64,000 nucleotides of DNA from Antedon mediterranea (Eukaryota > Echinodermata > Crinoidea > Comatulida > Antedonidae): assembly GCF_964355755.1 (NCBI RefSeq), contig NC_092674.1, positions 22,036,001 to 22,100,000 of the forward strand, in the 5' to 3' direction. The notes beneath the pieces are model-generated. The model made no database searches and was not told the origin of the DNA. It saw only the letters and a list, made by a program, of their open reading frames with translations. Position numbers and translations under genes: made by a program. Of the stretch, positions 1 to 64,000 are shown in pieces; within the stretch, counting starts at the first letter, position 1; each line of letters opens with the position of its first letter.

Positions 1-3000
1 GCATTTATACATATTTATATAGCTATTTTCTGTGGTTGAGGTTATTCGATGTAGTATTTGTTTCTGTTTGTAAAAGTCATTTTGATAATATTTTGTCAAT
101 TATTCTTCATTATTATCTATTAGTATACATTCTCGCATACTTTTGTATAAGGTCTAACGCATCTGAATGTAGGTATACCGAGGTTGAGTAAATGTTATGG
201 TTGATTTGATAATTATGACTGAACCGCCTTTTAATAAAATACACAATTACTAGACTTCTAGCTATCTAGACTAGTAAACTATTTTGTACTATATTTTACA
301 TAGAACTACCAGCAAGCATTTTGATTTGTGTTTAAAACTGTCATTGCCTTAGTAAGTTCTTACCTGAGTTCGGTTCCCACTTGGATGCAACGCAACGACT
401 TAGACACAATGCAAGCGAGTTGACCAATCACAAACGTCAGTTCGGATCAGGGTGTTTCGAAACTAGAGACCCGATACCAGAGACCCGATACCCAATACGA
501 AAAGGGAGACCCTACTATACAAAAAGGGAGACCCCACTATACGAAAAGGGAGACCCTACTATACGAAAAGGGAGACCCACTATACGAAAAAGGAGACCCC
601 ACTATACGAAAAGGGAGACCCCACTATACGAAAAGGGAGACCCCACTATACGAAAAGGGAGACCCCACTATACGAAAAGGGAGACCCAGATATACGAAAA
701 GGGAGACCCCAAATATACGAAAAGGGAAACCCAAATATACGAAAAGGGAGACCCCACTATACGAAAAGGAGACCCCAAATATACTACGTAGCCTACTTGT
801 GCTTCGTCCAAGTCGGATCCAAGTTTAGGCCTACAGTAAAGAAGCTATTATGAAACTCGTAAGGTTGTTCTATAACATGTTGAATGTTGATTTGGCAAGG
901 TGGTTAGTTTTTAATTAATTTTACATCATGTAGTGAATTCCATTTGATAATACGTCAAGGGGGAATTGATTACGTTTATATTATTTCCATCTAAGATTTT
1001 TAATTTTAATAACGAACAAACGAGTGACGGTAGTCGGGTTCAGATGTGTAAAAATGAAAATTAGTTAATATTTATTTCAATGTTAGTACGTACTTTCCTC
1101 TGTTTCAATGTTGGTGGTAGAACTATGTGTTCTTCGTATGATATATTTGTAAATTCAGGGACATTGACCTCTTATCCCAGAAAGGAATGAGAAACTTAAA
1201 GTAATTCCAAATTAGTTGGTATTTGTAATATTCAAACAAGATAATAGTCTTACCTTTTTGTTTTGGCATTGGTTGCACTGAAATACATCCTCCGTCTACT
1301 GTTTCTTCGCTTTCCCTGTCTAAAGAAAGACATGAATGTACCCTTACCAATACGAGTGTGTTAAATATCATATGCAGTATCACGTCATTTGATCCCAAAT
1401 TCATCCCATTTGGAATTCTGTATACCCTCTTCTGACAATATACAGTATCTATTCTTCAACAGCGTTATGCCACCTAGCTTTTAGGCCGATAGTACATGAT
1501 ACCAATGCTTTTCTATGAGCAGACACGATACTGTAGGATGGTTATTGTCACATGATACTGTATACGAATTGGCTGTGTAGATTGACATATTTTATTCCAT
1601 ATAATAACTATCTTGGAGAATCTCATCTATGATATTCAAAGTTACCCAGTCAACTTATTATTCCTATGACTAGTGGTGAAAATGATATCCCTGATAAATA
1701 ATAATTTATTACCTTCATGTACCGGAATCAAGTCAAATAGTTTGTCTGAAAAAACAAAAAACACAGTAATAGTCGTAATCAAGTCCATATAGTTCTTAAA
1801 CATAGGTAGTTTACGCCTTTGTTTGTTTCTTTTTTTTAAAACATACTATTTCATTAGTTGTGGCTCCATCTTCAGTTGTCTGTCGCTTAGACTCAATAAA
1901 TATCATGATATTTTCAATCATAATTTTATTCATTTATGGAAAAGAAAGCAAGTAGCAGAAGTTAGATTAACAGAAATGTAACTATGGTACCTGTGTCTTC
2001 ACGAGCCGTATCTTCTCCATCCGCATCTCCGTCTTTAAAAAAAAAACCAATGCAAAACTGTTTTAGTAATCTTATATTATACTTTCGTAATTATTTGATT
2101 GTAGAAACTTAAGGTAACATCTTACACGTCCTATCAATATATTAGGTCGGGTAATATTGCAGAAAAATTGAACAATAATGGATGATTAATACAGAATTAA
2201 AGAATTGATGCATGCAGAAACAGCATTCTCCGGCAATTGATAATAGAAAGAGCTATTTACACCATTTAAAATAAAGTTAGAAAAGGACACGATTACGATT
2301 ACGGTTTAGGTGCTCGTTTGTACCTAATGCTATACACTTACAATGCTATACACTTACAAAGGTAAAATGTAACCGATAATTTTTATCTAATTTTAACAAT
2401 TTTTAGCCTCTTAACTTTTTGTGTGTGTTTTTGTAAATTGTATTTTATAGTCTATATCGTGCCTAGCTTACCTGTATAAACCGACAATAGCCCGTGCTCT
2501 CAAGAGGGAGGGCTTAGATACGAAAGTGAAAAGTTCCTAGAACACCCCTGCATTATAATGGACCCGTCCGCAACCACACCCTCATGTGGGAACGTACCAA
2601 CGTACCACCGTCATCATTTTCTTTCGTAACGTGAGAGCGTTACGTCGTATGATACCAAGTGTTAGGATTGTACACTGTACTACTGGTTTGTGTATTTTTG
2701 TATTTTGCCAGTTTTCAAATCACATTTCTGTTTTTTAAATGGACAATAAAGTATATATGACTATGACTACTATGACCACTACTTTACTCTTGATAAAGAA
2801 AAAAAGAGAACGTATGCTAAATATACTGTAGGTGTGCAAGGTCAGTTTTTAATAAATTAATGTACTCTTGAATAAGTGAAATAATGAGCTAGCATCGAAT
2901 TTTCCGCCTTTGGCTATTATAAATACCAATACCTTTGAATTTTATATAGCGCCCTTTATGGTGTTGTGCATTTTTCAAAAACATTTTAGCGCCCACTAAA

Positions 3001-4272
3001 AGTGCGGATATGATTTCGTAAAATCTCCTGATATTTCATTTGTCCAAGTTGTTTATAGTAAGAAGACGACTTCCATGACATGGACGTTAGACGTAGGATT
3101 TAGTGAAATGAACGATGGTGTCCCCTTAATAGTGTAGTAGACTTAATATACGTGAATGGTGTGTGTGTTTTCAATGAGATACGAATACTATGTATACATA
3201 CCTTTTTGAATAACCAACGTTTTCAGCCCATCTAAAAAGAAGGTATTATAATATACACACATTAATTAAAGCTACAATATCTCGAAAAATATGTAACAGA
3301 AACATATGAATTTATTTAGCTAATACACGTTAAAGGGCATTAGTTGAAGTCCGTTTATCATAATGATCAATTCATCACGTCATTCACTTATGAAAGTGGT
3401 GACCACAGTAGACCATGTTATTTATTTAAATAAAAATTAATGTTGATGGCTGGGAGGTTGGAAGTGTGGTAGATGTAATGTCTATTTGTTAAAAAATCAG
3501 CAAACCATCATTAGTAGCTATGTTCCAATGACCCAATGCAGAAGTGTGAACTTCTTGTTTGGTTGAAACATTATAGTATGAAAATTATGTCATGTGAAAC
3601 AATACTAATTGTCAACCGATTCTCGGTACTGTACATCAATTTCTCAAGTATCATAATTAACTTTAGCAATACATGTATCGGCTATTATCTAATGCTCATT
3701 AATTAATACAACCTATATTTTTAACAAGTCATACCTTTAATTATTGACTTAGATTTTCCACTGAGACGATCAGCAAACCTGTTCAAATCCTTTCGTGTAA
3801 CCAAGAAGTCATTTACTTCTAAATATAATACTAAATCCCACAAATCTTTAATCTCACTGTTTTGCGTTTGAGAGTAAAACGCACGTGCCTCGAAGAAATC
3901 GCCGCCAGCGTCTGCATTTTCTATTCCTCTAAAGAATATACTTCGGTACGGTTTTAATCCCACGCCTTTGTGTAAAGACGATGGATCACCCTGAGATAAC
4001 TCATTCAGTAGATCTTGAACATAACCCAATTGCGTCAGCTCACCGATATCCTCAAAAAGTTTCAACTTGGTGGAGGAAGCAACAACTTTGTTTTGTTCCC
4101 TGTATTTTGCAAGTTCACCCAACAAATCAATTGCAGTAACTGAGTTGTTTTCCAATGTCGAGTGAGAAATGTAATCGGATAAGAGAAATTTTAACTGTTT
4201 TATGTTATCTCCTTGGAAACTCTTACCAAACTCTGCTGAAAATTCTTTATATTCAATGTCAAAATTAGCCAT
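1..4272 (-). CDS. Gene A: tandem death effector domain protein (caspase-8-like N-terminus), 3' end outside the window
   Basis: This is the 5' coding part of a death-pathway adaptor or initiator caspase. The first coding exon (4272-3735) starts MANFDIEYKEF directly after a splice acceptor (TTTCTAG|AACT-ATG) and encodes two DED-like modules. DED1 is about residues 5-92, with LKFLLSDYI, DLLGELAKY and a QDLL near the RxDL position. DED2 is about residues 107-172, with YRSIFFRGIE, LWDLVLYLE and DLNRFADRL. Small phase-1/phase-1 exons follow at 3231-3202, 2032-1991, 1745-1713 and 1319-1254, all open and flanked by AG and GT; they encode an acidic linker. No caspase catalytic exon appears before position 1, so the rest lies to the left. 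The neighbours are caspases with the same phase-1 layout, so a DED-DED-caspase is most likely; a FADD- or FLIP-like protein is the alternative. Exon reading is direct; the DED assignment rests on pattern similarity. Confidence 0.65.
471..785. repeat. Minisatellite, 22-bp unit
   Basis: About 13 tandem units of ACTATACGAAAAGGGAGACC plus one or two C, with small length changes and ACT/AAAT variants. The 136-codon open frame through it is a by-product of the repeat. It lies in an intron of gene A. Confidence 0.9.
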
Positions 4273-5126
4273 AGTTCTAGAAAATGTATGTATATGAATA
4301 TTTAGTTATTGTTGAATTCCACCTTGATATTCCATCACACTTTAATATGAAACTATGCTTTTTCTGATACCTGATACTATGATCTATAGCATATTATATG
4401 TTAATAATGAACACCTATAGTATAGAGAATCATTATTGAATCGCAGACCGGAAAATGGTAATTGTACGCTTGTGTAATTGTGCTTCCCCCTAGTGTTCGA
4501 GTTTGCGCATCAGCCAAGTAATATTTTATTTTAAGCAAAAATATTAGTAAATGCTAACCCTGGACTCTAACTTTTATTATTAACATCTTTATTTAAAATG
4601 ACTACTAGAAATATCGATAATTGGCAATTTGTAAATATAATTGTTATTGAACTGAAAAATATTTCATCCTCGCGATATCAGGATTTTCCTCCATTGCATT
4701 ATTTTAGTTAATTTTTAAGTGTATGACGTCTGAAGTCTACTGGTAAAAACGAACGGCAAAACGCCACTCAACAAATTCTCAAATTCGGGAGTATGATTGT
4801 TTGTCGAATTGTCGCATGCACTAATCCTGAATAATACGTCATAGGGTATCAGTGAACATTGTAGACGTGGAAATAGAAAAGTCTCTTTTTTGGGACGACT
4901 GCCCATTATCTTTGGTCATGTTTTTCCTTTAACTGTAACATATTGCCTGATTATGTTGGCGCCTTTAACACTCATGGATGGAAAGTAGGAAAAATTAAAG
5001 CATCATTTAGCGATATAAAACGGTTCATATTCTACCTATTATACCGTTGTATCATTTACAGATATTTAGATTATTTAGATAGGGTTTTATATAGAATATA
5101 ATAATTATTATTATTACAAATAAAAG
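3736..5126. other. First coding exon and leader intron of gene A: no further features outside the exon
   Basis: Positions 4273-5126 are AT-rich intron between the ATG exon and the leader exon. I see no other gene, RNA or repeat in it apart from the MITE that follows at 5127. Confidence 0.6.
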
Positions 5127-5377
5127 TTAAAGATATATTGTCCCCCTGAAAAATAATTATTAACGAAATTTTTGTTGAGTATGCCATATGTAACATAATA
5201 GTATAATCGACCACTTTGACCAAAAATTGGATCGAAAAAACTGTAATTTAAAGCAAATAATGGTCCAATTGGCTGCCAGCCAATGTTTTTTTTTGTTGAA
5301 TTTAACCATTTATTCTGTCATTTTATCAGTGAAAATATAAGTTGTTTTCGTTTTTTTGGAAGACAATACATCTTTAA
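5127..5377. mobile_element. TTAA-flanked MITE, copy 1
   Basis: TTAA-AGATATATTGTCCCCCTG at the left and GACAATACATCT-TTAA at the right form terminal inverted repeats with TTAA target sites, as in piggyBac- or Kolobok-type elements. It lies in the leader intron of gene A. Confidence 0.7.
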
Positions 5378-5633
5378 AGTAAAACAATATAATTTGTCAA
5401 TCAATTGAAAATACATTTCGTTATTTTATTTATCGACATTTTGTATTGTAGGTCAAGTAAGTCGAAATCGGCACACAATTTTGTTCATGATTGTGGCGCT
5501 TTTGTGATTTATTGAATATCGGATACATTGCTCCCTTTGCTTGTCATAAACAAATTGTTTTTGTCCATGCCTTAATTGCCTCTCAAATACGATGTATTAG
5601 TATTGTTATAAAATAAAAAAATAATTAGTTTAC

Positions 5634-5790
5634 CTTCTTTGATGGAGAAACAGCAAAATGTGTTTAGTTATTATAACTTCGTTTCGTTGTAAGGAAATTA
5701 CAATAACACCTCTCACGTCATAGTATACAATAGCAAAAGGAAACTATTATTAATAACGACTTCCTCTTTCAGACAAAATACATATTTTTG
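5634..5790 (-). promoter_or_regulatory. Leader exon/promoter block of gene A
   Basis: This is a copy of the conserved block found upstream of every caspase-type gene here. On the minus strand it ends in a donor (GAAG|GTAAAC at 5634) and carries a CGAAACGAAGTT segment. Further upstream it has a dyad GGAAG...GTTTCC around 5735-5765. The coding exon at 4272 has a matching acceptor just before its ATG, so this is probably the non-coding first exon with part of the promoter. The transcription start is not known. Confidence 0.45.
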
Positions 5791-5999
5791 TCATGACTTT
5801 GAAACAAGAAAATCAAAAACCAGTAATAATAGGCATGCGTAACGCATTAGTATAACGTTATTTATAACACATAATGTTGTTGTCAAGTAACGTTTTAATA
5901 ATTTGCCTTGTCTAAAAATGTAAGGCGTTTACGTAAATAATCATATACACGCACATTTCTCTCACACGTTGGTCCTTTTTCTTCCTGTGCACATAATTG

Positions 6000-6374
6000 T
6001 TATTTATTGGAATAAACGCCCGGGCCATTTACTGTTCATGAGTGGTTTTAGTGGCATTTATTCGAGGGAGGCGTTTATTTTTTGGGTCTAATATGATAAC
6101 ATGTATAATCAAATAAATACCCCCTAGATAAGACTACAACATAATTAATATCTAGAATACATAATTGTATAAACAATACTTGATACATTGTAGACATGTC
6201 AATCAATTGATTCTTCTACAAATAATACACTATTGCGTGACGCACAGGGCGTTTATTCGAGGGACGTTTATTCTAAATGATATTATATGGGGGTGGGTGG
6301 GGGCGTATATTAAAAAATGTTGTTTATTCAAATCGGCGATTTTATTCACAGCCGGGAGTTTATTAGAATAAATA
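6000..6374. mobile_element. MITE-like element, GGCGTTTATT family
   Basis: TTATTGGAATAAACGCCCGGG at the left and CCGGGAGTTTATTAGAATAA at the right are inverted. Internal copies of GGGCGTTTATTCGAGGGA occur at 6061 and 6248. There is no coding capacity. Confidence 0.55.
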
Positions 6375-6607
6375 AGGTAATCTCACATTTGAAACCAGCA
6401 TTAGTAAACAGATATCAAAAGACCATGAATAGGCCTATGTAGTTACATGTCGAGCCTTTTTTCCAATTCCATAGGGTTTTTTTAAGTTGCAGTGAAAAGT
6501 GACAGGTCAGCGTAGATACTTACATCAAAGTATAACATAATAGTAAGACAATATTTCACTTTAATAAGCTACCAATAATTTAGAGTAAAGTTGATCTGAA
6601 TACGGCT

Positions 6608-7016
6608 TTACCACGTTGAAACACCGGTTCTCGTCAGATCACCGAAGTTAAGCCACGTTGAGCTTGGATGGGAGACCATCTGGGAATAACGGGTGCTGAA
6701 AACGGAGCTGGGGTCCCGTTAGGCATTTGAAATCAGCACTGCTGACTCTTATGGCAGCCCCTGCATCTAGTATCTGCCTCAGACCTCTGGTCAAGGTGGG
6801 CACTGGACGAGAGAAGCCCTTGATCAATGTTAGGACCAATCAAGGTGCTTTAAACAGTCCTGGCTTTGTTTGTATCAAACCTGTTAGTGGATGTTGATGC
6901 AGGCTGAACTTTACTCTTTTCCTTGATTGTCTATGACGGTTCCGGGTTATACAAAAGTATGGTTGTGACGTCCGGCCGGAATTTCTGTAATACTTATTGC
7001 CTAATAATAATAATGG
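6608..7016 (+). repeat. 5S rRNA-derived SINE (SINE3-like)
   Basis: The head reads CTCGTCAGATCACCGAAGTTAAGC...GAGCTTGGATGGGAGACCATCTGGGAATA, which is 5S rRNA with its first part and a central piece missing. An unrelated body of about 310 bp and an AAT-repeat tail (7002-7014) follow. It is not a functional 5S gene. Confidence 0.65.
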
Positions 7017-7019
7017 CAA

Positions 7020-7538
7020 CTTCCCATACTAACCAATGACAACAGGTCTTGTAACTGACGCCAATAACAGATGGATATCACCTCCGCTACCCGTGGGAAC
7101 TGGGATATGCACTGCACTCCAATTATAAGGGAATGTTTTTTATGTCTATTTTTGGAAACTCGATAAAACAATTTTTTAACGGTATAAGAAATTGATACCA
7201 ATTTACAGGTGGTTGTTTACCGTAAAAAAACACAATAAATTTGCGCACTACTTTTTAATTTACCGTGATTCTTTATTTTAAAATTGTTTTTTTTTTAATT
7301 CAATGCAACAGGTCACCGTAAATTATAACATAATAATAAAAGAATCTATCGTTAGTCAAATACCAACTACTAGTTTAGGGTAAAGTTACAATTCATTTAT
7401 TTAAAACAATACTATATTTATCTAGTTCAATATTAATGCATACAATATTCGTGAATTAAACCTTCCACAACAACATAATCTAAAAGTGTAACCATGTTTA
7501 TTTAATCGAAAGTTAATCTGTTTGAACATTATTATACC
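7020..7538. other. Intergenic, between SINE3 and gene B stop
   Basis: AT-rich with no coding signal. A candidate polyadenylation signal for gene B (AATAAA on the minus strand) lies at 7502-7497. Confidence 0.5.
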
Positions 7539-9651
7539 CTAAGGAAAGTACAGAGCTTTTCTTAAAGTGTACCGGGGAGCTGGTACCCCGGAGTTGGACT
7601 GCTGGCTTACTTCGGCATTCACAAGTGTTAGAATATCTAAAATGTGATCGGTTTCATGACGCTCTTCCAAAGCAAGTGCCAGGTTTCTAATAAAATAGGA
7701 ACCATGTTTTTTGCACCTATACGAAACAGATAGAGGTACCGCTGAGGTTCCGAACAGGAAATCGGCGTCTTCAGGTATGTCTTCCTTTGCATCTTCCTCT
7801 ATGTTTTGTAATCGACACGCTTGTACAAAGAATACCTTTGGTTTGCTGTGAAGACTTTTACACTTATTTATATTGAAGTTGCTGGCCAGGTCTAAAAGAT
7901 CACAAGTTTCCCCGTCACTACCATAAATCAGGTCGCATTGACCGTAAGACAAGATACAGCAAACAAAGCAGTCAAAGTATGAATGATCCTTGCTTTGCAT
8001 TTCTGTCATAACATCCTTCATCTCTTGTGCACTTAGATTGTGTCTAACATCAACATGGAATCCTAACTGATTAAAAATACGGTCCAGATAAGCTGTTGAG
8101 AAAATGATATTCAAAGAATACTTTTTTAACAATTTGTTTTATTGTAGAATTGCAACAGTTTGAATGGTGATCAAGTGCATTCTTGCAGCGGCAGCACAAT
8201 TTTTAATCACCATTTTCAGTCGACTCTACAGCTCACTATGTTGGTCGGCTGGTCGGTTGGCGGGTAGATCAGCCGATAAACACTAACTTGAGCACGCGAC
8301 TGCAGCCATGTAATGACTTTGTTTAAAAGTTAAAACGTATTTTCTTATGTACACTTATTGTATAAAGTATAATCAATATTGCCACTACGGTATACTCATA
8401 CACCACCAAAAAAAAAAAAAAAACAACAAACAAACAAGAACAACAAACACACACAAACTTAGAAACTATTCCGCTTTACCTTCATCAACTTCAGAGCCAG
8501 TTCTTTCTTTCAATCCGTCATCTTGAAACATAATGTTGTTTATAATGAGGCATATCCCACGTGGATTGTTAGTCATTTTGTATTTGATCCTGTCTGGTAA
8601 AAAACACATTTAAACCAAATACATTATTATTCCTTCTTTCGAGTTGTTCTTTATTGGTAATTCAAATTTAGTAGTAAATAGATTTAGCAGTCTATTAATA
8701 ACATCCATTCATTCCTGGCATTTATTTAAGTGATTATAAAAACAATATAAATTTAAAAATAAGAAAAGATAAACAATGAAATGAAACTAAATGAAGAAAA
8801 AAATCACTTCACATTAAAGCTATATTCTATTTTACTAGCCATTTTTTTTAAAACAAAATCATTTGATGTATAAATACAAAATCAGCGTAGCATAGAGGTA
8901 ATTTAAGATGGGTTTATAATGAAATATTATAAAAAATGTTAAAACCTTCTTTTTTTTAAACAGGGCGCTTCAAAATATATTTGAGTCAACAATCTGTTTT
9001 GAAGATTTGACTTAAGTTTTGATAAGGCTTAAGTATGAGGTCAACAAGTGGACACAATTTGTTTATAATATCCAGTTTCATAACACATTTTGTACATACA
9101 TAAAATACATTTTTCCCCAATTGGCCTTACAAAATGAACATTTAACGGAAATGTACAAAATACATTGCATCGATTTGATTATCGACATTTTTAATAAATT
9201 CTATAAGGAAGTATTATAAAATTATTGCCAGTTTAGTTAATTATAACATTTGACATCCTCGAGTGAAAAATTGTACCAGTAATTATCGTCTTAACTTAGT
9301 TGATAGATTTATAATAGTCTATGTGACTTCAATAATGTGATTGATCAAAATTGCATCACATAACTACTGTACGTAATAATTTCTTGAGGAAGTTTATAAA
9401 AGAGGACATAATACCCGGTATACCGTCACTGGATTGATTACACCCAATACAAAACATTTTGTAAAATAATTGTTTTTAAATTATAGTCTAAAATGATATA
9501 AGTCGTGTAATAATAACATAACTCAGAACAGATATTGTTGTAATATCAATAAAACTGTATGGATATGAAGAATGTTAATAGGCTTAGATTACATAACATA
9601 AAACATATAATAATAATAATAATATAAATATACTATTTTACCTTCTTGCAT
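7539..9651 (-). CDS. Gene B: short caspase-like protein with catalytic His replaced by Tyr
   Basis: Three exons join in frame to 225 aa: 9651-9642 (start MQE), 8593-8480 and 8092-7539. The p20 start exon has KYKMTNNPRGICLIINN and an ERTGSEVD with the S1-pocket Arg. The last exon has DCFVCCILSYGQ, QACR, DFLFGTS, SYRCKKHGS (second S1 Arg) and the C-terminal TLRKALYFP. In active caspases the residue before that Gly is the catalytic His; here it is Tyr91, while Cys134 is kept. There is no CARD or DED. The start is placed in the small exon because a leader exon with a donor lies at 12642 and the same arrangement occurs in gene D. The protein is probably an inactive or poorly active decoy or regulator. 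A possible AATAAA lies at 7502-7497. An ATG further upstream cannot be excluded. Confidence 0.75.
8215..8345 (+). repeat. GGTC-repeat family element
   Basis: CGACTCTACAGCTCACTATG, a short GGTCGG run, then AACACTAACTTGAGCACGCG and CTGCAGCCATGTAATG. The same order occurs at 32890, 51232 and 51615. It is intronic in gene B. Confidence 0.6.
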
Positions 9652-10039
9652 CTTGGGAGAATTGATCAACACGTCTGACAAAAAGAATATCAAGAATAAT
9701 TATATGATTCTTTCCTTTTCCAAGATGTTCGACCTGTAAAAAAAACCGAAACGAGTTTGCATCAAGCTTAAGTATATTTTTGCTACTCGGAGACTGCGGC
9801 AATTAACAAACTCATAGAATAATAAATAAAGACGCATACAACATAAGTTCTGGCTTAAATAGTTTAATTAGTAAATGAACATTCACCCATGTAAAACTGC
9901 ACATAAAAGTCATAAGCAAATAGAAGTTAGTATAGAAATAATTTTCCAATTCTAAGTAAAATAAAAATAAAAATGTGTTGGTTAATCGCAAAAATACGCA
10001 AAATCTAACATAGCTCTTCAATTATAAATCACATCATGC

Positions 10040-10425
10040 CCATTTTTTCACCAGTTAGTCGTTATCGCACGACATATAAAAATGCATGTGCGAGTCGTTC
10101 ATCGCACGACATATAAAAGTATATGTGCGGGTAATGTCTGTGTCGTTTATATCTTCCTACAAGAGGATTTATGTATGGGCCTTGTCTTCGACTAAGGCGA
10201 AAGTAAATGTGCTAGTCGTTATCGCACGACATGTAAAATTTGTGTGCGAGTAATTAATCGAACGACATGTAAAATTCGTGTGCGAGTCGTTAATCGCACG
10301 ACATGTAAAATTCGTGTGCGAGTCGTTAATCACACGACATGTAACATTCATGTGCGAGTCGTTAATCGCACGACATGTAAAATTCGTGTGCGAGTCGTTA
10401 ATCGCACGACATACAGTATAATACA
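10040..10425. repeat. Minisatellite with 36-bp hairpin-forming units
   Basis: The unit is approximately GTGCGAGTCGTTAATCGCAC followed by GACATGTAAAATTCGT, in about nine more or less complete copies. GTGCGA and TCGCAC inside each unit can pair. An AT dinucleotide run follows at 10506-10537. It lies between gene B's coding exons and its leader exon. Confidence 0.85.
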
Positions 10426-10954
10426 AGAGTATAATTATGTGCAGGTAATGTTTGTGTCGTTAATGTTTTCCTACGAGAGGACAACATATAAAAGTATACA
10501 GAAATATATATATATATATATAATATATATATATACGGTACGTATAAAGTCGAAAAAACTTGTGTTAAATCACAATGGCGGCCGAACAGTTGGCCCTCGT
10601 GTAAACTGGAATCACACCAGTAGCCTGGACACACCCTAAAATACACTCACGTTACCACACATAGCCTACAGTACATAGGTAGACTTTCCATACGGAAAGG
10701 GCTGTATTTGTAGTCGTGGTAGTTATGAGTAACTGAGTTGCATCGCATAAGGTGCCGGATTGTTAGAAAACTTACTTGTAAAAATGTTGTCGTGTTAGGA
10801 TGGAAATCGGTGATGGAAAATAAGAAAAGTTGTCTTCAACTTAATGTGATCGTGTTAACAGAGAGGGTGCTTGATCAAAGAGGTCGAAAACCCGCCCTCT
10901 CAGTTCTCAAAATAGAATTGTGTTCCCAGCCCAATTCTTGATTATATTTTCGCT

Positions 10955-11225
10955 ATTTTTTTTTTTTTTTTTTTTTTTATTTAGGCAAATTGCCAAGGAT
11001 AACCATAAGCGAATTCATTCACTATCCTTCTTAAAGGTGGCAATCCATTCACGAGACAAACATATACACACGATGCTCTACATTAACAAAGTCTTATTAC
11101 AAGTCTTTGGGAGTGGAGTAATTTGGTCCTTAGAAAAAATCCTGACATGTGACGGGACTTGAACCCAGGACCCTTGGATTGGCAGCCAAGCATCGTAACC
11201 ACCAGGCCACAACTCCACTCCACTC
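10955..11225 (-). repeat. tRNA-derived SINE
   Basis: On the minus strand, GGAGTTGTGGCCTGGTGGTTA (A box), then GGGTTCAAGTCCC (B box), a body of about 150 bp and a poly-A tail (the T run at 10956-10980). This order is typical of tRNA-derived SINEs. Confidence 0.75.
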
Positions 11226-12139
11226 CACTATTGATTTGACATGCTTTATGGAAAATTGATAAAGAATAGAACAGATTATTTAGAAAGTGTAACTATGAAA
11301 AGAAGGAACTTATATTTTATAAATGATGAAGTTCCTTCTTATCATAGTCAAAGAATACCTAAATAATTTGTATATTATACTACATTGTTTAGCTATTTTT
11401 TAAAGAGGGATTTTTTATTTGTTTTTGTTTTATGCAAAAAACAAAGCATGGACAAAGATACAGATGTATATTAAATGTTAATGTATTAACGAGATTCTCT
11501 TTTTTGTGACTGCATGTTTTCAAACATTTATTTTACAGTGAGCACTAATATTCGTGAAGACTCTGCACATTTATATTTCTTGCTTTAGAATTGAAACAAA
11601 ATATACACTGAAATATAAAGAACACAGTATGCCTATTAACTTTTTCTACCTTCTAATATAAATGCTGTATAATGTAATTTAGTCTAGGCACTATACATAT
11701 ATTTATAGAGTTGTGTCTACTGCATTGTACTATAATACTGTACTATCTTTTTGATTACCCAACCTTAAAATCGTTATAAAGGTACCTGCTATATATACAG
11801 TTGGTTTTGTAAATAGGAGTGAGTTTTAAGCGGCACGTGTATGTATGTCCGAATTTTGTTTGAAAGAGCATTCCAAGACAAATTAGAAAGAGGAATTGAG
11901 TTTATTGATTCACAGACAAAAACACATTTTTAAATTCTATTAATTTAAAAAACAGGATGTTATTTATTAATTAAAAAAATGAGTGAGCAAAGTAGAGAAC
12001 TTGAAATTGAATTACCTTTCAAGAAGTTTTTGTTAATTTAAGGGATGATGTTTAGCTCAAACGAGAATCACAATAAGTAATCAAAATTAGTTTCTTTTGA
12101 TTTATCTGAATTTTCAGTTTTTAAGTGTTTATTTATTGC

Positions 12140-12420
12140 AAAGGAGTGGAGCTGTAGCTTGGAGTGGAGCTGTAGCTTGGTGGTTAACGTGCTTGCCTTC
12201 CAATCCCAAGGTCCCGGGTTCAATCCTGACCTAGTGCAGGGTTCAATCCTGACCTAGTGCAGGGTTGTAACTCATGACTCTTTCAACTCCACTCCCTAAG
12301 CCTCAAATGAGACTTAGTTTATAAGCACGATAAATTATTAAATAGTTTATCCGTCCTGTAATTGGCGAGTTACTCGCTGTTGGATGAGTATGAAGAAAAA
12401 AAATTCGGAATAAAGATTTA
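12140..12420 (+). repeat. tRNA-derived SINE with internal duplications
   Basis: GGAGTGGAGCTGTAGCTTGG is repeated twice, followed by TGGTTAACGTGCTTGCC and GGGTTCAATCCTGACC (B box), itself duplicated. It is related to the SINE at 10955-11225 but in the opposite orientation. Confidence 0.7.
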
Positions 12421-12641
12421 GTTGTAGTGTATTTTCATTTACATTTATAAATTTGATAAAAGTAAAAGTACTTATTAGTAATTATAAATCGGGTTACACC
12501 AAAATTATATTAAATGGCATGCCATCAACAAAATAATAATTTAAATTTTCTCCATTGTGTCGCCTAAATACTGCTTTATTATTATATTATTACCGTATAT
12601 GAGCTGTGTAAGTATAATTATAATAAGGAAAAATATTTTAC

Positions 12642-12870
12642 CTTTTTTTGTAGACAAATTGTGTTTTTAGATATAGGACTGATTTCCACTTCGCTGCGTT
12701 TGATAAAAACAATAATTACTGAACACCCATCACATATATATATAATATTAAGGAGGAAATAAGATAATAATAGTTTCCTCTATTTTAGAATAAACATATG
12801 TATGTATGGCTGGATTTAAACCACAGAAATAGAACCAGTAACTAGGATTCAGTGTGACATGCGCACTGGC
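12642..12870 (-). promoter_or_regulatory. Leader exon/promoter block of gene B
   Basis: The minus strand ends in donor AAAAAG|GTAAAAT at 12642. Shared elements are a CGCAGCGAAGTGG segment near 12695, a GGAAACTATTATTAT...TTATTTCC dyad near 12765, and GCCAGTGCGCATGTCA near 12865, the last nearly identical to the block before gene E. It is probably the untranslated first exon plus promoter of gene B, spliced to the acceptor at 9674. Confidence 0.45.
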
Positions 12871-12950
12871 ATATAAATACATTTTGTAAAAAGTATTTGG
12901 TTATGGCCTATTTTTTGTTTTTGTTTTTTAATTTCATATAATGTAGACTA

Positions 12951-13190
12951 TTAAAGATGTATTGTCACCCAAAAACATGAAAAATGAAGATTAATTAAAT
13001 CAGAATTTGAACAGATTATTTTGTAGTTTTAATAAAGTTAATCACTTCCATAGAAAACAAAATGTTTCCACTTTCAAATAACATAATAAATGGTTAAATT
13101 TAACCATACATTTTTTATATCCAATTTTTTGTCAAAGTGGATAACTATTATGCGACATTACAATTGCATATTCAACAAATAATATATAAA
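12951..13190. mobile_element. TTAA-flanked MITE, copy 2
   Basis: It starts TTAA-AGATGTATTGTCACCC and keeps AAATGGTTAAATTTAACC, CCAATTTTTTGTCAAAGTGG and the ACTATTATG segment of the family. The right end is degraded. Confidence 0.6.
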
Positions 13191-13756
13191 ATAAATAATA
13201 TGAAAATAAATAATATCAATATATATAATAATAATAATAATATAATGTTAGTTGGTGTTCAAATCAAATTAACTGATAGCATTACTTTAAACATCTGTTT
13301 TTTAAATTGTATTTGTTATAGGTCTACATCCTGTAATAAGAAATACTGTATATGTTGATGTTTTGTTATTCACCTAGTGTATTCCCACTAACTTAACGTA
13401 TTTCAAGTTCGCAAAACAGTATAATCGTTTAGTATTATTATTAAAGCTATTGTTCTGAGAATAGTTTAGTATATTTGTTCACAGAAGAGCATATATTATC
13501 ATAAATCCGGAAAGTTTGAAATATTTGTACCATTTAGTACATCAAAAAATTGGTACTACAGATGTACTAGCATATCCTATAACACTAGGTCTATTGTTCC
13601 TCAGCCATGTAAACGGAAAAATACATAATGTGTCTATAATAAAAGGAAACTATCGTTTCGAAATTCAACCGTCATTATATTGCTTTATCCTACATTTGCA
13701 GATGAACTTTGATTTGCCTTGTACCATGATTGGAATTAACCTACCTCGCTGAAACA

Positions 13757-13945
13757 AAGAAAGATCAAATTGATATCCCTCATCTTTTCAGTATTTTTAT
13801 TTACGAATCAGGATCTCCGAAGAGATACTTTATTACCATATGATCACATCAGGCACAGAACAAACATTCTAAACCCGCCCGGTGATATATTTGAAACAAT
13901 AAAGATGAGGAAAGAAAGAGAGAAAAGGTCGCCCCAAGCCCATGT
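13757..13945 (-). repeat. SINE fragment (GGTTTAGA-tailed tRNA-SINE family)
   Basis: It matches the bodies at 62266, 62506 and 63690: CTCATCTTTTCAGTATTTTT, GATCTCCGAAGAGATACTTT, CTAAACCCGCCCGGTGATAT and GTCGCCCCAAGC. The tRNA-like head is missing. Confidence 0.6.
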
Positions 13946-14179
13946 TTCGCTCTAATTTTTCCTCCGAGTTCTTTATCATTTCGTCTGTAATCCGTTTGTA
14001 CTTTGAGGTAGTAGTAATAGTACTTGTCTGCACTTGGGTAAAAAATAAACCTCTAAACATACTTGGCCCAGAGTTGTGTAATTGCGGTTGGCGTTACCAT
14101 TCCCAGCGGAAGTAGAATGGGTATTGGAAATGTATTCAACCGAATCAGGCAAGGGTTGATCCTGTTGATTGACTTTATT

Positions 14180-14450
14180 TTAATTATCAGCCTTATCTAC
14201 GAAGATGGTTTCTATAGTTGAAGCTTGTAAAAACTCTGCATCTGGATTAAATGGATATATACCTGTTGCATAAAACCAGCTTATAGCATACGCGTCTTTC
14301 AATATTCCGCGAAAGTAAACCGTGTTATTTTTCTTGCCTGGACTTTTCTTGAGCTTTTCACGTGCCTTGTGATATTCGGATTTCAGTGACCGAAAAAAAC
14401 AATTATCCAGAGGTTTGTTGTGTGCGGTGGGAGGCAATACACATGTATGT
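14180..14450 (-). pseudogene. Tigger/pogo-like transposase fragment
   Basis: An 85-residue frame contains PPTAHNKPLDNCFFRSLK and, later, FYATGIYPFNPDA. These match the C-terminal part of the DDE domain in Tigger/jerky-type transposases (LDxxxFxxLK ... GIYPFNP). Nothing upstream continues the domain, so this is a relic. It lies between genes B and C. Confidence 0.65.
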
Positions 14451-15042
14451 CGTTTTCGTTTGCATACTTGATGAGTTGAAAACTAATAATTGTGATTAGT
14501 AGCACAGGCGAATAACACCAACATGGGGAACAAAACACTTTCTAAATCACATGTCTAACAACTCAGTATCAATGAACCATCACATTTCATTTTATTTAGT
14601 CTCAAAACGATAGATACATTTACAAGGAACAAGATAAAAAAAGACAAACACAACCAGACAGAAAAAAGGATTACCAGAAATTTAATCCTTATCTAGTAGG
14701 TCTCCTGCTATTGGGTCGCACTGATTCGGGAAAACAAAAACATTTAGAATATAAAAATGTGTATAGACATTAACAAATATAACTCTATAATTAATAAGAC
14801 ATAGCTTAACAAGTTTGTATGCATTATTCATAATATTTGACTTATTCAATCTGATAATGAAGGGAAGGAAAGTTATCACAAATTCATAAATTAATTATAA
14901 CATGTAAATGTATGTATTGCTATCATTTACAGTGTTTGCGTCCAATAATTCGACAGGTAAAGTGATTATTTATCACAAACGTGAGACAAAGAGACAACAT
15001 AGACTGCTGATGCTTTGAAAAGCAGCAGAACAGCTTGATTAT

Positions 15043-18041
15043 TTATACGCTGGGGAAGTATAGATCTTTCCTTAAAGTGTACTGTGGAGCTGGAGCCTGC
15101 TTCTTATCCTCTAAACCCCATTTACCAACTTCATAATTTACTTGTGTTAGAATATCTAGTATGTGATCGGTGTCATGGCGTTCCTCCAAATATTTTGTCA
15201 GATTTGTAATGAAGTGTGAACCAGTCTGGGGCCGAAATGATTTCTTTAGAGGTGTTGTCGAGTATCCAAATAGGAAATCAGCGTAATCAAAATATTTGTG
15301 AAGAGAACCATCCCCCATTTTTTTGTCTCGGCACGCTTGTATAAAGAATACTTTTGGTTTTGCATTCAGACTTTCACACTTATCTGCTCGTAAATTGCCG
15401 GCAAGTTGTAATACATTGCACATTTCTCCATCACTACCAGCAACTTCTCCAAGTCTACCATGAGACAACAGACAACAAACAAAGCAATCGTATTGTGAAT
15501 GATCTCGTCTTCGCATTTCGTCCATCACATTCTTCATCTCCTGAGCAGTTTGATTGCGTTTCACTTCGACAATGAATCCCAAATTTTTAAAAACACGCTT
15601 CAGCTTATCTGTTGAGAAACATACTATACAATTATTATCACAGCAGGTATATTGTTTTATTTTATACGGATACCTAAATGTCTTAATGTCTTTTATTTGT
15701 AAATTGAATGCTGGAAAAATATTGTTTACAGCTTTTTAAGTGTCTAAATAATATACTTTCATTTATTCTTATTAACACGTAAAGTATAACGCCTATTGGT
15801 AATCAAACACAGGATTACAGGACGCCTGTTATTCCCAAAAAGAAATTCAACATTCCTTATACCTTCATCAATTTCAGAGCTAGTTCTTTCTTCCAGTTTT
15901 CTTTTTCCTCGAAACTTAATGTTGTTTATTATTAGGCATATTCCACGAGGAATGCTTGTCATTTTGTATTTAGGCCTGTCACCACCTAGTATAATGTAAA
16001 ACGTCAATTATTCAATAAACTAATTAAAAATATGATTGATCTGTCTTAAATTGACAATTATAATGTTCGTGCATGCAGTTAAAGTTGTAGACATGAACAA
16101 TTAAAATCAATAACATACTTTGAATAGACCATTTTGTAATTTTAACAAAGTTAATCACTTTTCAAGAAAATACCCGGAAAAAATCATGTTTTCAATATAC
16201 AATGACAAAATAAACCAAAAACCCATTGGCTGGCAGTCCATATTCTTTGCTTTAAATTACAGTTTTTTCTGGTAAACAATTTTTTTAGATGCAATTTTTG
16301 TGTATAACTATTATGTGATATTAGAATGGAGTACTCACTAAAATATCTTTCAGGGGACAATATACCTTCAAACAATTTATCTGTCTAACTGTTGTTTAAC
16401 TCGTTTAGATGTTCATAGTTATAGCGAAATGACCAATTGATAATTATTCATTTTTTTACATAATTACTATAATCACTTCCGTACTCTGTTTAACATGAAT
16501 ATGCAGAGTCTCCAATAGAAAGTAAAAACATATTAATACTGGAGGTTCTAAAATTAAATATATTAACTATTTCGCAAATACCAATGCTATGTGTAAATAG
16601 CCACACTCGATAGGCGCAATGACATTGATGGTAACAAGAGTTATTGACAACGGAAAATATTATTTAGAATATTTAGAATAAAATAATAATTTTCTGTTCT
16701 CCTTATATACTCATAATAATTATAGAATAAACTATACTTATTTTATGATACTAAATAAGAATAAAGATGGTTAAAATATTTAAGGCGACAGACACTTTGA
16801 TTTAAATGTTCAAAAAGAGAGAAAGTACTACTTTATACCTTGTTGGGTCACCGTGGATTCAATCGACAACTCATTATGGAAGGAATGCACAAGATCGTCT
16901 AAGTCTGTTGTTATCTCGCTTTGGCTATCTATGAGAAGTTAAAAAACAAATAAACATTTCAATTAACTTAACAAAAAGGAAGTTACGTAAATTATATTGT
17001 ACCTTTTAAATGAATACACCATTTAGGAAAATAATCGGTTGAATATTTTTGATTCACCACTACTATCGTACGTAGGAAGAAATAAAATAATGTGCACTAT
17101 AATATTGAGGGTTGAATATTATGGTATTTGTTTTCGTCATACACACAATTGTTATGTATGTAATTTACTAATAGTTGGTTTTAATATTAAAAGATACCGT
17201 TTCTGGTGAATTCCTAAAAGAATTTTTTTTATTAAAAACAATATACTCATAAACATTCAGTATTTGTATAATATATAATGTAGAATCAGTGTGTATATGA
17301 TAATGACAACAGCCTACAATACATTACCTTGCTGCACTGGATTGAAATTACCCATGTTATCTGAAAATATATAACATACCATACATTTAAAAACTTGTTT
17401 AAGAACATTAGGAACATACAGTTAAGTTGGCATACGTCAAGATAGCCATTGAAACTGATCTATTTTTTCTTCTTCATCTTTCCCCATTAACCTGCTCAGT
17501 GTATTTTTTTTTCTCAGAAAATCAATGGAACATGATCAATAATTCACGTTTATTTTGTAAACGTCGTTAAAATTGGATAAATTAGCTTGACGAATTAAAA
17601 ATCACAAACTGTGTTCATGCTTGTCAGAAAATGTCATTGCGGTTAACTGGGATTGGAAATTTGGATTCAGAAATTAAATTCTACGTGACGCCAACATTAT
17701 TTTAATACCAAGTATAAACAAAATCTTTTTATAATTATTTTTAATGTTGTAATCCTACTTCTAGAACGATATAATTATCAATCCCATATATATTTTGTTT
17801 CAGCCTTGTTCATTTGAGTACAAAGGAATAATTTTTCTTTAGCCTATAGCGATTTACAGTATCATATTTGGTAATAACAGGCAAAATAATGTACTTTAAG
17901 GCTGTGGCGTTTATATACAGCTTTTAAGAATCTGATTATGATAAAATGATAAAATAAATCAATATTAACTAAATAATCTTTTTTGGAAAACCTACCAGAG
18001 TCTGCTGAAAGATCCCCACAAGAATCGTCAAAACTAGCCAT
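15043..18041 (-). CDS. Gene C: caspase-8-like cysteine protease, intact catalytic residues
   Basis: Five exons give 858 nt, 285 aa: 18041-17996 (MASFDDSCGDLSADS), 17360-17328, 16928-16839, 15985-15863 and 15608-15043. All introns are phase 1 and all sites are GT-AG. The 81-residue prodomain is short and acidic, with no recognisable DED or CARD. The caspase fold follows: PRGICLIINN, ERTSSEID, LSHGRLG with catalytic His147, FFIQACRD with Cys190, DFLFGYST, SFRPQTGSHF with the S1 Arg, and a C-terminus DILTQVNYEV...YTLRKDLYFPSV like caspases 8 and 10. The active-site pentapeptide is QACRD rather than QACRG or QACQG. Fewer than 20 residues separate the Cys from the p10 start, so there is almost no cleavable linker. 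Expected role: Asp-specific proteolysis in cell death or immunity. A 3.5 kb transposon sits between exon 1 and the leader exon. Confidence 0.85.
16095..16376. mobile_element. TTAA-type MITE, copy 3
   Basis: It contains GTTAATCACTT, CCCATTGGCTGGCAG, CTTTAAATTACAGTTTTTTC and a CAGGGGACAATAT right end. The TTAA is mutated to TTCAA. It lies in an intron of gene C. Confidence 0.55.
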
Positions 18042-18122
18042 ATTACTACAAAAGTATAGAAATGGTTTATTAAAGTGAATTTGTATAGCCAGGTACAATC
18101 CAAGCTTTGAATTGGCCATTTA

Positions 18123-21100
18123 GTGTAGGCTGGTATGTCGTTTATATGAATGTCGTGTATATTTTTTGTTAAAAGCAAACTTTGACTTTATTTCATATCT
18201 TGATAATATAAGGAATGAAAAAAAATATGTTGCCATTTTTTCAAAAGACCTTTAAAGGACCAAATTCAAGATGGCCGCCAACATTCAAATAACCCTATTA
18301 AAAATCAGAATATCACCAATAATACAAATTATGAATGTGGAACAAGTCCGTTTTGATGGTATTACTGTACCCATTATACAATCCTAACTATGTAAAGCGA
18401 TAATCTGTCGGCCATCTTGGATTTCAAAATGGCCGCCACTAAAAATTAAATTCTTTAAATAATTTTTTTTAAATGTGTGCATAAATTGTTGTTTGTACAC
18501 AATGTTCTAAAATTGTTGTCACTTCTCACAGGATTGTAAACTGTAAATATAAGGCTAAAGTTGTCAATGTCCTGTATAACAGATATATAATACCCCACTA
18601 TGACTATTAAATTAAATAATCGTTCAAAGTTGGAGTTGCAAAAGTATGGAACAAATTAACAATTTATATCAAATATTCAACATCAATTACGTCTAACTAG
18701 AGGGTTAGACCTCTAGTTCGCTAGCTCCCCTCTAGGAAGTGTAAACGAAGGTTCTCGGAAGGATAATGACTCGGGTAAAAATGTTTTAGAAGGACGTTCT
18801 CCTTGTACGTTTTCTGTCGGTTACCATTATTGAAAATGCTTGACATTTGAAAAACTAAACCTACTCTGTTTCACAGTGTCTTAGATGATTAATAACATTT
18901 TAAAGTATAGTCTTTATTGTTTAATAGGGCGGAGGTGGGGAGGCAGAGTTCATTTGAGGGAGATGCTTATTCGAGGAATTTTTTAGTTTTAATAATATCG
19001 TAACATTTATAATCAAATAAAATCCTCTAATAGATATGAAAAGTGGTAAAAAATTATAACAAATGCTTGGTAAATTATAGTTAACAGTGTAATGAATTCT
19101 ATTATAAATAGTATATACAATATTGTGTGTATAATTAATGTAGATGGGCGTTTATTAGATAGTTGGGTAGGTGGGGGGGGGGGGGTGTAGGCGATTATTA
19201 TTCAAAGTGATGTTTTATTGGGAGGCGTTTATTCAAATAAATACCATCATAATACATTATTTCATTTAAACATCTTTTAAAACTAACTTCCGCGACAGTG
19301 TAGGCCGTTTCGGCCCAAGAAGGAAGATGTTTTTAGACTGCTTGCAATATGGGCCCTAATGGGACACAGATAGCCTACAGTTATTCCTGCCAGCTTACTC
19401 AATAAAACTCGGCTATCGGGATTTTATTTTTTAACTACTGTACCTTCACACGCGCGGTCCGATCCGAAAATAAACAAAAAACTAAAATAGCTATAGCCAC
19501 TAACGACCAACTTAACTGAAACCAGGTAGTTGCAAGGTGAACCTGTGAACTCATCGTGAACCTGGAAATTACTTTGACCGCGTACAATTGAAATTGAGTT
19601 GAAAATCTACCGATGAATCAGAAATTTAGTTTTAAAACTCTTTATAATATATTCCTAAGATAGAAATATGGAACAATATCGTAATAGTGAAAACTGTTTT
19701 ACATTTCGCGGTACACCTGAGATAGTTCAGGTAGGTATCCAAGGCAGAAATTTGTTCCAAAGTTTTTCCATTGTGCTCGCCTATGTCAGAATTAACCATA
19801 ATTTATATATAGATTCTAAATTACAGATCTCATTTCTTTTCATGAACCTGAAACTTGACAGGAGACAGGACCACAATATACAACAAGTGCATTTATAACT
19901 TATTGTGAAATCCTGTATAAATATGTTAAATAATAAATGCGTTATTGCTATGTAATTCAATGTCTGAACCTTCAGGGCCATAGTCACCAGTATGGTTGGT
20001 AAGTTTTCAACCTGTCAACTTTTGGCAGAAGCTTGAAGGAAATACAGATACACCTCTGCCTATAAATAACCTTGTAAATGAATGAACTCCTACTTCTCAT
20101 CTTCTACAATCTCAACCAATTTCATTAGATATGTACCCCCTACAGAGAGACCAGCATTATACACTGGGTTGATGAGTGCACATGGTTGTGGTATAAAAAC
20201 TCATGTACTAGGGAAAGACAAGAATGCCTGGTGATGACTCTTGCCCAAGATGAGTGGAGGTGGACAGAGATGACATCAAAAAGCAATTAGTATGTCGACC
20301 CGGTGAACTATATGGCTTTTGGACATGTAGCATTGTGAGAATAGTGTTGAGGCAGGTGCTTTTGTTGAAACTGAACTTGTATTACCTATACAACCAGTGA
20401 CACAAATCGGGACACAAATATCTTAAATGGAAAACATCTGTAAAGGACAAAACCACACTAATTCTGCTTTCTCTCTACAACTTGCTTCTACAAATGCAGA
20501 CGGAGAAAGAGATTCTAAGTTAAGTATGTATATGAGAGGACATGTATGTGTGGGACTTGCTGGATTTACACCAATTGATCAGGGTCATTGAGCATGGTAT
20601 CATTGGAATAACACAAATTAATGATTTCATCAGAGCTGGCAAATCTAGTTAACATTTAAAGAGAGATGATATCCCGGTTAATGAAGAATGCTGCAATTCG
20701 CACAAAGGTGTTTGTTGGCCATGGCATGATGAAATTGGACAGAAAATGTTTGAGGCATTGGTAAAAGTCTTGTAGAAGGCAAACTGTCTATATGGGATCC
20801 TAAGAAAAAGACGAATATTGGCAAAAAAATATATATGACGGTGAATACAGGTGACAAACTTATCAAAGTAAAAGAAGACTCCTATAGAGATTATTTGCCG
20901 GTGAAATGAGGTCTTTCAGTTATTTTGCCAATTTGTTTCTGAACAAGGTTGTTGGGAACGGAGATCAGTCTGTGGAAGTTTGATGGATACAGTAGTAGAG
21001 AACGAAGGAAGGTCAACTTACTGTATCGCATTCAAGATTAGAAATATTTCATTGAAGGACTTTGGCAGAGTTAGTTGTCATTTAACTGAAGAAGTTTATG

Positions 21101-21654
21101 AGATGTTTTAATATGAAGAAGTGTACAGTCAGTACTATAGACCTCCTGATGGTCAACATTTTGTGTTAATCACCATGTTGTTGTCATAAGCATATCATTT
21201 TGTATATTTCAATCTAATTTTATTTAACAAGTTTTAATAAGAAATTTAACCCATTTAAAAAAAAAATGTTGTTTTATTTGATTTTATGTGATTTCAATCA
21301 ACGTCATAACTTGCACATGTTTTAATAAGAAATTTAATCCATTTTTAAAAAATGGCGGCCATTTTGAAATTCAAAATGTCAGAATACTAATGAATATAGG
21401 TTTATAATAATTCTTATATAGCAGAGAACCCATATGAACTTAAAATATTATTCATAATGGGTGTTACTTTGTCCAATATGGTACATTTATTGGATATTTT
21501 ACGTATTGGCGGCCATCTTGGATTTGACACCCTTAAGCTTTTTTAAAAAAATGGCAACATATTTTTTTCATTACTTTACATCCTAAAGACACTAAATCAG
21601 CTGGAATTTTGCTTTTAACAAAAAAATGACACGAAATTACATAGTGGCCTACAC
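18123..21654. mobile_element. 3.5 kb DNA transposon-like element with long inverted repeats
   Basis: The ends GTGTAGGC...GCCTACAC are inverted and flanked by TA on both sides. Similarity of the arms extends inward about 300 bp (TTTTTTGTTAAAAGCAAA; ATATGTTGCCATTTTTT; AAGATGGCCGCCAA). A long internal stretch (about 20000-21130) looks like decayed coding sequence, but I cannot assign it. It sits in the leader intron of gene C and contains a nested repeat at 18925-19245. No intact transposase is visible. Confidence 0.65.
18925..19250 (+). repeat. Nested copy of the GGCGTTTATT repeat family
   Basis: It contains GGAGATGCTTATTCGAGG, AATCAAATAAAATCCTCTA, GGGCGTTTATTAGA, a poly-G run and GGGAGGCGTTTATTC, in the same order as the element at 6000-6374. 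Ends are poorly defined. Confidence 0.55.
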
Positions 21655-21801
21655 TAATTGTTTTTTGTTTTGTTTTACGTAAGTTTCATAATAATTTACT
21701 TGTTTTAGTTTTTGTTCTCATGGCTTGCCGATGATAGAACGGAGTAAATGTATAATTACATCCTAATATGAGATATATTTGCTAAAAATTAATAGTTTTA
21801 C

Positions 21802-22130
21802 CTTTTTTGTAGAGAATTTATGTCTTTATAGTTATAAGAATGAATTCCACTTCGTTCCGTTTAAATATAACACCCTGACGACAAAATACCATGGATGTAA
21901 TAAAAGATATTAATAATTTCCGATCCTTCTTCCGTTGGAATAAGGATATCAGCTTTGAACCTGACAAATAAAAACCAATAATACACAAGCCCCAGTTTAT
22001 GTTTCAGCTCACGGTGTAACATCGACATATTATTAATATAGAACCACCGTTGTTCGGAAAACCACAAAATGAGTAAAGTAATGAAACGCAATTCTGTCAA
22101 ATATAAACACAAAATAATAATAACCATGGA
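21802..22130 (-). promoter_or_regulatory. Leader exon/promoter block of gene C
   Basis: The minus strand ends in donor AAAAAAG|GTAAAAC at 21802. It contains CGGAACGAAGTGGAATTC (also in gene D's block, and degenerate in the others), the GGTGTTATA segment and the CCATGG region seen before gene E. The coding exon of gene C has acceptor TTTTGTAG|TAAT-ATG, so this is read as its untranslated first exon and proximal promoter. Similarity to the other blocks falls off beyond about 22010. Confidence 0.45.
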
Positions 22131-22384
22131 TACACTAATTGTACAATAATCCAGTTTGACATTTGACCGGAAATATTTCTAATGAAACACATTGAGACCT
22201 GATTTATTAGGTCAAGTTCAATATTGAATATCGAAACGTGGCAGGCTATATGCGCTTGGCCTTTGACAAGATCGCCTAAAAATTAATAAATTTAAATTTA
22301 CGATACTTAGTATTGTATATTCTGGAATAGCCGCTCCATAATCTCTTTGATTTTTTTCCTTATATCTATATAGCCTACACAACT

Positions 22385-24889
22385 GGGTGTCTAGAAAACT
22401 CAGATCTAGAAAACTCAGATCTCAGATATCTGAGTTGTCTAGATCTAGAATACTCAGATATCTGATTTTTCTAGATCTAGAAAACTCAGATATCAATATC
22501 TGAGTTTTCTAGTTCCAAAATGGAACTAGAAAACTGGGATCATCATATGATTGGTTGGTAGGTCATTTAGATCATTCCATTATTAATCAGAAGGTAGGTC
22601 ATTTGAAATACTAGAGTATTATTAAAACTGATTACTGTGTACGTTTTCTTACTAATATTGTAACATCTACAAGCGGCCTACGGTTTAAAATAAATTGCAC
22701 GTTACCGTTAAAATGTAGGCTTAACAATTAGGTATGTACGAGTTGGTGTGGGTACGAGTTTGTTGAGGTACGTGTTAGTCAAGTTAGCCTAAGTTGGGAA
22801 TAGGTACGAGTTATTTTGGGTACGAGTTGACCACTGACCATTTTTTAGTCGCGTGGAAGCGACTCTATAGTTCACTATGTCGGTCGGTTGGTCGGTTTGT
22901 CTGTCTGTCGGTCTGTCTGTCGGTCTGTCTGTCTGTCTGTCGGTCCGGTATCACTATGCGTTTTATCGCTTTCTGACCTTATCTTGATATCAGTTTAATC
23001 TAGCTAAGTCAATTTTTCACAGAATATTCCTTATGGCCAGGAATCGATGTGGTTATGTTTTCACGGTGCGCAATAAAAAAATTACGCGGTCTGCGCACGA
23101 TTTAACGAAATCACGTTTGTAATCATATCTTCACAACCATGAATCACAATTAAATAAAATTTGGTACTCATAAATTTCAGGGCATAAATCATCATATGGC
23201 AATACAATTACGTGCGTAGCGCATGTAACGCATGCGTACGCGCGCTTAACATTTTCAAAATTTATTTTCGATGAAATAAGAGTACGTTTCAGGCAATTTT
23301 AAGCGTTTACAAAATTGCCATGAGTGCGCATATTTTTGCGCGCGCACTGCGCGTTAAATGTTATTGCGAACTCTTTTTGCCCGATTTCTGTTTTCTTGAC
23401 TTACTTTTCAACTCGAAATTACGTTATACGAGCACGTCAAAAGTGACAGGCTACGCACGTGTAAATTAAAAAAATATAAACGTTTTTAAACATTTCAACA
23501 TTTTTAAACATGTTCAGTAATTTCGGTCAGTATAGTTCACTATGTCGGTCGGTCGGTCTGTCTGTCGGTCTGTCTGTCGGTCCGGTATCACTATGCATTG
23601 TAGCACGCGACTTAATGGCTGTTGGCTTTGTTTTTTCTTACATAAGTTGGGACCCCCTCATGAAACGTCACAAAATAAACATGAATAATTCATCAGTTCA
23701 ATTTGTTGTTCCGTGTGCACCCAAGCGTATAGCAACAAGAAGTGATTACACAACTGCGATACGATACTTTCTACAGTAGGCCTAGGATTCAATTCACGTG
23801 ATTGCCTTCGCGCACTCTTCTTCGAGTCGAGGCTAATCGACAGCTAGGCAAGACATTAAACTAAGTAGTAATTCATTGGACATAGCCCAAAGAAAGCTTA
23901 GACCCACCAGAATAAAGAATGTGTATAATTTGTGTACTGTAATTTTTAATTCTGCTATTTTATTATAAAACAATATGCATGTACTCAAAGGAACTTTAAA
24001 AATGCGCGTATATGAACACACATGAGATGGGAAGATTAGACCCACGAGAATAAAAAATGTATTTTTGTGTAATGTTTATTGTTTAATTTTGCTGACTTAT
24101 TACTCTGACTGTGTCATAACTAAACTAACACACACGTCACACACACCAACACAGCTACTACTAGAATAGACATGGTTTAGAGACTATTAATTAGGCCTAA
24201 TAGTATCAATAGAAAGTATAATTTTAACACGTAATTCTTTAGTAATAAATTATATTAAAAAACCATAAACTAAAGGCTGATTATTTCGACAATCCACACA
24301 AAACGCCGCTATTCTATTATGAAATCGCACGCGGAAACCACAGCGGAGATAGGCCTAGAATCGTACCGCACTTCTGTAAACTGTAATCACTTCTGGTTGC
24401 TATACGCTTGGGTGCACACGGAACAGGACAATTTAACTGATGAATTATTCATGTTTATTTTGTGACGTTTCATGAGGGGGTCTTCAACTTATGTACGAAA
24501 AAAAAATCGCACCCGGGTCAGGCCTACTCTTCGCGATACATCGCGATAGCGACACGTTGAGCCTTGAATTGAGTTTGCTTAGCTAGGCTAGGCCTAAATT
24601 CTAGGCCTACATTGAAGGTGTATACTGTATTTCTTTAACATACAGGTCGCTACTACAAGTTACAATAATTATTATTATTAGTAAGAAAACGTATAATAGG
24701 CCTACTGTAGTATTTCAAACAAGCTACCATCTGATAATAATGGAACGATCCATTTGATGATCTGGGTTCTCAGATCTTGATATCTGAGTTTTCTAGATCT
24801 AGAAAAGTCAGATATCTGAGTTTTCTAGATCTAGAAAAGTCAGATATATCTGAGATCTGATTTTCTAGATTTGAGTTTTCTAGACACCC
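22385..24889. mobile_element. 2.5 kb fold-back element with 9-bp target duplication (Mutator-like)
   Basis: The ends GGGTGTCTAGAAAAC and GTTTTCTAGACACCC are exact inverted repeats, and TACACAACT flanks both sides (22376-22384 and 24890-24898). The arms carry repeated TCTAGATCTAGAAAACTCAG units and stay inverted-similar for about 250 bp. A second inverted pair lies inside (23630-23770 versus 24365-24505). The left half also holds a GGTC-repeat element. No transposase is seen. A 9-bp duplication fits Mutator-like elements. Confidence 0.7.
22845..23610. repeat. GGTC-repeat family element(s)
   Basis: AGTCGCGTGGAAGCGACTC followed by TTCACTATGTCGGTCGG and a run of GGTC/TGTC tetranucleotides, seen at 22845-22955 and again at 23525-23600. 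Between them is CpG-containing GCGCG-rich sequence resembling 49620-50060 (shared TATACGAGCACGT, AAAGTGACA). It lies within the fold-back element. Confidence 0.5.
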
Positions 24890-24898
24890 TACACAACT

Positions 24899-26153
24899 AT
24901 CCGTTTTGATTTCGATTATTCGGGAAATCTTATCATTACTTTATTATTATTTATATTTTTAGTGTAACTGAAACGTAAACAAATCTAAAAAAAAAAAAAA
25001 TAGGTTAAGGGAGTACAGGTATTACATGTGAATATTAATTATTAAATTAAATTTGCAATCACACTCGAAAATCGACCACTATTTTGTAGCGTTTTATGCT
25101 TATAGATACTACGAATAATAACATTAATGTTTTCATTTGCGAGTAAGCCTACCACTTTTATTTCAACCTAAAATCATACATTACAATAATGCTAACAAAT
25201 AAAAATACGTAACACTCTGAATTGTTTTTCATCTATAATAATTTCCTTTATTAATTGTTTTTTCTCATCATTTTTGTTTTAGTTATTTTTCTCGTAACTA
25301 TCATATTGCACATATCATATCACATGTTTTTGTATTATAATACCACAATATATCACGTTATAACCTTGTACATTTTACCTCTAATTCTTATTTCCATATT
25401 TTTAAAAAAATGTGAAAATTACTTTATTTTTGCTTCTACCTTTATACATGATTCGTAAATTGTAAAAAAAGCTATATAAGTTATTTAATGCATGGTTTTT
25501 AACATGAACAATATTAATAACGGTTGGCAGTTGTCAAATGTTTAGATTTTCTTCTAATCGACTGTGTAATATTAAGTTTGCAATATTTTCTCAATATTCT
25601 TTAATATAGTTAGTTTAATATAATAAAATATAATTTGTGCTACTTTACAAAGGTAACAATTTGACTTTATTTTATATTACATAGGATTCTTTAAGGAATT
25701 ACTTTTTTTAAATATTTTTTGTTACTGTTTGTACCTTATTAAACCAAGTTAAGTTCCAGTCATCCATCCTTGGCTCAATTGATTTCTTTAGTATGTTTTT
25801 TAATTTAACTTTAACAGGATACTTCAGTAATAAATCGGTGAATAGGCTAACCATATACATTTATGATACAAAATAATACCTAAGTGGTAGGTGATTTCTA
25901 AAATAAGTTATATGTTAATAATTAAATTAAATGATCAAAAAAGTATACTATAGGAGTCAGTCACGTCGACTATGACTTCGAAATGATTTCATTATTTGAG
26001 GCATTGCACATGCGCATCGTGTTCTTCCTCGGTCTTCTTATTCAATGTACACCTCAAAACATGTTAAAATTAACGGCGTCCACGTTCGGATTATTTAAAA
26101 GTTCCTACATACATTAAATCATATGGTAGGTTGCCATCGTTTTTGGTCGCCAT
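24899..26153. other. Intergenic, between the fold-back element and the end of gene D
   Basis: Strongly AT-rich, with homopolymer runs and short low-complexity frames only. I see no gene or structured repeat. Confidence 0.6.
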
Positions 26154-27657
26154 TTAACGCATATCTAGGGGCAACTTTTTAAGGTTTTTTTCTTCTAGTT
26201 CATCAACAATATGCGTTTTTCCCATAGCCTCTAATATTTTCTTCACATCTGCCCACTGGTTCACGCTGCTGTCCTGTCTTTCTCGCCATCGTACAAGTGC
26301 ATCAGTTGTTGATTCTACAATTTCATTGCGAAACTTTACTGCGATCTGGCATAATTCTGCATCATCAATAAGAAGCCTTGTGCAAAAATCTTTCCAGTGC
26401 TCGTCCATCATTTCAGAAATTATTAAGATTGCTAAGTCTGTTAAAAATCCTGTGGAAATAAAGCAAAGGAATCAGATTTGTATATATTTTTAATTATAAA
26501 ACTTTATAATATCATAGTAGAAAATTAGTCAAATAAAAGTTTAAAGATATATTACAAGAAAGCTACCGACGAATCATTGATCCACACACCTAGGCTAGTC
26601 AAAAGAAACATATGACCATTATTAACCAACCTTCGTTTAGGCCTAATTGTTCTGTAAATAAAACAAGTTTTCCTAAACATCCTTCATTATATTTATAGGC
26701 ATGTCTTTTGCAAAGAAGATCGCTGAGAGCAACACATTTTTGTTGTCTTAAGGCATTGATCATTATAGGAATCTGGTCTGAAGGTTGATTATTTCTCCAA
26801 GATATCAGGACTTCCATAATGCTGTCTTTGACGTCATAGTTATTGTTTGTAATATTAATAATGTCTCTCCATTCAATTCCAAGTCGCACTGCTAGCCTTC
26901 TCCACTCTGACTTTAAATTCTCGCAGATAAATAAGACATCCTGGTCATCAAAGCAATCTAGATAAATTATAATTTGGAAGATTAAAAGCATCAGTTAGAT
27001 AGTTTAAAATATTTTCTCAAATTCTAATAGTGAGACTAATACATGTTAAAAAGAAAAATGGATCTTCAAACGGACTTCCATTCACATTTTGTTCGTTCTT
27101 AATTTAATTTTTACAATAATTTATACAGAATTATTTGGGTTTTTTCTGGGAGCGGAAACTAATTGTAATACCTGTTCAACTGGACACATTATACAAGTAG
27201 GTTGGCTTTACTACGGTGCCAATAATAAGAGTATACAATGTCTATTGGACCAGTACTAAATCTAAGTACTTGTACACTGCCTTAGAAAAACATGTGAACA
27301 AACTAATTGCTTGTACAATTCATATTTCAGAAAGTTTTATCAAATTATACATCTCAACATGAATACCTGCATTTTTTAAACTTTCAGATTTTTCTTTTAT
27401 ATCCTCTATAAACGTGGAAGCAAGTTTTCTGTTGCCATGTTCAATAAGAGCAATACAAACTACTTCAAGTTGATTCAGTTCATTAATACAGTTTGTCCTC
27501 CAACATTTCATCATTTTTTCGGCTGCTTTAATTGACTCCATTTCCCTACCAAATGTATGTTTTACTTCAGTCCAACTCATCCCCAAACGAACACCAAATA
27601 TTTTCCAGTCATGGATCTCCTCAGCTACCTTTCTAATTGTTTTATCATCCACATAAC
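26154..27657 (-). other. Gene D, three tandem death domains
   Basis: Three exons, all phase 1 at their 5' side, each encode one death-domain fold. DD1 has IRKVAEEIHDWKIFGVRLGM, MMKCWRTN and ALIEHGNRKLAS. DD2 has LKSEWRRLAVRLGIEWRDI, VLISWRNN and ALRQQKCVALSDLL. DD3 has MMDEHWKDFCTRLLI, ALVRWRERQ and ILEAMGKTHIVDEL. The Trp and LG(M/I) helix-2/3 pattern and the later WR are typical. They could be a separate small gene, since a Met lies near the start of the DD1 frame, but the acceptor TATCTAATCTAG|GTTATG is in phase with the linker exon at 33442-33419. Known role: homotypic assembly of death-signalling complexes. Confidence 0.7.
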
Positions 27658-30600
27658 CTAGATTAGATAGCAAATACATCTCCACAAATTAGCACCTACT
27701 TTTTAAAAGCCACTGCCAATTCCAATATCTTTCTCAGTCAGTAAAGTCGTTTATCAACAATTTTGTTTAACTAGATGGTACACTCGCTTCGCTCGCGTAC
27801 CATAGGTCGTGCCCACAGATGTAATGGTTCTCGAATACACAGTAATTTCAGCGTAACAAAACTGGCGATTTCAAATGTACGTACCGCAGGACTATAATAC
27901 ATTGTCGTTTACAAGAAACGAATAAATAGACACGATGATTTATGTAGTCAACTAAAATTAGCACCCTGGGAATTACTTCCGAAGGAGAAACTTATCACAA
28001 AATGAGTCCAGATTTTATTTTTTGATTTGGACTCATTTAAAAAAACCCAATTTGTGTTTTGTATGTAACATTAGGGTTGAGGTATGGGAAAGCGGATAGG
28101 TACAAAGAGGAACAATTTTTAAATATATTCTTTATCCACTCAGTAACGAAATATTTTTTTCATGTTTTATAGGCCTATAAATAAAATACCTCTAAATACA
28201 GTAAAACATTTGCGATTTAATATTTTGTTAAAACTGTCACTGTCATAATCGATTGAAATATTAAAGTACATGTCACGATACACTACTACGACGTTTATAT
28301 TATTGGTAATTATTAATTAATACAAACGTTGAGAAGGAACTGTCAGTATAAAGTTTATTTGTATAATTATAATAATGTGTTTATATATCTAACAGTAGAG
28401 CCTATCCACAATCTCACTAATACAGTTTATTTGTATATATTTTTATATTACATCTAACAGTACGAACATTCACAGTAAGAAATGTTCGATTCAAATGAGG
28501 ACCAAAAATAGTTAATAGGTATTTACAGTATTGTCAACGTATTTCAAGTTTATTCTCAAAGGGCCCATATACTTATTTACCTACTGTATGTGTTAAACCA
28601 AGGGCTCATAAATTTACCTACTTGTGTTAAACCAAAGTCTGGCAGACAGAGATTGGGATGTTCCATTCATCGCAAATCAATACATTTGTATAATCGTATA
28701 TTAAATCTATCAAAATAGTATTTTTTAAAGAAAATCGGCCTGTCTTCAACATTATGATGCTGAACTCTAGCTGTTCAACCGGTTTTCAGCTATTAAAAAC
28801 AATTGTCGTAGGAGGAGATAGGAAAATGCGAAGCCTCCTCGCATTTTTGTGGCGGGTATTTTTCAAGATGGACATCCATTAGACAGTGTGTACCACGATC
28901 GGAAAACACCCCTATTTGGGCAAATCATTACACCTAAATTCGTTTTAATCGTCAATAACTAATTATCTAACTTAATTTAATTAGTAAACAGGGTTACATC
29001 AGGTGGTTAAAATCAGTAGGCCTACCGAAAGTACGAACCAACTTTATATACCATCGAGTAAAAATTCTAGAAGTAAGGCGCGATTTACCGAATTTTGCCC
29101 TTACGTAAATTTATATATAGATATATGGTTAACGCACATTCCAAGGAGAGGAATGTTGCAGCGCCCATGTGGCGGCTCTATATTGCTCTGTGCATAACAA
29201 CTTCGTATCTGTTTGCAGATGGTTTTTTTTCATCAAATAAGTTTTACTGGATGCTGGATTAGCAAATTGAGCACCATATATTCACAAATTTCTTATGTGG
29301 AAATAATCGTATCTTGGAGTAAATCGCAGTCGTTTTTCTTGTTGTTTCCTGAAGTTCAGCTAGGCCCTGCTTGTGCCTTTATTGTTTTAATTCAAACTCA
29401 TCACTGCCCAAGAACAATGGTCTACTAGCATCAGTGGGAAGCTAGCCCTGTACTTTCAATCTGACTGTGCATATTGTTATGTAAATGACCTTGTACACCT
29501 CATGCTTGAAGATCTGTTGTTGTCATGCTAATTAGCTATAGCTCTGAGTTTCTTCATGGTTTACAGGGCTGTGTAACCAACAACAATAACAGCTGTGAAC
29601 TTCTTGAAGAATCTTGCTTAATTATACAATCTTTTAAGTTGAACTCCAGTAGCTGTAGTATCCACCTATTACCAAGGAGGCCAAAAAGAAAAACCAGGCG
29701 TGGTACAAGAGCTGGGCGTGACAAACACACTAAAAACAATCTATCATTTCTGGACTTATCATCAAACTCTCTCTTATCTAAAAACAATATTAAATTTTGC
29801 AGTATTAATACAAGATCCGTTCGGAACAAAACAACAGAATTTGTGGATTTCGTTATCGAACATAATCTGGATGTTGTTGCCCTTTCGGAAACGTGGCTTA
29901 AACCAGAAGACACATCAGTTATAGGAAATATTACACCCAACGGATACTCTCTCAAACATGCTCCCCGTGCTGGTACTAAAAGAGGTGGTGGAGTTGCACT
30001 TCTTTACAAGGAAAGCATAGCGGTTAAATGTTATGACACGGGATTATTACCAAAATCATTTGAACTGCTAAATGTGGAAATAGTCAGCAATGAATCCTCA
30101 GTTTTCCTCGTAGCAGTATATCGTCCTCAAAGCAAATCAACGGGTTGCAGTCTAAATGTTTTCACTGAAGAATTCTCAACTTTGGTTGATCACTGAAGCC
30201 GGCTCCCATACTATTCGTTGGAGACTTTAACATCCATGTGGATATGCCAAATGATGCAGATGCAATTCATTTTCGGAATCTACTTGTAGCAAGCAGTCTT
30301 CAACAGCATGTGTCTACACCTACACACCGACATGGTCATACATTAGACTTGCTGATCACTCGTTCATCTGATCCTCCTGTTTTCTCAAACCTTAATGTCA
30401 TTGATGGTATATCAGATCACTATGCAATCACATGTAATCTCCTTATCAAGAAGCCACCCGTAATCACTAAATCCATCGAAACTCGTCATTGGAATGCTAT
30501 AAATTTTGAGACATTATGTAAAGATATCACACAGTCTGATCTCGGAACTTCGCTCTCAAATCTTGATTTATCAAGTAAAGTACGACTATATGTCACCACT

Positions 30601-33600
30601 TTGAGTGAACTTCTTGACAAACACGCACCACCGAAAAAGAGAACAGTAAAGGTCCGACCAAACACTAGTTGGTATAACAGTGACATCTATGCTGAGAAGA
30701 GAACAAAGCGTAAGCTTGAAAAGAAATGGAGAATCTCTCATCTGGAAATAGATCGTCAAGCTTACATTGCACAGAAGAGGAATGTCAATTCCATGGTAAG
30801 AAAGGCAAAGGCCAACTACTACATTGGCTTGTGTGAAGAACATGCAGCAGATCAGAAAGGACTTTTTAAAATTGTTAACCAACTCCTTCATCATCGCCAG
30901 GTATCACCTCTCCCAGATAGTCTTTCTGACTTAGATCTTGCGAACAGGTTCTGTCAGTTTTTCACAGACAAGGTCAAGATCATCAGAGACGACTTCAAGA
31001 TTGATGACATGTCATTTAATGAGCCTGTGACAGCTGTTCATCAGCATCTCACAACATTTACACCAGCATCTCAAGATGAGATCCGCAACATTCTGATGAA
31101 ATCACCAACAAAATCATGCAGGTTAGATCCAGTTCCTACTTCTATACTGAAGAAGTGTATAGACGCAGTCGTTCCAATAATAACGGAAATCATTAACCAT
31201 TCTCTTAATACCGGCATAGTGCCAGATGAACTGAAAATTGCTCACGTTCGTCCTTTAATAAAAAAGCAAAACTTGGATCATAACACGCTGAAAAATTACC
31301 GCCCGGTGTCGAATCTTTCTTTTCTTGGAAAGACTCTGGAGCGTGTAGTGACATCACGCATTACTCCATATCTTCAAAAGCATAATTTAAATGAGAATTA
31401 CCAGTCGGCATATCGTGCATGTCATAGCACGGAGAGTTCCCTTTTAAAGGTACAGAATGATTTGTTACAAGGAATGAATGATGGGAAAATAACGCTATTG
31501 GTGTTGTTGGATTTGTCAGCAGCGTTTGATACAGTTGATCACCAAAGACTGATAACCCGTCTGAGAAATCGCATTGACATAAATGGTGTTGCTCTTAACT
31601 GGTTCCAGTCATATCTTACAGGAAGACGTCAGCTAGTCTGTATCAATGATGCATTCTCAGATGAAGCTTGCCTGGAATATGGTGTACCACAGGGGTCAGT
31701 AATTGGGCCTGGCCAGTTTTCCATTTATACGCTTCCCCTTGGTGACATTATTCGCAAACACAGTCTACATTTCCATTTCTATGCAGATGATACACAGATT
31801 TATGTGTCAGTAAATCCAGTGCAAAGGGATGTTGCTGCAGCAATCAGTAAGATGGAAGCCTGTATAGAAGATGTTCGCAATTGGATGACAACAAATTACC
31901 TAAAGTTGAATGATGGAAAGACAGAGTTTATTATCGTCGGGTCTAAATGTAGCATCTCCAAAATCAACATCACACATATTAGAATCGGAAACTCTAACAT
32001 CGCTCCCTCATCGGTGGTCCGGAATCTGGGAATCATGCTGGATAGTAATCTCACTATGGAAGCACAAATAACAACTGTATCCAAAGCAGCATGCATATCG
32101 ATTAGGAACCTTGGTCGTATTCGCGGTAATCTTAACAAGAAAACAGCTGAATTGATTGTACACTCATTTTTCACTTCTAAAATTGACATTGGTAATGCCT
32201 TTTTGTTTGGCTTACCAAAATCTCAAATACAACGTTTGCAGCGCTTGCAAAATATGGCAGCTAGAATTGTAACTTATACAAAATCAAACGCTCACATAAC
32301 TCCTGTCCTGATGGATTTGCATTGGTTGCCTGTTCAACAACGTATTAAGTACAAACTTGCGTTGTTTGTATTCAAGATCCTAAATGACAGTGCTCCTGCT
32401 TATTTATCTGACCTTGTGGATCGTTACGAATCATCCCGCAGAGGCCTACGATCATTGTCACAAAACCTTCTTCAAGAGCGTAGAGCGAAAAATCAGTGGG
32501 GTCAGAGATCTTTTTACGTTGCGGCCGCAAGTGTATGGAACAGCTTACCAGCAACAGTTAAATGCTCAACTAGTCTAAACAGTTTCAAGACCAACCTAAA
32601 GACGTCGCTATTCGCTGATGTTCTCGCACGTTGTTAATGCACAAAGCGCCATGAGCGCCACATGGGTGGAGGATACCGGCGCTATATAAGTTTTCATTTA
32701 TTATTATTATTATTATTACTTTTACATAATGTAACCATTTCTCTTTGGAACAAATTACAAACATGCTCATTCAATCCTCATGTTTAAAAGGCTTTACTTT
32801 TCGAGAAAAATGTATACTCTTAATTGTAAATTAATGCTTTGGTCTAGTTAGATGCTCAAATAATTGAGAACACGTACCTGTTACATAAATTAGTAAACGG
32901 AATGCAGTGACTCCACACTGTGTCGGTCGGTTGGTCGGTCGGTCGGTAAACACTAATTCAAATTTGATCACGCGATTGCAGCCATGTATATGGTCTTGTT
33001 ATTTTACTGGAAACTTGGTTTTTGTGATGCACATTCACATGTATTGGAGTTATTATTGTTTTGTTGTTTTTGTATGTAATACTCAAAATTCTATGAAACT
33101 GCTTACCTTTGAGATGAGACTTTGTTGATATAGCTACAAAAATAAATAAATATAAATTCATAAAAAACCTACTACCTTCATTTATTTTACGTGGGAAGTA
33201 TAATACTGCTTACTAAACGGTGGATTAGAGCATTATTATAGCACAGCACAGTATTTGGATGATTATAAATTGTTATAAAAATATTAAACAACTTAAACAA
33301 ATTAACATGACATACGTAAGTTTACAGAATACACATTCTTTTTATTTTTGTAAATTTTTCCTAATTAAATCAGAACCACATACTGTAATTATTATTATCT
33401 ACTCTATACACTACTTACCATCATCTTGAGACTTGGAATTATCTATAAAAATATAAATATAATTATAGAGTAAATTGTTTGTTGTTTTACTGTTTATAGT
33501 TTCTTTTACTGCAGTTGAAAAAATAAATTTGTAAAGAAATCATAATGGCCGATAACATTACATTTTTTTTTTAAACGTTTAATTGTTTTAATCATGTGTA

Positions 33601-36600
33601 TAATAAATACACAAATAAAAAGTACATTTAAATTACCTTTTGGTAGTACATTTTCGCCAAACAATTTACGGTAAAGTTTTACTTCCATTTTATTGCTTCT
33701 ACAAGGTAACTCATCTTTGTCAAACTTGCGAATATTGTGCATATGAGCATTTTGAATGTTTGGACTACATGTACAAGGGATGCACATCCTTACTTCAAGA
33801 CCTCGCGCATCCTTCTGACTAAACACTTTCAATTCTTCTTGAAGGAAACAAAGAACCTAACACATAAAGTATCATTGTTATTTTCATTTTTTTTTTATGT
33901 ATTACTTGTGCTATAATTTATTTATTTGAGAATGGTCCAATAATAGTTTCAAAAATGAGAATATAAAGAGTTCTTAGAATATAAAAAAAGAAATTAGAAT
34001 AAGCTGTTATGTATCACTTTGTTATGCCTACCTTTTTACATGTGTCAGGTAGTGGCTTGTCATCTTCAGTACACTGTTGTTCTGGAAGACAGGCAGTGAA
34101 ACTCTTAGTTCTTACTATTGTTGTCTGAAAAAAAAACCCAAAACTGAACCTTATGTATGGTAGTTTGGCACAATCACTGTAAATCTATATTTTGTATCCA
34201 AGAGCTTGTTATTTCACACGTTAGTAGAAGATTGAATGAGTTTTCTTGACCTCTATAATCCATACAACTGACTGAATACTAATTACATTTGAATCTATTA
34301 TTATTTTACATATGACTAAGCTGTTTAAGAAACATTTTTTAATTTACAATAATGTGTAGAATAGATTTAAGTTGTATCGTTTTCAGTTTTAACATGTTTC
34401 TATTACACAATATATGATAAGTCAGTCCTAATTTGTTGACAGTATGCAGTATAATAGTACCGATTATAATATTTACCTGTAACATACGACAATGCTTAAT
34501 GGTAGCAACATATAGAATAACTAGATGATCAGCATCAATATTCATTTCTACATGCTCGTAGGAGAGTTGAGGTTCATAATCTTCCATTTGAAATTTTTCA
34601 ATGAATTTGGTTGCAGCACTTTGAAAGAGATCATCTGGAAGATATCTACCAAAATCATGAAAGAGAGAAACTGCACGCTTTTCTTCAAACTGTGGTAGTC
34701 CTTTGGCTTCTGGTTTCAAACGTGGTAGAACATAGAACATGCGTTCGCCATTCTGTAAATAAAACAATAATTAAGGAATAGAAAATGGAAATACGAGTTT
34801 CAACAGAAAAAAATTTTGTTTAGTATTATAAATACCTTTGTACTTTTTCGTTCAGTCATTAAACCAAACTTTTGCATGAGAGACACAAAGTCCTTCAAAG
34901 TCACATACTCTTTGAAATTTTTCAACAGATGTTCCAACAATTCACCTTTTAAAATACCGTATTCAAGATAATCCCAAGCGTCACTCATGTCTGGGTCCTA
35001 TTATGGTTAAAAACGAAGTTTAGTTTCACCATGTCAATTATGAGTAACTAGAAAGATTTCCATATCACAGCTAGTTTACCAAAACCCTAACCAAATCTAG
35101 TTTACAACATTCTAAGTAAAAGTTCAGTCGTTTTGATTCCCCATGCGTACAATAGAAAATAAAGTATGATAAACAAACGTACAAACTTTTTTTCTTGTTG
35201 AGAACATTTCATGATTTGAAAGATTGACTACTTTATTTTCAACGAGGCGGAACCGCGTTAAAAATAGAGCAATCAATCTTTCATCAAATGAAATATTCTT
35301 TCCATTTAACAAGGAATACAACATATTCAGTATTGCTTTATTACACATCTGATTGCATTCTTGCCATTTCATTGGTTAACTACGCATCATTTGTCGTTCA
35401 TTATTTTGTACAAATGAACAATGAGCGGCACTACGTTGTACGATAAACGGCGCTATTGATTGTTGCTGCTTCTTATGAAAATTCGAGTCTCTGCTGTACA
35501 CGCCGTCTATAACTGTTCTAATCTCCGTCCAATATTAGAGCCCTGCCTGTGAATGCTTCTCGGCATAGATTGAACGATGATTCAAGATAGACTTTTTACA
35601 GTAGTTTAATTTATAATTTGAATTTATTTAGATTTAGCTTAGAATTTTGTAGTGCTTTTTTTGCACAGAAATGTTCTACTGTCAAATTGTTTCTTAACTA
35701 TTGTATTGTGAGGCAATTTCAACACAAGCTTTGCTTTAGAAAACTGTGTATCTTTCATAATATGTACCTAACCTGAAACTCTGGATCTTTAACAGTGATG
35801 ATTGTTTTAAACACGTCAACAAGCCGCATCAAATCTATAACAATTATATCTTTTAGATTATTGTCATCGGGGTAGTAAAGAATCTCGCCAATGTCATGTA
35901 AGTACTCAAGCAGAACTCTGTGATCTTTTGTTACTCTACAGTTGTTTAACAAATCAAAGATCTAAAAGAAGTAAATTGGTGAAAAATGAATTAAAGACAA
36001 TCTAAAAAAGGTTAGTGGGTATAACAATTGTAGATATTGTATAGTTGAGTACTGTTATACTGTACTAATCATCGTTTATTAAACTTCTGGTATATTTTGT
36101 TTATGCTATTCGTGCTTTGTGTAATGACATATTAATACGTTTTTGATATAGTTCAACAAACTTGTCATACAAAATATTAAAAATACAAATACTTGGAAAT
36201 AGGCACAATTAAAATAAACATTATTTAGAAAAATATGCTTGTTTCTACCTTAGCAGTTGGTATATAGATGAAGTTCCTCTTTAAGCCTTGGATTTCCTGT
36301 TGGACTTGTAACCATTTTATTGGCAAAGTACGGATCATTTTCTTGGACAAATCAAGTATTTTTTCGATGATGTTAAAACCGTTGCTCTTGGCAAATGGTA
36401 GACTGTTTTCAATTGTAAAAATAATTGAACACACCATTGCCCTGTATGGTTTGCCTTTTAGAGCTTCTTGGATTGTTTTCTTTATTTCTGCAAGCTGTAA
36501 TGAAGTGAACCAGGGTGTCATCATTATTATCTAAATGTACTGTCATAATATAAACACGTGGCGGTAAAAAGATGTTTTGACAAGATTTTGAAAATATCAA

Positions 36601-39600
36601 AACAAAAATGAAATCAATTCTTCAGTTTGACAATTGTTAACAATAAAAACATACTATCTAAAAATACTTTCTCTATTATTTTACCTTGCGTTTCTTTTCT
36701 GCTTCACTACCTTTAAGGCCATTTAAATGTGTACCTATCAATAATACATGAGGACAAAGGAGACCTTCTATTTTCTTTGCGTCAGATCTACTGTTTGTGT
36801 ATATTGAACAAATCCAATAAAGGATGAAATCTAGATTTGTCATTCGATGTTTGTACATTTTACCCTAAATACAAAATTAACATCGTTAGATAAGTTTGAG
36901 ACTTGTATTTCCAAGAGAGTTGTAGGTATATCCATTTTAGTTGATTATTAATACATTACAATAAAGTGAAATTGATCACAGTCTATCACTTTAGGTTAAG
37001 TCAGTCATTGTGGGTTATCATTGAGAAAAGCATTCCTATTCTACATTCCACAACTGAACGTCTTTAGGGCTGTTTTTCCCAGTACCCTTTGTTGCATTTC
37101 CTAATAACAGCCGCATTTCCGGCAAATATTTCAAAACTTGTTCATTGGTCGACTCTACTAAAAGATTTAAGAGTAACCAAACTCGCCGGATTGTTTTGGA
37201 TAAGAAATTTGCAAAATGCAACAATGGGTACTTCCAAAAAAAGTTGTTGCCTACCTAGGGTAGAGGCTTCCCTGATTTAAACAAAAAAAACCTGTATTTA
37301 TCTATACTGTCAGATTGTGGTAAACATTCTTCGTATGAGAATGGCACAACTCATATTAGCGAAACACAACATCACTCAATAGCAAATTTCAGAGTTATTA
37401 ACTAAAAGTATGAATAGAGTGACAAAACATCCAGACAATTAAAGTAGTGGGATCTCCTATGGTAATAGAGTGCCAAGACCAATTAGAGAAGTGGAAGTTT
37501 AAGAGAAATATGGATTTCTAAATCAGTCATTGTATGCTTAACATGTTGTTGTGAATAACCAAAGTGCTGCCTCAAATAATAGGCGTTATGTTTTTATCAA
37601 TTATCAATTGTGACCAATTACAAATAATACAGTAAATAACTAAACAAGCACAAAATATGCTACGCCTTACAGTTGTTGGGTCCAAGACCATAGCTGGTGC
37701 CTCCAGATCATGACACAGGTTGAATACTACACAAATAACAGCAAATGAAACCATGAAGATCTACCGGTATGATATTATTATTATTATTAATTGAATTTTA
37801 CAAATGATGTGTATTGTTGTGTATAAAAAAATGTACTCGATTTGTTTAATGGTGCGCGGCAATTGCGAACTGCACACTGTCTAGCACATTCTATGTGAAT
37901 ACAAGAGAAAATACTTTACCCGCTGTATCACATGATAAATTGGTTGTCCTCCGAAGTCCCAAATATTCATCACAAACTTGTTATTAGACTCCTGGTTGTC
38001 ACTCCCTTCTTTCTGAAACTCAATCTCTAATAATTTATGGATGTTAGGAGGAATCTCTGACTGCATTTTTTCTTTCCCTTCTTCATATGCCAGTTCTAGT
38101 TTATAATTTAATAAAATTATACATTTTAATTCTTTTCAAATTCTGCAAATATGAATCAAAATTGCGCATTTGCTTTACATGTACTATGTTCTTTTTTTCT
38201 ATGGGTTCAAAAGGAAACTGCCTCCGCTCGAGTGCAGTTCAGTCGGATGTTGCACTGTTAACTCTACGCACACATAACCTTGATATTGTGTTTAAAGAAA
38301 AAACAAGGACAACACGTAAGGAATGAGACAATTGTGTTATGAGTTAGAACTCAATATCTCTACTACACTTACATTTTAGCTAGATTTCTTTTTCTATATC
38401 ATTGAAAGAGTATATACTTCTCTTTGTTTGCATATTTGTAGTTTGTATGCATAGTAGCTAGATAAAGGCGATTCCAAATATCAAGAATCTAATTGCCTAA
38501 ATTGTTTCAAATATAGTATTAATTTTCGAACGAATGTAATTTTATGGGATGGAATTACACTAGACTTACCTCCACATTCTTCATCTGTTTTTGTGGATAG
38601 GTCTGGATTTTGTGTTAACTGTGTTTCAACATGTGATTCTACAGTAGCATTTGTTAAAAGGGTTTCAGGTTGTTCTTCTCTTAAATCGTTTTCTGCGGAT
38701 ATTGTTGTATTTTGTTTTTCTTTCACCCGTTTTACCACTTCTCTTGCAATGACATTCTCGTATAGGCCTATGTCAGAAGCTTCAGCTTTAAAAAGTTGTG
38801 TTTGTTTCTTTATTATAAGTCTTGGTATTGTTGTTATACTTATTATTTTCATTATCAATACATACTCCCGAAAATACTATTATGTTCACATTTTTGCTGG
38901 TAATGTGAAGCGTGTGTGTCAAGTTTCATTAAATCACATTTATTGTTTTTAAATGTACAATTAAATTCAGAATTTCAGAAAATCGACGTACTGTAGTTAC
39001 GGTCGGCAACATCAGTTCATAAAATAAAAGTTATGTGCACAACTATTATAATATACCTGCTAGTCAACATTTGTGAACATTTTCCGAAAAACTGTGAACA
39101 ATTAAATAGAAAAGTGGATAGCCTAGTTATAGTATTACAGGTAGTATAGTTTGAGAATTAAAATTATTGTTATAAGATGTCGCTCTGTTCGCGCGTTTTT
39201 GCGCACACGTCTCTTGCAGACAGATCATTTTGTGCACGTAATTTAAGACTAAAGCATGGTTCTTAGGACACAACGACGTAATGTATCAACGCAATGTATC
39301 GATGCAAAGTGCCACTGTGTAATTATAAGTTGGAACCGAAAAAGAGATTGCAATATTTGAAAGCTTGTTACGTATCGTTGTACGGTATACTTACCAGTCT
39401 CTTGTGATTTTTCTTCCAAAATGATATCATCAACACTTTCTTGAGTGCACACCCTTGTTGTTGCTATGGCATCGGTAATGTCATGCTTTGGATTAAAACT
39501 GTAAAAGAAAATGTTTACTGCATTACAGTATATATAACTTAAAAACAAACAAGTAAAAATATGCAATTATTAAACCTCAATAATCACAGAAATAACGGAA

Positions 39601-42586
39601 ATAAATTATAAATGTTGTCAAAACTAAGTATTATCATGCGTTTAGAGTACACATGCAGGCAATCATTATAACCAAACTTAAGTTCCACATCATTTTTCGG
39701 TAACTAAAATTTAAAATTACAGTTATATTAAACTAAACTTTTACTGTATATATCACGTGATTTGTTAATACTACGTTATGTATGACAAGTGAATATGTTG
39801 AATTGTAATTGAATAATGGTTTGTGGAAGTGTTATGTGGAAATTCATCTAAAAATACAACACAGTATACATTATGAAGCTGGAGATGCCAAAACTTTTTA
39901 AAAATAATAATCTTGTTTACAAAGTTTGAACTACAAAAAGGATAACATGAATGTTATTTTAATAAATTGTCAGCGTTTGCATAATTGAGAAAGTTTAGTG
40001 TTTTTACTAGTGAAAACATATTTGATTGAAAAAAAAATATGGTAAAAACACATTGTTGATTGGGTAATATATTTCAAATATAATCTCGACTAACACTTTT
40101 AATTTATTTGACTGTTTAAAAGCTATGTTTACCTTTTCCTTAATAAGGAATTGATTGTAGAAGTTTTTCCAACTCCCTCAAGGCCTACAAAAATAGTTCT
40201 GCCTTGACTAACTTCAGTTTCCCCTTCTAGCAGTGCTTCATTGAATGCCTTTACTGCTTCTGGTCCTCGAGCTTGTATCTCCCATGGAGCTAATAGTGAA
40301 AATAAAAGGAAAAATGCTGGGTAGATTCATGAAAAAAAAATATTTTGCTTCGTTTACACTATCTACATAAATTATTCAACAATGTTTGACAAGCAACAGT
40401 AATCACTCGAAATTTACTATAGCAAGGCGTTTGACTTGATTGACCATGACTTAGCTATTTATTTATTTATTATTATTTATATTACTTATTATTCCCTGTA
40501 TCTGCGATTGTTTAATTTAGCACCAGTTATAACGTGTAAGCGTGTGGGTCGATATGTGCCACAAGAAACGGCGTTTTGATTGATTCAAGAGACAAGCTGG
40601 CCGCTTTAATTTACAGCAGAATTCCATGTGACTCACCTACAGGAAAGTATAGATCCTTTGTTAGAGTGAACTGAGGAGATGGTACTTGACAGCCGGTTAG
40701 TTGGCTTACTTCTCTATTCACACGTGTTAGCATGTCTAGAATATGATTAGTTTGATGACGTTCTTTTAAAACTCTTGTCAGGGTTCTGATAAAAACCGAA
40801 CCACTTTTGGTGTTGCTCATTTCTTTGGTTTTAGGTGCCGTAGAGTATCCAAACAGGAAATCGACATCATTGGGAATGTTGTCAAACGAATCATCTTTCT
40901 CCTTAGTTCGGCTAGCTTGTATAAAGAATACTTTTGGTTTGGAATGAAGACTTTCACATTTATCTGCTCGGAGATTACTGGCAAGTTGTAACATATTACA
41001 CGTTTTTCCATCACTACCAAAAACTTCTCCAAGTCTACCGTCAGACAATATACAACAGACAAAACAATCGTATTGTGAATGATCTCGTCTTCGCATTTCG
41101 TCCATCACATCCGTCATTTCCTGCGCAGTTTGATCGCGTTTCACTTCGACAATGAATCCCAAATATGTAAAAACACGTTCCAGCTCAACTGTTGAGAAAC
41201 ATACAGTACCAGCATTATCACAATATTACTTTATTAAATTATGAAAGTCTTTTATTTTGACATTGAATATTTTTGATGTTTGAATTGTGTTTAATTGCTT
41301 TCATTCTTCTAAACACGTTACTTGTAATGTCTTTGATATTCAGATATAATTTAAATCACTGACTAATGAAACTTATACCTTCATCATCAACTGCAGCACC
41401 AGTTCTGTCTGACAAGTTTTCTGCAAAGCTAATGTTGTTAATTATTAGGCATATTCCTCGTTGGTTGCTAGTCATTTTGTATTTAGGCCTGCCTCTACCT
41501 GGTATAACAAAATAATTTAAAAATATAGTAATACAAATGCCATTTATTAAATGAACTAATTATAAAGTACTATAATGTAACGTGCGTAACATTTAAAATG
41601 ACATCTAGTCTATATTTTACGTTTGGATGTCCATATTTATATTGTCATGAGCACATTATTTTTAAATTTGACAAAGAATTACAATTACCATTATTTCCAC
41701 AATCTATTTTGCTAATATCAATTTGTAAAAATAGGCATTATCGGTGGTGACGAGGGTAACATTAATTATGTATTGTGTACCCTACCGCTGAAGTAGTGCC
41801 TAGAATTTACTGTTACCCATAATTCAAAAACCAGATTGGCCACTAAGACCAATTGTGGACAACAATAATTCAGTATTTTATTACGTCTCCGAGGCAAAGT
41901 TGGTGTGATTTAACGGATAGCATGTAACTAATTCAAAAGAACTGGCAGACAATTTTAAACAGGTTAGAGTGATCGATAATGATTGATGACCCAATTTGAC
42001 GTTGTTTCCTTATTTACAAACATTCCCACAGCATAAGGTAAATAACATCGACCCATCTAATAGCATCACGTTCACTACAGAGATAATGTCGGGGAACAAA
42101 ATATCATTATCATGAAAACATGATTTAATAACAAACAGCATTCCGACCAATCCAATAATCACACACCACAGAGATAATATCGTGGAACAAAATATCAATC
42201 ATTCTTAGACATGATGATCACAATAAACTTAATACATTATTTACCACTAATCAATTTAAAAAATGGTCTGGTTCATCCGAAAGTTTAAATTAAAACAGAA
42301 GACGTTGGAGAAAAGGGACGTGCTCTTAAGATAAGAATAGGAGACCATAAAAAGGACTTCACCACACATAATCAAATGGTGAGAACAAGGGTTAATAGTT
42401 ATATCGTTCCAGGTGTTTCACAAATCGGCTATCAGGGATTATGCAATAAGAAATGACCATGTGCCAAATTAAAATTAATTAATACACAACATAAGAATAG
42501 AAAGATGTGTATAATAATAAAAACGAGATAATGTTTGATAATTCAAATGAACAACAAACTACTTTACCTTGCTTCTGGGTCGCCAT
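26154..42586 (-). CDS. Gene D: pseudo-caspase - Roc GTPase - COR - triple death domain fusion protein
   Basis: Seventeen exons join in frame to 1257 aa: 42586-42568 (MATQKQ), 41498-41379, 41188-40637, 40289-40133, 39498-39395, 38785-38570, 38095-37920, 37760-37671, 36864-36685, 36530-36249, 35961-35773, 34997-34836, 34752-34477, 34124-34032, 33856-33637, 33442-33419, 27657-27367, 26957-26631 and 26449-26154 (the list includes two short linker exons). Domains in order: caspase fold 1-230 with the catalytic residues lost, Roc about 235-538 (P-loop GLEGVGKT, switch WDFGGQ), COR about 539-841, a Cys-rich linker, then death domains at about 954-1050, 1051-1159 and 1160-1257. The join rests on CCTGTAG|GTGAGT at the end of the caspase exon meeting the Roc acceptor in phase 1. 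A scaffold or GTP switch in cell-death signalling, built like DAPK1 (Roc-COR-DD), is inferred. The alternative is two adjacent genes. Confidence 0.7.
27771..29121 (-). mobile_element. Helitron-like non-autonomous element, copy 1
   Basis: On the minus strand the 5' end is TCTATATATAAATTTACG and the 3' end is a hairpin (GGTACGCGAGCGAAG... near-palindrome) followed by ATCTAG. The flanks are A at the 5' end and T at the 3' end, as expected for Helitron insertion between A and T. No Rep or helicase frame is present. It lies in the large intron of gene D. Confidence 0.7.
29525..30196 (+). pseudogene. Retrotransposon endonuclease part, ends at a frameshift
   Basis: The frame gives 223 aa with an endonuclease/exonuclease/phosphatase fold: FCSINTRSVRNKT, VVALSETWL (the catalytic Glu motif) and GGGVALLYK, then VFLVAVYRPQ. 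It stops at TGA 30194-30196 after LVDH, and the next frame continues at once with ILFVGDFNIH, the following endonuclease motif. A single lost base near 30193 explains the break. The copy cannot make a full-length protein without frameshifting. Confidence 0.8.
30196..32637 (+). pseudogene. Retrotransposon reverse transcriptase part
   Basis: The open frame continues from the break to a stop at 32637. It holds the end of the endonuclease (FVGDFNIH, GISDHYAI), then reverse transcriptase blocks: LKIAHVRPLIKK, NYRPVSNLSFLGK, LLVLLDLSAAFDTVDH, GVPQGSVIGP and the catalytic HFYADDTQIYVS. The C-terminal tail has LHWLPVQQRIKYK and ASVWNSLP, typical of CR1/L2-like families. This part is uninterrupted over about 800 codons, so the insertion is fairly young. 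It cannot be expressed as one product with the upstream half. Confidence 0.85.
32890..33000 (+). repeat. GGTC-repeat family element
   Basis: GTGACTCCACACTGTG, then GGTCGG repeats, TAAACACTAATTC and CGCGATTGCAGCCATGTATA. It is intronic in gene D, next to the CR1/L2-like insertion. Confidence 0.6.
33176..33205 (-). other. Possible optional micro-exon of gene D
   Basis: A 30-nt open segment between TAAGCAG and GAAG|GTAGTA would add ten residues (VLYFPRKINE) in phase 1/phase 1. It sits between the linker exon at 33442 and the death domains. Similar tiny phase-1 exons occur in genes A, C and E. It is supported by splice motifs only. Confidence 0.25.
34032..40289 (-). other. Gene D, Roc-COR (ROCO) module
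   Basis: Eleven exons encode a ROCO core. It begins APWEIQARGPEAVKAF, a typical lead-in to Roc. G1 is GLEGVGKT (266-273). The switch I area is HDITDAIATT. G3 is WDFGGQPIY (435-443), followed by CVVFNLCHDLEAP. The G4-like loop reads LLIGTHLNG, lacking the usual Asp. COR-like blocks follow: GKPYRAMV, IENSLPF, IKWLQVQ, LLEYLHDIGEILYYPDD, LVDVFKTIITV, WDYLEYGILKGELL and MQKFGLM. Roc domains bind GTP and COR dimerises in known family members. The order and spacing match invertebrate ROCO proteins. Confidence 0.8.
35000..35772. other. Gene D intron with a diverged repeat shared with 52560-52860
   Basis: CGCCGTCTATAACTGTTC (35500 area) matches CGCCGTCTATAAATGTTC at about 52600. CCGCCTCGTTGAAAATAAAG on the minus strand near 35235 matches CCGCCTCATTACAATTAGAG at 52800. 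An 82-codon minus frame here (35372-35124) is not needed for the ROCO frame. Confidence 0.35.
40637..42586 (-). other. Gene D, pseudo-caspase module
   Basis: Residues 1-230 of gene D. The fold-defining blocks are present: KYKMTSNQRGICLIINN, DRTGAAVD, DCFVCCIL, GSDGKTC, DFLFGYST, HILDMLTRVN and FTLTKDLYFP. The catalytic His is Asp96 (LSDGRLG), the nucleophile Cys is Ser139 (QASR), and the S1 Arg position is Asn172. If no splice occurred, the frame would read eight more residues (GESHGILL) to a stop at 40611; an in-phase GTGAGT donor sits directly after YFPV instead. The module cannot be a protease by the known mechanism and resembles a FLIP-type pseudoenzyme. Confidence 0.8.
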
Positions 42587-42989
42587 ATCCACTGACAAAT
42601 CCTGTGAGACTTGCACAAGATGGTCTATTTATGTTTTTTCTCGCTTTCGCTGTCAAATAAAAGATTACAAAATATGAGTCAATTCAATTCAACATCAATA
42701 ATAGTATTTACAATTACAAACCCATTAAAATGAGTATCATTTGGTCGAGGAACGACATAGAGATACAAAGAAGTATGTTACTGCCACACCTTATCATAGA
42801 TACATACAAAAAAAACAAAGTAAAAAACATTAAAAATCATTATACATAACCATTAAAACAATTAATGACAATTGTACAACACAAGATCAAATTATAAATA
42901 GTAAACTTTAATTTAATTAATGTTTTTAAATTTTATATTTTTTTAAATTTAAATATCCAATAATACACAATTTATAATATAAATATATT

Positions 42990-43032
42990 TATTACAATAC
43001 AATTACAATTACAATTACAATTACAATTTACA
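42990..43032. repeat. Microsatellite (ACAATT)n
   Basis: Short run of ACAATT units in an AT-rich stretch of the leader intron of gene D. Confidence 0.8.
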
Positions 43033-43440
43033 ATTTATTATTGTTACTCACATTGGCATTTTTATGGATAATCAATTTGGTTTTGAATGTTGAACGTGTT
43101 TTTGCAGATTGTTTATATTATTGTGACATTGAGTCATCTACTTAATGGAATGTTTCCTAGAAGTTAGGAAACGACGCTCTTAAATTGCTGCCGGTTCCTT
43201 AAAGAATATGTCCATCAATAGTATCTACATTTTTTTTCTGTCTGTTAGGCATACCTAATGGTGATAACATTGACTCTAATGCACGTTATTATAATACTAT
43301 AAAAATGCTTTAGATACGGTAGGCTGTATATATATTTTTACGTGATTTTCATTGTATTTTCATTTGTAACAAATTGGTTAATTAATTTGAAATAATTTCA
43401 TTTATAACGAGTTGTTATATCGATTATGCTTCTCAAGAGT

Positions 43441-44262
43441 TTTCATCAATTTTATATTGTGGACATTTCTACATTTTGTGTTAGTCCAGTTAAGAAAACT
43501 ACTCATTGAGCCTACCTTCTAACGTACAAATATAGGCGCGCCTGTTATAATTTTAAACGATGTGAATGAGTGGCCGAGCGGTTAAGACAGTGAAACCGTA
43601 ATCACGTAGCCAAAACATCGGCAGGGGTTCGAGGCTCACTCACTCCATGGTTCTGGTGGTAGAACGAGTCTTCTCGGATAAGGACTATAAACCGTAGGTC
43701 CAGTGTACACAACTTGCTCGTGTGCACTTTAAAGTAGTAACTAGTACATCTTTCGAGACGAATAGAGGGTTACCCCGGTGTATTAGTACACCACAGCCAC
43801 TGATCACCAACTGGGCCCTCTGGAAGATCAGTCTTTGACTGAAGAGGTCACCCAGTATAAAGATAAAACAATAAAATAATAAATAATAATAAATAAATAA
43901 ATAAATAATTCCGAGGTTTATTTATTTTTGTATCTAATAAATGTATTCCTAATAAAAGAAGAAAAAATACAATAAAAAAAGAAGAAATATTTTTTGATGA
44001 GTATTTTGTTTTCACATTTTTTCATCAATTTGATATTGTGGACATTTCTACATTTTGTGTTACTTAGTCCAGTTAAGAAAACTACTTATTAAGCCTACAT
44101 TCTAACGTACAAAAATAGGCGCGTCTGTTATCATTTTAAACGATCCCGAGGGTAACTTTATTTATTTTTGTATATAATAAATGTATTCCTAATAAAAGAA
44201 GAAAAACTACAATAAAAAAAGAAGAAATATTTTTTCATGAGTATTTTGTTTTCACAAGTTAA
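43441..44262. repeat. Tandem duplication of about 235 bp, first copy split by a SINE
   Basis: Copy 1 is 43441-43561 plus 43911-44018; copy 2 is 44019-44262. Shared landmarks are ATTGTGGACATTTCTACATT, GTCCAGTTAAGAAAACTACT, AATAAATGTATTCCTAATAA and GAGTATTTTGTTTTCACA. Confidence 0.75.
43562..43910 (+). repeat. tRNA-Leu/Ser-like SINE
   Basis: GAGTGGCCGAGCGGTTAAGAC (A box) and GGGGTTCGAGGCTC (B box) form a tRNA-like head. The body holds GGACTATAAACCGTAGGTCC and TTACCCCGGTGTATTAG, and the tail is AATA-rich. It interrupts one copy of a tandem duplication, which fixes the insertion point after AAACGAT. Confidence 0.75.
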
Positions 44263-44848
44263 TATTTTACTGGCGTCAATTAAGATTAATTTAAATGTAA
44301 ATATATTTCATTTCATTTATTTATTCGACCAAAAAACAGACACAGAACAGAACAGAAACAAAGCACAATGGCCAGGGGCAACTAAAGCAAACAATTACTA
44401 TAACTCAAAGAGTCAGTTGCCCCTTAAAAAACATCGAAATACAAAAAGTAAGTAAAGCATTGTATAAGCTTATAAAAAAGTCTCTTAATACTCAAATTTA
44501 GTATAAGGGATCGCTACATAAATATACAAAACTAGAGGGTACTCCGAGAGTAGAAACCTCCGCCTACTGTAAAATGCCCCTACATAAAATGTCCCCGGAA
44601 AATATATATATATATATTTTTTACCTTTTTTTTTAGTCCTAAGTGTAAATAGGCTAAATGCACACTACAAAGTTGTGGAAGAAAGATTGGTGCAATGGTT
44701 ACGTATTTTTGTTTTTTAAATCATACTAACAAAAGGATTTTCTTTTTTGTGAAGAAACAAGACATTCTGCATTTATTTTAGTTTGTAAGAATAACTTACA
44801 CTTCGGCGTTAATTCTACAGGTTTCAAATAAGAATAATTTAATGTAAA

Positions 44849-46077
44849 CTAGATGGTACGCGAGCGAAGCCCACAGATAAACGTTCTCGAATACACAGTA
44901 ATTTCAGCGTAAAAAAAACCTGGCGATTTCAAATGTACCGCAGGACTATAATACATTGTCGTTTACAGAAACGAATAATTAGACACGATGATTTATGTAG
45001 TCAACTAATAGTAGCACCCTGGGAATTACTTCTGAAAGAGAAAGTTGTCACAAAATGAGTCCAATGTTTGATTTGGACTCGTTTAAGCAAACGCAATTTG
45101 TGTTGTATGTAACATTAAGGTTGAGGGAAGGTGAAAAGAGGAACAATTTTTAAATATATTCTTTATCAACTCAGCAACGAAATATTTGTTTACGTTTTAT
45201 AGGCCTATAAATAATATACCACATATAAAACATTTGCGATTTAATACTTTGTTAAAACTGTCACATGTGACGATACACCACTACGTTTATATTTTTTGTA
45301 ATTATTAATTAATACAAACGTTGAGAAGCAACTGTCAGTAATATTGTTTATTTGTATATTATGTGTTTATAATCTAACAGTGGGGTCTCCCACACGTACA
45401 CTCACAGTAATACAGTTTATTTGTATATGTTTTATTATTATATATAACAGTACCAACACTCACAGTAAGAAATTTGCGATTCAAATGGCGACCAAAATTG
45501 GTTAATAGGTATTAGGCCTATTGCAATACTATATCTTAAGGTTTTAAGTTTATTCTCTAAGGGCACATAAATTGTGTTAAACCATGGAGGCAATTGGTTT
45601 AACCAAATAATTTGGAATGTTCCATTTATCGCAAATCAATACATTTGTATAAACGTATATTAAATCTATCAAAATAGTATTTTTTAAAGAAAATCGGCCT
45701 GTCTTCAACATTATGATGCTGTACTCTAGCTGTTCAACCAGTTTTCAGCTATTAAAAACAATTATCGTAGGAGGAGATAGGAAAATGCGAAGCATCCCCG
45801 TATTATTGTGTGCGGTGTTTTTCAAGATGGACATCCATTAGACAGTGTATACCACGATCGGAAAACACCCCTATATGGGGCAAATCGTTGAACCTAAATT
45901 CGTTTTAATCGTCAATAACTAATTATCGAACCCAATTTAATTAGTAAACCCGGATTACACCAGGTGGTTAAAATCAGTACCGAAAGTACGAACCAACTTT
46001 ATTATACCATCGAGTAAACATTCTAGAAATAACGCACGATTTACCGAATTTTTTCCTTACGTAAATGTATATATAGA
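44849..46077 (-). mobile_element. Helitron-like element, copy 2
   Basis: The same 5' (TCTATATATA, preceded by A) and 3' (CATCTAG followed by T) ends as copy 1, with extended similarity across its 1.2 kb. The terminal hairpin is shortened here. It lies in the leader intron of gene D. Confidence 0.7.
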
Positions 46078-46285
46078 TACATGGTACAGGGACAGAAAGG
46101 GACATTCATGTTTCCACAGTATGCAGTAAGGTTACGTTGCTTCTAACAGTTATTTGCCATAAAGAAAATACTAAATTTGCTTTAATTTCCTACATGTCTC
46201 AATGTTTAAAACATGTATTACTACTATTGGTATTAATATAATAAAGAAATCTTAATAAAATTGAAATTGCTTTATTTGGGCTTAC

Positions 46286-46435
46286 CTTTTCTTGAGAAAC
46301 AAGAACTATGCCTTTAGTCCATTTCGTTCCGTTTTTAATAATGCCCCACAATATGCATGCAACACCATGAAGGAAATAGAATATTGATAGTTTCCTGTTC
46401 AAATACATCAAACTAAGCATTTGAAACTACACATA
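46286..46435 (-). promoter_or_regulatory. Leader exon/promoter block of gene D
   Basis: The minus strand ends in donor AAAAG|GTAAGC at 46286. It carries CGGAACGAAATGG near 46325, CATGGTGTTGCATGC, and the dyad GGAAACTATCAATATTC...TATTTCC near 46375-46398, which matches the gene E block almost base for base. It is probably spliced to the acceptor at 42649, where an 82-nt exon contains the MATQKQ start. Confidence 0.5.
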
Positions 46436-46834
46436 TGCACACCAACGACTGTGCATATAGAGTTTTACTAGTGTAGGCCTACTGTTCTTGAATGATTATG
46501 CAGTTTGTAAATTATTTAATGTATTTTAGATTTGTATAATGGTCTCTTAGATGATAGATTTTTTTTGTAATTTCATGTGTATGTTTAAATATTTTCTACC
46601 ATGACCAATGGAATTTTCCAGTGTGGGATAACAATGTTTTATAATATTCCTAAATAATATTCTTGTCATTTTATTGGACGATTGTCACATGGCGTTCAAT
46701 AGATCATATTATTTAACGGTCGTGTGATACTTTCCTTTTTTTCTTGTACGAAAAGCGTATAGTCCAACGCAGCGGAACTGACACTTTATTAGGTTTATAT
46801 GATTTTAATTTATAATATGAGTAATTATACAAGA

Positions 46835-49165
46835 CTAGATGGTACGCTCGCTTCGCTCGCGTACCATCTAGGTCGTGCCCACAGATGGTTCTCGAATACA
46901 TAATAATTTCAGCGTTAAAAAACTGGCGATTTCAAATGTACGTACCGCAGGACAATATAATACATGTCGTTTACAGGAACGAATAAATAGACACTGTGAT
47001 TGTGATTTATGTACTGAACTAAAATTAGTACTTCCGAAAGAGAAACTTGTCACAAAATGAGACCAATTCTTTAAGTCAAATTTAAACAAAGTTAATTTGT
47101 GTTTTGTATTTAACATTAGGGTTGAGGGATGGGAAAGAGGATGGGTGCAAAGAGGAAAAATTTTTAAATATATTCTTTATCCATGTAGTAACGAAATATT
47201 AATTGTTTTTATGTTTTACAAATAATATACCACTAAACACAGTAAAACATTGCGATGTAATACTTTGTTGAAACTATCACCGTCCTAGTCGATTGAAATA
47301 GTACAGTACATGTAACGATACATCACTCCCGACATCACTACGACGTGTATATGTTTATATAATGTAAAACAATTTGTGAAAACCACCTCTATTCGTGGAA
47401 AATCATAAATTCGATTTAATCGTCAATAAATATTAAATTATCTAACTCAACTTAATTAGTAGGCCTAATGGTTTTCAATTGTTTCTTAAGGCCAATTCAT
47501 ACTTAAGTTGGTTCCTACCCTACCCACCAAAGTTGTTCTGCGTTTAGGGCATGTGATGCACCGTAGGCCTATCCTCTACTGGCTTTACAACGCTACTCAT
47601 GCCAGTGAGGGAAGGGTGATGATGTGGGTGGTTTAACTGCAATAATAAAGATTTGTACATAATATACGGCGACTGAAAACGCTAGCTCATTATCCGTTAA
47701 AAAAATCTATATCCAACCTCTGCAGCACAGATTGAAACAAAAATATTTCTTACAAAAAACGCTGCTCGCTTATTGTTATTGCTAAGGTCAAGTCTGGGGG
47801 TCACTTCATCACGCCCAGATACTTCAAGTATCCTATTACAAACAAAAACTTCAATGAACTGTTTTTATAATAATTCAATGATTATCTGACAGCGAATTAT
47901 AGTAATATCATGGGATTCATAAATACCAGAAATGCTTTGGGATTTGTTGTTAGACTCTTTTCCCAGCCGTTTTTTTTTATTCAACAGGTGGTACCTATAA
48001 ATTATAGTCGAGTTTCCATTTTAACAAAAATGTCAAAGTGTTGTACTATAAAGCTGCTTGATTTCATCTAATGAATGAGTCATCTCGTGTGACGTAGCGG
48101 GCTAGAGCAGCAGCGGCGTGAAAAAATGGATCGAATTTCTGTAATGAGTATAGGCCTACAGTACTTGCCTTTACGACGCCTGAGGGAATAGACACTTGTG
48201 GAACAGAGATTGGAATGTTCCATTCATTTCAAATCAATACATTTGTATAAACATATATTAAATCTATCAAAATAGTATTTTTCAAAGAAAATCGGCCTGT
48301 CTTCAACATTATGATGCTGTACTCGAGCGGTTCAACCGGTTTTCAGCTATTAAAAACAATTATCGTAGGAGGAGATAAGAAAATGCGAAGCATCATCGTA
48401 TTATTGTGTGCGGGTATTTTTCCATGGACATTCATTAGACAGTGTATACCACGATTGGAAAACACCCCTATTTGGGGCAAATCGTTGAGCCTAAATTCGT
48501 TTTAATCGTCAATAACTAATTACCTAACGCAATTTAATTAGTAAACAGGGTTATATCATAATATAAAAATAACGCTTAAAAGAGAACGACGTTTCGACTC
48601 CATCATGGGGTCATTATCAAATCCAATGAATAAAATATAAAACAACAACTAATTAAGTAGCACAAGCCAAGGGTCAAAGTTTAAATAACAAAAGACCTAT
48701 TGTCTAACATCCTGTCAAATGAAAAGCTTAGCTTTTACAGAGTCACTTTGTTTATTCAGACTAGGTTTTAATTGTCTGATATACAACATTTCATAGATAA
48801 GACAGTCAAATTTGTTTTTGCATTTCCTAAGTATACTAAAACATGAATTAATTTTACTGGGATTAACAATCACTTTATGATCCTTCAAATGCTGTCCTAT
48901 TAAGCATCTACTATCAGATAGTTAAAATCAGTACCGAAAGTATGAACCAACTTTATATACCAATTTGGAGCAAATCGTTGAACCTAAATTCGTTTTAATC
49001 GTCAATAACTAATTACCTACCGCAATTTAATTAGTAAACAGGGTTATATCAGATGGTTAAAATCAGTACCGAAAGTATGAACCAACTTTATATACCATCG
49101 AGTAAAAATTCTATAAATTAACCTCGATTTATCGAATTTTGCCCTTACGTAAATTTATATATAGA
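46835..49165 (-). mobile_element. Helitron-like element, copy 3, with nested insertions
   Basis: The 3' hairpin end CTAG|T is at 46835 and the 5' TCTATATATAAATT end at 49165. It is longer than the other copies because of unrelated sequence at about 47360-48180, a Penelope-like fragment at 48549-48917, and a duplicated piece of the element's own 5' region (48520-48560 repeats at 48990-49050). Confidence 0.65.
48549..48917 (-). mobile_element. Penelope-like element 3' fragment
   Basis: On the minus strand a short frame reads IGQHLKDHKVIVNP, then SCFSILRKCKNKFDC and IYEMLYIRQLKPSLNKQSD, typical of the end of a GIY-YIG domain in Penelope-like elements. It is followed by CATGATGGAGTCGAAACGTC, a sequence style common at the ends of such elements. 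It is inserted in Helitron copy 3. Confidence 0.6.
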
Positions 49166-49423
49166 AGTGGAATCGTTGACAAAATACAGAATTAGCCTAG
49201 AACACTAGGCCTAGCCTAGCTAGTAGTAGGCATAATAGGTGGGTGTTTTATACAAACAAATGAATGTTTTGTATTTGTGTATTGGTACAAATAATTCATT
49301 ATTTTTGTATACAATTGAATTGAATATATTAAATCATTTAAGTAATATACCTAACATGTGTGTTTCTAAGAAGTATTATTGATTGGTTACACCGGCCAGA
49401 CCACATATTCTTCTTTTTTTAAT

Positions 49424-50983
49424 TAGGTGATCATTTAGAATAAAATATTCTAAAATGATCACCTATTGTTATTGTATGAAATCTTTATTTTTCTTTTTAT
49501 TGTTTCTGTACACTATTTTGTGTAACAATTATCTCAAAAAGTTTAATGTCAATGATTACCAAAATTTCAGAATATCTTTCAAATAATATAACTTAATCCT
49601 AATCAGCTTTCCAGCGTGATCACTCATCCGTGACGTCATTTATACGCCATTTTGTGAAATCACATTATCAATCATATCTCCATAATTCATTATGACATAT
49701 TAATGAAATTCACTAGAGGTAAACTTCAGGTCAAGGGTAAAAATATTAGCAAATAAAAAGTTGCGCGTTTCAAGGTCATGCACGTGAAATCGCGCGTTAA
49801 AAATTTAAAACGGGCAAAATTAGGTTTTGATCAATTTAGAGCATGAATTAGGCCATTTGCGCGTTTCAAAAAATTACTGCGCAAAAATGCGTTTTTGTGC
49901 GCACGATTCTTAAAATGCGTAAAAAATAAAATTTGATGTATAAATCACATTCTACTCACAATCCTTAGTACATTCACCAATTTTGAGTCCATTCCGACTT
50001 AAAATAACGCTATACGAGCACGTTAAAAATGACAAAATGCGCACACTAATTGTACAAAAGTGCTACAAATGGTAAAAAATAAGGACTTTTTAAAATGAAT
50101 ATAACTCTTCAGAATGGCAGATGACCCCCAATTTTTTTAACTTATTATGGAAGCCAATAAGTTGTAGATACAAATGTATATACACATTAGACGTACAAAA
50201 TGGTATGACGTCATACAAATGGCCACTTGAATTTAAAAATTAGGAATTTTTTTCTTTTTGTGTGGGTTATCACATTCAATAGAGCGCATCTCCGTTATTT
50301 GAGCCCGATTTTCGCACAACTTTTAGTATGTGCTTGCTCAATTAATTATTCTTCTAATGAGTTGTCAACATTTTTATTTTGATGACGTCATCACGCGTAA
50401 AAACTTGAATAACCTAGGTCGTGTAATTTCAGCTACACCATACATTTGAATATCTTATAGCTCTTCAGAATTAAAGGTGACCTTGAAGATTATAAGTTAT
50501 TATGAAAGCTGATGAAATGTAGATATGAATTCATATTAAAATTAAGCCTATCGGATGTTGTGATGTTATCATATGGCCAGTTGAAGTTAAAAAGTAGTTT
50601 TTAAATTTCTTTAGTCAAAGTTATACAAATTTCAAAGACCGCGCATTGCGCTTCTACGTGTCAAATTTTCTTCCAATCCTTATATTTATTTGCTCAATTC
50701 ATTATCTTTCGAAATTGTCATCTTCGAGTTTATTTTGAAAATTCCATCATACCAAAAAATTAGAACACGATGTGAGTCCCGTTATTTCACCTATGCTACA
50801 CTGTATATAGATATACAGTATGTACTGTACATATTGTATGACACATAGGTAGAACTCAGCACTATAAGTGTATATGCAATCATGTCATAGGATGGCGTAC
50901 ATCAACTTTTAACGATCGTATGTTAACGTACATGCATGTTTAAAAAATGTTAATTTTATTAAAATGATAAAAATGATCACCTA
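49424..50983. mobile_element. Possible TIR element bounded by TAGGTGATCA ends
   Basis: The left edge is a palindrome (TAGGTGATCATTTAGAATA / TATTCTAAAATGATCACCTA, 49424-49474). AAATGATCACCTA recurs at 50971-50983. The interior has GCGCG-type sequence resembling 22980-23510. No coding sequence is recognised, and the boundaries are tentative. Confidence 0.4.
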
Positions 50984-51227
50984 TAATTCGTCAAAGTGAC
51001 GAATTAAATTCTAGTTTTCTTTTATATTTATTTGATTTTTTTATGGACAAACACTCTCAACTTGATCATTATGACGGTCATTTTTTGGGATCGAAATTGT
51101 TTTGATTGCCTAATAGTAATACTAATAGGTTTATAGGTAATTTCTGTAAGTTTCCTTTGTAAACAACACCAGTGCTTATTTTGGAGATAGACCAGCAATA
51201 TACAAGTTATTTTAACTTATACTTTGT

Positions 51228-51385
51228 TTTTAGTCGCGTTCAACGCGACTCTGCAGCTCACTATGTCTGTCGGTTGGTTGGTTGGTCGGTCGGTCGGTCA
51301 ATTGGTCGGTCGGTCGGTCGGTCAGTTGGTCGGTAAACACTAACTTGTGCACGCGACTGCAGCCATGTATATGGCCTTGATAAAA
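51228..51385 (+). repeat. GGTC-repeat family element
   Basis: TTAGTCGCGTTCAACGCGACT (a palindromic start), CAGCTCACTATGTC, a long GGTC/GGTT run, TAAACACTAACTTG and GCACGCGACTGCAGCCATGT. It is the clearest full copy in the window. Confidence 0.65.
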
Positions 51386-51459
51386 TAAAAGTTTTCTGAC
51401 GCTAAATGTACAGTATGGTACATTTATACATGAACTCTGATTTCCTTTCCAGTAATAAT

Positions 51460-51560
51460 CTTTTCAGATCACCGAAGTATAATTTGGCCCTATTACGTTC
51501 TTTGATGGGAGACCATCTGCGAATATCGCATCGGGTGCCGTATTGACCAGAGAGAGTGAT
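51460..51560 (+). repeat. 5S rRNA-derived SINE fragment
   Basis: CAGATCACCGAAGT...GATGGGAGACCATCTGCGAATA..CGGGTGCCG matches the same region as the element at 6608 but is more diverged. It lies between two GGTC-repeat copies. Confidence 0.5.
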
Positions 51561-51609
51561 GGTGTTATGATGAGGTAAGCATGAGTTCAACATACCACAC
51601 ATCGTAGCT

Positions 51610-51715
51610 TGTGTTGACTTTACAGCTCACTACGTTGGTCGGTCGGCCAGTCGGTTGGTCGGTAAACACTAGCTTGAGCACGTGACTGCAGCAATGTATA
51701 TGGCCTTGTTATTTA
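51610..51715 (+). repeat. GGTC-repeat family element
   Basis: TTTACAGCTCACTACGTTGG, GGTCGG run, TAAACACTAGCTTGAGCACG and CTGCAGCAATGTATATGGCC. Confidence 0.6.
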
Positions 51716-52896
51716 TTACATAAGCTGTTGGTGTTTCTACATTGGCTGGAGGTTTTAATACATTTTAGGACTAACTATTCACTTTCAAGTTTGAGGACAA
51801 TAATACTACCTTTATCGCATGACAAATTTTATTAAGAAAATAATACATGTATAATATAATACATTTAAATTATGTTAAATATGATATTTTGCTGACCTGA
51901 AATTCGTTTGCACTGGCAGTCTCGGCAATTTTTAAAATTAGAAAGCATGATGTTGATATGTTAACCGATGCCTAGTTTCCTGTAACAGTCAAGCTACTGA
52001 GTAGTAGCACGAAGTCTACTAGAGTGTAGGACCTAAAAGCCTAGCTAACAAACCATTGTGTTTTAGTACCTGACATAGAATTTTAGGTCGTTCTGGCTTG
52101 TTGGCAACATAATTATTGTTTGCTTAATCATAAAACGTTTTCGTACCGTGTCGTATTTTTAAACAGTAGTAAACTATAACCCAATTATCCATTGATGATA
52201 ATTATATAAATGTGTTGCTCAGAATCATCTTTGTAACTGAAGGTATCAATTATTATTAAGTTACCACATATTCAAACAAATTTATTTCGATTAGTGTACA
52301 TGTATTTTTGCTATAATTTATTGTCTATAATCCCAAACTTATTTATATTTTATATTTAAAATGACAACTTTTACTTCAGCAGCGTAGCTTGCATATTATG
52401 ACACACCTGATTGTATGCTTGCAATCCCATTTGTTAATTACGAATCGCGTGTCATTTAGAATGAGCCCTATCTAACGAAAAAGTGATATTATAATGGTGA
52501 TAATTAACGCGCGCTCTAATGCACGTTCGCGTTTCTGTAAGCATTTTTGAGAATTATTGCCACGCGAATGTTCGTGTTTGGAAATGAACTTGTGTGCGCG
52601 CCGTCTATAAATGTTCCGCGCCGTCTATAAATGTTCCGTCCCGTCTAAAGTTGGAGCACTGCCTTGTTTTAATGGTCTAGCTTCCAGGCCTACCATTCGT
52701 CAATGATTTACGATGGGTAAATTGTATACAAGTAGGTGTGTATAAAACAAAATAATGAATGTTTTGTAAATCGTTGAATGGAGAGAATATTTTCTTAGAT
52801 GGCTCCGCCTCATTACAATTAGAGAAGTCAATGTTTCAACTCATGAAACATTCTCACCTGCATCTAACTCATGAATATTCTTTATTGTATACTAAT
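51716..52896. other. Intergenic, downstream of gene E
   Basis: No gene. It includes a short direct repeat GCCGTCTATAAATGTTCCG (twice near 52600-52640) and the diverged repeat shared with 35000-35772. Confidence 0.5.
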
Positions 52897-55800
52897 TTAT
52901 ATGCTGGGGAAGTATAGATCCTTTCTTAAAGTGTATTGGGGAGATGGTGCCTGATACACTTTATCTATTTTACATACATTATAATTCACTTGTGTTAGAA
53001 TATCTAGAATGTGATCGGTATGGTGACGTTCTTTCAAAACCTTGGTCAGACATTGTATAAAATGTGAACCAGTTTTGATCTTCAATGATTTCTTTAGAGG
53101 TGTTGTCGAGTATCCAAATAGGAAATCAGCGTAATCAAAATATTTGTGAAGAGAATCATCTTCCATTTTTTTGTCTCGGCACGCTTGTATAAAGAATACT
53201 TTTGGTTTTGCATTCAGACTTTCACACTTATCTGCTCGTAAATTGCCGGCAAGTTGTAATATATTACACGTTTTTCCATCACTACCAGCAACTTCTCCAA
53301 GTCTACCATGAGACAACAGACAACAAACAAAGCAATCGTATTGTGAATGATCTCGTCTTCGCATTTCGTCCATCACATCCTTCATCTCCTGAGCAGTTTG
53401 ATCGCGTTTCACTTCGACAATGAATCCTAAGTATTTAAAAACACGCCTCAGCTCATCTGTTGAGAAACATACTGTACAATTACTACCATAGCAGGCATAT
53501 TGTTTTTTTTATTTATGAAATATAGATATCCCTATATAAAATTAATGTCTTTTATTAAAACGTAATTCTGAAGAATATTGTTAAAGCTTTAAATTGTGTT
53601 TAAACTAGATGGTGTGCTCGCTTTGCTCGAGTAGGCCTACCATCTAGGGCGTGTCCACAGAGGGTTCTTGAATACACAATAATTTCAGCGTAAAAAAACT
53701 GGCGATTTCAAATGTACGTAACGCAGGACTATAGTACATTGTCGTTTACAGAAACGAATAAATAGACACGATGATTTATGTGTGAATTAGGCCTACTTCC
53801 GAAGGAGAAACTTGTCTTAAAAATGAGTCCAAATTGTTTATTTTAACTCATTTAAACAAACCCAATTTGTGTTTTGTATATAACATTAGAGTACAGTAAT
53901 TCAGTAAAACATTTACGATTTAATACTTTTTTTATAACTGTCCCTGTTATAGTCGATTGAAATAAAAAGCACATGTAACGATACACCACTACCGTACAAC
54001 GTTTATATTTTTTATAACTATTAATACAAACGTTGAGAAGCAACTGTCAGTAATACAGTTTTTATTTATATATTATGTGTTTATATATCCAGCAGTAGAG
54101 CCTACCCACAGTCACATGTTCTTTGTATATGTGTTTATATATCTAACAGGAACCACATTCACAGTAAGACAATTTCGATTCAAATGGGGACCAAAAATGA
54201 TTAATAAGTATTTTACAATATTGTCAAAGTATTGCAATACTATATCTCAGTTTTAAGTGTATTCTCCAAGGACCCATAAATTTACCTACTTGTGTTTAAC
54301 CAAGAGCTCATAAATTTACCTACAAACTGGGAGTTTGAGAGATTGGAATGCTCCATCCATCGCAAATCAATACATTTGTATAAACGTTTATTAACTCTTT
54401 CAAAATAGTATTTTTAAAAGAAAATCGGTCTTCAACATTATGATACTTTTCAACCGGTTTTCAGCTATTAAAAACAATTATCGTAGGAGGAGATAGGAAA
54501 ATGCGAAGCATCCTCGTATTATTGGGTTTTTTTTCAAGAGGACATCCATTAGATAGTGTATACCACTATCGGAAAACACCCTATTTGGGGCAAATCGTTG
54601 AACCTAAATCCGTTTGAATTGTCAATAAATAATTATCTAACTAAATTTAATTAGTAAACAGGGTTACATCAGGTGGTTAAAATCAGTACCGAGATTCTAA
54701 CCAATTTTATATACCATCGAGTAAACATTCTAGAAATAACGCGTGATTTACCGAATTTTGCCCTTACGTAAATTTATATATAGACTCGAGCTGTTCAACC
54801 GCTTTTCAGCTATTAAAAACAATTATCGTAGGAGAAGATAGAAAATGCGAAGCATCCTCGTATTATTGTGTGCAGGTATTTTTCAAGAGGACATCCATTA
54901 TAGTGTATACCACGATCGGAAAACACCCCTAAAGGAGTCGTCAAACACACGGCCAGCCTGTGGTTCTTTTTTGGCCAGCCTGTGGTCCGAGGGCGCTAGA
55001 CAATTGGCCAGCCCCTGTGGTCCCGAGAGCGCTAGCATGAAAACACACAACAGCCCGTCTCAGCTCTGTGACATACTTGCCAGCCTGTGGTCCCAAGGGC
55101 GTTAGACATAACTTTTCTATGCTTTTCTAAAGTGAGCCCTCTACAACTGTTTTCATTTTATAAAAACTTCACTGTGCTTTGACAAGAATATATGTTGTAA
55201 TTTATGGGTCTTAATGTATTATATTAGATTATTATTTGTTATATTAAATAATGTTTTTAGACATATTTACGGCCGCCATCTTGTTGGTTCCCCCTCCTGT
55301 TGGAATCACTTTTCAGTCTGCAGTACGCCCTCTAGTGTTCTTATTACATCTCTCTATCTTTGGCGGCTCTCTGGCTGACCAAAATGTCTAGCGCCCTCGG
55401 GACCACAGGCTGGCCAAATATCTAGCGCCCTCGGACCACAGGCTGGCCATAAAAGAACCACAGGCTGGCCGTGTGTTTGACGACCCCTGCTCGGGCAAAT
55501 CGTTGAACCTAAATCAGTTTTAATTGTCAAAAACTAATTATCTAACTAAATTTAATTAATAAACAGGGTTACATCAGGTAGTTAAAATCAGTACCGAGAT
55601 TTTAACCAACTTTATATACCATTGAGTAAACATTCTAGAAATAACGCGCGATTACCGAATTTTGCCTTTACGTAAATTTATTCTGTTGATTCTGGTCAAC
55701 ACTTAACGTATACATCATATTGATGCATATGATTACAGGATGGATGCTACCCAAAAGAAATTTCTTATACCTTCATCTATTTCAGAACTAGTTCTTTCTT

Positions 55801-58150
55801 TCATTTGGCTTTCCTCTTGAAACTTAATGTTGTTTATGATTAGGCATATTCCACGAGGAATGCTGGTCATTTTGTATTTAGGTCTGCCATTATCTGGTAT
55901 AATAAAATATTAAAATATAACTTTATTAAATGTCAATTATTCAATAAATAAAAAAACTTTACATGCGCACATTTATAGCGACATTAATATCATTAATTTT
56001 AACAAACATATTACAGAATTACTATTTCTGTAATTTGTTTAATAGAAAATACATGTGGAGACTTTATTAAATAAATTCCGGAAAAAAAAAATTAACTATT
56101 ATACTAATACCAATGTTAGCCTACATGTATACATAGCCATGCTTGCTGTGATAGGGGAAATGGTATTGGTGGAAACGAAATTCATAATGATAATGGCAAA
56201 TATCACTTTTTTCTTTAGAATATCTATAATAAAACAATAATAACATTTTTGTGCTCATTTTCTTGATGATAATCAATGTTCAAAAAGAGATAAATTACTA
56301 CTTTACCTTCTTGAGTCACTGTGGAATCAGTCAACGAATTCAATGAATGTATTGTCCCCAAAAACATGAAAAACAAAGAAAAAAATCAGACTTTGAATAT
56401 TTTTTAGTAGAAAAACATAAATAATGTTTTTACATATAAAATGACAAAATAAACAGTTAGATTCAATGCTTTAAATTACAGTTTTTCAGAAAAATTGTTT
56501 ATATTTTTAATTTTTCTTTACGTTTTTTTATTTTATGCTTACAGCGTGGTACCTTTTTTCTCAAGATGTTAGTTATTGATTTTCCTGTTTATATTTAAAA
56601 ACAATAGATTTACTTTGAATGAATATAAGTTGTGATGTGGAAGTTGTTCCCATTTTATCGTTATAATTTTAATGCAATTTCGCTATGAAATCATGAATCA
56701 TTTTAATAATTTGGTTCATCTCTAGTAATTATGTTGCATCACGGCACCCCTAGTTAGCACTGAATTAGCATACGTTGTTGTTAACATTATACCTCACGGT
56801 TATAAATAATTCACTATTTGTCTACTAGTTATCGATTCATAGAAGCGCTGGTGGTGACTATAGATTGTTCCCGTTCGACAATGACTTATACTTATGAAAC
56901 GCCATATGTGCCAAAATATTTATCTTTTTACTAATATTAAGTCAAAACTCCGTCTGGGACCAAGACTGTACAATGACTACACTTCGGCTTTAGTTAATAA
57001 TATAGGCCTAATATTGAAATATTTTTTTTAGAAATAGAGTACACAATGTTTAATTATATTAGTGTATATAGTTGGATATAATGATCTTGTATATAGATTT
57101 GACTGTCGTTTGATGGATTAGTTAATTCATTATTAAATATATACATTAGGTTATTTTTACGAATTATAATATTGATTAAAAATACAAAACAAAGATATAT
57201 GTCAGTAAATAATGTTACATTATAAAAAGAATATATAGATAAAATGAAGAAAATCACAGAGATTATGAAGCGGCGTTTCTGAATATACAATACAAAGCAT
57301 CGTAAATTTAAATTTATAAATTTTAGGCGACCTTGTCAGAGGTCAACCGACAAGCCTGCCACGTTTTGATATTCAAACGGTTTTAATCATTCGGCTTAAG
57401 TTTTTAAGAATATAATTAAGATATTGTTTGTTCATTCCTCATGGAAAACCTACCCGAGTTTTCAGAAAATCCTCCAGACGAAACGTCAGAATTAACCTAA
57501 AAACAGATTTATAAATAATTATTTAATTAAATTAAGTATTCTGTTTTATAACACACATGCGTGTATTCTTCCAATTTTATTCGTTTTATTTGCAATTAAC
57601 CCTTCTATCTAACATCTAATGGTGATGATTAGCACAATCTAATGCGCATGAAGCTTTCTGTGCATCGTGGCATTGCTTGTATCCTTGGGCAAGTCACTTT
57701 ACTTAAGTTTGTCTCTCTCCACCCTGGTACACATGGGTACCTGTTTAGGTCCACACATAACTTATTACTAGCTGCATTGTGGAAGTATGTGTCCATACGA
57801 TGACGTTTCACAACATTAGGCTTTTTATAAATCTAGAATATATTTATTATTATCTTTGGTTGACTAGCCGTTGTAATTAATAAAGATCTCAGAATGTTAT
57901 TTACTATAGTTTTTAAGCAGCTATTGGCTAATTGCTGGGAAAAAATAGTACTTACTAGTTCTTTGTCGTCTGACGGTTCGGGTAGTTGCTCAGTCGGGTT
58001 GTGATCGGCAGAGATTTGTAGGTCAGGTAGATCAGTACTACCTGTAGTAGTAGGATGGCCTTGATCGTCATTTAAACCATCGGCAGACTGCAATTGGATC
58101 TTAGATTTTACGTTAGATCGTTTAGGTCCGGTGGCCGATCTAGCTTCCAT
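52897..58150 (-). CDS. Gene E: caspase-8-like cysteine protease, close paralogue of gene C
   Basis: Four exons give 921 nt, 306 aa: 58150-57956 (start MEARSATGPKRSNVK), 57496-57454, 55893-55771 and 53456-52897. The first junction is phase 0 and the rest are phase 1. The 79-residue prodomain is rich in Ser, Thr, Asp and Pro and has no DED or CARD. The caspase core has IPRGICLIINN, ERTSSEID, LSHGRLG (His170), QACRD (Cys213), DFLFGYST and a C-terminus ending YTLRKDLYFPSI. The position of the second S1 Arg holds Lys (SLKIKTGSHF). Protein and adjacent intron sequence match gene C closely, pointing to recent duplication. The counterpart of gene C exon 3 is broken here by a MITE; an optional 12-nt remnant (VTQE) would also keep frame. 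The Helitron copy at 53605-54784 and its fragment lie in the last intron. Confidence 0.82.
53605..54784 (-). mobile_element. Helitron-like element, copy 4
   Basis: The 3' end CTAG|T is at 53605 and the 5' TCTATATATAAATT end at 54784. The hairpin contains substitutions and a 5-bp insertion. The 5' end abuts a second partial copy rather than unique DNA. It lies in the last intron of gene E. Confidence 0.65.
54785..55681 (-). mobile_element. Partial Helitron-like copy in tandem with copy 4, split by a MITE
   Basis: It begins with the internal segment CTCGAGCTGTTCAACCG and continues to the CGTAAATTTA 5' region, as in the last 300-350 bp of the other copies. It is interrupted at 54934-55487 by an inverted-repeat element. 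The terminal TCTATATA is missing. Confidence 0.6.
54934..55487. mobile_element. MITE with long terminal inverted repeats and internal direct repeats
   Basis: The left end GTCGTCAAACACACGGCC and right end GGCCGTGTGTTTGACGAC are exact inverted copies that extend through CAGCCTGTGGTTC. Both arms contain several repeats of a TGGCCAGCCTGTGGTCC-GAGGGCGCTAGAC-type unit, in opposite orientation. There is no coding sequence. GC content is well above its surroundings. Confidence 0.75.
56348..56560. mobile_element. TTAA-type MITE fragment interrupting a gene E prodomain exon
   Basis: It starts AATGTATTGTCCCC-AAAAACATGAAAAAC, directly after a stretch (56305-56347) that matches the end of gene C exon 3. 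The right end is diffuse. Confidence 0.55.
57635..57765 (+). repeat. SINE body fragment
   Basis: CTTGGGCAAGTCACTTTAC followed by TCTCTCCACCCTGGTACAC and ATGGGTACCTG is a body common to invertebrate tRNA-derived SINEs. No head is seen. It lies in the first intron of gene E. Confidence 0.55.
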
Positions 58151-58679
58151 TTCGTCTTAGTATGTTCAATATATCAGTTTTGTTGTTAACACTATAGATA
58201 TACTAGAATAGAGTGGTGCAATTTTAATTGTTTTCCTGAGTGGCTGTGACAGGTCATGTCATTTTAAACACCATTAGTAAAATTGTTTTTTAAAGTGTAT
58301 TTTTCTGGCAATAACAAAGCAATACAAAAACACAGTTGAAAGGCAAAAAACATAAAACATAAACATTAGGTGCTAAACCTCTACGGCAGTAGCGGTCAAC
58401 CCAAAATTCAAATCTATCTAAATTATTATCTATCATATCTATTATATACGATCTGCAAACATTTTGGACATATTAAATTAGTATTGTATTGAAATAATTA
58501 TGACTTTTTGAAAAAAAAAATATAGAAACATATATTTAAATTACGAATTTCAACGCGAAATGTATTCCAACATGTGGAACGTACGTTTTAAATGATTACG
58601 GTATTCCTGCAACGACGAACATTAAAAAGGGTACCAGTCAGTTACAAGTCATAAGTTATGAATTAAGAAGGCCTAATTA

Positions 58680-58975
58680 AATTAGACTTTGAATAGGTTA
58701 TTTTGTAGTTAAGTTAATCACTTCCGTAGGAAAAAAAAGAAAAAAAATAATGTTTTCACTTATAAAATAACATAATGATGGTTAAATTAAACCAAAAATC
58801 TATTAGCTGGCACCCAATTTGACGATTTTTTGCCTTAAATTCCGTTTTTTCAGGTAAATAATTTGTTTTGATGCAATTTTCGGTTGAAGTCAATAACTAT
58901 TTTGTGACATTAAAATGACATACTCACCAAAAAAAAAATTAAAAATTATTTTTTCAGGGGACAATACATCTTTAA
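58680..58975. mobile_element. TTAA-type MITE, copy 5
   Basis: It has GTTAATCACTTCCGTAGG and ends TTTTTCAGGGGACAATACATC-TTTAA. Its right half is carried along in the tandem units at 59525-59666 and 60215-60352. Confidence 0.6.
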
Positions 58976-60552
58976 AATAATTAATAATTGTGGTGATGAC
59001 GCCTAGAACATAAAGGAGGTAAATTGAAGTCGACATTTATCTAATGTATGTATCTTAATATAAAGTAATCTTACTAAAAATTGGTTTACCTTTTTGTAGA
59101 GAAACAATTAATTCGGCATTTAGTTGAAAGAATGAATTGCACTTCTTGATAACACCCTCACGGCATAATGAACAACACCATGGAGGAAATAAAATATTGA
59201 TAGTTTCCTTCTTCGAATACATCATACACAGATTGCTTTGAATCTGCACAAAATAAAAAGCAATGACTCTGCGTATAGACTGACATGCGCACTGGCCTTG
59301 AACGAGTAACATATGTGCACTGTTTCTAAACAGTTTTAGTGGCTGGACCACATTATCGAAAATCTGTCTTTCATTTTTCTCTCCTGCTTTTTTATTGTAC
59401 ATCTTCTCGAAGTTGGCAATGGCAACAAGATTTGAATTAATATATAATGATTGACTAATAATAATGAATTTAAATTGTCTTTTAATTTGTAGACAATGTT
59501 AGCACTTCGTTCTTAATATTTTTCAAACACCATTCTTTCTGGTAAATAATTTTTTTGATGCAATTTTCGGTTCAAGTCAATTTTTATTTTTGACATTAAA
59601 ATGACATACTCACCAAAAAAACAAATTAAAAAATATTTTTTCAGGGGAACAATATATCTTTAAAAAAATTAGTAATTGTGGTGATGACGCCTAGAATATA
59701 AAGGATGTAAATTGAAGTCGACATTTATCTAATGTATGTATCTTAATATAAAGTAATCTTACTAAAAATTGGTTTACCTTTTTGTAGAGAAACAATTAAT
59801 TCGGCATTTAGTTGAAAGAATGAATTGCACTTCTTGATAACACCCCTCACGGCATAATGAACAACACCATGGAGGAAATAAAATATTGATAGTTTCCTTC
59901 TTCGAATACATCATACATAGATTGCTTTGAATCTGCACAAAATAAAAAGCAATGACTCTGCGTACAGACTGACATGCGCACTGGCCTTGAACGACTAACA
60001 TATGTGCACTGTTTCTAAAAAGTTTTAGTGGCCGGACAACATTATCGAGAATCTGTCTTTTATTTTTCTCTCCGGCTTTTTTATTGTAAATTTGTTCGAA
60101 GTTGGCAATGGCAACGAGATTTGAAATAATATAATGATTGCCTATATAGTAATGAATTTAAATTGTTCTTTAATTTGTAGACAATGTTAGCACTTCGTTC
60201 TTAATATTTTTCAAACACCGATTTTTTCAGGTAAATAATTTTTTTGATGCAATTTTCGGTTCAAGTCAATTTTTATTTTTGACATTAAAATGACATACTC
60301 ACCAAAAAAACTAATTAAAATATATTTTTTCAGGGGGAAAATACATCTTTAAAAGAATTAATAATTGTGGTGATGACGCCTAGAACATAAAGGATGTAAA
60401 TTGAAGTCGACATTTATCTAATGTATGTATCTTAATATAAAGTAATCTTACTAAAAATTGGTTTACCTTTTTGTAGAGAAACAATTAATTCGGCATTTAG
60501 TTGAAAGAATGAATTGCACTTCTTGATAACACCCCTCACGGAATAATGAACT
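58843..60552 (-). repeat. Tandem triplication of the gene E leader/promoter block
   Basis: Three head-to-tail units with a period of 688-689 bp: the segment starting CTAATGTATGTATC is at 59041, 59729 and 60418. Each unit holds the 3' half of a TTAA-type MITE followed by the leader exon block. Donors (CTACAAAAAG|GTAAACC) fall at 59090, 59778 and 60467. Units 1 and 2 carry the full block, with GGAAACTATCAATATTTT near 59200 and 59885. Unit 3 is cut at about 60552 by a Helitron end. Open frames of 75-115 aa in these units look incidental. Confidence 0.8.
59090..59300 (-). promoter_or_regulatory. Leader exon/promoter block of gene E (unit 1, nearest the gene)
   Basis: This is the block in the unit closest to the coding start at 58150. 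From the donor at 59090 it contains GAAGTGCAATTCATTC, CCATGG, a GGAAACTAT...TATTTCC dyad near 59195-59212 and CCAGTGCGCATGTCA near 59285. The last two also occur before gene B. Unit 2 (59778-59990) is nearly identical and could act as an alternative promoter. Confidence 0.5.
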
Positions 60553-60628
60553 GAAATTATTATGTATTCGAGAACCATCTGTGGGCACGACCTAGATGGT
60601 ACGCGAGCGAAGCGAGCGTACCATCTAG
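60553..60628 (+). mobile_element. Helitron-like 3' end fragment
   Basis: The last 76 bases of the family, ending in the hairpin and CCATCTAG followed by T. Orientation is opposite to the other copies. It truncates the third promoter unit of gene E. Sequence and even the flank (TCTTNTATAATTA) closely match copy 3. Confidence 0.7.
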
Positions 60629-61614
60629 TCTTTTATAATTATTGAAAATATTATATTTCAAAGATTTACAGTTATTGAACGGATATATATACTTCTAATA
60701 TTTCATAAACCGTGTGTCGTTTTAACAAATTTGAGATTTATGCATGCTTTTTTAAGTCATAATTGGTGTGTTGTAAGAGGTTTTGAAGATTTGTGGTGTG
60801 CTCTTCCTTTAAACCTACTACCTACCTTGTATTGACAAACACAATTGACGATGATGATGTGATTTATTATCGTTTATTCTTATTACAAACATACGAGAAC
60901 ACACGCGTACAAACTAATACTTTTATACATATTATTTCCTCATTTTTCATTTTCATTTCATTTGCATTTTTATTCCAAAACAAGACAAAATTCTACATAA
61001 TAAAACAAAATAGGAAAATAGAATGGTATAAAAACTAAACACGAAAGCTTTAAACATTTTAATTCAAAATAAGCATTACGAGTTGTATACAAAGTGACAA
61101 GAAACAATAAAATCCTAATAACAAAAGAACGTGTTGAAAGAAAGTTGTGTAAGTAACATCATGGAACTATATATATATATATATATATATTACAGTTCCA
61201 TGGTAACATAAAACAAACATTAACTCTAAAGCGTGATTTCATGGTATTAACCTGTCTTTACCTATTATCACAAAACAATTCATTACATGGAATACATTTG
61301 ATACAGCACAAAAGGATTAAACTAATATGTCATATATAACACTTGAAATAAGAGAAAATACACAAATTAGCTTAAAAATTATCTGAATAAAGCATTGAAA
61401 TCAAAGTAATAACAACAATACAGTCTCACAGCTAAGTAAAGTGTACTTTTTACCAAAGTTATCGAATTACCGAAATCAATTTAATGTAATGATATTGTTA
61501 ATATTAGTTGTAAATACTTTAATTTAGGACTCATGCATAACGAGATAGTGAGTAAATTAATTGAGTGTTTTATCAATGATGAACGGACATTTCAATCGGC
61601 ACATAAGTTATAGT
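60629..61614. other. Intergenic, between gene F stop and gene E leader blocks
   Basis: AT-rich with a TA dinucleotide run at 61161-61190 flanked by CATGGAACTATA and ACAGTTCCATGG, an inverted pair. No coding sequence recognised. Confidence 0.5.
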
Positions 61615-64000
61615 TTATTGGTCTACGCTAGAAAAGTATAGATCCTTTGTTAGGGTGTACTGGGGAGCTGGTACCCTGGTGCGGGTAACTTTATTTACCT
61701 GATCATTCACAATTGTTAGAATATCTAGAATGTGATCTTTATGATGTCGTTCTTCTAAAACCTTTGTTAGATTTATAATGAAATGCGTACCTTTATCCGT
61801 GTTTCTAACTGACTTTGTTAGAGGTGGCGTCGAGTATCCAAATAGGAAATCCGGATCACTAGGAATTGGTTCAACCCCATCTTCACCTGAATTTTGTGGT
61901 CGGCATGCTTGTATGAAGAATAATTTTGGTTTGGAAATAAGATTTGTGCATTTATCCTTTCGAAAATTGTTGGTCAGTTCCACAATCTTACAACTCTTTC
62001 CGTCACTACCATAAACAATTCCAAGACGACCATGAGACAATATAAAGCAAACAAAACAATCATATGTTTTATGTTGCTCACGTTTACTCATTTCGCACAT
62101 CACATCTTTCATCTCTTGAGCAGTTTGATTGGATTTCACCTCAACAACAAAGCCTATGTTTTTAAAAACACGATTTAGATGAGCTGTTGAGAAACGTACC
62201 AGTATATTTTATTTACATTATAATTATTTGGTAAATTTATCGATTCAAATTAATCAATTAAATGTCTAAACCACCCGGTGATATACTGAAATTGAATTAA
62301 TTAATTTGAAACGACAAGATGAGGAAATCTGTGAGAAAGAGAAAAAGTCGCCCCAACCGAGACTCTCTTCTGCTTGATATGCAGCTGTCCTAACCATTAG
62401 ACCACTGGAGATGTCATGGTATTGTTCAAACTCAATTGGATAGCGACTCTTTAATATTCTCGGCGTGGTACGGCGGAACAGCACTAGTCCCTCAATTGTA
62501 AGCACGCGCACCAGAGATCAAATTGATACGCCCTCATCTTTCAGTATTTTATTCACGAAGCGGGATCTCCAAAGAGATACTTTTATATATATAAACACAT
62601 CAGGCATAGAACATTAATTCTAAACCACCCTGTGATATAATGAAATTTAAATTTGAAACATTAAAGATGAGGAAATCTGTGAGAATGAAAAAAAGTCGCT
62701 CAACCAAGGCTCGAACGCGGAACCTTCTCCTTGATATGCAGAATACTGAAAAATTACAATGATGTGGGTATCAGTGGCTGGATCTCAATGGAGATACAAA
62801 AAAAGCAAACATCAAAACGATAAAGAAAAACAGCCAGAAAGTTATCAGCGCTTTCGGGCAACACTAGCCCTTCATCAGTGCAAATGAAGGTACTTGGACA
62901 AAGATAGATAGATATATAAGGCAAGCACTGCCTGAGTAGACAGGAATAAAAGAAATAAAACCAAAGAGGCACAAGGCTTGTGAATAGAGGGTGGATATAG
63001 TATTGGGTTAGAAAACAAAGAAGATTAGATAGCTTGCTTATAGCTTAACAAAAATAGCTTAATAAACAGCTTAAATGGTCGTTAATATTGAAACATAAAT
63101 TTAGGTAGTCAATGGAGTAATTTTAAGTCCAAAAGGTTTTGTGGTTTTAAGAAGTAATTTCCACTGGTTTCCTTTGTCTTTACGAGTTTTGTCGCTCCAT
63201 TTGACATCGTGGTCTATTGTAATAACTCTGAAATTAGCAATCGAGTGACCAGCTGAATTAAAATGTTCGGCTACAGGTTGATCAAGCTTTAATGTTTTGA
63301 TAGCTGATCTGTGTTGTGTCATTCTCATACAGGGCGTGTTTTTTGTTTCCCCGACATACTCTTTGCAAGATTTGCCGCACAGGCTTTGGCTGTCATGAGA
63401 GTTAATTTCACTCATTTGGATATTACTAATATATCACGAAGGTTGGGAGGTCTATGAAATGCAATGATAGGTGGTTCCGGAAAAACAGTCCTGAGACGTT
63501 TTGTGGACTGTAGAATGGGCATATGTTTTCAATAATAGCCCGTAATGGAGGCAACATAAGGTGATAGGTTGTGACCAATGACACTCTGGTCGAATTTGGC
63601 TGACGTGGTTTGTACATCAGTGTCTGATATTGAGGAATGTCTTTTGCTTTCTTTATAACAGTTTTAATGTATATATATATATAAAGAGTCGTTATCCAAT
63701 CGAGTTCGAACAATACCATGAAAGCCCCAGTGGTCTAATGGTTAGGACATCTGCATATCAAGCAGGCGGTCCGAGTTCGAGTCTCGGTTGGGGTGACTTT
63801 TTCTCATTCTCACAGATTTCCTCATCTTTATCGTTTCAAATTAAATTATGTAATTAATTAAATTTCAGTATATCACCGGGCGGTTTAGAATTAATGTTCT
63901 TTGCCTCTTGTGTTTATATATATATAAAGTATCTCTTCGGAGATCCCGCCTCGTGAATAAAAATACTGAAAGATGAGGGCCTATCAATATGATCTCTGTT
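61615..64000 (-). CDS. Gene F: caspase-8-like protease, last exon only
   Basis: The exon 62183-61615 starts after TTTCTCAACAG and reads AHLNRVFKNIGFVVEVKSNQ, followed by DCFVCFILSHGRLG (catalytic His kept), QACRPQ (Cys kept), DFLFGYST, SVRNTDKGTHF (S1 Arg kept) and YTLTKDLYFSSVDQ. It begins in phase 1 like the matching exon of genes B-E. The exon with the p20 start is not found between 62184 and 64000, a stretch filled with SINE and Penelope-like sequence, so it probably lies beyond the window. A broken gene is possible but nothing in the exon shows damage. Confidence 0.75.
62266..62505 (-). repeat. tRNA-derived SINE, GGTTTAGA-tailed family
   Basis: On the minus strand, a tRNA-like head (AGTGGTCTAATGGTTAGGAC), then a damaged B-box area, GTCGCCCCAACCG in reverse, CTTTCTCACAGATTTCCTCA and the end ATATCACCGGGTGGTTTAGA. 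Confidence 0.65.
62506..62744 (-). repeat. SINE fragment, same family
   Basis: It contains CTCATCTTTCAGTATTTTAT, GATCTCCAAAGAGATACTTT, CTAAACCACCCTGTGATATA and ends inside the head (CTTGATATGCAG) where the Penelope-like sequence begins. Confidence 0.6.
62745..63690 (-). mobile_element. Penelope-like element fragment (RT end + GIY-YIG endonuclease)
   Basis: Two minus-strand frames. 63690-63426 has KAKDIPQYQTLMYKPR and LPPLRAIIENICPF (late reverse transcriptase). 63415-63101 has CKEYVGETKN, RMTQHRSAIK, VAEHFNSAGHS and LKTTKPFGL (GIY-YIG type, with the YVGET variant). A frame break separates them. The 3' flank holds a hammerhead-like core. It is flanked by SINE copies in opposite orientations. 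Confidence 0.7.
62849..62878 (-). ncRNA. Hammerhead ribozyme-like core
   Basis: The minus strand reads CTGATGA, then GGGC-TAGTGTT-GCCC (a 4-bp stem II), then GAAA. This is the conserved catalytic core order. Hammerhead motifs are known in Penelope-like elements. I cannot build convincing stems I and III around it, so activity is doubtful. Confidence 0.35.
63690..64000 (+). repeat. tRNA-derived SINE, best-preserved copy
   Basis: The head 63722-63796 has AGTGGTCTAATGGTTAGGAC (A box), ATCTGCATATCAAGCAG and GAGTTCGAGTCTCGG (B box). The body follows with GATTTCCTCATCTTT and TATCACCGGGCGGTTTAGA, then the shared distal segment with GTATCTCTTCGGAGATCCC. It is not a functional tRNA, because the acceptor arms do not pair cleanly. 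Confidence 0.7.

Follow-up and report, generated by a model that had tools for sequence, protein, structure and literature searches.

A Putative Pseudo-Caspase, Roc-COR, and Three-Death Fusion Gene in Antedon mediterranea

Introduction

DAPK1 operates in a cell-death context and comprises Roc-COR followed by a Death domain, with a kinase and ankyrin repeats at the N-terminus. On the caspase side, c-FLIP is defined by tandem DEDs. In c-FLIP(L), both catalytic residues of the caspase fold were lost (replaced by R and Y), and dimerization with caspase-8 was retained (PMC7586951). The N-terminal domain of coral caspase-X, which bears neither His nor Cys, is fused in the same chain with an active caspase, which it apparently modulates (PMC4715348). 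Kinase, Death, TIR, and helicase domains have already been published as fronts of ROCO proteins (PMC11378527). The sections of the literature dealing with the hybrid innate-immune genes of amphioxus describe caspase shuffled onto TNFR, LRR, and Death partners (PMC2575513), and those dealing with the ROCO repertory of Aplysia describe TIR-ROCO and Death-ROCO proteins (PMC9334734). Thus, pseudo-caspase fusions and shuffled ROCOs are known already, while the domain order of caspase, Roc, COR, and three Death domains appears to be undescribed. We found no report of a caspase-ROCO protein in the open-access literature, where absence is not proof of novelty.

Here we analyzed a locus of A. mediterranea that putatively encodes such a protein. 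The window, namely the whole stretch of 64,000 nucleotides (C5:22036001-22100000), was examined together with the genome of 354 Mb in 18 contigs.

Results

Gene model and domain composition

An independent rebuild gave a minus-strand model of 20 exons, which starts with an ATG at 42586 and ends with a TAA at 26154 (3765 nt; 1254 aa). All of the introns are bounded by GT and AG, and all of the junctions are in frame. The preliminary description claimed an in-frame chain from MATQKQ to the last Death domain, which holds throughout; the length given there (3774 nt; 1257 aa) differs from ours by 9 nt at a boundary, which changes nothing. In Pfam, the 1254-aa model matched Peptidase_C14 (5e-49; residues 20-227), Roc (2.7e-11; 44.2 bits with a cut-off of 27), COR-A (3.2e-14; 53.5 bits with a cut-off of 35.3; residues 596-737, after Roc), and Death (1.6e-18; three stretches). 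As all four matches exceeded the curated cut-offs, the domains named in the preliminary description were recovered by the profile search. In the Pfam order, COR directly follows Roc, as in ROCO proteins. The model is akin to DAPK1 in having Death after Roc-COR but differs from the latter in possessing three Death domains and a caspase-fold front, and no kinase or ankyrin match was found in Pfam up to E = 1.

Exon 1 (42568-42586; phase 0 to 1) encodes MATQKQ and is followed by the GT donor AAG/GTAAAG. This predicted start is the least certain exon in the model, and no homologue of it was found elsewhere in the genome, including the regions in front of other Roc genes. Exon 2 (41379-41498; 120 nt; symmetric 1-1) encodes the N-terminal strand of the caspase (RPKYKMTSNQRGICLIINN) and has homologous exons in the caspase paralogues of the window and the cluster described below. 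Exon 3 (40637-41188; 552 nt), which is internal and 1-1 here, encodes p20/p10 of the pseudo-caspase.

Roc starts in exon 4 (40133-40289), which includes the P-loop GLEGVGKT at residue 266 of the model. The exons downstream of exon 4 have counterparts up to exon 15 in a paralogue on C3, and the percent identity to the C3 exon is given for each in parentheses. Roc continues through exon 5 (39395-39498; 65%), exon 6, a Roc insert (38570-38785; 42%), exon 7 with the G3 motif DFGGQ at residue 436 (37920-38095; 74%), exon 8 with VVFNLCHDLEAPA (37671-37760; 83% with the same boundaries), and exon 9 with the G4 region (36685-36864; 69%). Exon 10 (36249-36494; 73%) comprises the end of Roc and the start of COR-A, and COR extends over exon 11 (35773-35961; 77%), exon 12 (34836-34997; 50%), and exon 13, its C-terminal part (34477-34752; 82% with the same boundaries); the Pfam match to COR-A covers sequence in exons 10 and 11. 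They are followed by a linker in exon 14 (34032-34124; 69%) and the post-COR region in exon 15 (33637-33856; 58%). The G4 motif in the model is GTHLN instead of THxD (i.e., D is lost), and the same GTHLN is found in the C3 paralogue. With the P-loop and DFGGQ kept and G4 altered, nucleotide binding by this Roc domain is plausible.

Exons 16 (33419-33442) and 17 (33107-33133) are linker micro-exons predicted from splice sites and frame. Exons 18 (27367-27657), 19 (26631-26957), and 20 (26154-26449, including the stop codon) encode Death domains 1, 2, and 3, respectively, which match Pfam Death and are arranged in the same three-Death order as in the paralogues. The 5.4-kb intron preceding the first Death exon contains a stop-free LINE-type reverse transcriptase frame of 815 aa in antisense orientation (30190-32637, plus strand).

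The pseudo-caspase and the surrounding caspase cluster

The preliminary description regarded the caspase as dead, and we agree, as both catalytic residues are replaced: SHG is changed to SDG (LSDGRLG) and QAC to QAS (IQASRT). Among the 10 aligned caspase paralogues, SHG is conserved in nine and QAC in all, and the pseudo-caspase is the only sequence in which both positions are lost. Seven of these ten close paralogues share a cluster with the pseudo-caspase at C5:22.03-22.14 Mb. The caspase fold (p20/p10) was recognized by Pfam, Foldseek, and phmmer, while the His-Cys dyad of an active caspase is missing. The AlphaFold model of the pseudo-caspase (with 11 paralogues) received a pLDDT of 79.5, and the predicted structure matched caspase-3/-7/-8 in Foldseek (best match to caspase-3, 1.7e-15); phmmer yielded 1.6e-35. 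The pairwise dN/dS between the pseudo-caspase and its paralogues (0.32-0.42) is not above that among the paralogues (0.31-0.53), implying that the fold has been kept under constraint.

The pseudo-caspase resembles c-FLIP(L) in being a dead caspase fold (R/Y in FLIP; D/S here) encoded beside active paralogues (PMC7586951). Unlike in c-FLIP(L), no tandem DED was found, and the pseudo-caspase is N-terminal, followed by Roc-COR-Death. Likewise, coral caspase-X carries an N-terminal dead caspase in one chain with another cell-death module, albeit the partner is an active caspase there and a ROCO GTPase here (PMC4715348). A DED profile detected no DED exon upstream of the pseudo-caspase on the minus strand from 42.6 kb to the window end. 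The nearest upstream DED exon is at C5:22.105 Mb (locus L021), with two other caspases lying in between.

Several other features of the cluster were observed. DED exons precede cluster caspases at 3721-4305 and 17862-18119 of the window and at 4723-5337 of L021 (all on the minus strand; the one at 17.9 kb is a short DED-like start only), and thus several neighbours look like caspase-8-type DED caspases. The cluster caspase at 7539-8138 (minus strand) has lost the His of SHG (SYG) but retains QAC, and is probably a second pseudo-caspase. In the caspase at 52897-53508 (minus strand), the usual S-x-R motif of the substrate pocket is devoid of Arg (SLK). A dispersed repeat with 80-91% identity occurs in several copies inside the cluster (27770-29129, 44869-46085, and 53592-54931 of the window, and others). 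Outside the cluster, near-identical caspase-like frames of 276-278 aa were found at five dispersed sites (C3:17087102, C3:25293886, C4:16569933, C4:16716397, and C9:14165052), and may have been carried there by a unit that is mobile or was duplicated segmentally.

The junction between the caspase and Roc exons

The caspase exon ends with TTTCCTGTAG/GTGAGT, a phase-1 donor at 40637. The next acceptor, ttcactattag/CTCCATGGGAG at 40289, is of phase 1 as well, and removal of the 347-bp intron (40290-40636) would produce LYFPVAPWEIQARG. The homology to caspases stops at YFP, and TAG/GTGAGT comes immediately after. This donor received the top score of the 268 GTs between 44500 and 40290, and only 0.19% of the minus-strand GTs in the window match or exceed its score. 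Thus, the two core claims of the preliminary description, a strong donor exactly after YFP and a downstream acceptor opening Roc in the same phase, were confirmed. The same description contrasted the tail of this caspase with a YFPSV-stop in the paralogues. The paralogue tails are not uniform, comprising YFP, YFPSV, YFPSI, YFSSVDQ, YFPGLEID, YFPKHEA, YFPKL, and YF (each followed by a stop), and as they vary in length and sequence, a deviating tail alone is weak evidence for fusion. What sets the pseudo-caspase apart among the 11 caspase tails is the strong donor within the reading frame, found at 40637 alone. Chance donors do occur, as the paralogue at 52.9 kb has a very strong donor (CAG/GTGAGA) 48 bp past YFP, beyond its stop. 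No homology beyond 25 bp was detected between the junction intron and the 3' flanks of caspases or the introns of Roc paralogues.

The frame of the Roc exon runs upstream into a stop codon with no intervening ATG, excluding an independent start in this exon. The Roc exon thus requires an upstream coding exon that ends in phase 1. Besides the MATQKQ exon, the only candidates for such a first exon with acceptable donors were pieces of the caspase exons and two ATG fragments of 2-5 codons. Neither DED nor any other module was found upstream of the caspase in the window as the true first exon of the Roc gene, and the minus strand between 42.6 and 52.9 kb contains no long ORF with a recognizable domain.

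If the donor at 40637 were not used, the caspase exon would end with YFPVGESHGILL and a stop codon (40611-40613), leaving a 9-residue tail. The locus would then consist of two adjacent genes, namely a pseudo-caspase gene ending at 40611 and a Roc-COR-three-Death gene, of which a short first coding exon went unrecognized upstream of or within the former. Such an arrangement is consistent with the variable tail lengths of the paralogues and with AATAAA at 40471 and 40463, both inside an A/T-rich repeat in the junction intron, which could serve as poly(A) signals. Furthermore, the 6-9 kb upstream of three Roc copies (L010, L023, and L025) contain no recognizable domain exon, and the first exon of these copies may be short. 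On the other hand, the unspliced stop and the Roc acceptor are only 322 bp apart, the frame of the Roc exon offers no ATG, alternative phase-1 first exons are few, and the top-ranked in-frame donor would need to have arisen by chance. We therefore regard two genes as unlikely.

A product mainly without the caspase seems less probable still. Given the phase-1 end of exon 1 and the 1-1 symmetry of exons 2 and 3, MATQKQ could be spliced straight to Roc with the frame preserved, the caspase exons being skipped or included in a minor isoform only. Nevertheless, the caspase exons 2 and 3 are conserved and constrained, and no homologue of exon 1 was found elsewhere in the genome, be it before other Roc genes or otherwise.

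The Roc-COR-three-Death family in the genome

We identified at least 135 copies related to the first Roc exon, many of them in arrays, which lie on C1, C3, C4, C5, C9, and C11. The C3 paralogue possesses the counterparts of exons 4-15 with mostly identical boundaries, and the dN/dS of Roc-COR between the two is 0.29 (375 codons). The three-Death tail is collinear on C1, C3, C5, and C7. Altogether, the shared exons 4-15 and the recurring three-Death tail indicate that the C-terminal four-fifths of the model represents a real, repeated cassette. The preliminary description contrasted the model with DAPK1; its true relatives are, however, these Roc-exon copies in the same genome.

The family members on C1, C3, C5, and C7 share with the model the exons and boundaries of Roc-COR, the phase-1 Roc acceptor (found in the paralogues examined), and the three-Death tail. 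In contrast to the model, their fronts, where recognizable, are DED, NACHT, or Death, and no caspase is nearby. The predicted modules before Roc are DED or DED-like in L009, L012, L013, and L028, NACHT in L013 and L026, NACHT-LRR in L011 and L022, and Death in L030. Good donors ending the front-module exons were always of phase 1 where found (L009, L011, L013, L022, L026, L028, and L030), and none was found at the end of the front-module exon in L012. The NACHT donor of L013 and that of L026 are located approximately 263 bp before the Roc exon, a layout matching that of caspase and Roc in the model. NACHT is strongly expanded in the genome (at least 103 matches). Among most Roc copies, homology extends only 25-58 bp into the sequence preceding the Roc exon, as expected if the N-termini were exchanged at that intron; L009, L023, and L025 are exceptions with longer shared upstream stretches. 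Judging from these sequence comparisons, the ROCO family apparently shuffles DED, NACHT(-LRR), and Death as front modules joined in phase 1. Separately, in L012 (C1:2294001-2304000), a tandem-DED exon is repeated about four times in near-identical form upstream of a single Roc gene, which suggests recent internal duplication.

Neither a caspase relative in front of any other Roc copy nor a second caspase-Roc pair was found in the genome, leaving the architecture without a replicate. Thus, the isolation claimed in the preliminary description is valid for the caspase front, which is unique in the genome, but is overstated for the architecture as a whole, as close Roc copies carry DED, NACHT, or Death fronts and the caspase front is one more swap. 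A spliceable but unselected and non-functional chimera, to which the single-copy state of the fusion might point, is highly improbable, as neither half is disrupted and both have been under constraint over a dS of about 0.5, albeit this constraint could predate the fusion.

Discussion

The phase-matched junction and the genome-wide comparison make one gene clearly likelier than two, and we consider it probable, on the predicted exon structure, that a single gene encodes the pseudo-caspase, Roc-COR, and three Death domains. The caspase looks like a one-off N-terminus on a heavily expanded Roc-COR-three-Death cassette. We propose that phase-1 exon shuffling placed the cassette directly downstream of a dead caspase in the tandem caspase cluster, and that the once-terminal caspase exon may have acquired a donor at its C-terminal end, which would feed the ancestral phase-1 acceptor of the cassette. 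In the brown-algal ROCO family, diversification before Roc likewise proceeded through phase-matched exon shuffling, although LRR exons were shuffled in phase 2 and no caspase is involved (PMC11378527). In the sections cited above, the amphioxus hybrids and the Aplysia ROCOs are similar to the model in that domain shuffling provides caspase or ROCO with new partners, but the combination of caspase and ROCO is not found in those sections (PMC2575513, PMC9334734).

The caspase fold may have been retained for protein binding, with the active caspases of the cluster as its partners, much like c-FLIP(L) and caspase-8. Provided that the locus is one gene, we would give such FLIP-like partner binding, which is proposed by analogy, an even chance. 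Roc-COR could be a dimer switch, regulated by GTP, through which the pseudo-caspase units are clustered. The Death domains would bring in Death-domain adaptors, and the protein might thereby gate or damp caspase activation on a signalling platform. The fullest version of this scenario is tentative and rather doubtful: a GTPase-gated pseudo-caspase, in which the Roc-COR switch would cluster dead caspases, whose allosteric effect on the active caspases encoded by neighbouring genes would be activating or blocking, the three Death domains would wire the protein to receptors, and the whole would have originated from a terminal caspase exon captured by a shuffling ROCO cassette.

If the gene is transcribed as modelled, a FLIP-type regulator, a ROCO GTPase, and a Death-domain platform, which are separate proteins in human cell-death signalling, would be joined in cis, and it would become directly testable how ROCO switching is connected to caspase control, which is poorly understood. 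The wider context may outweigh the single fusion: among the Roc-exon copies of this genome, which number at least 135, the N-terminal modules (DED, NACHT, Death, and one caspase) were apparently swapped at one phase-1 intron. This family would be an animal parallel to the ROCO immune candidates of brown algae, which are shuffled as well.
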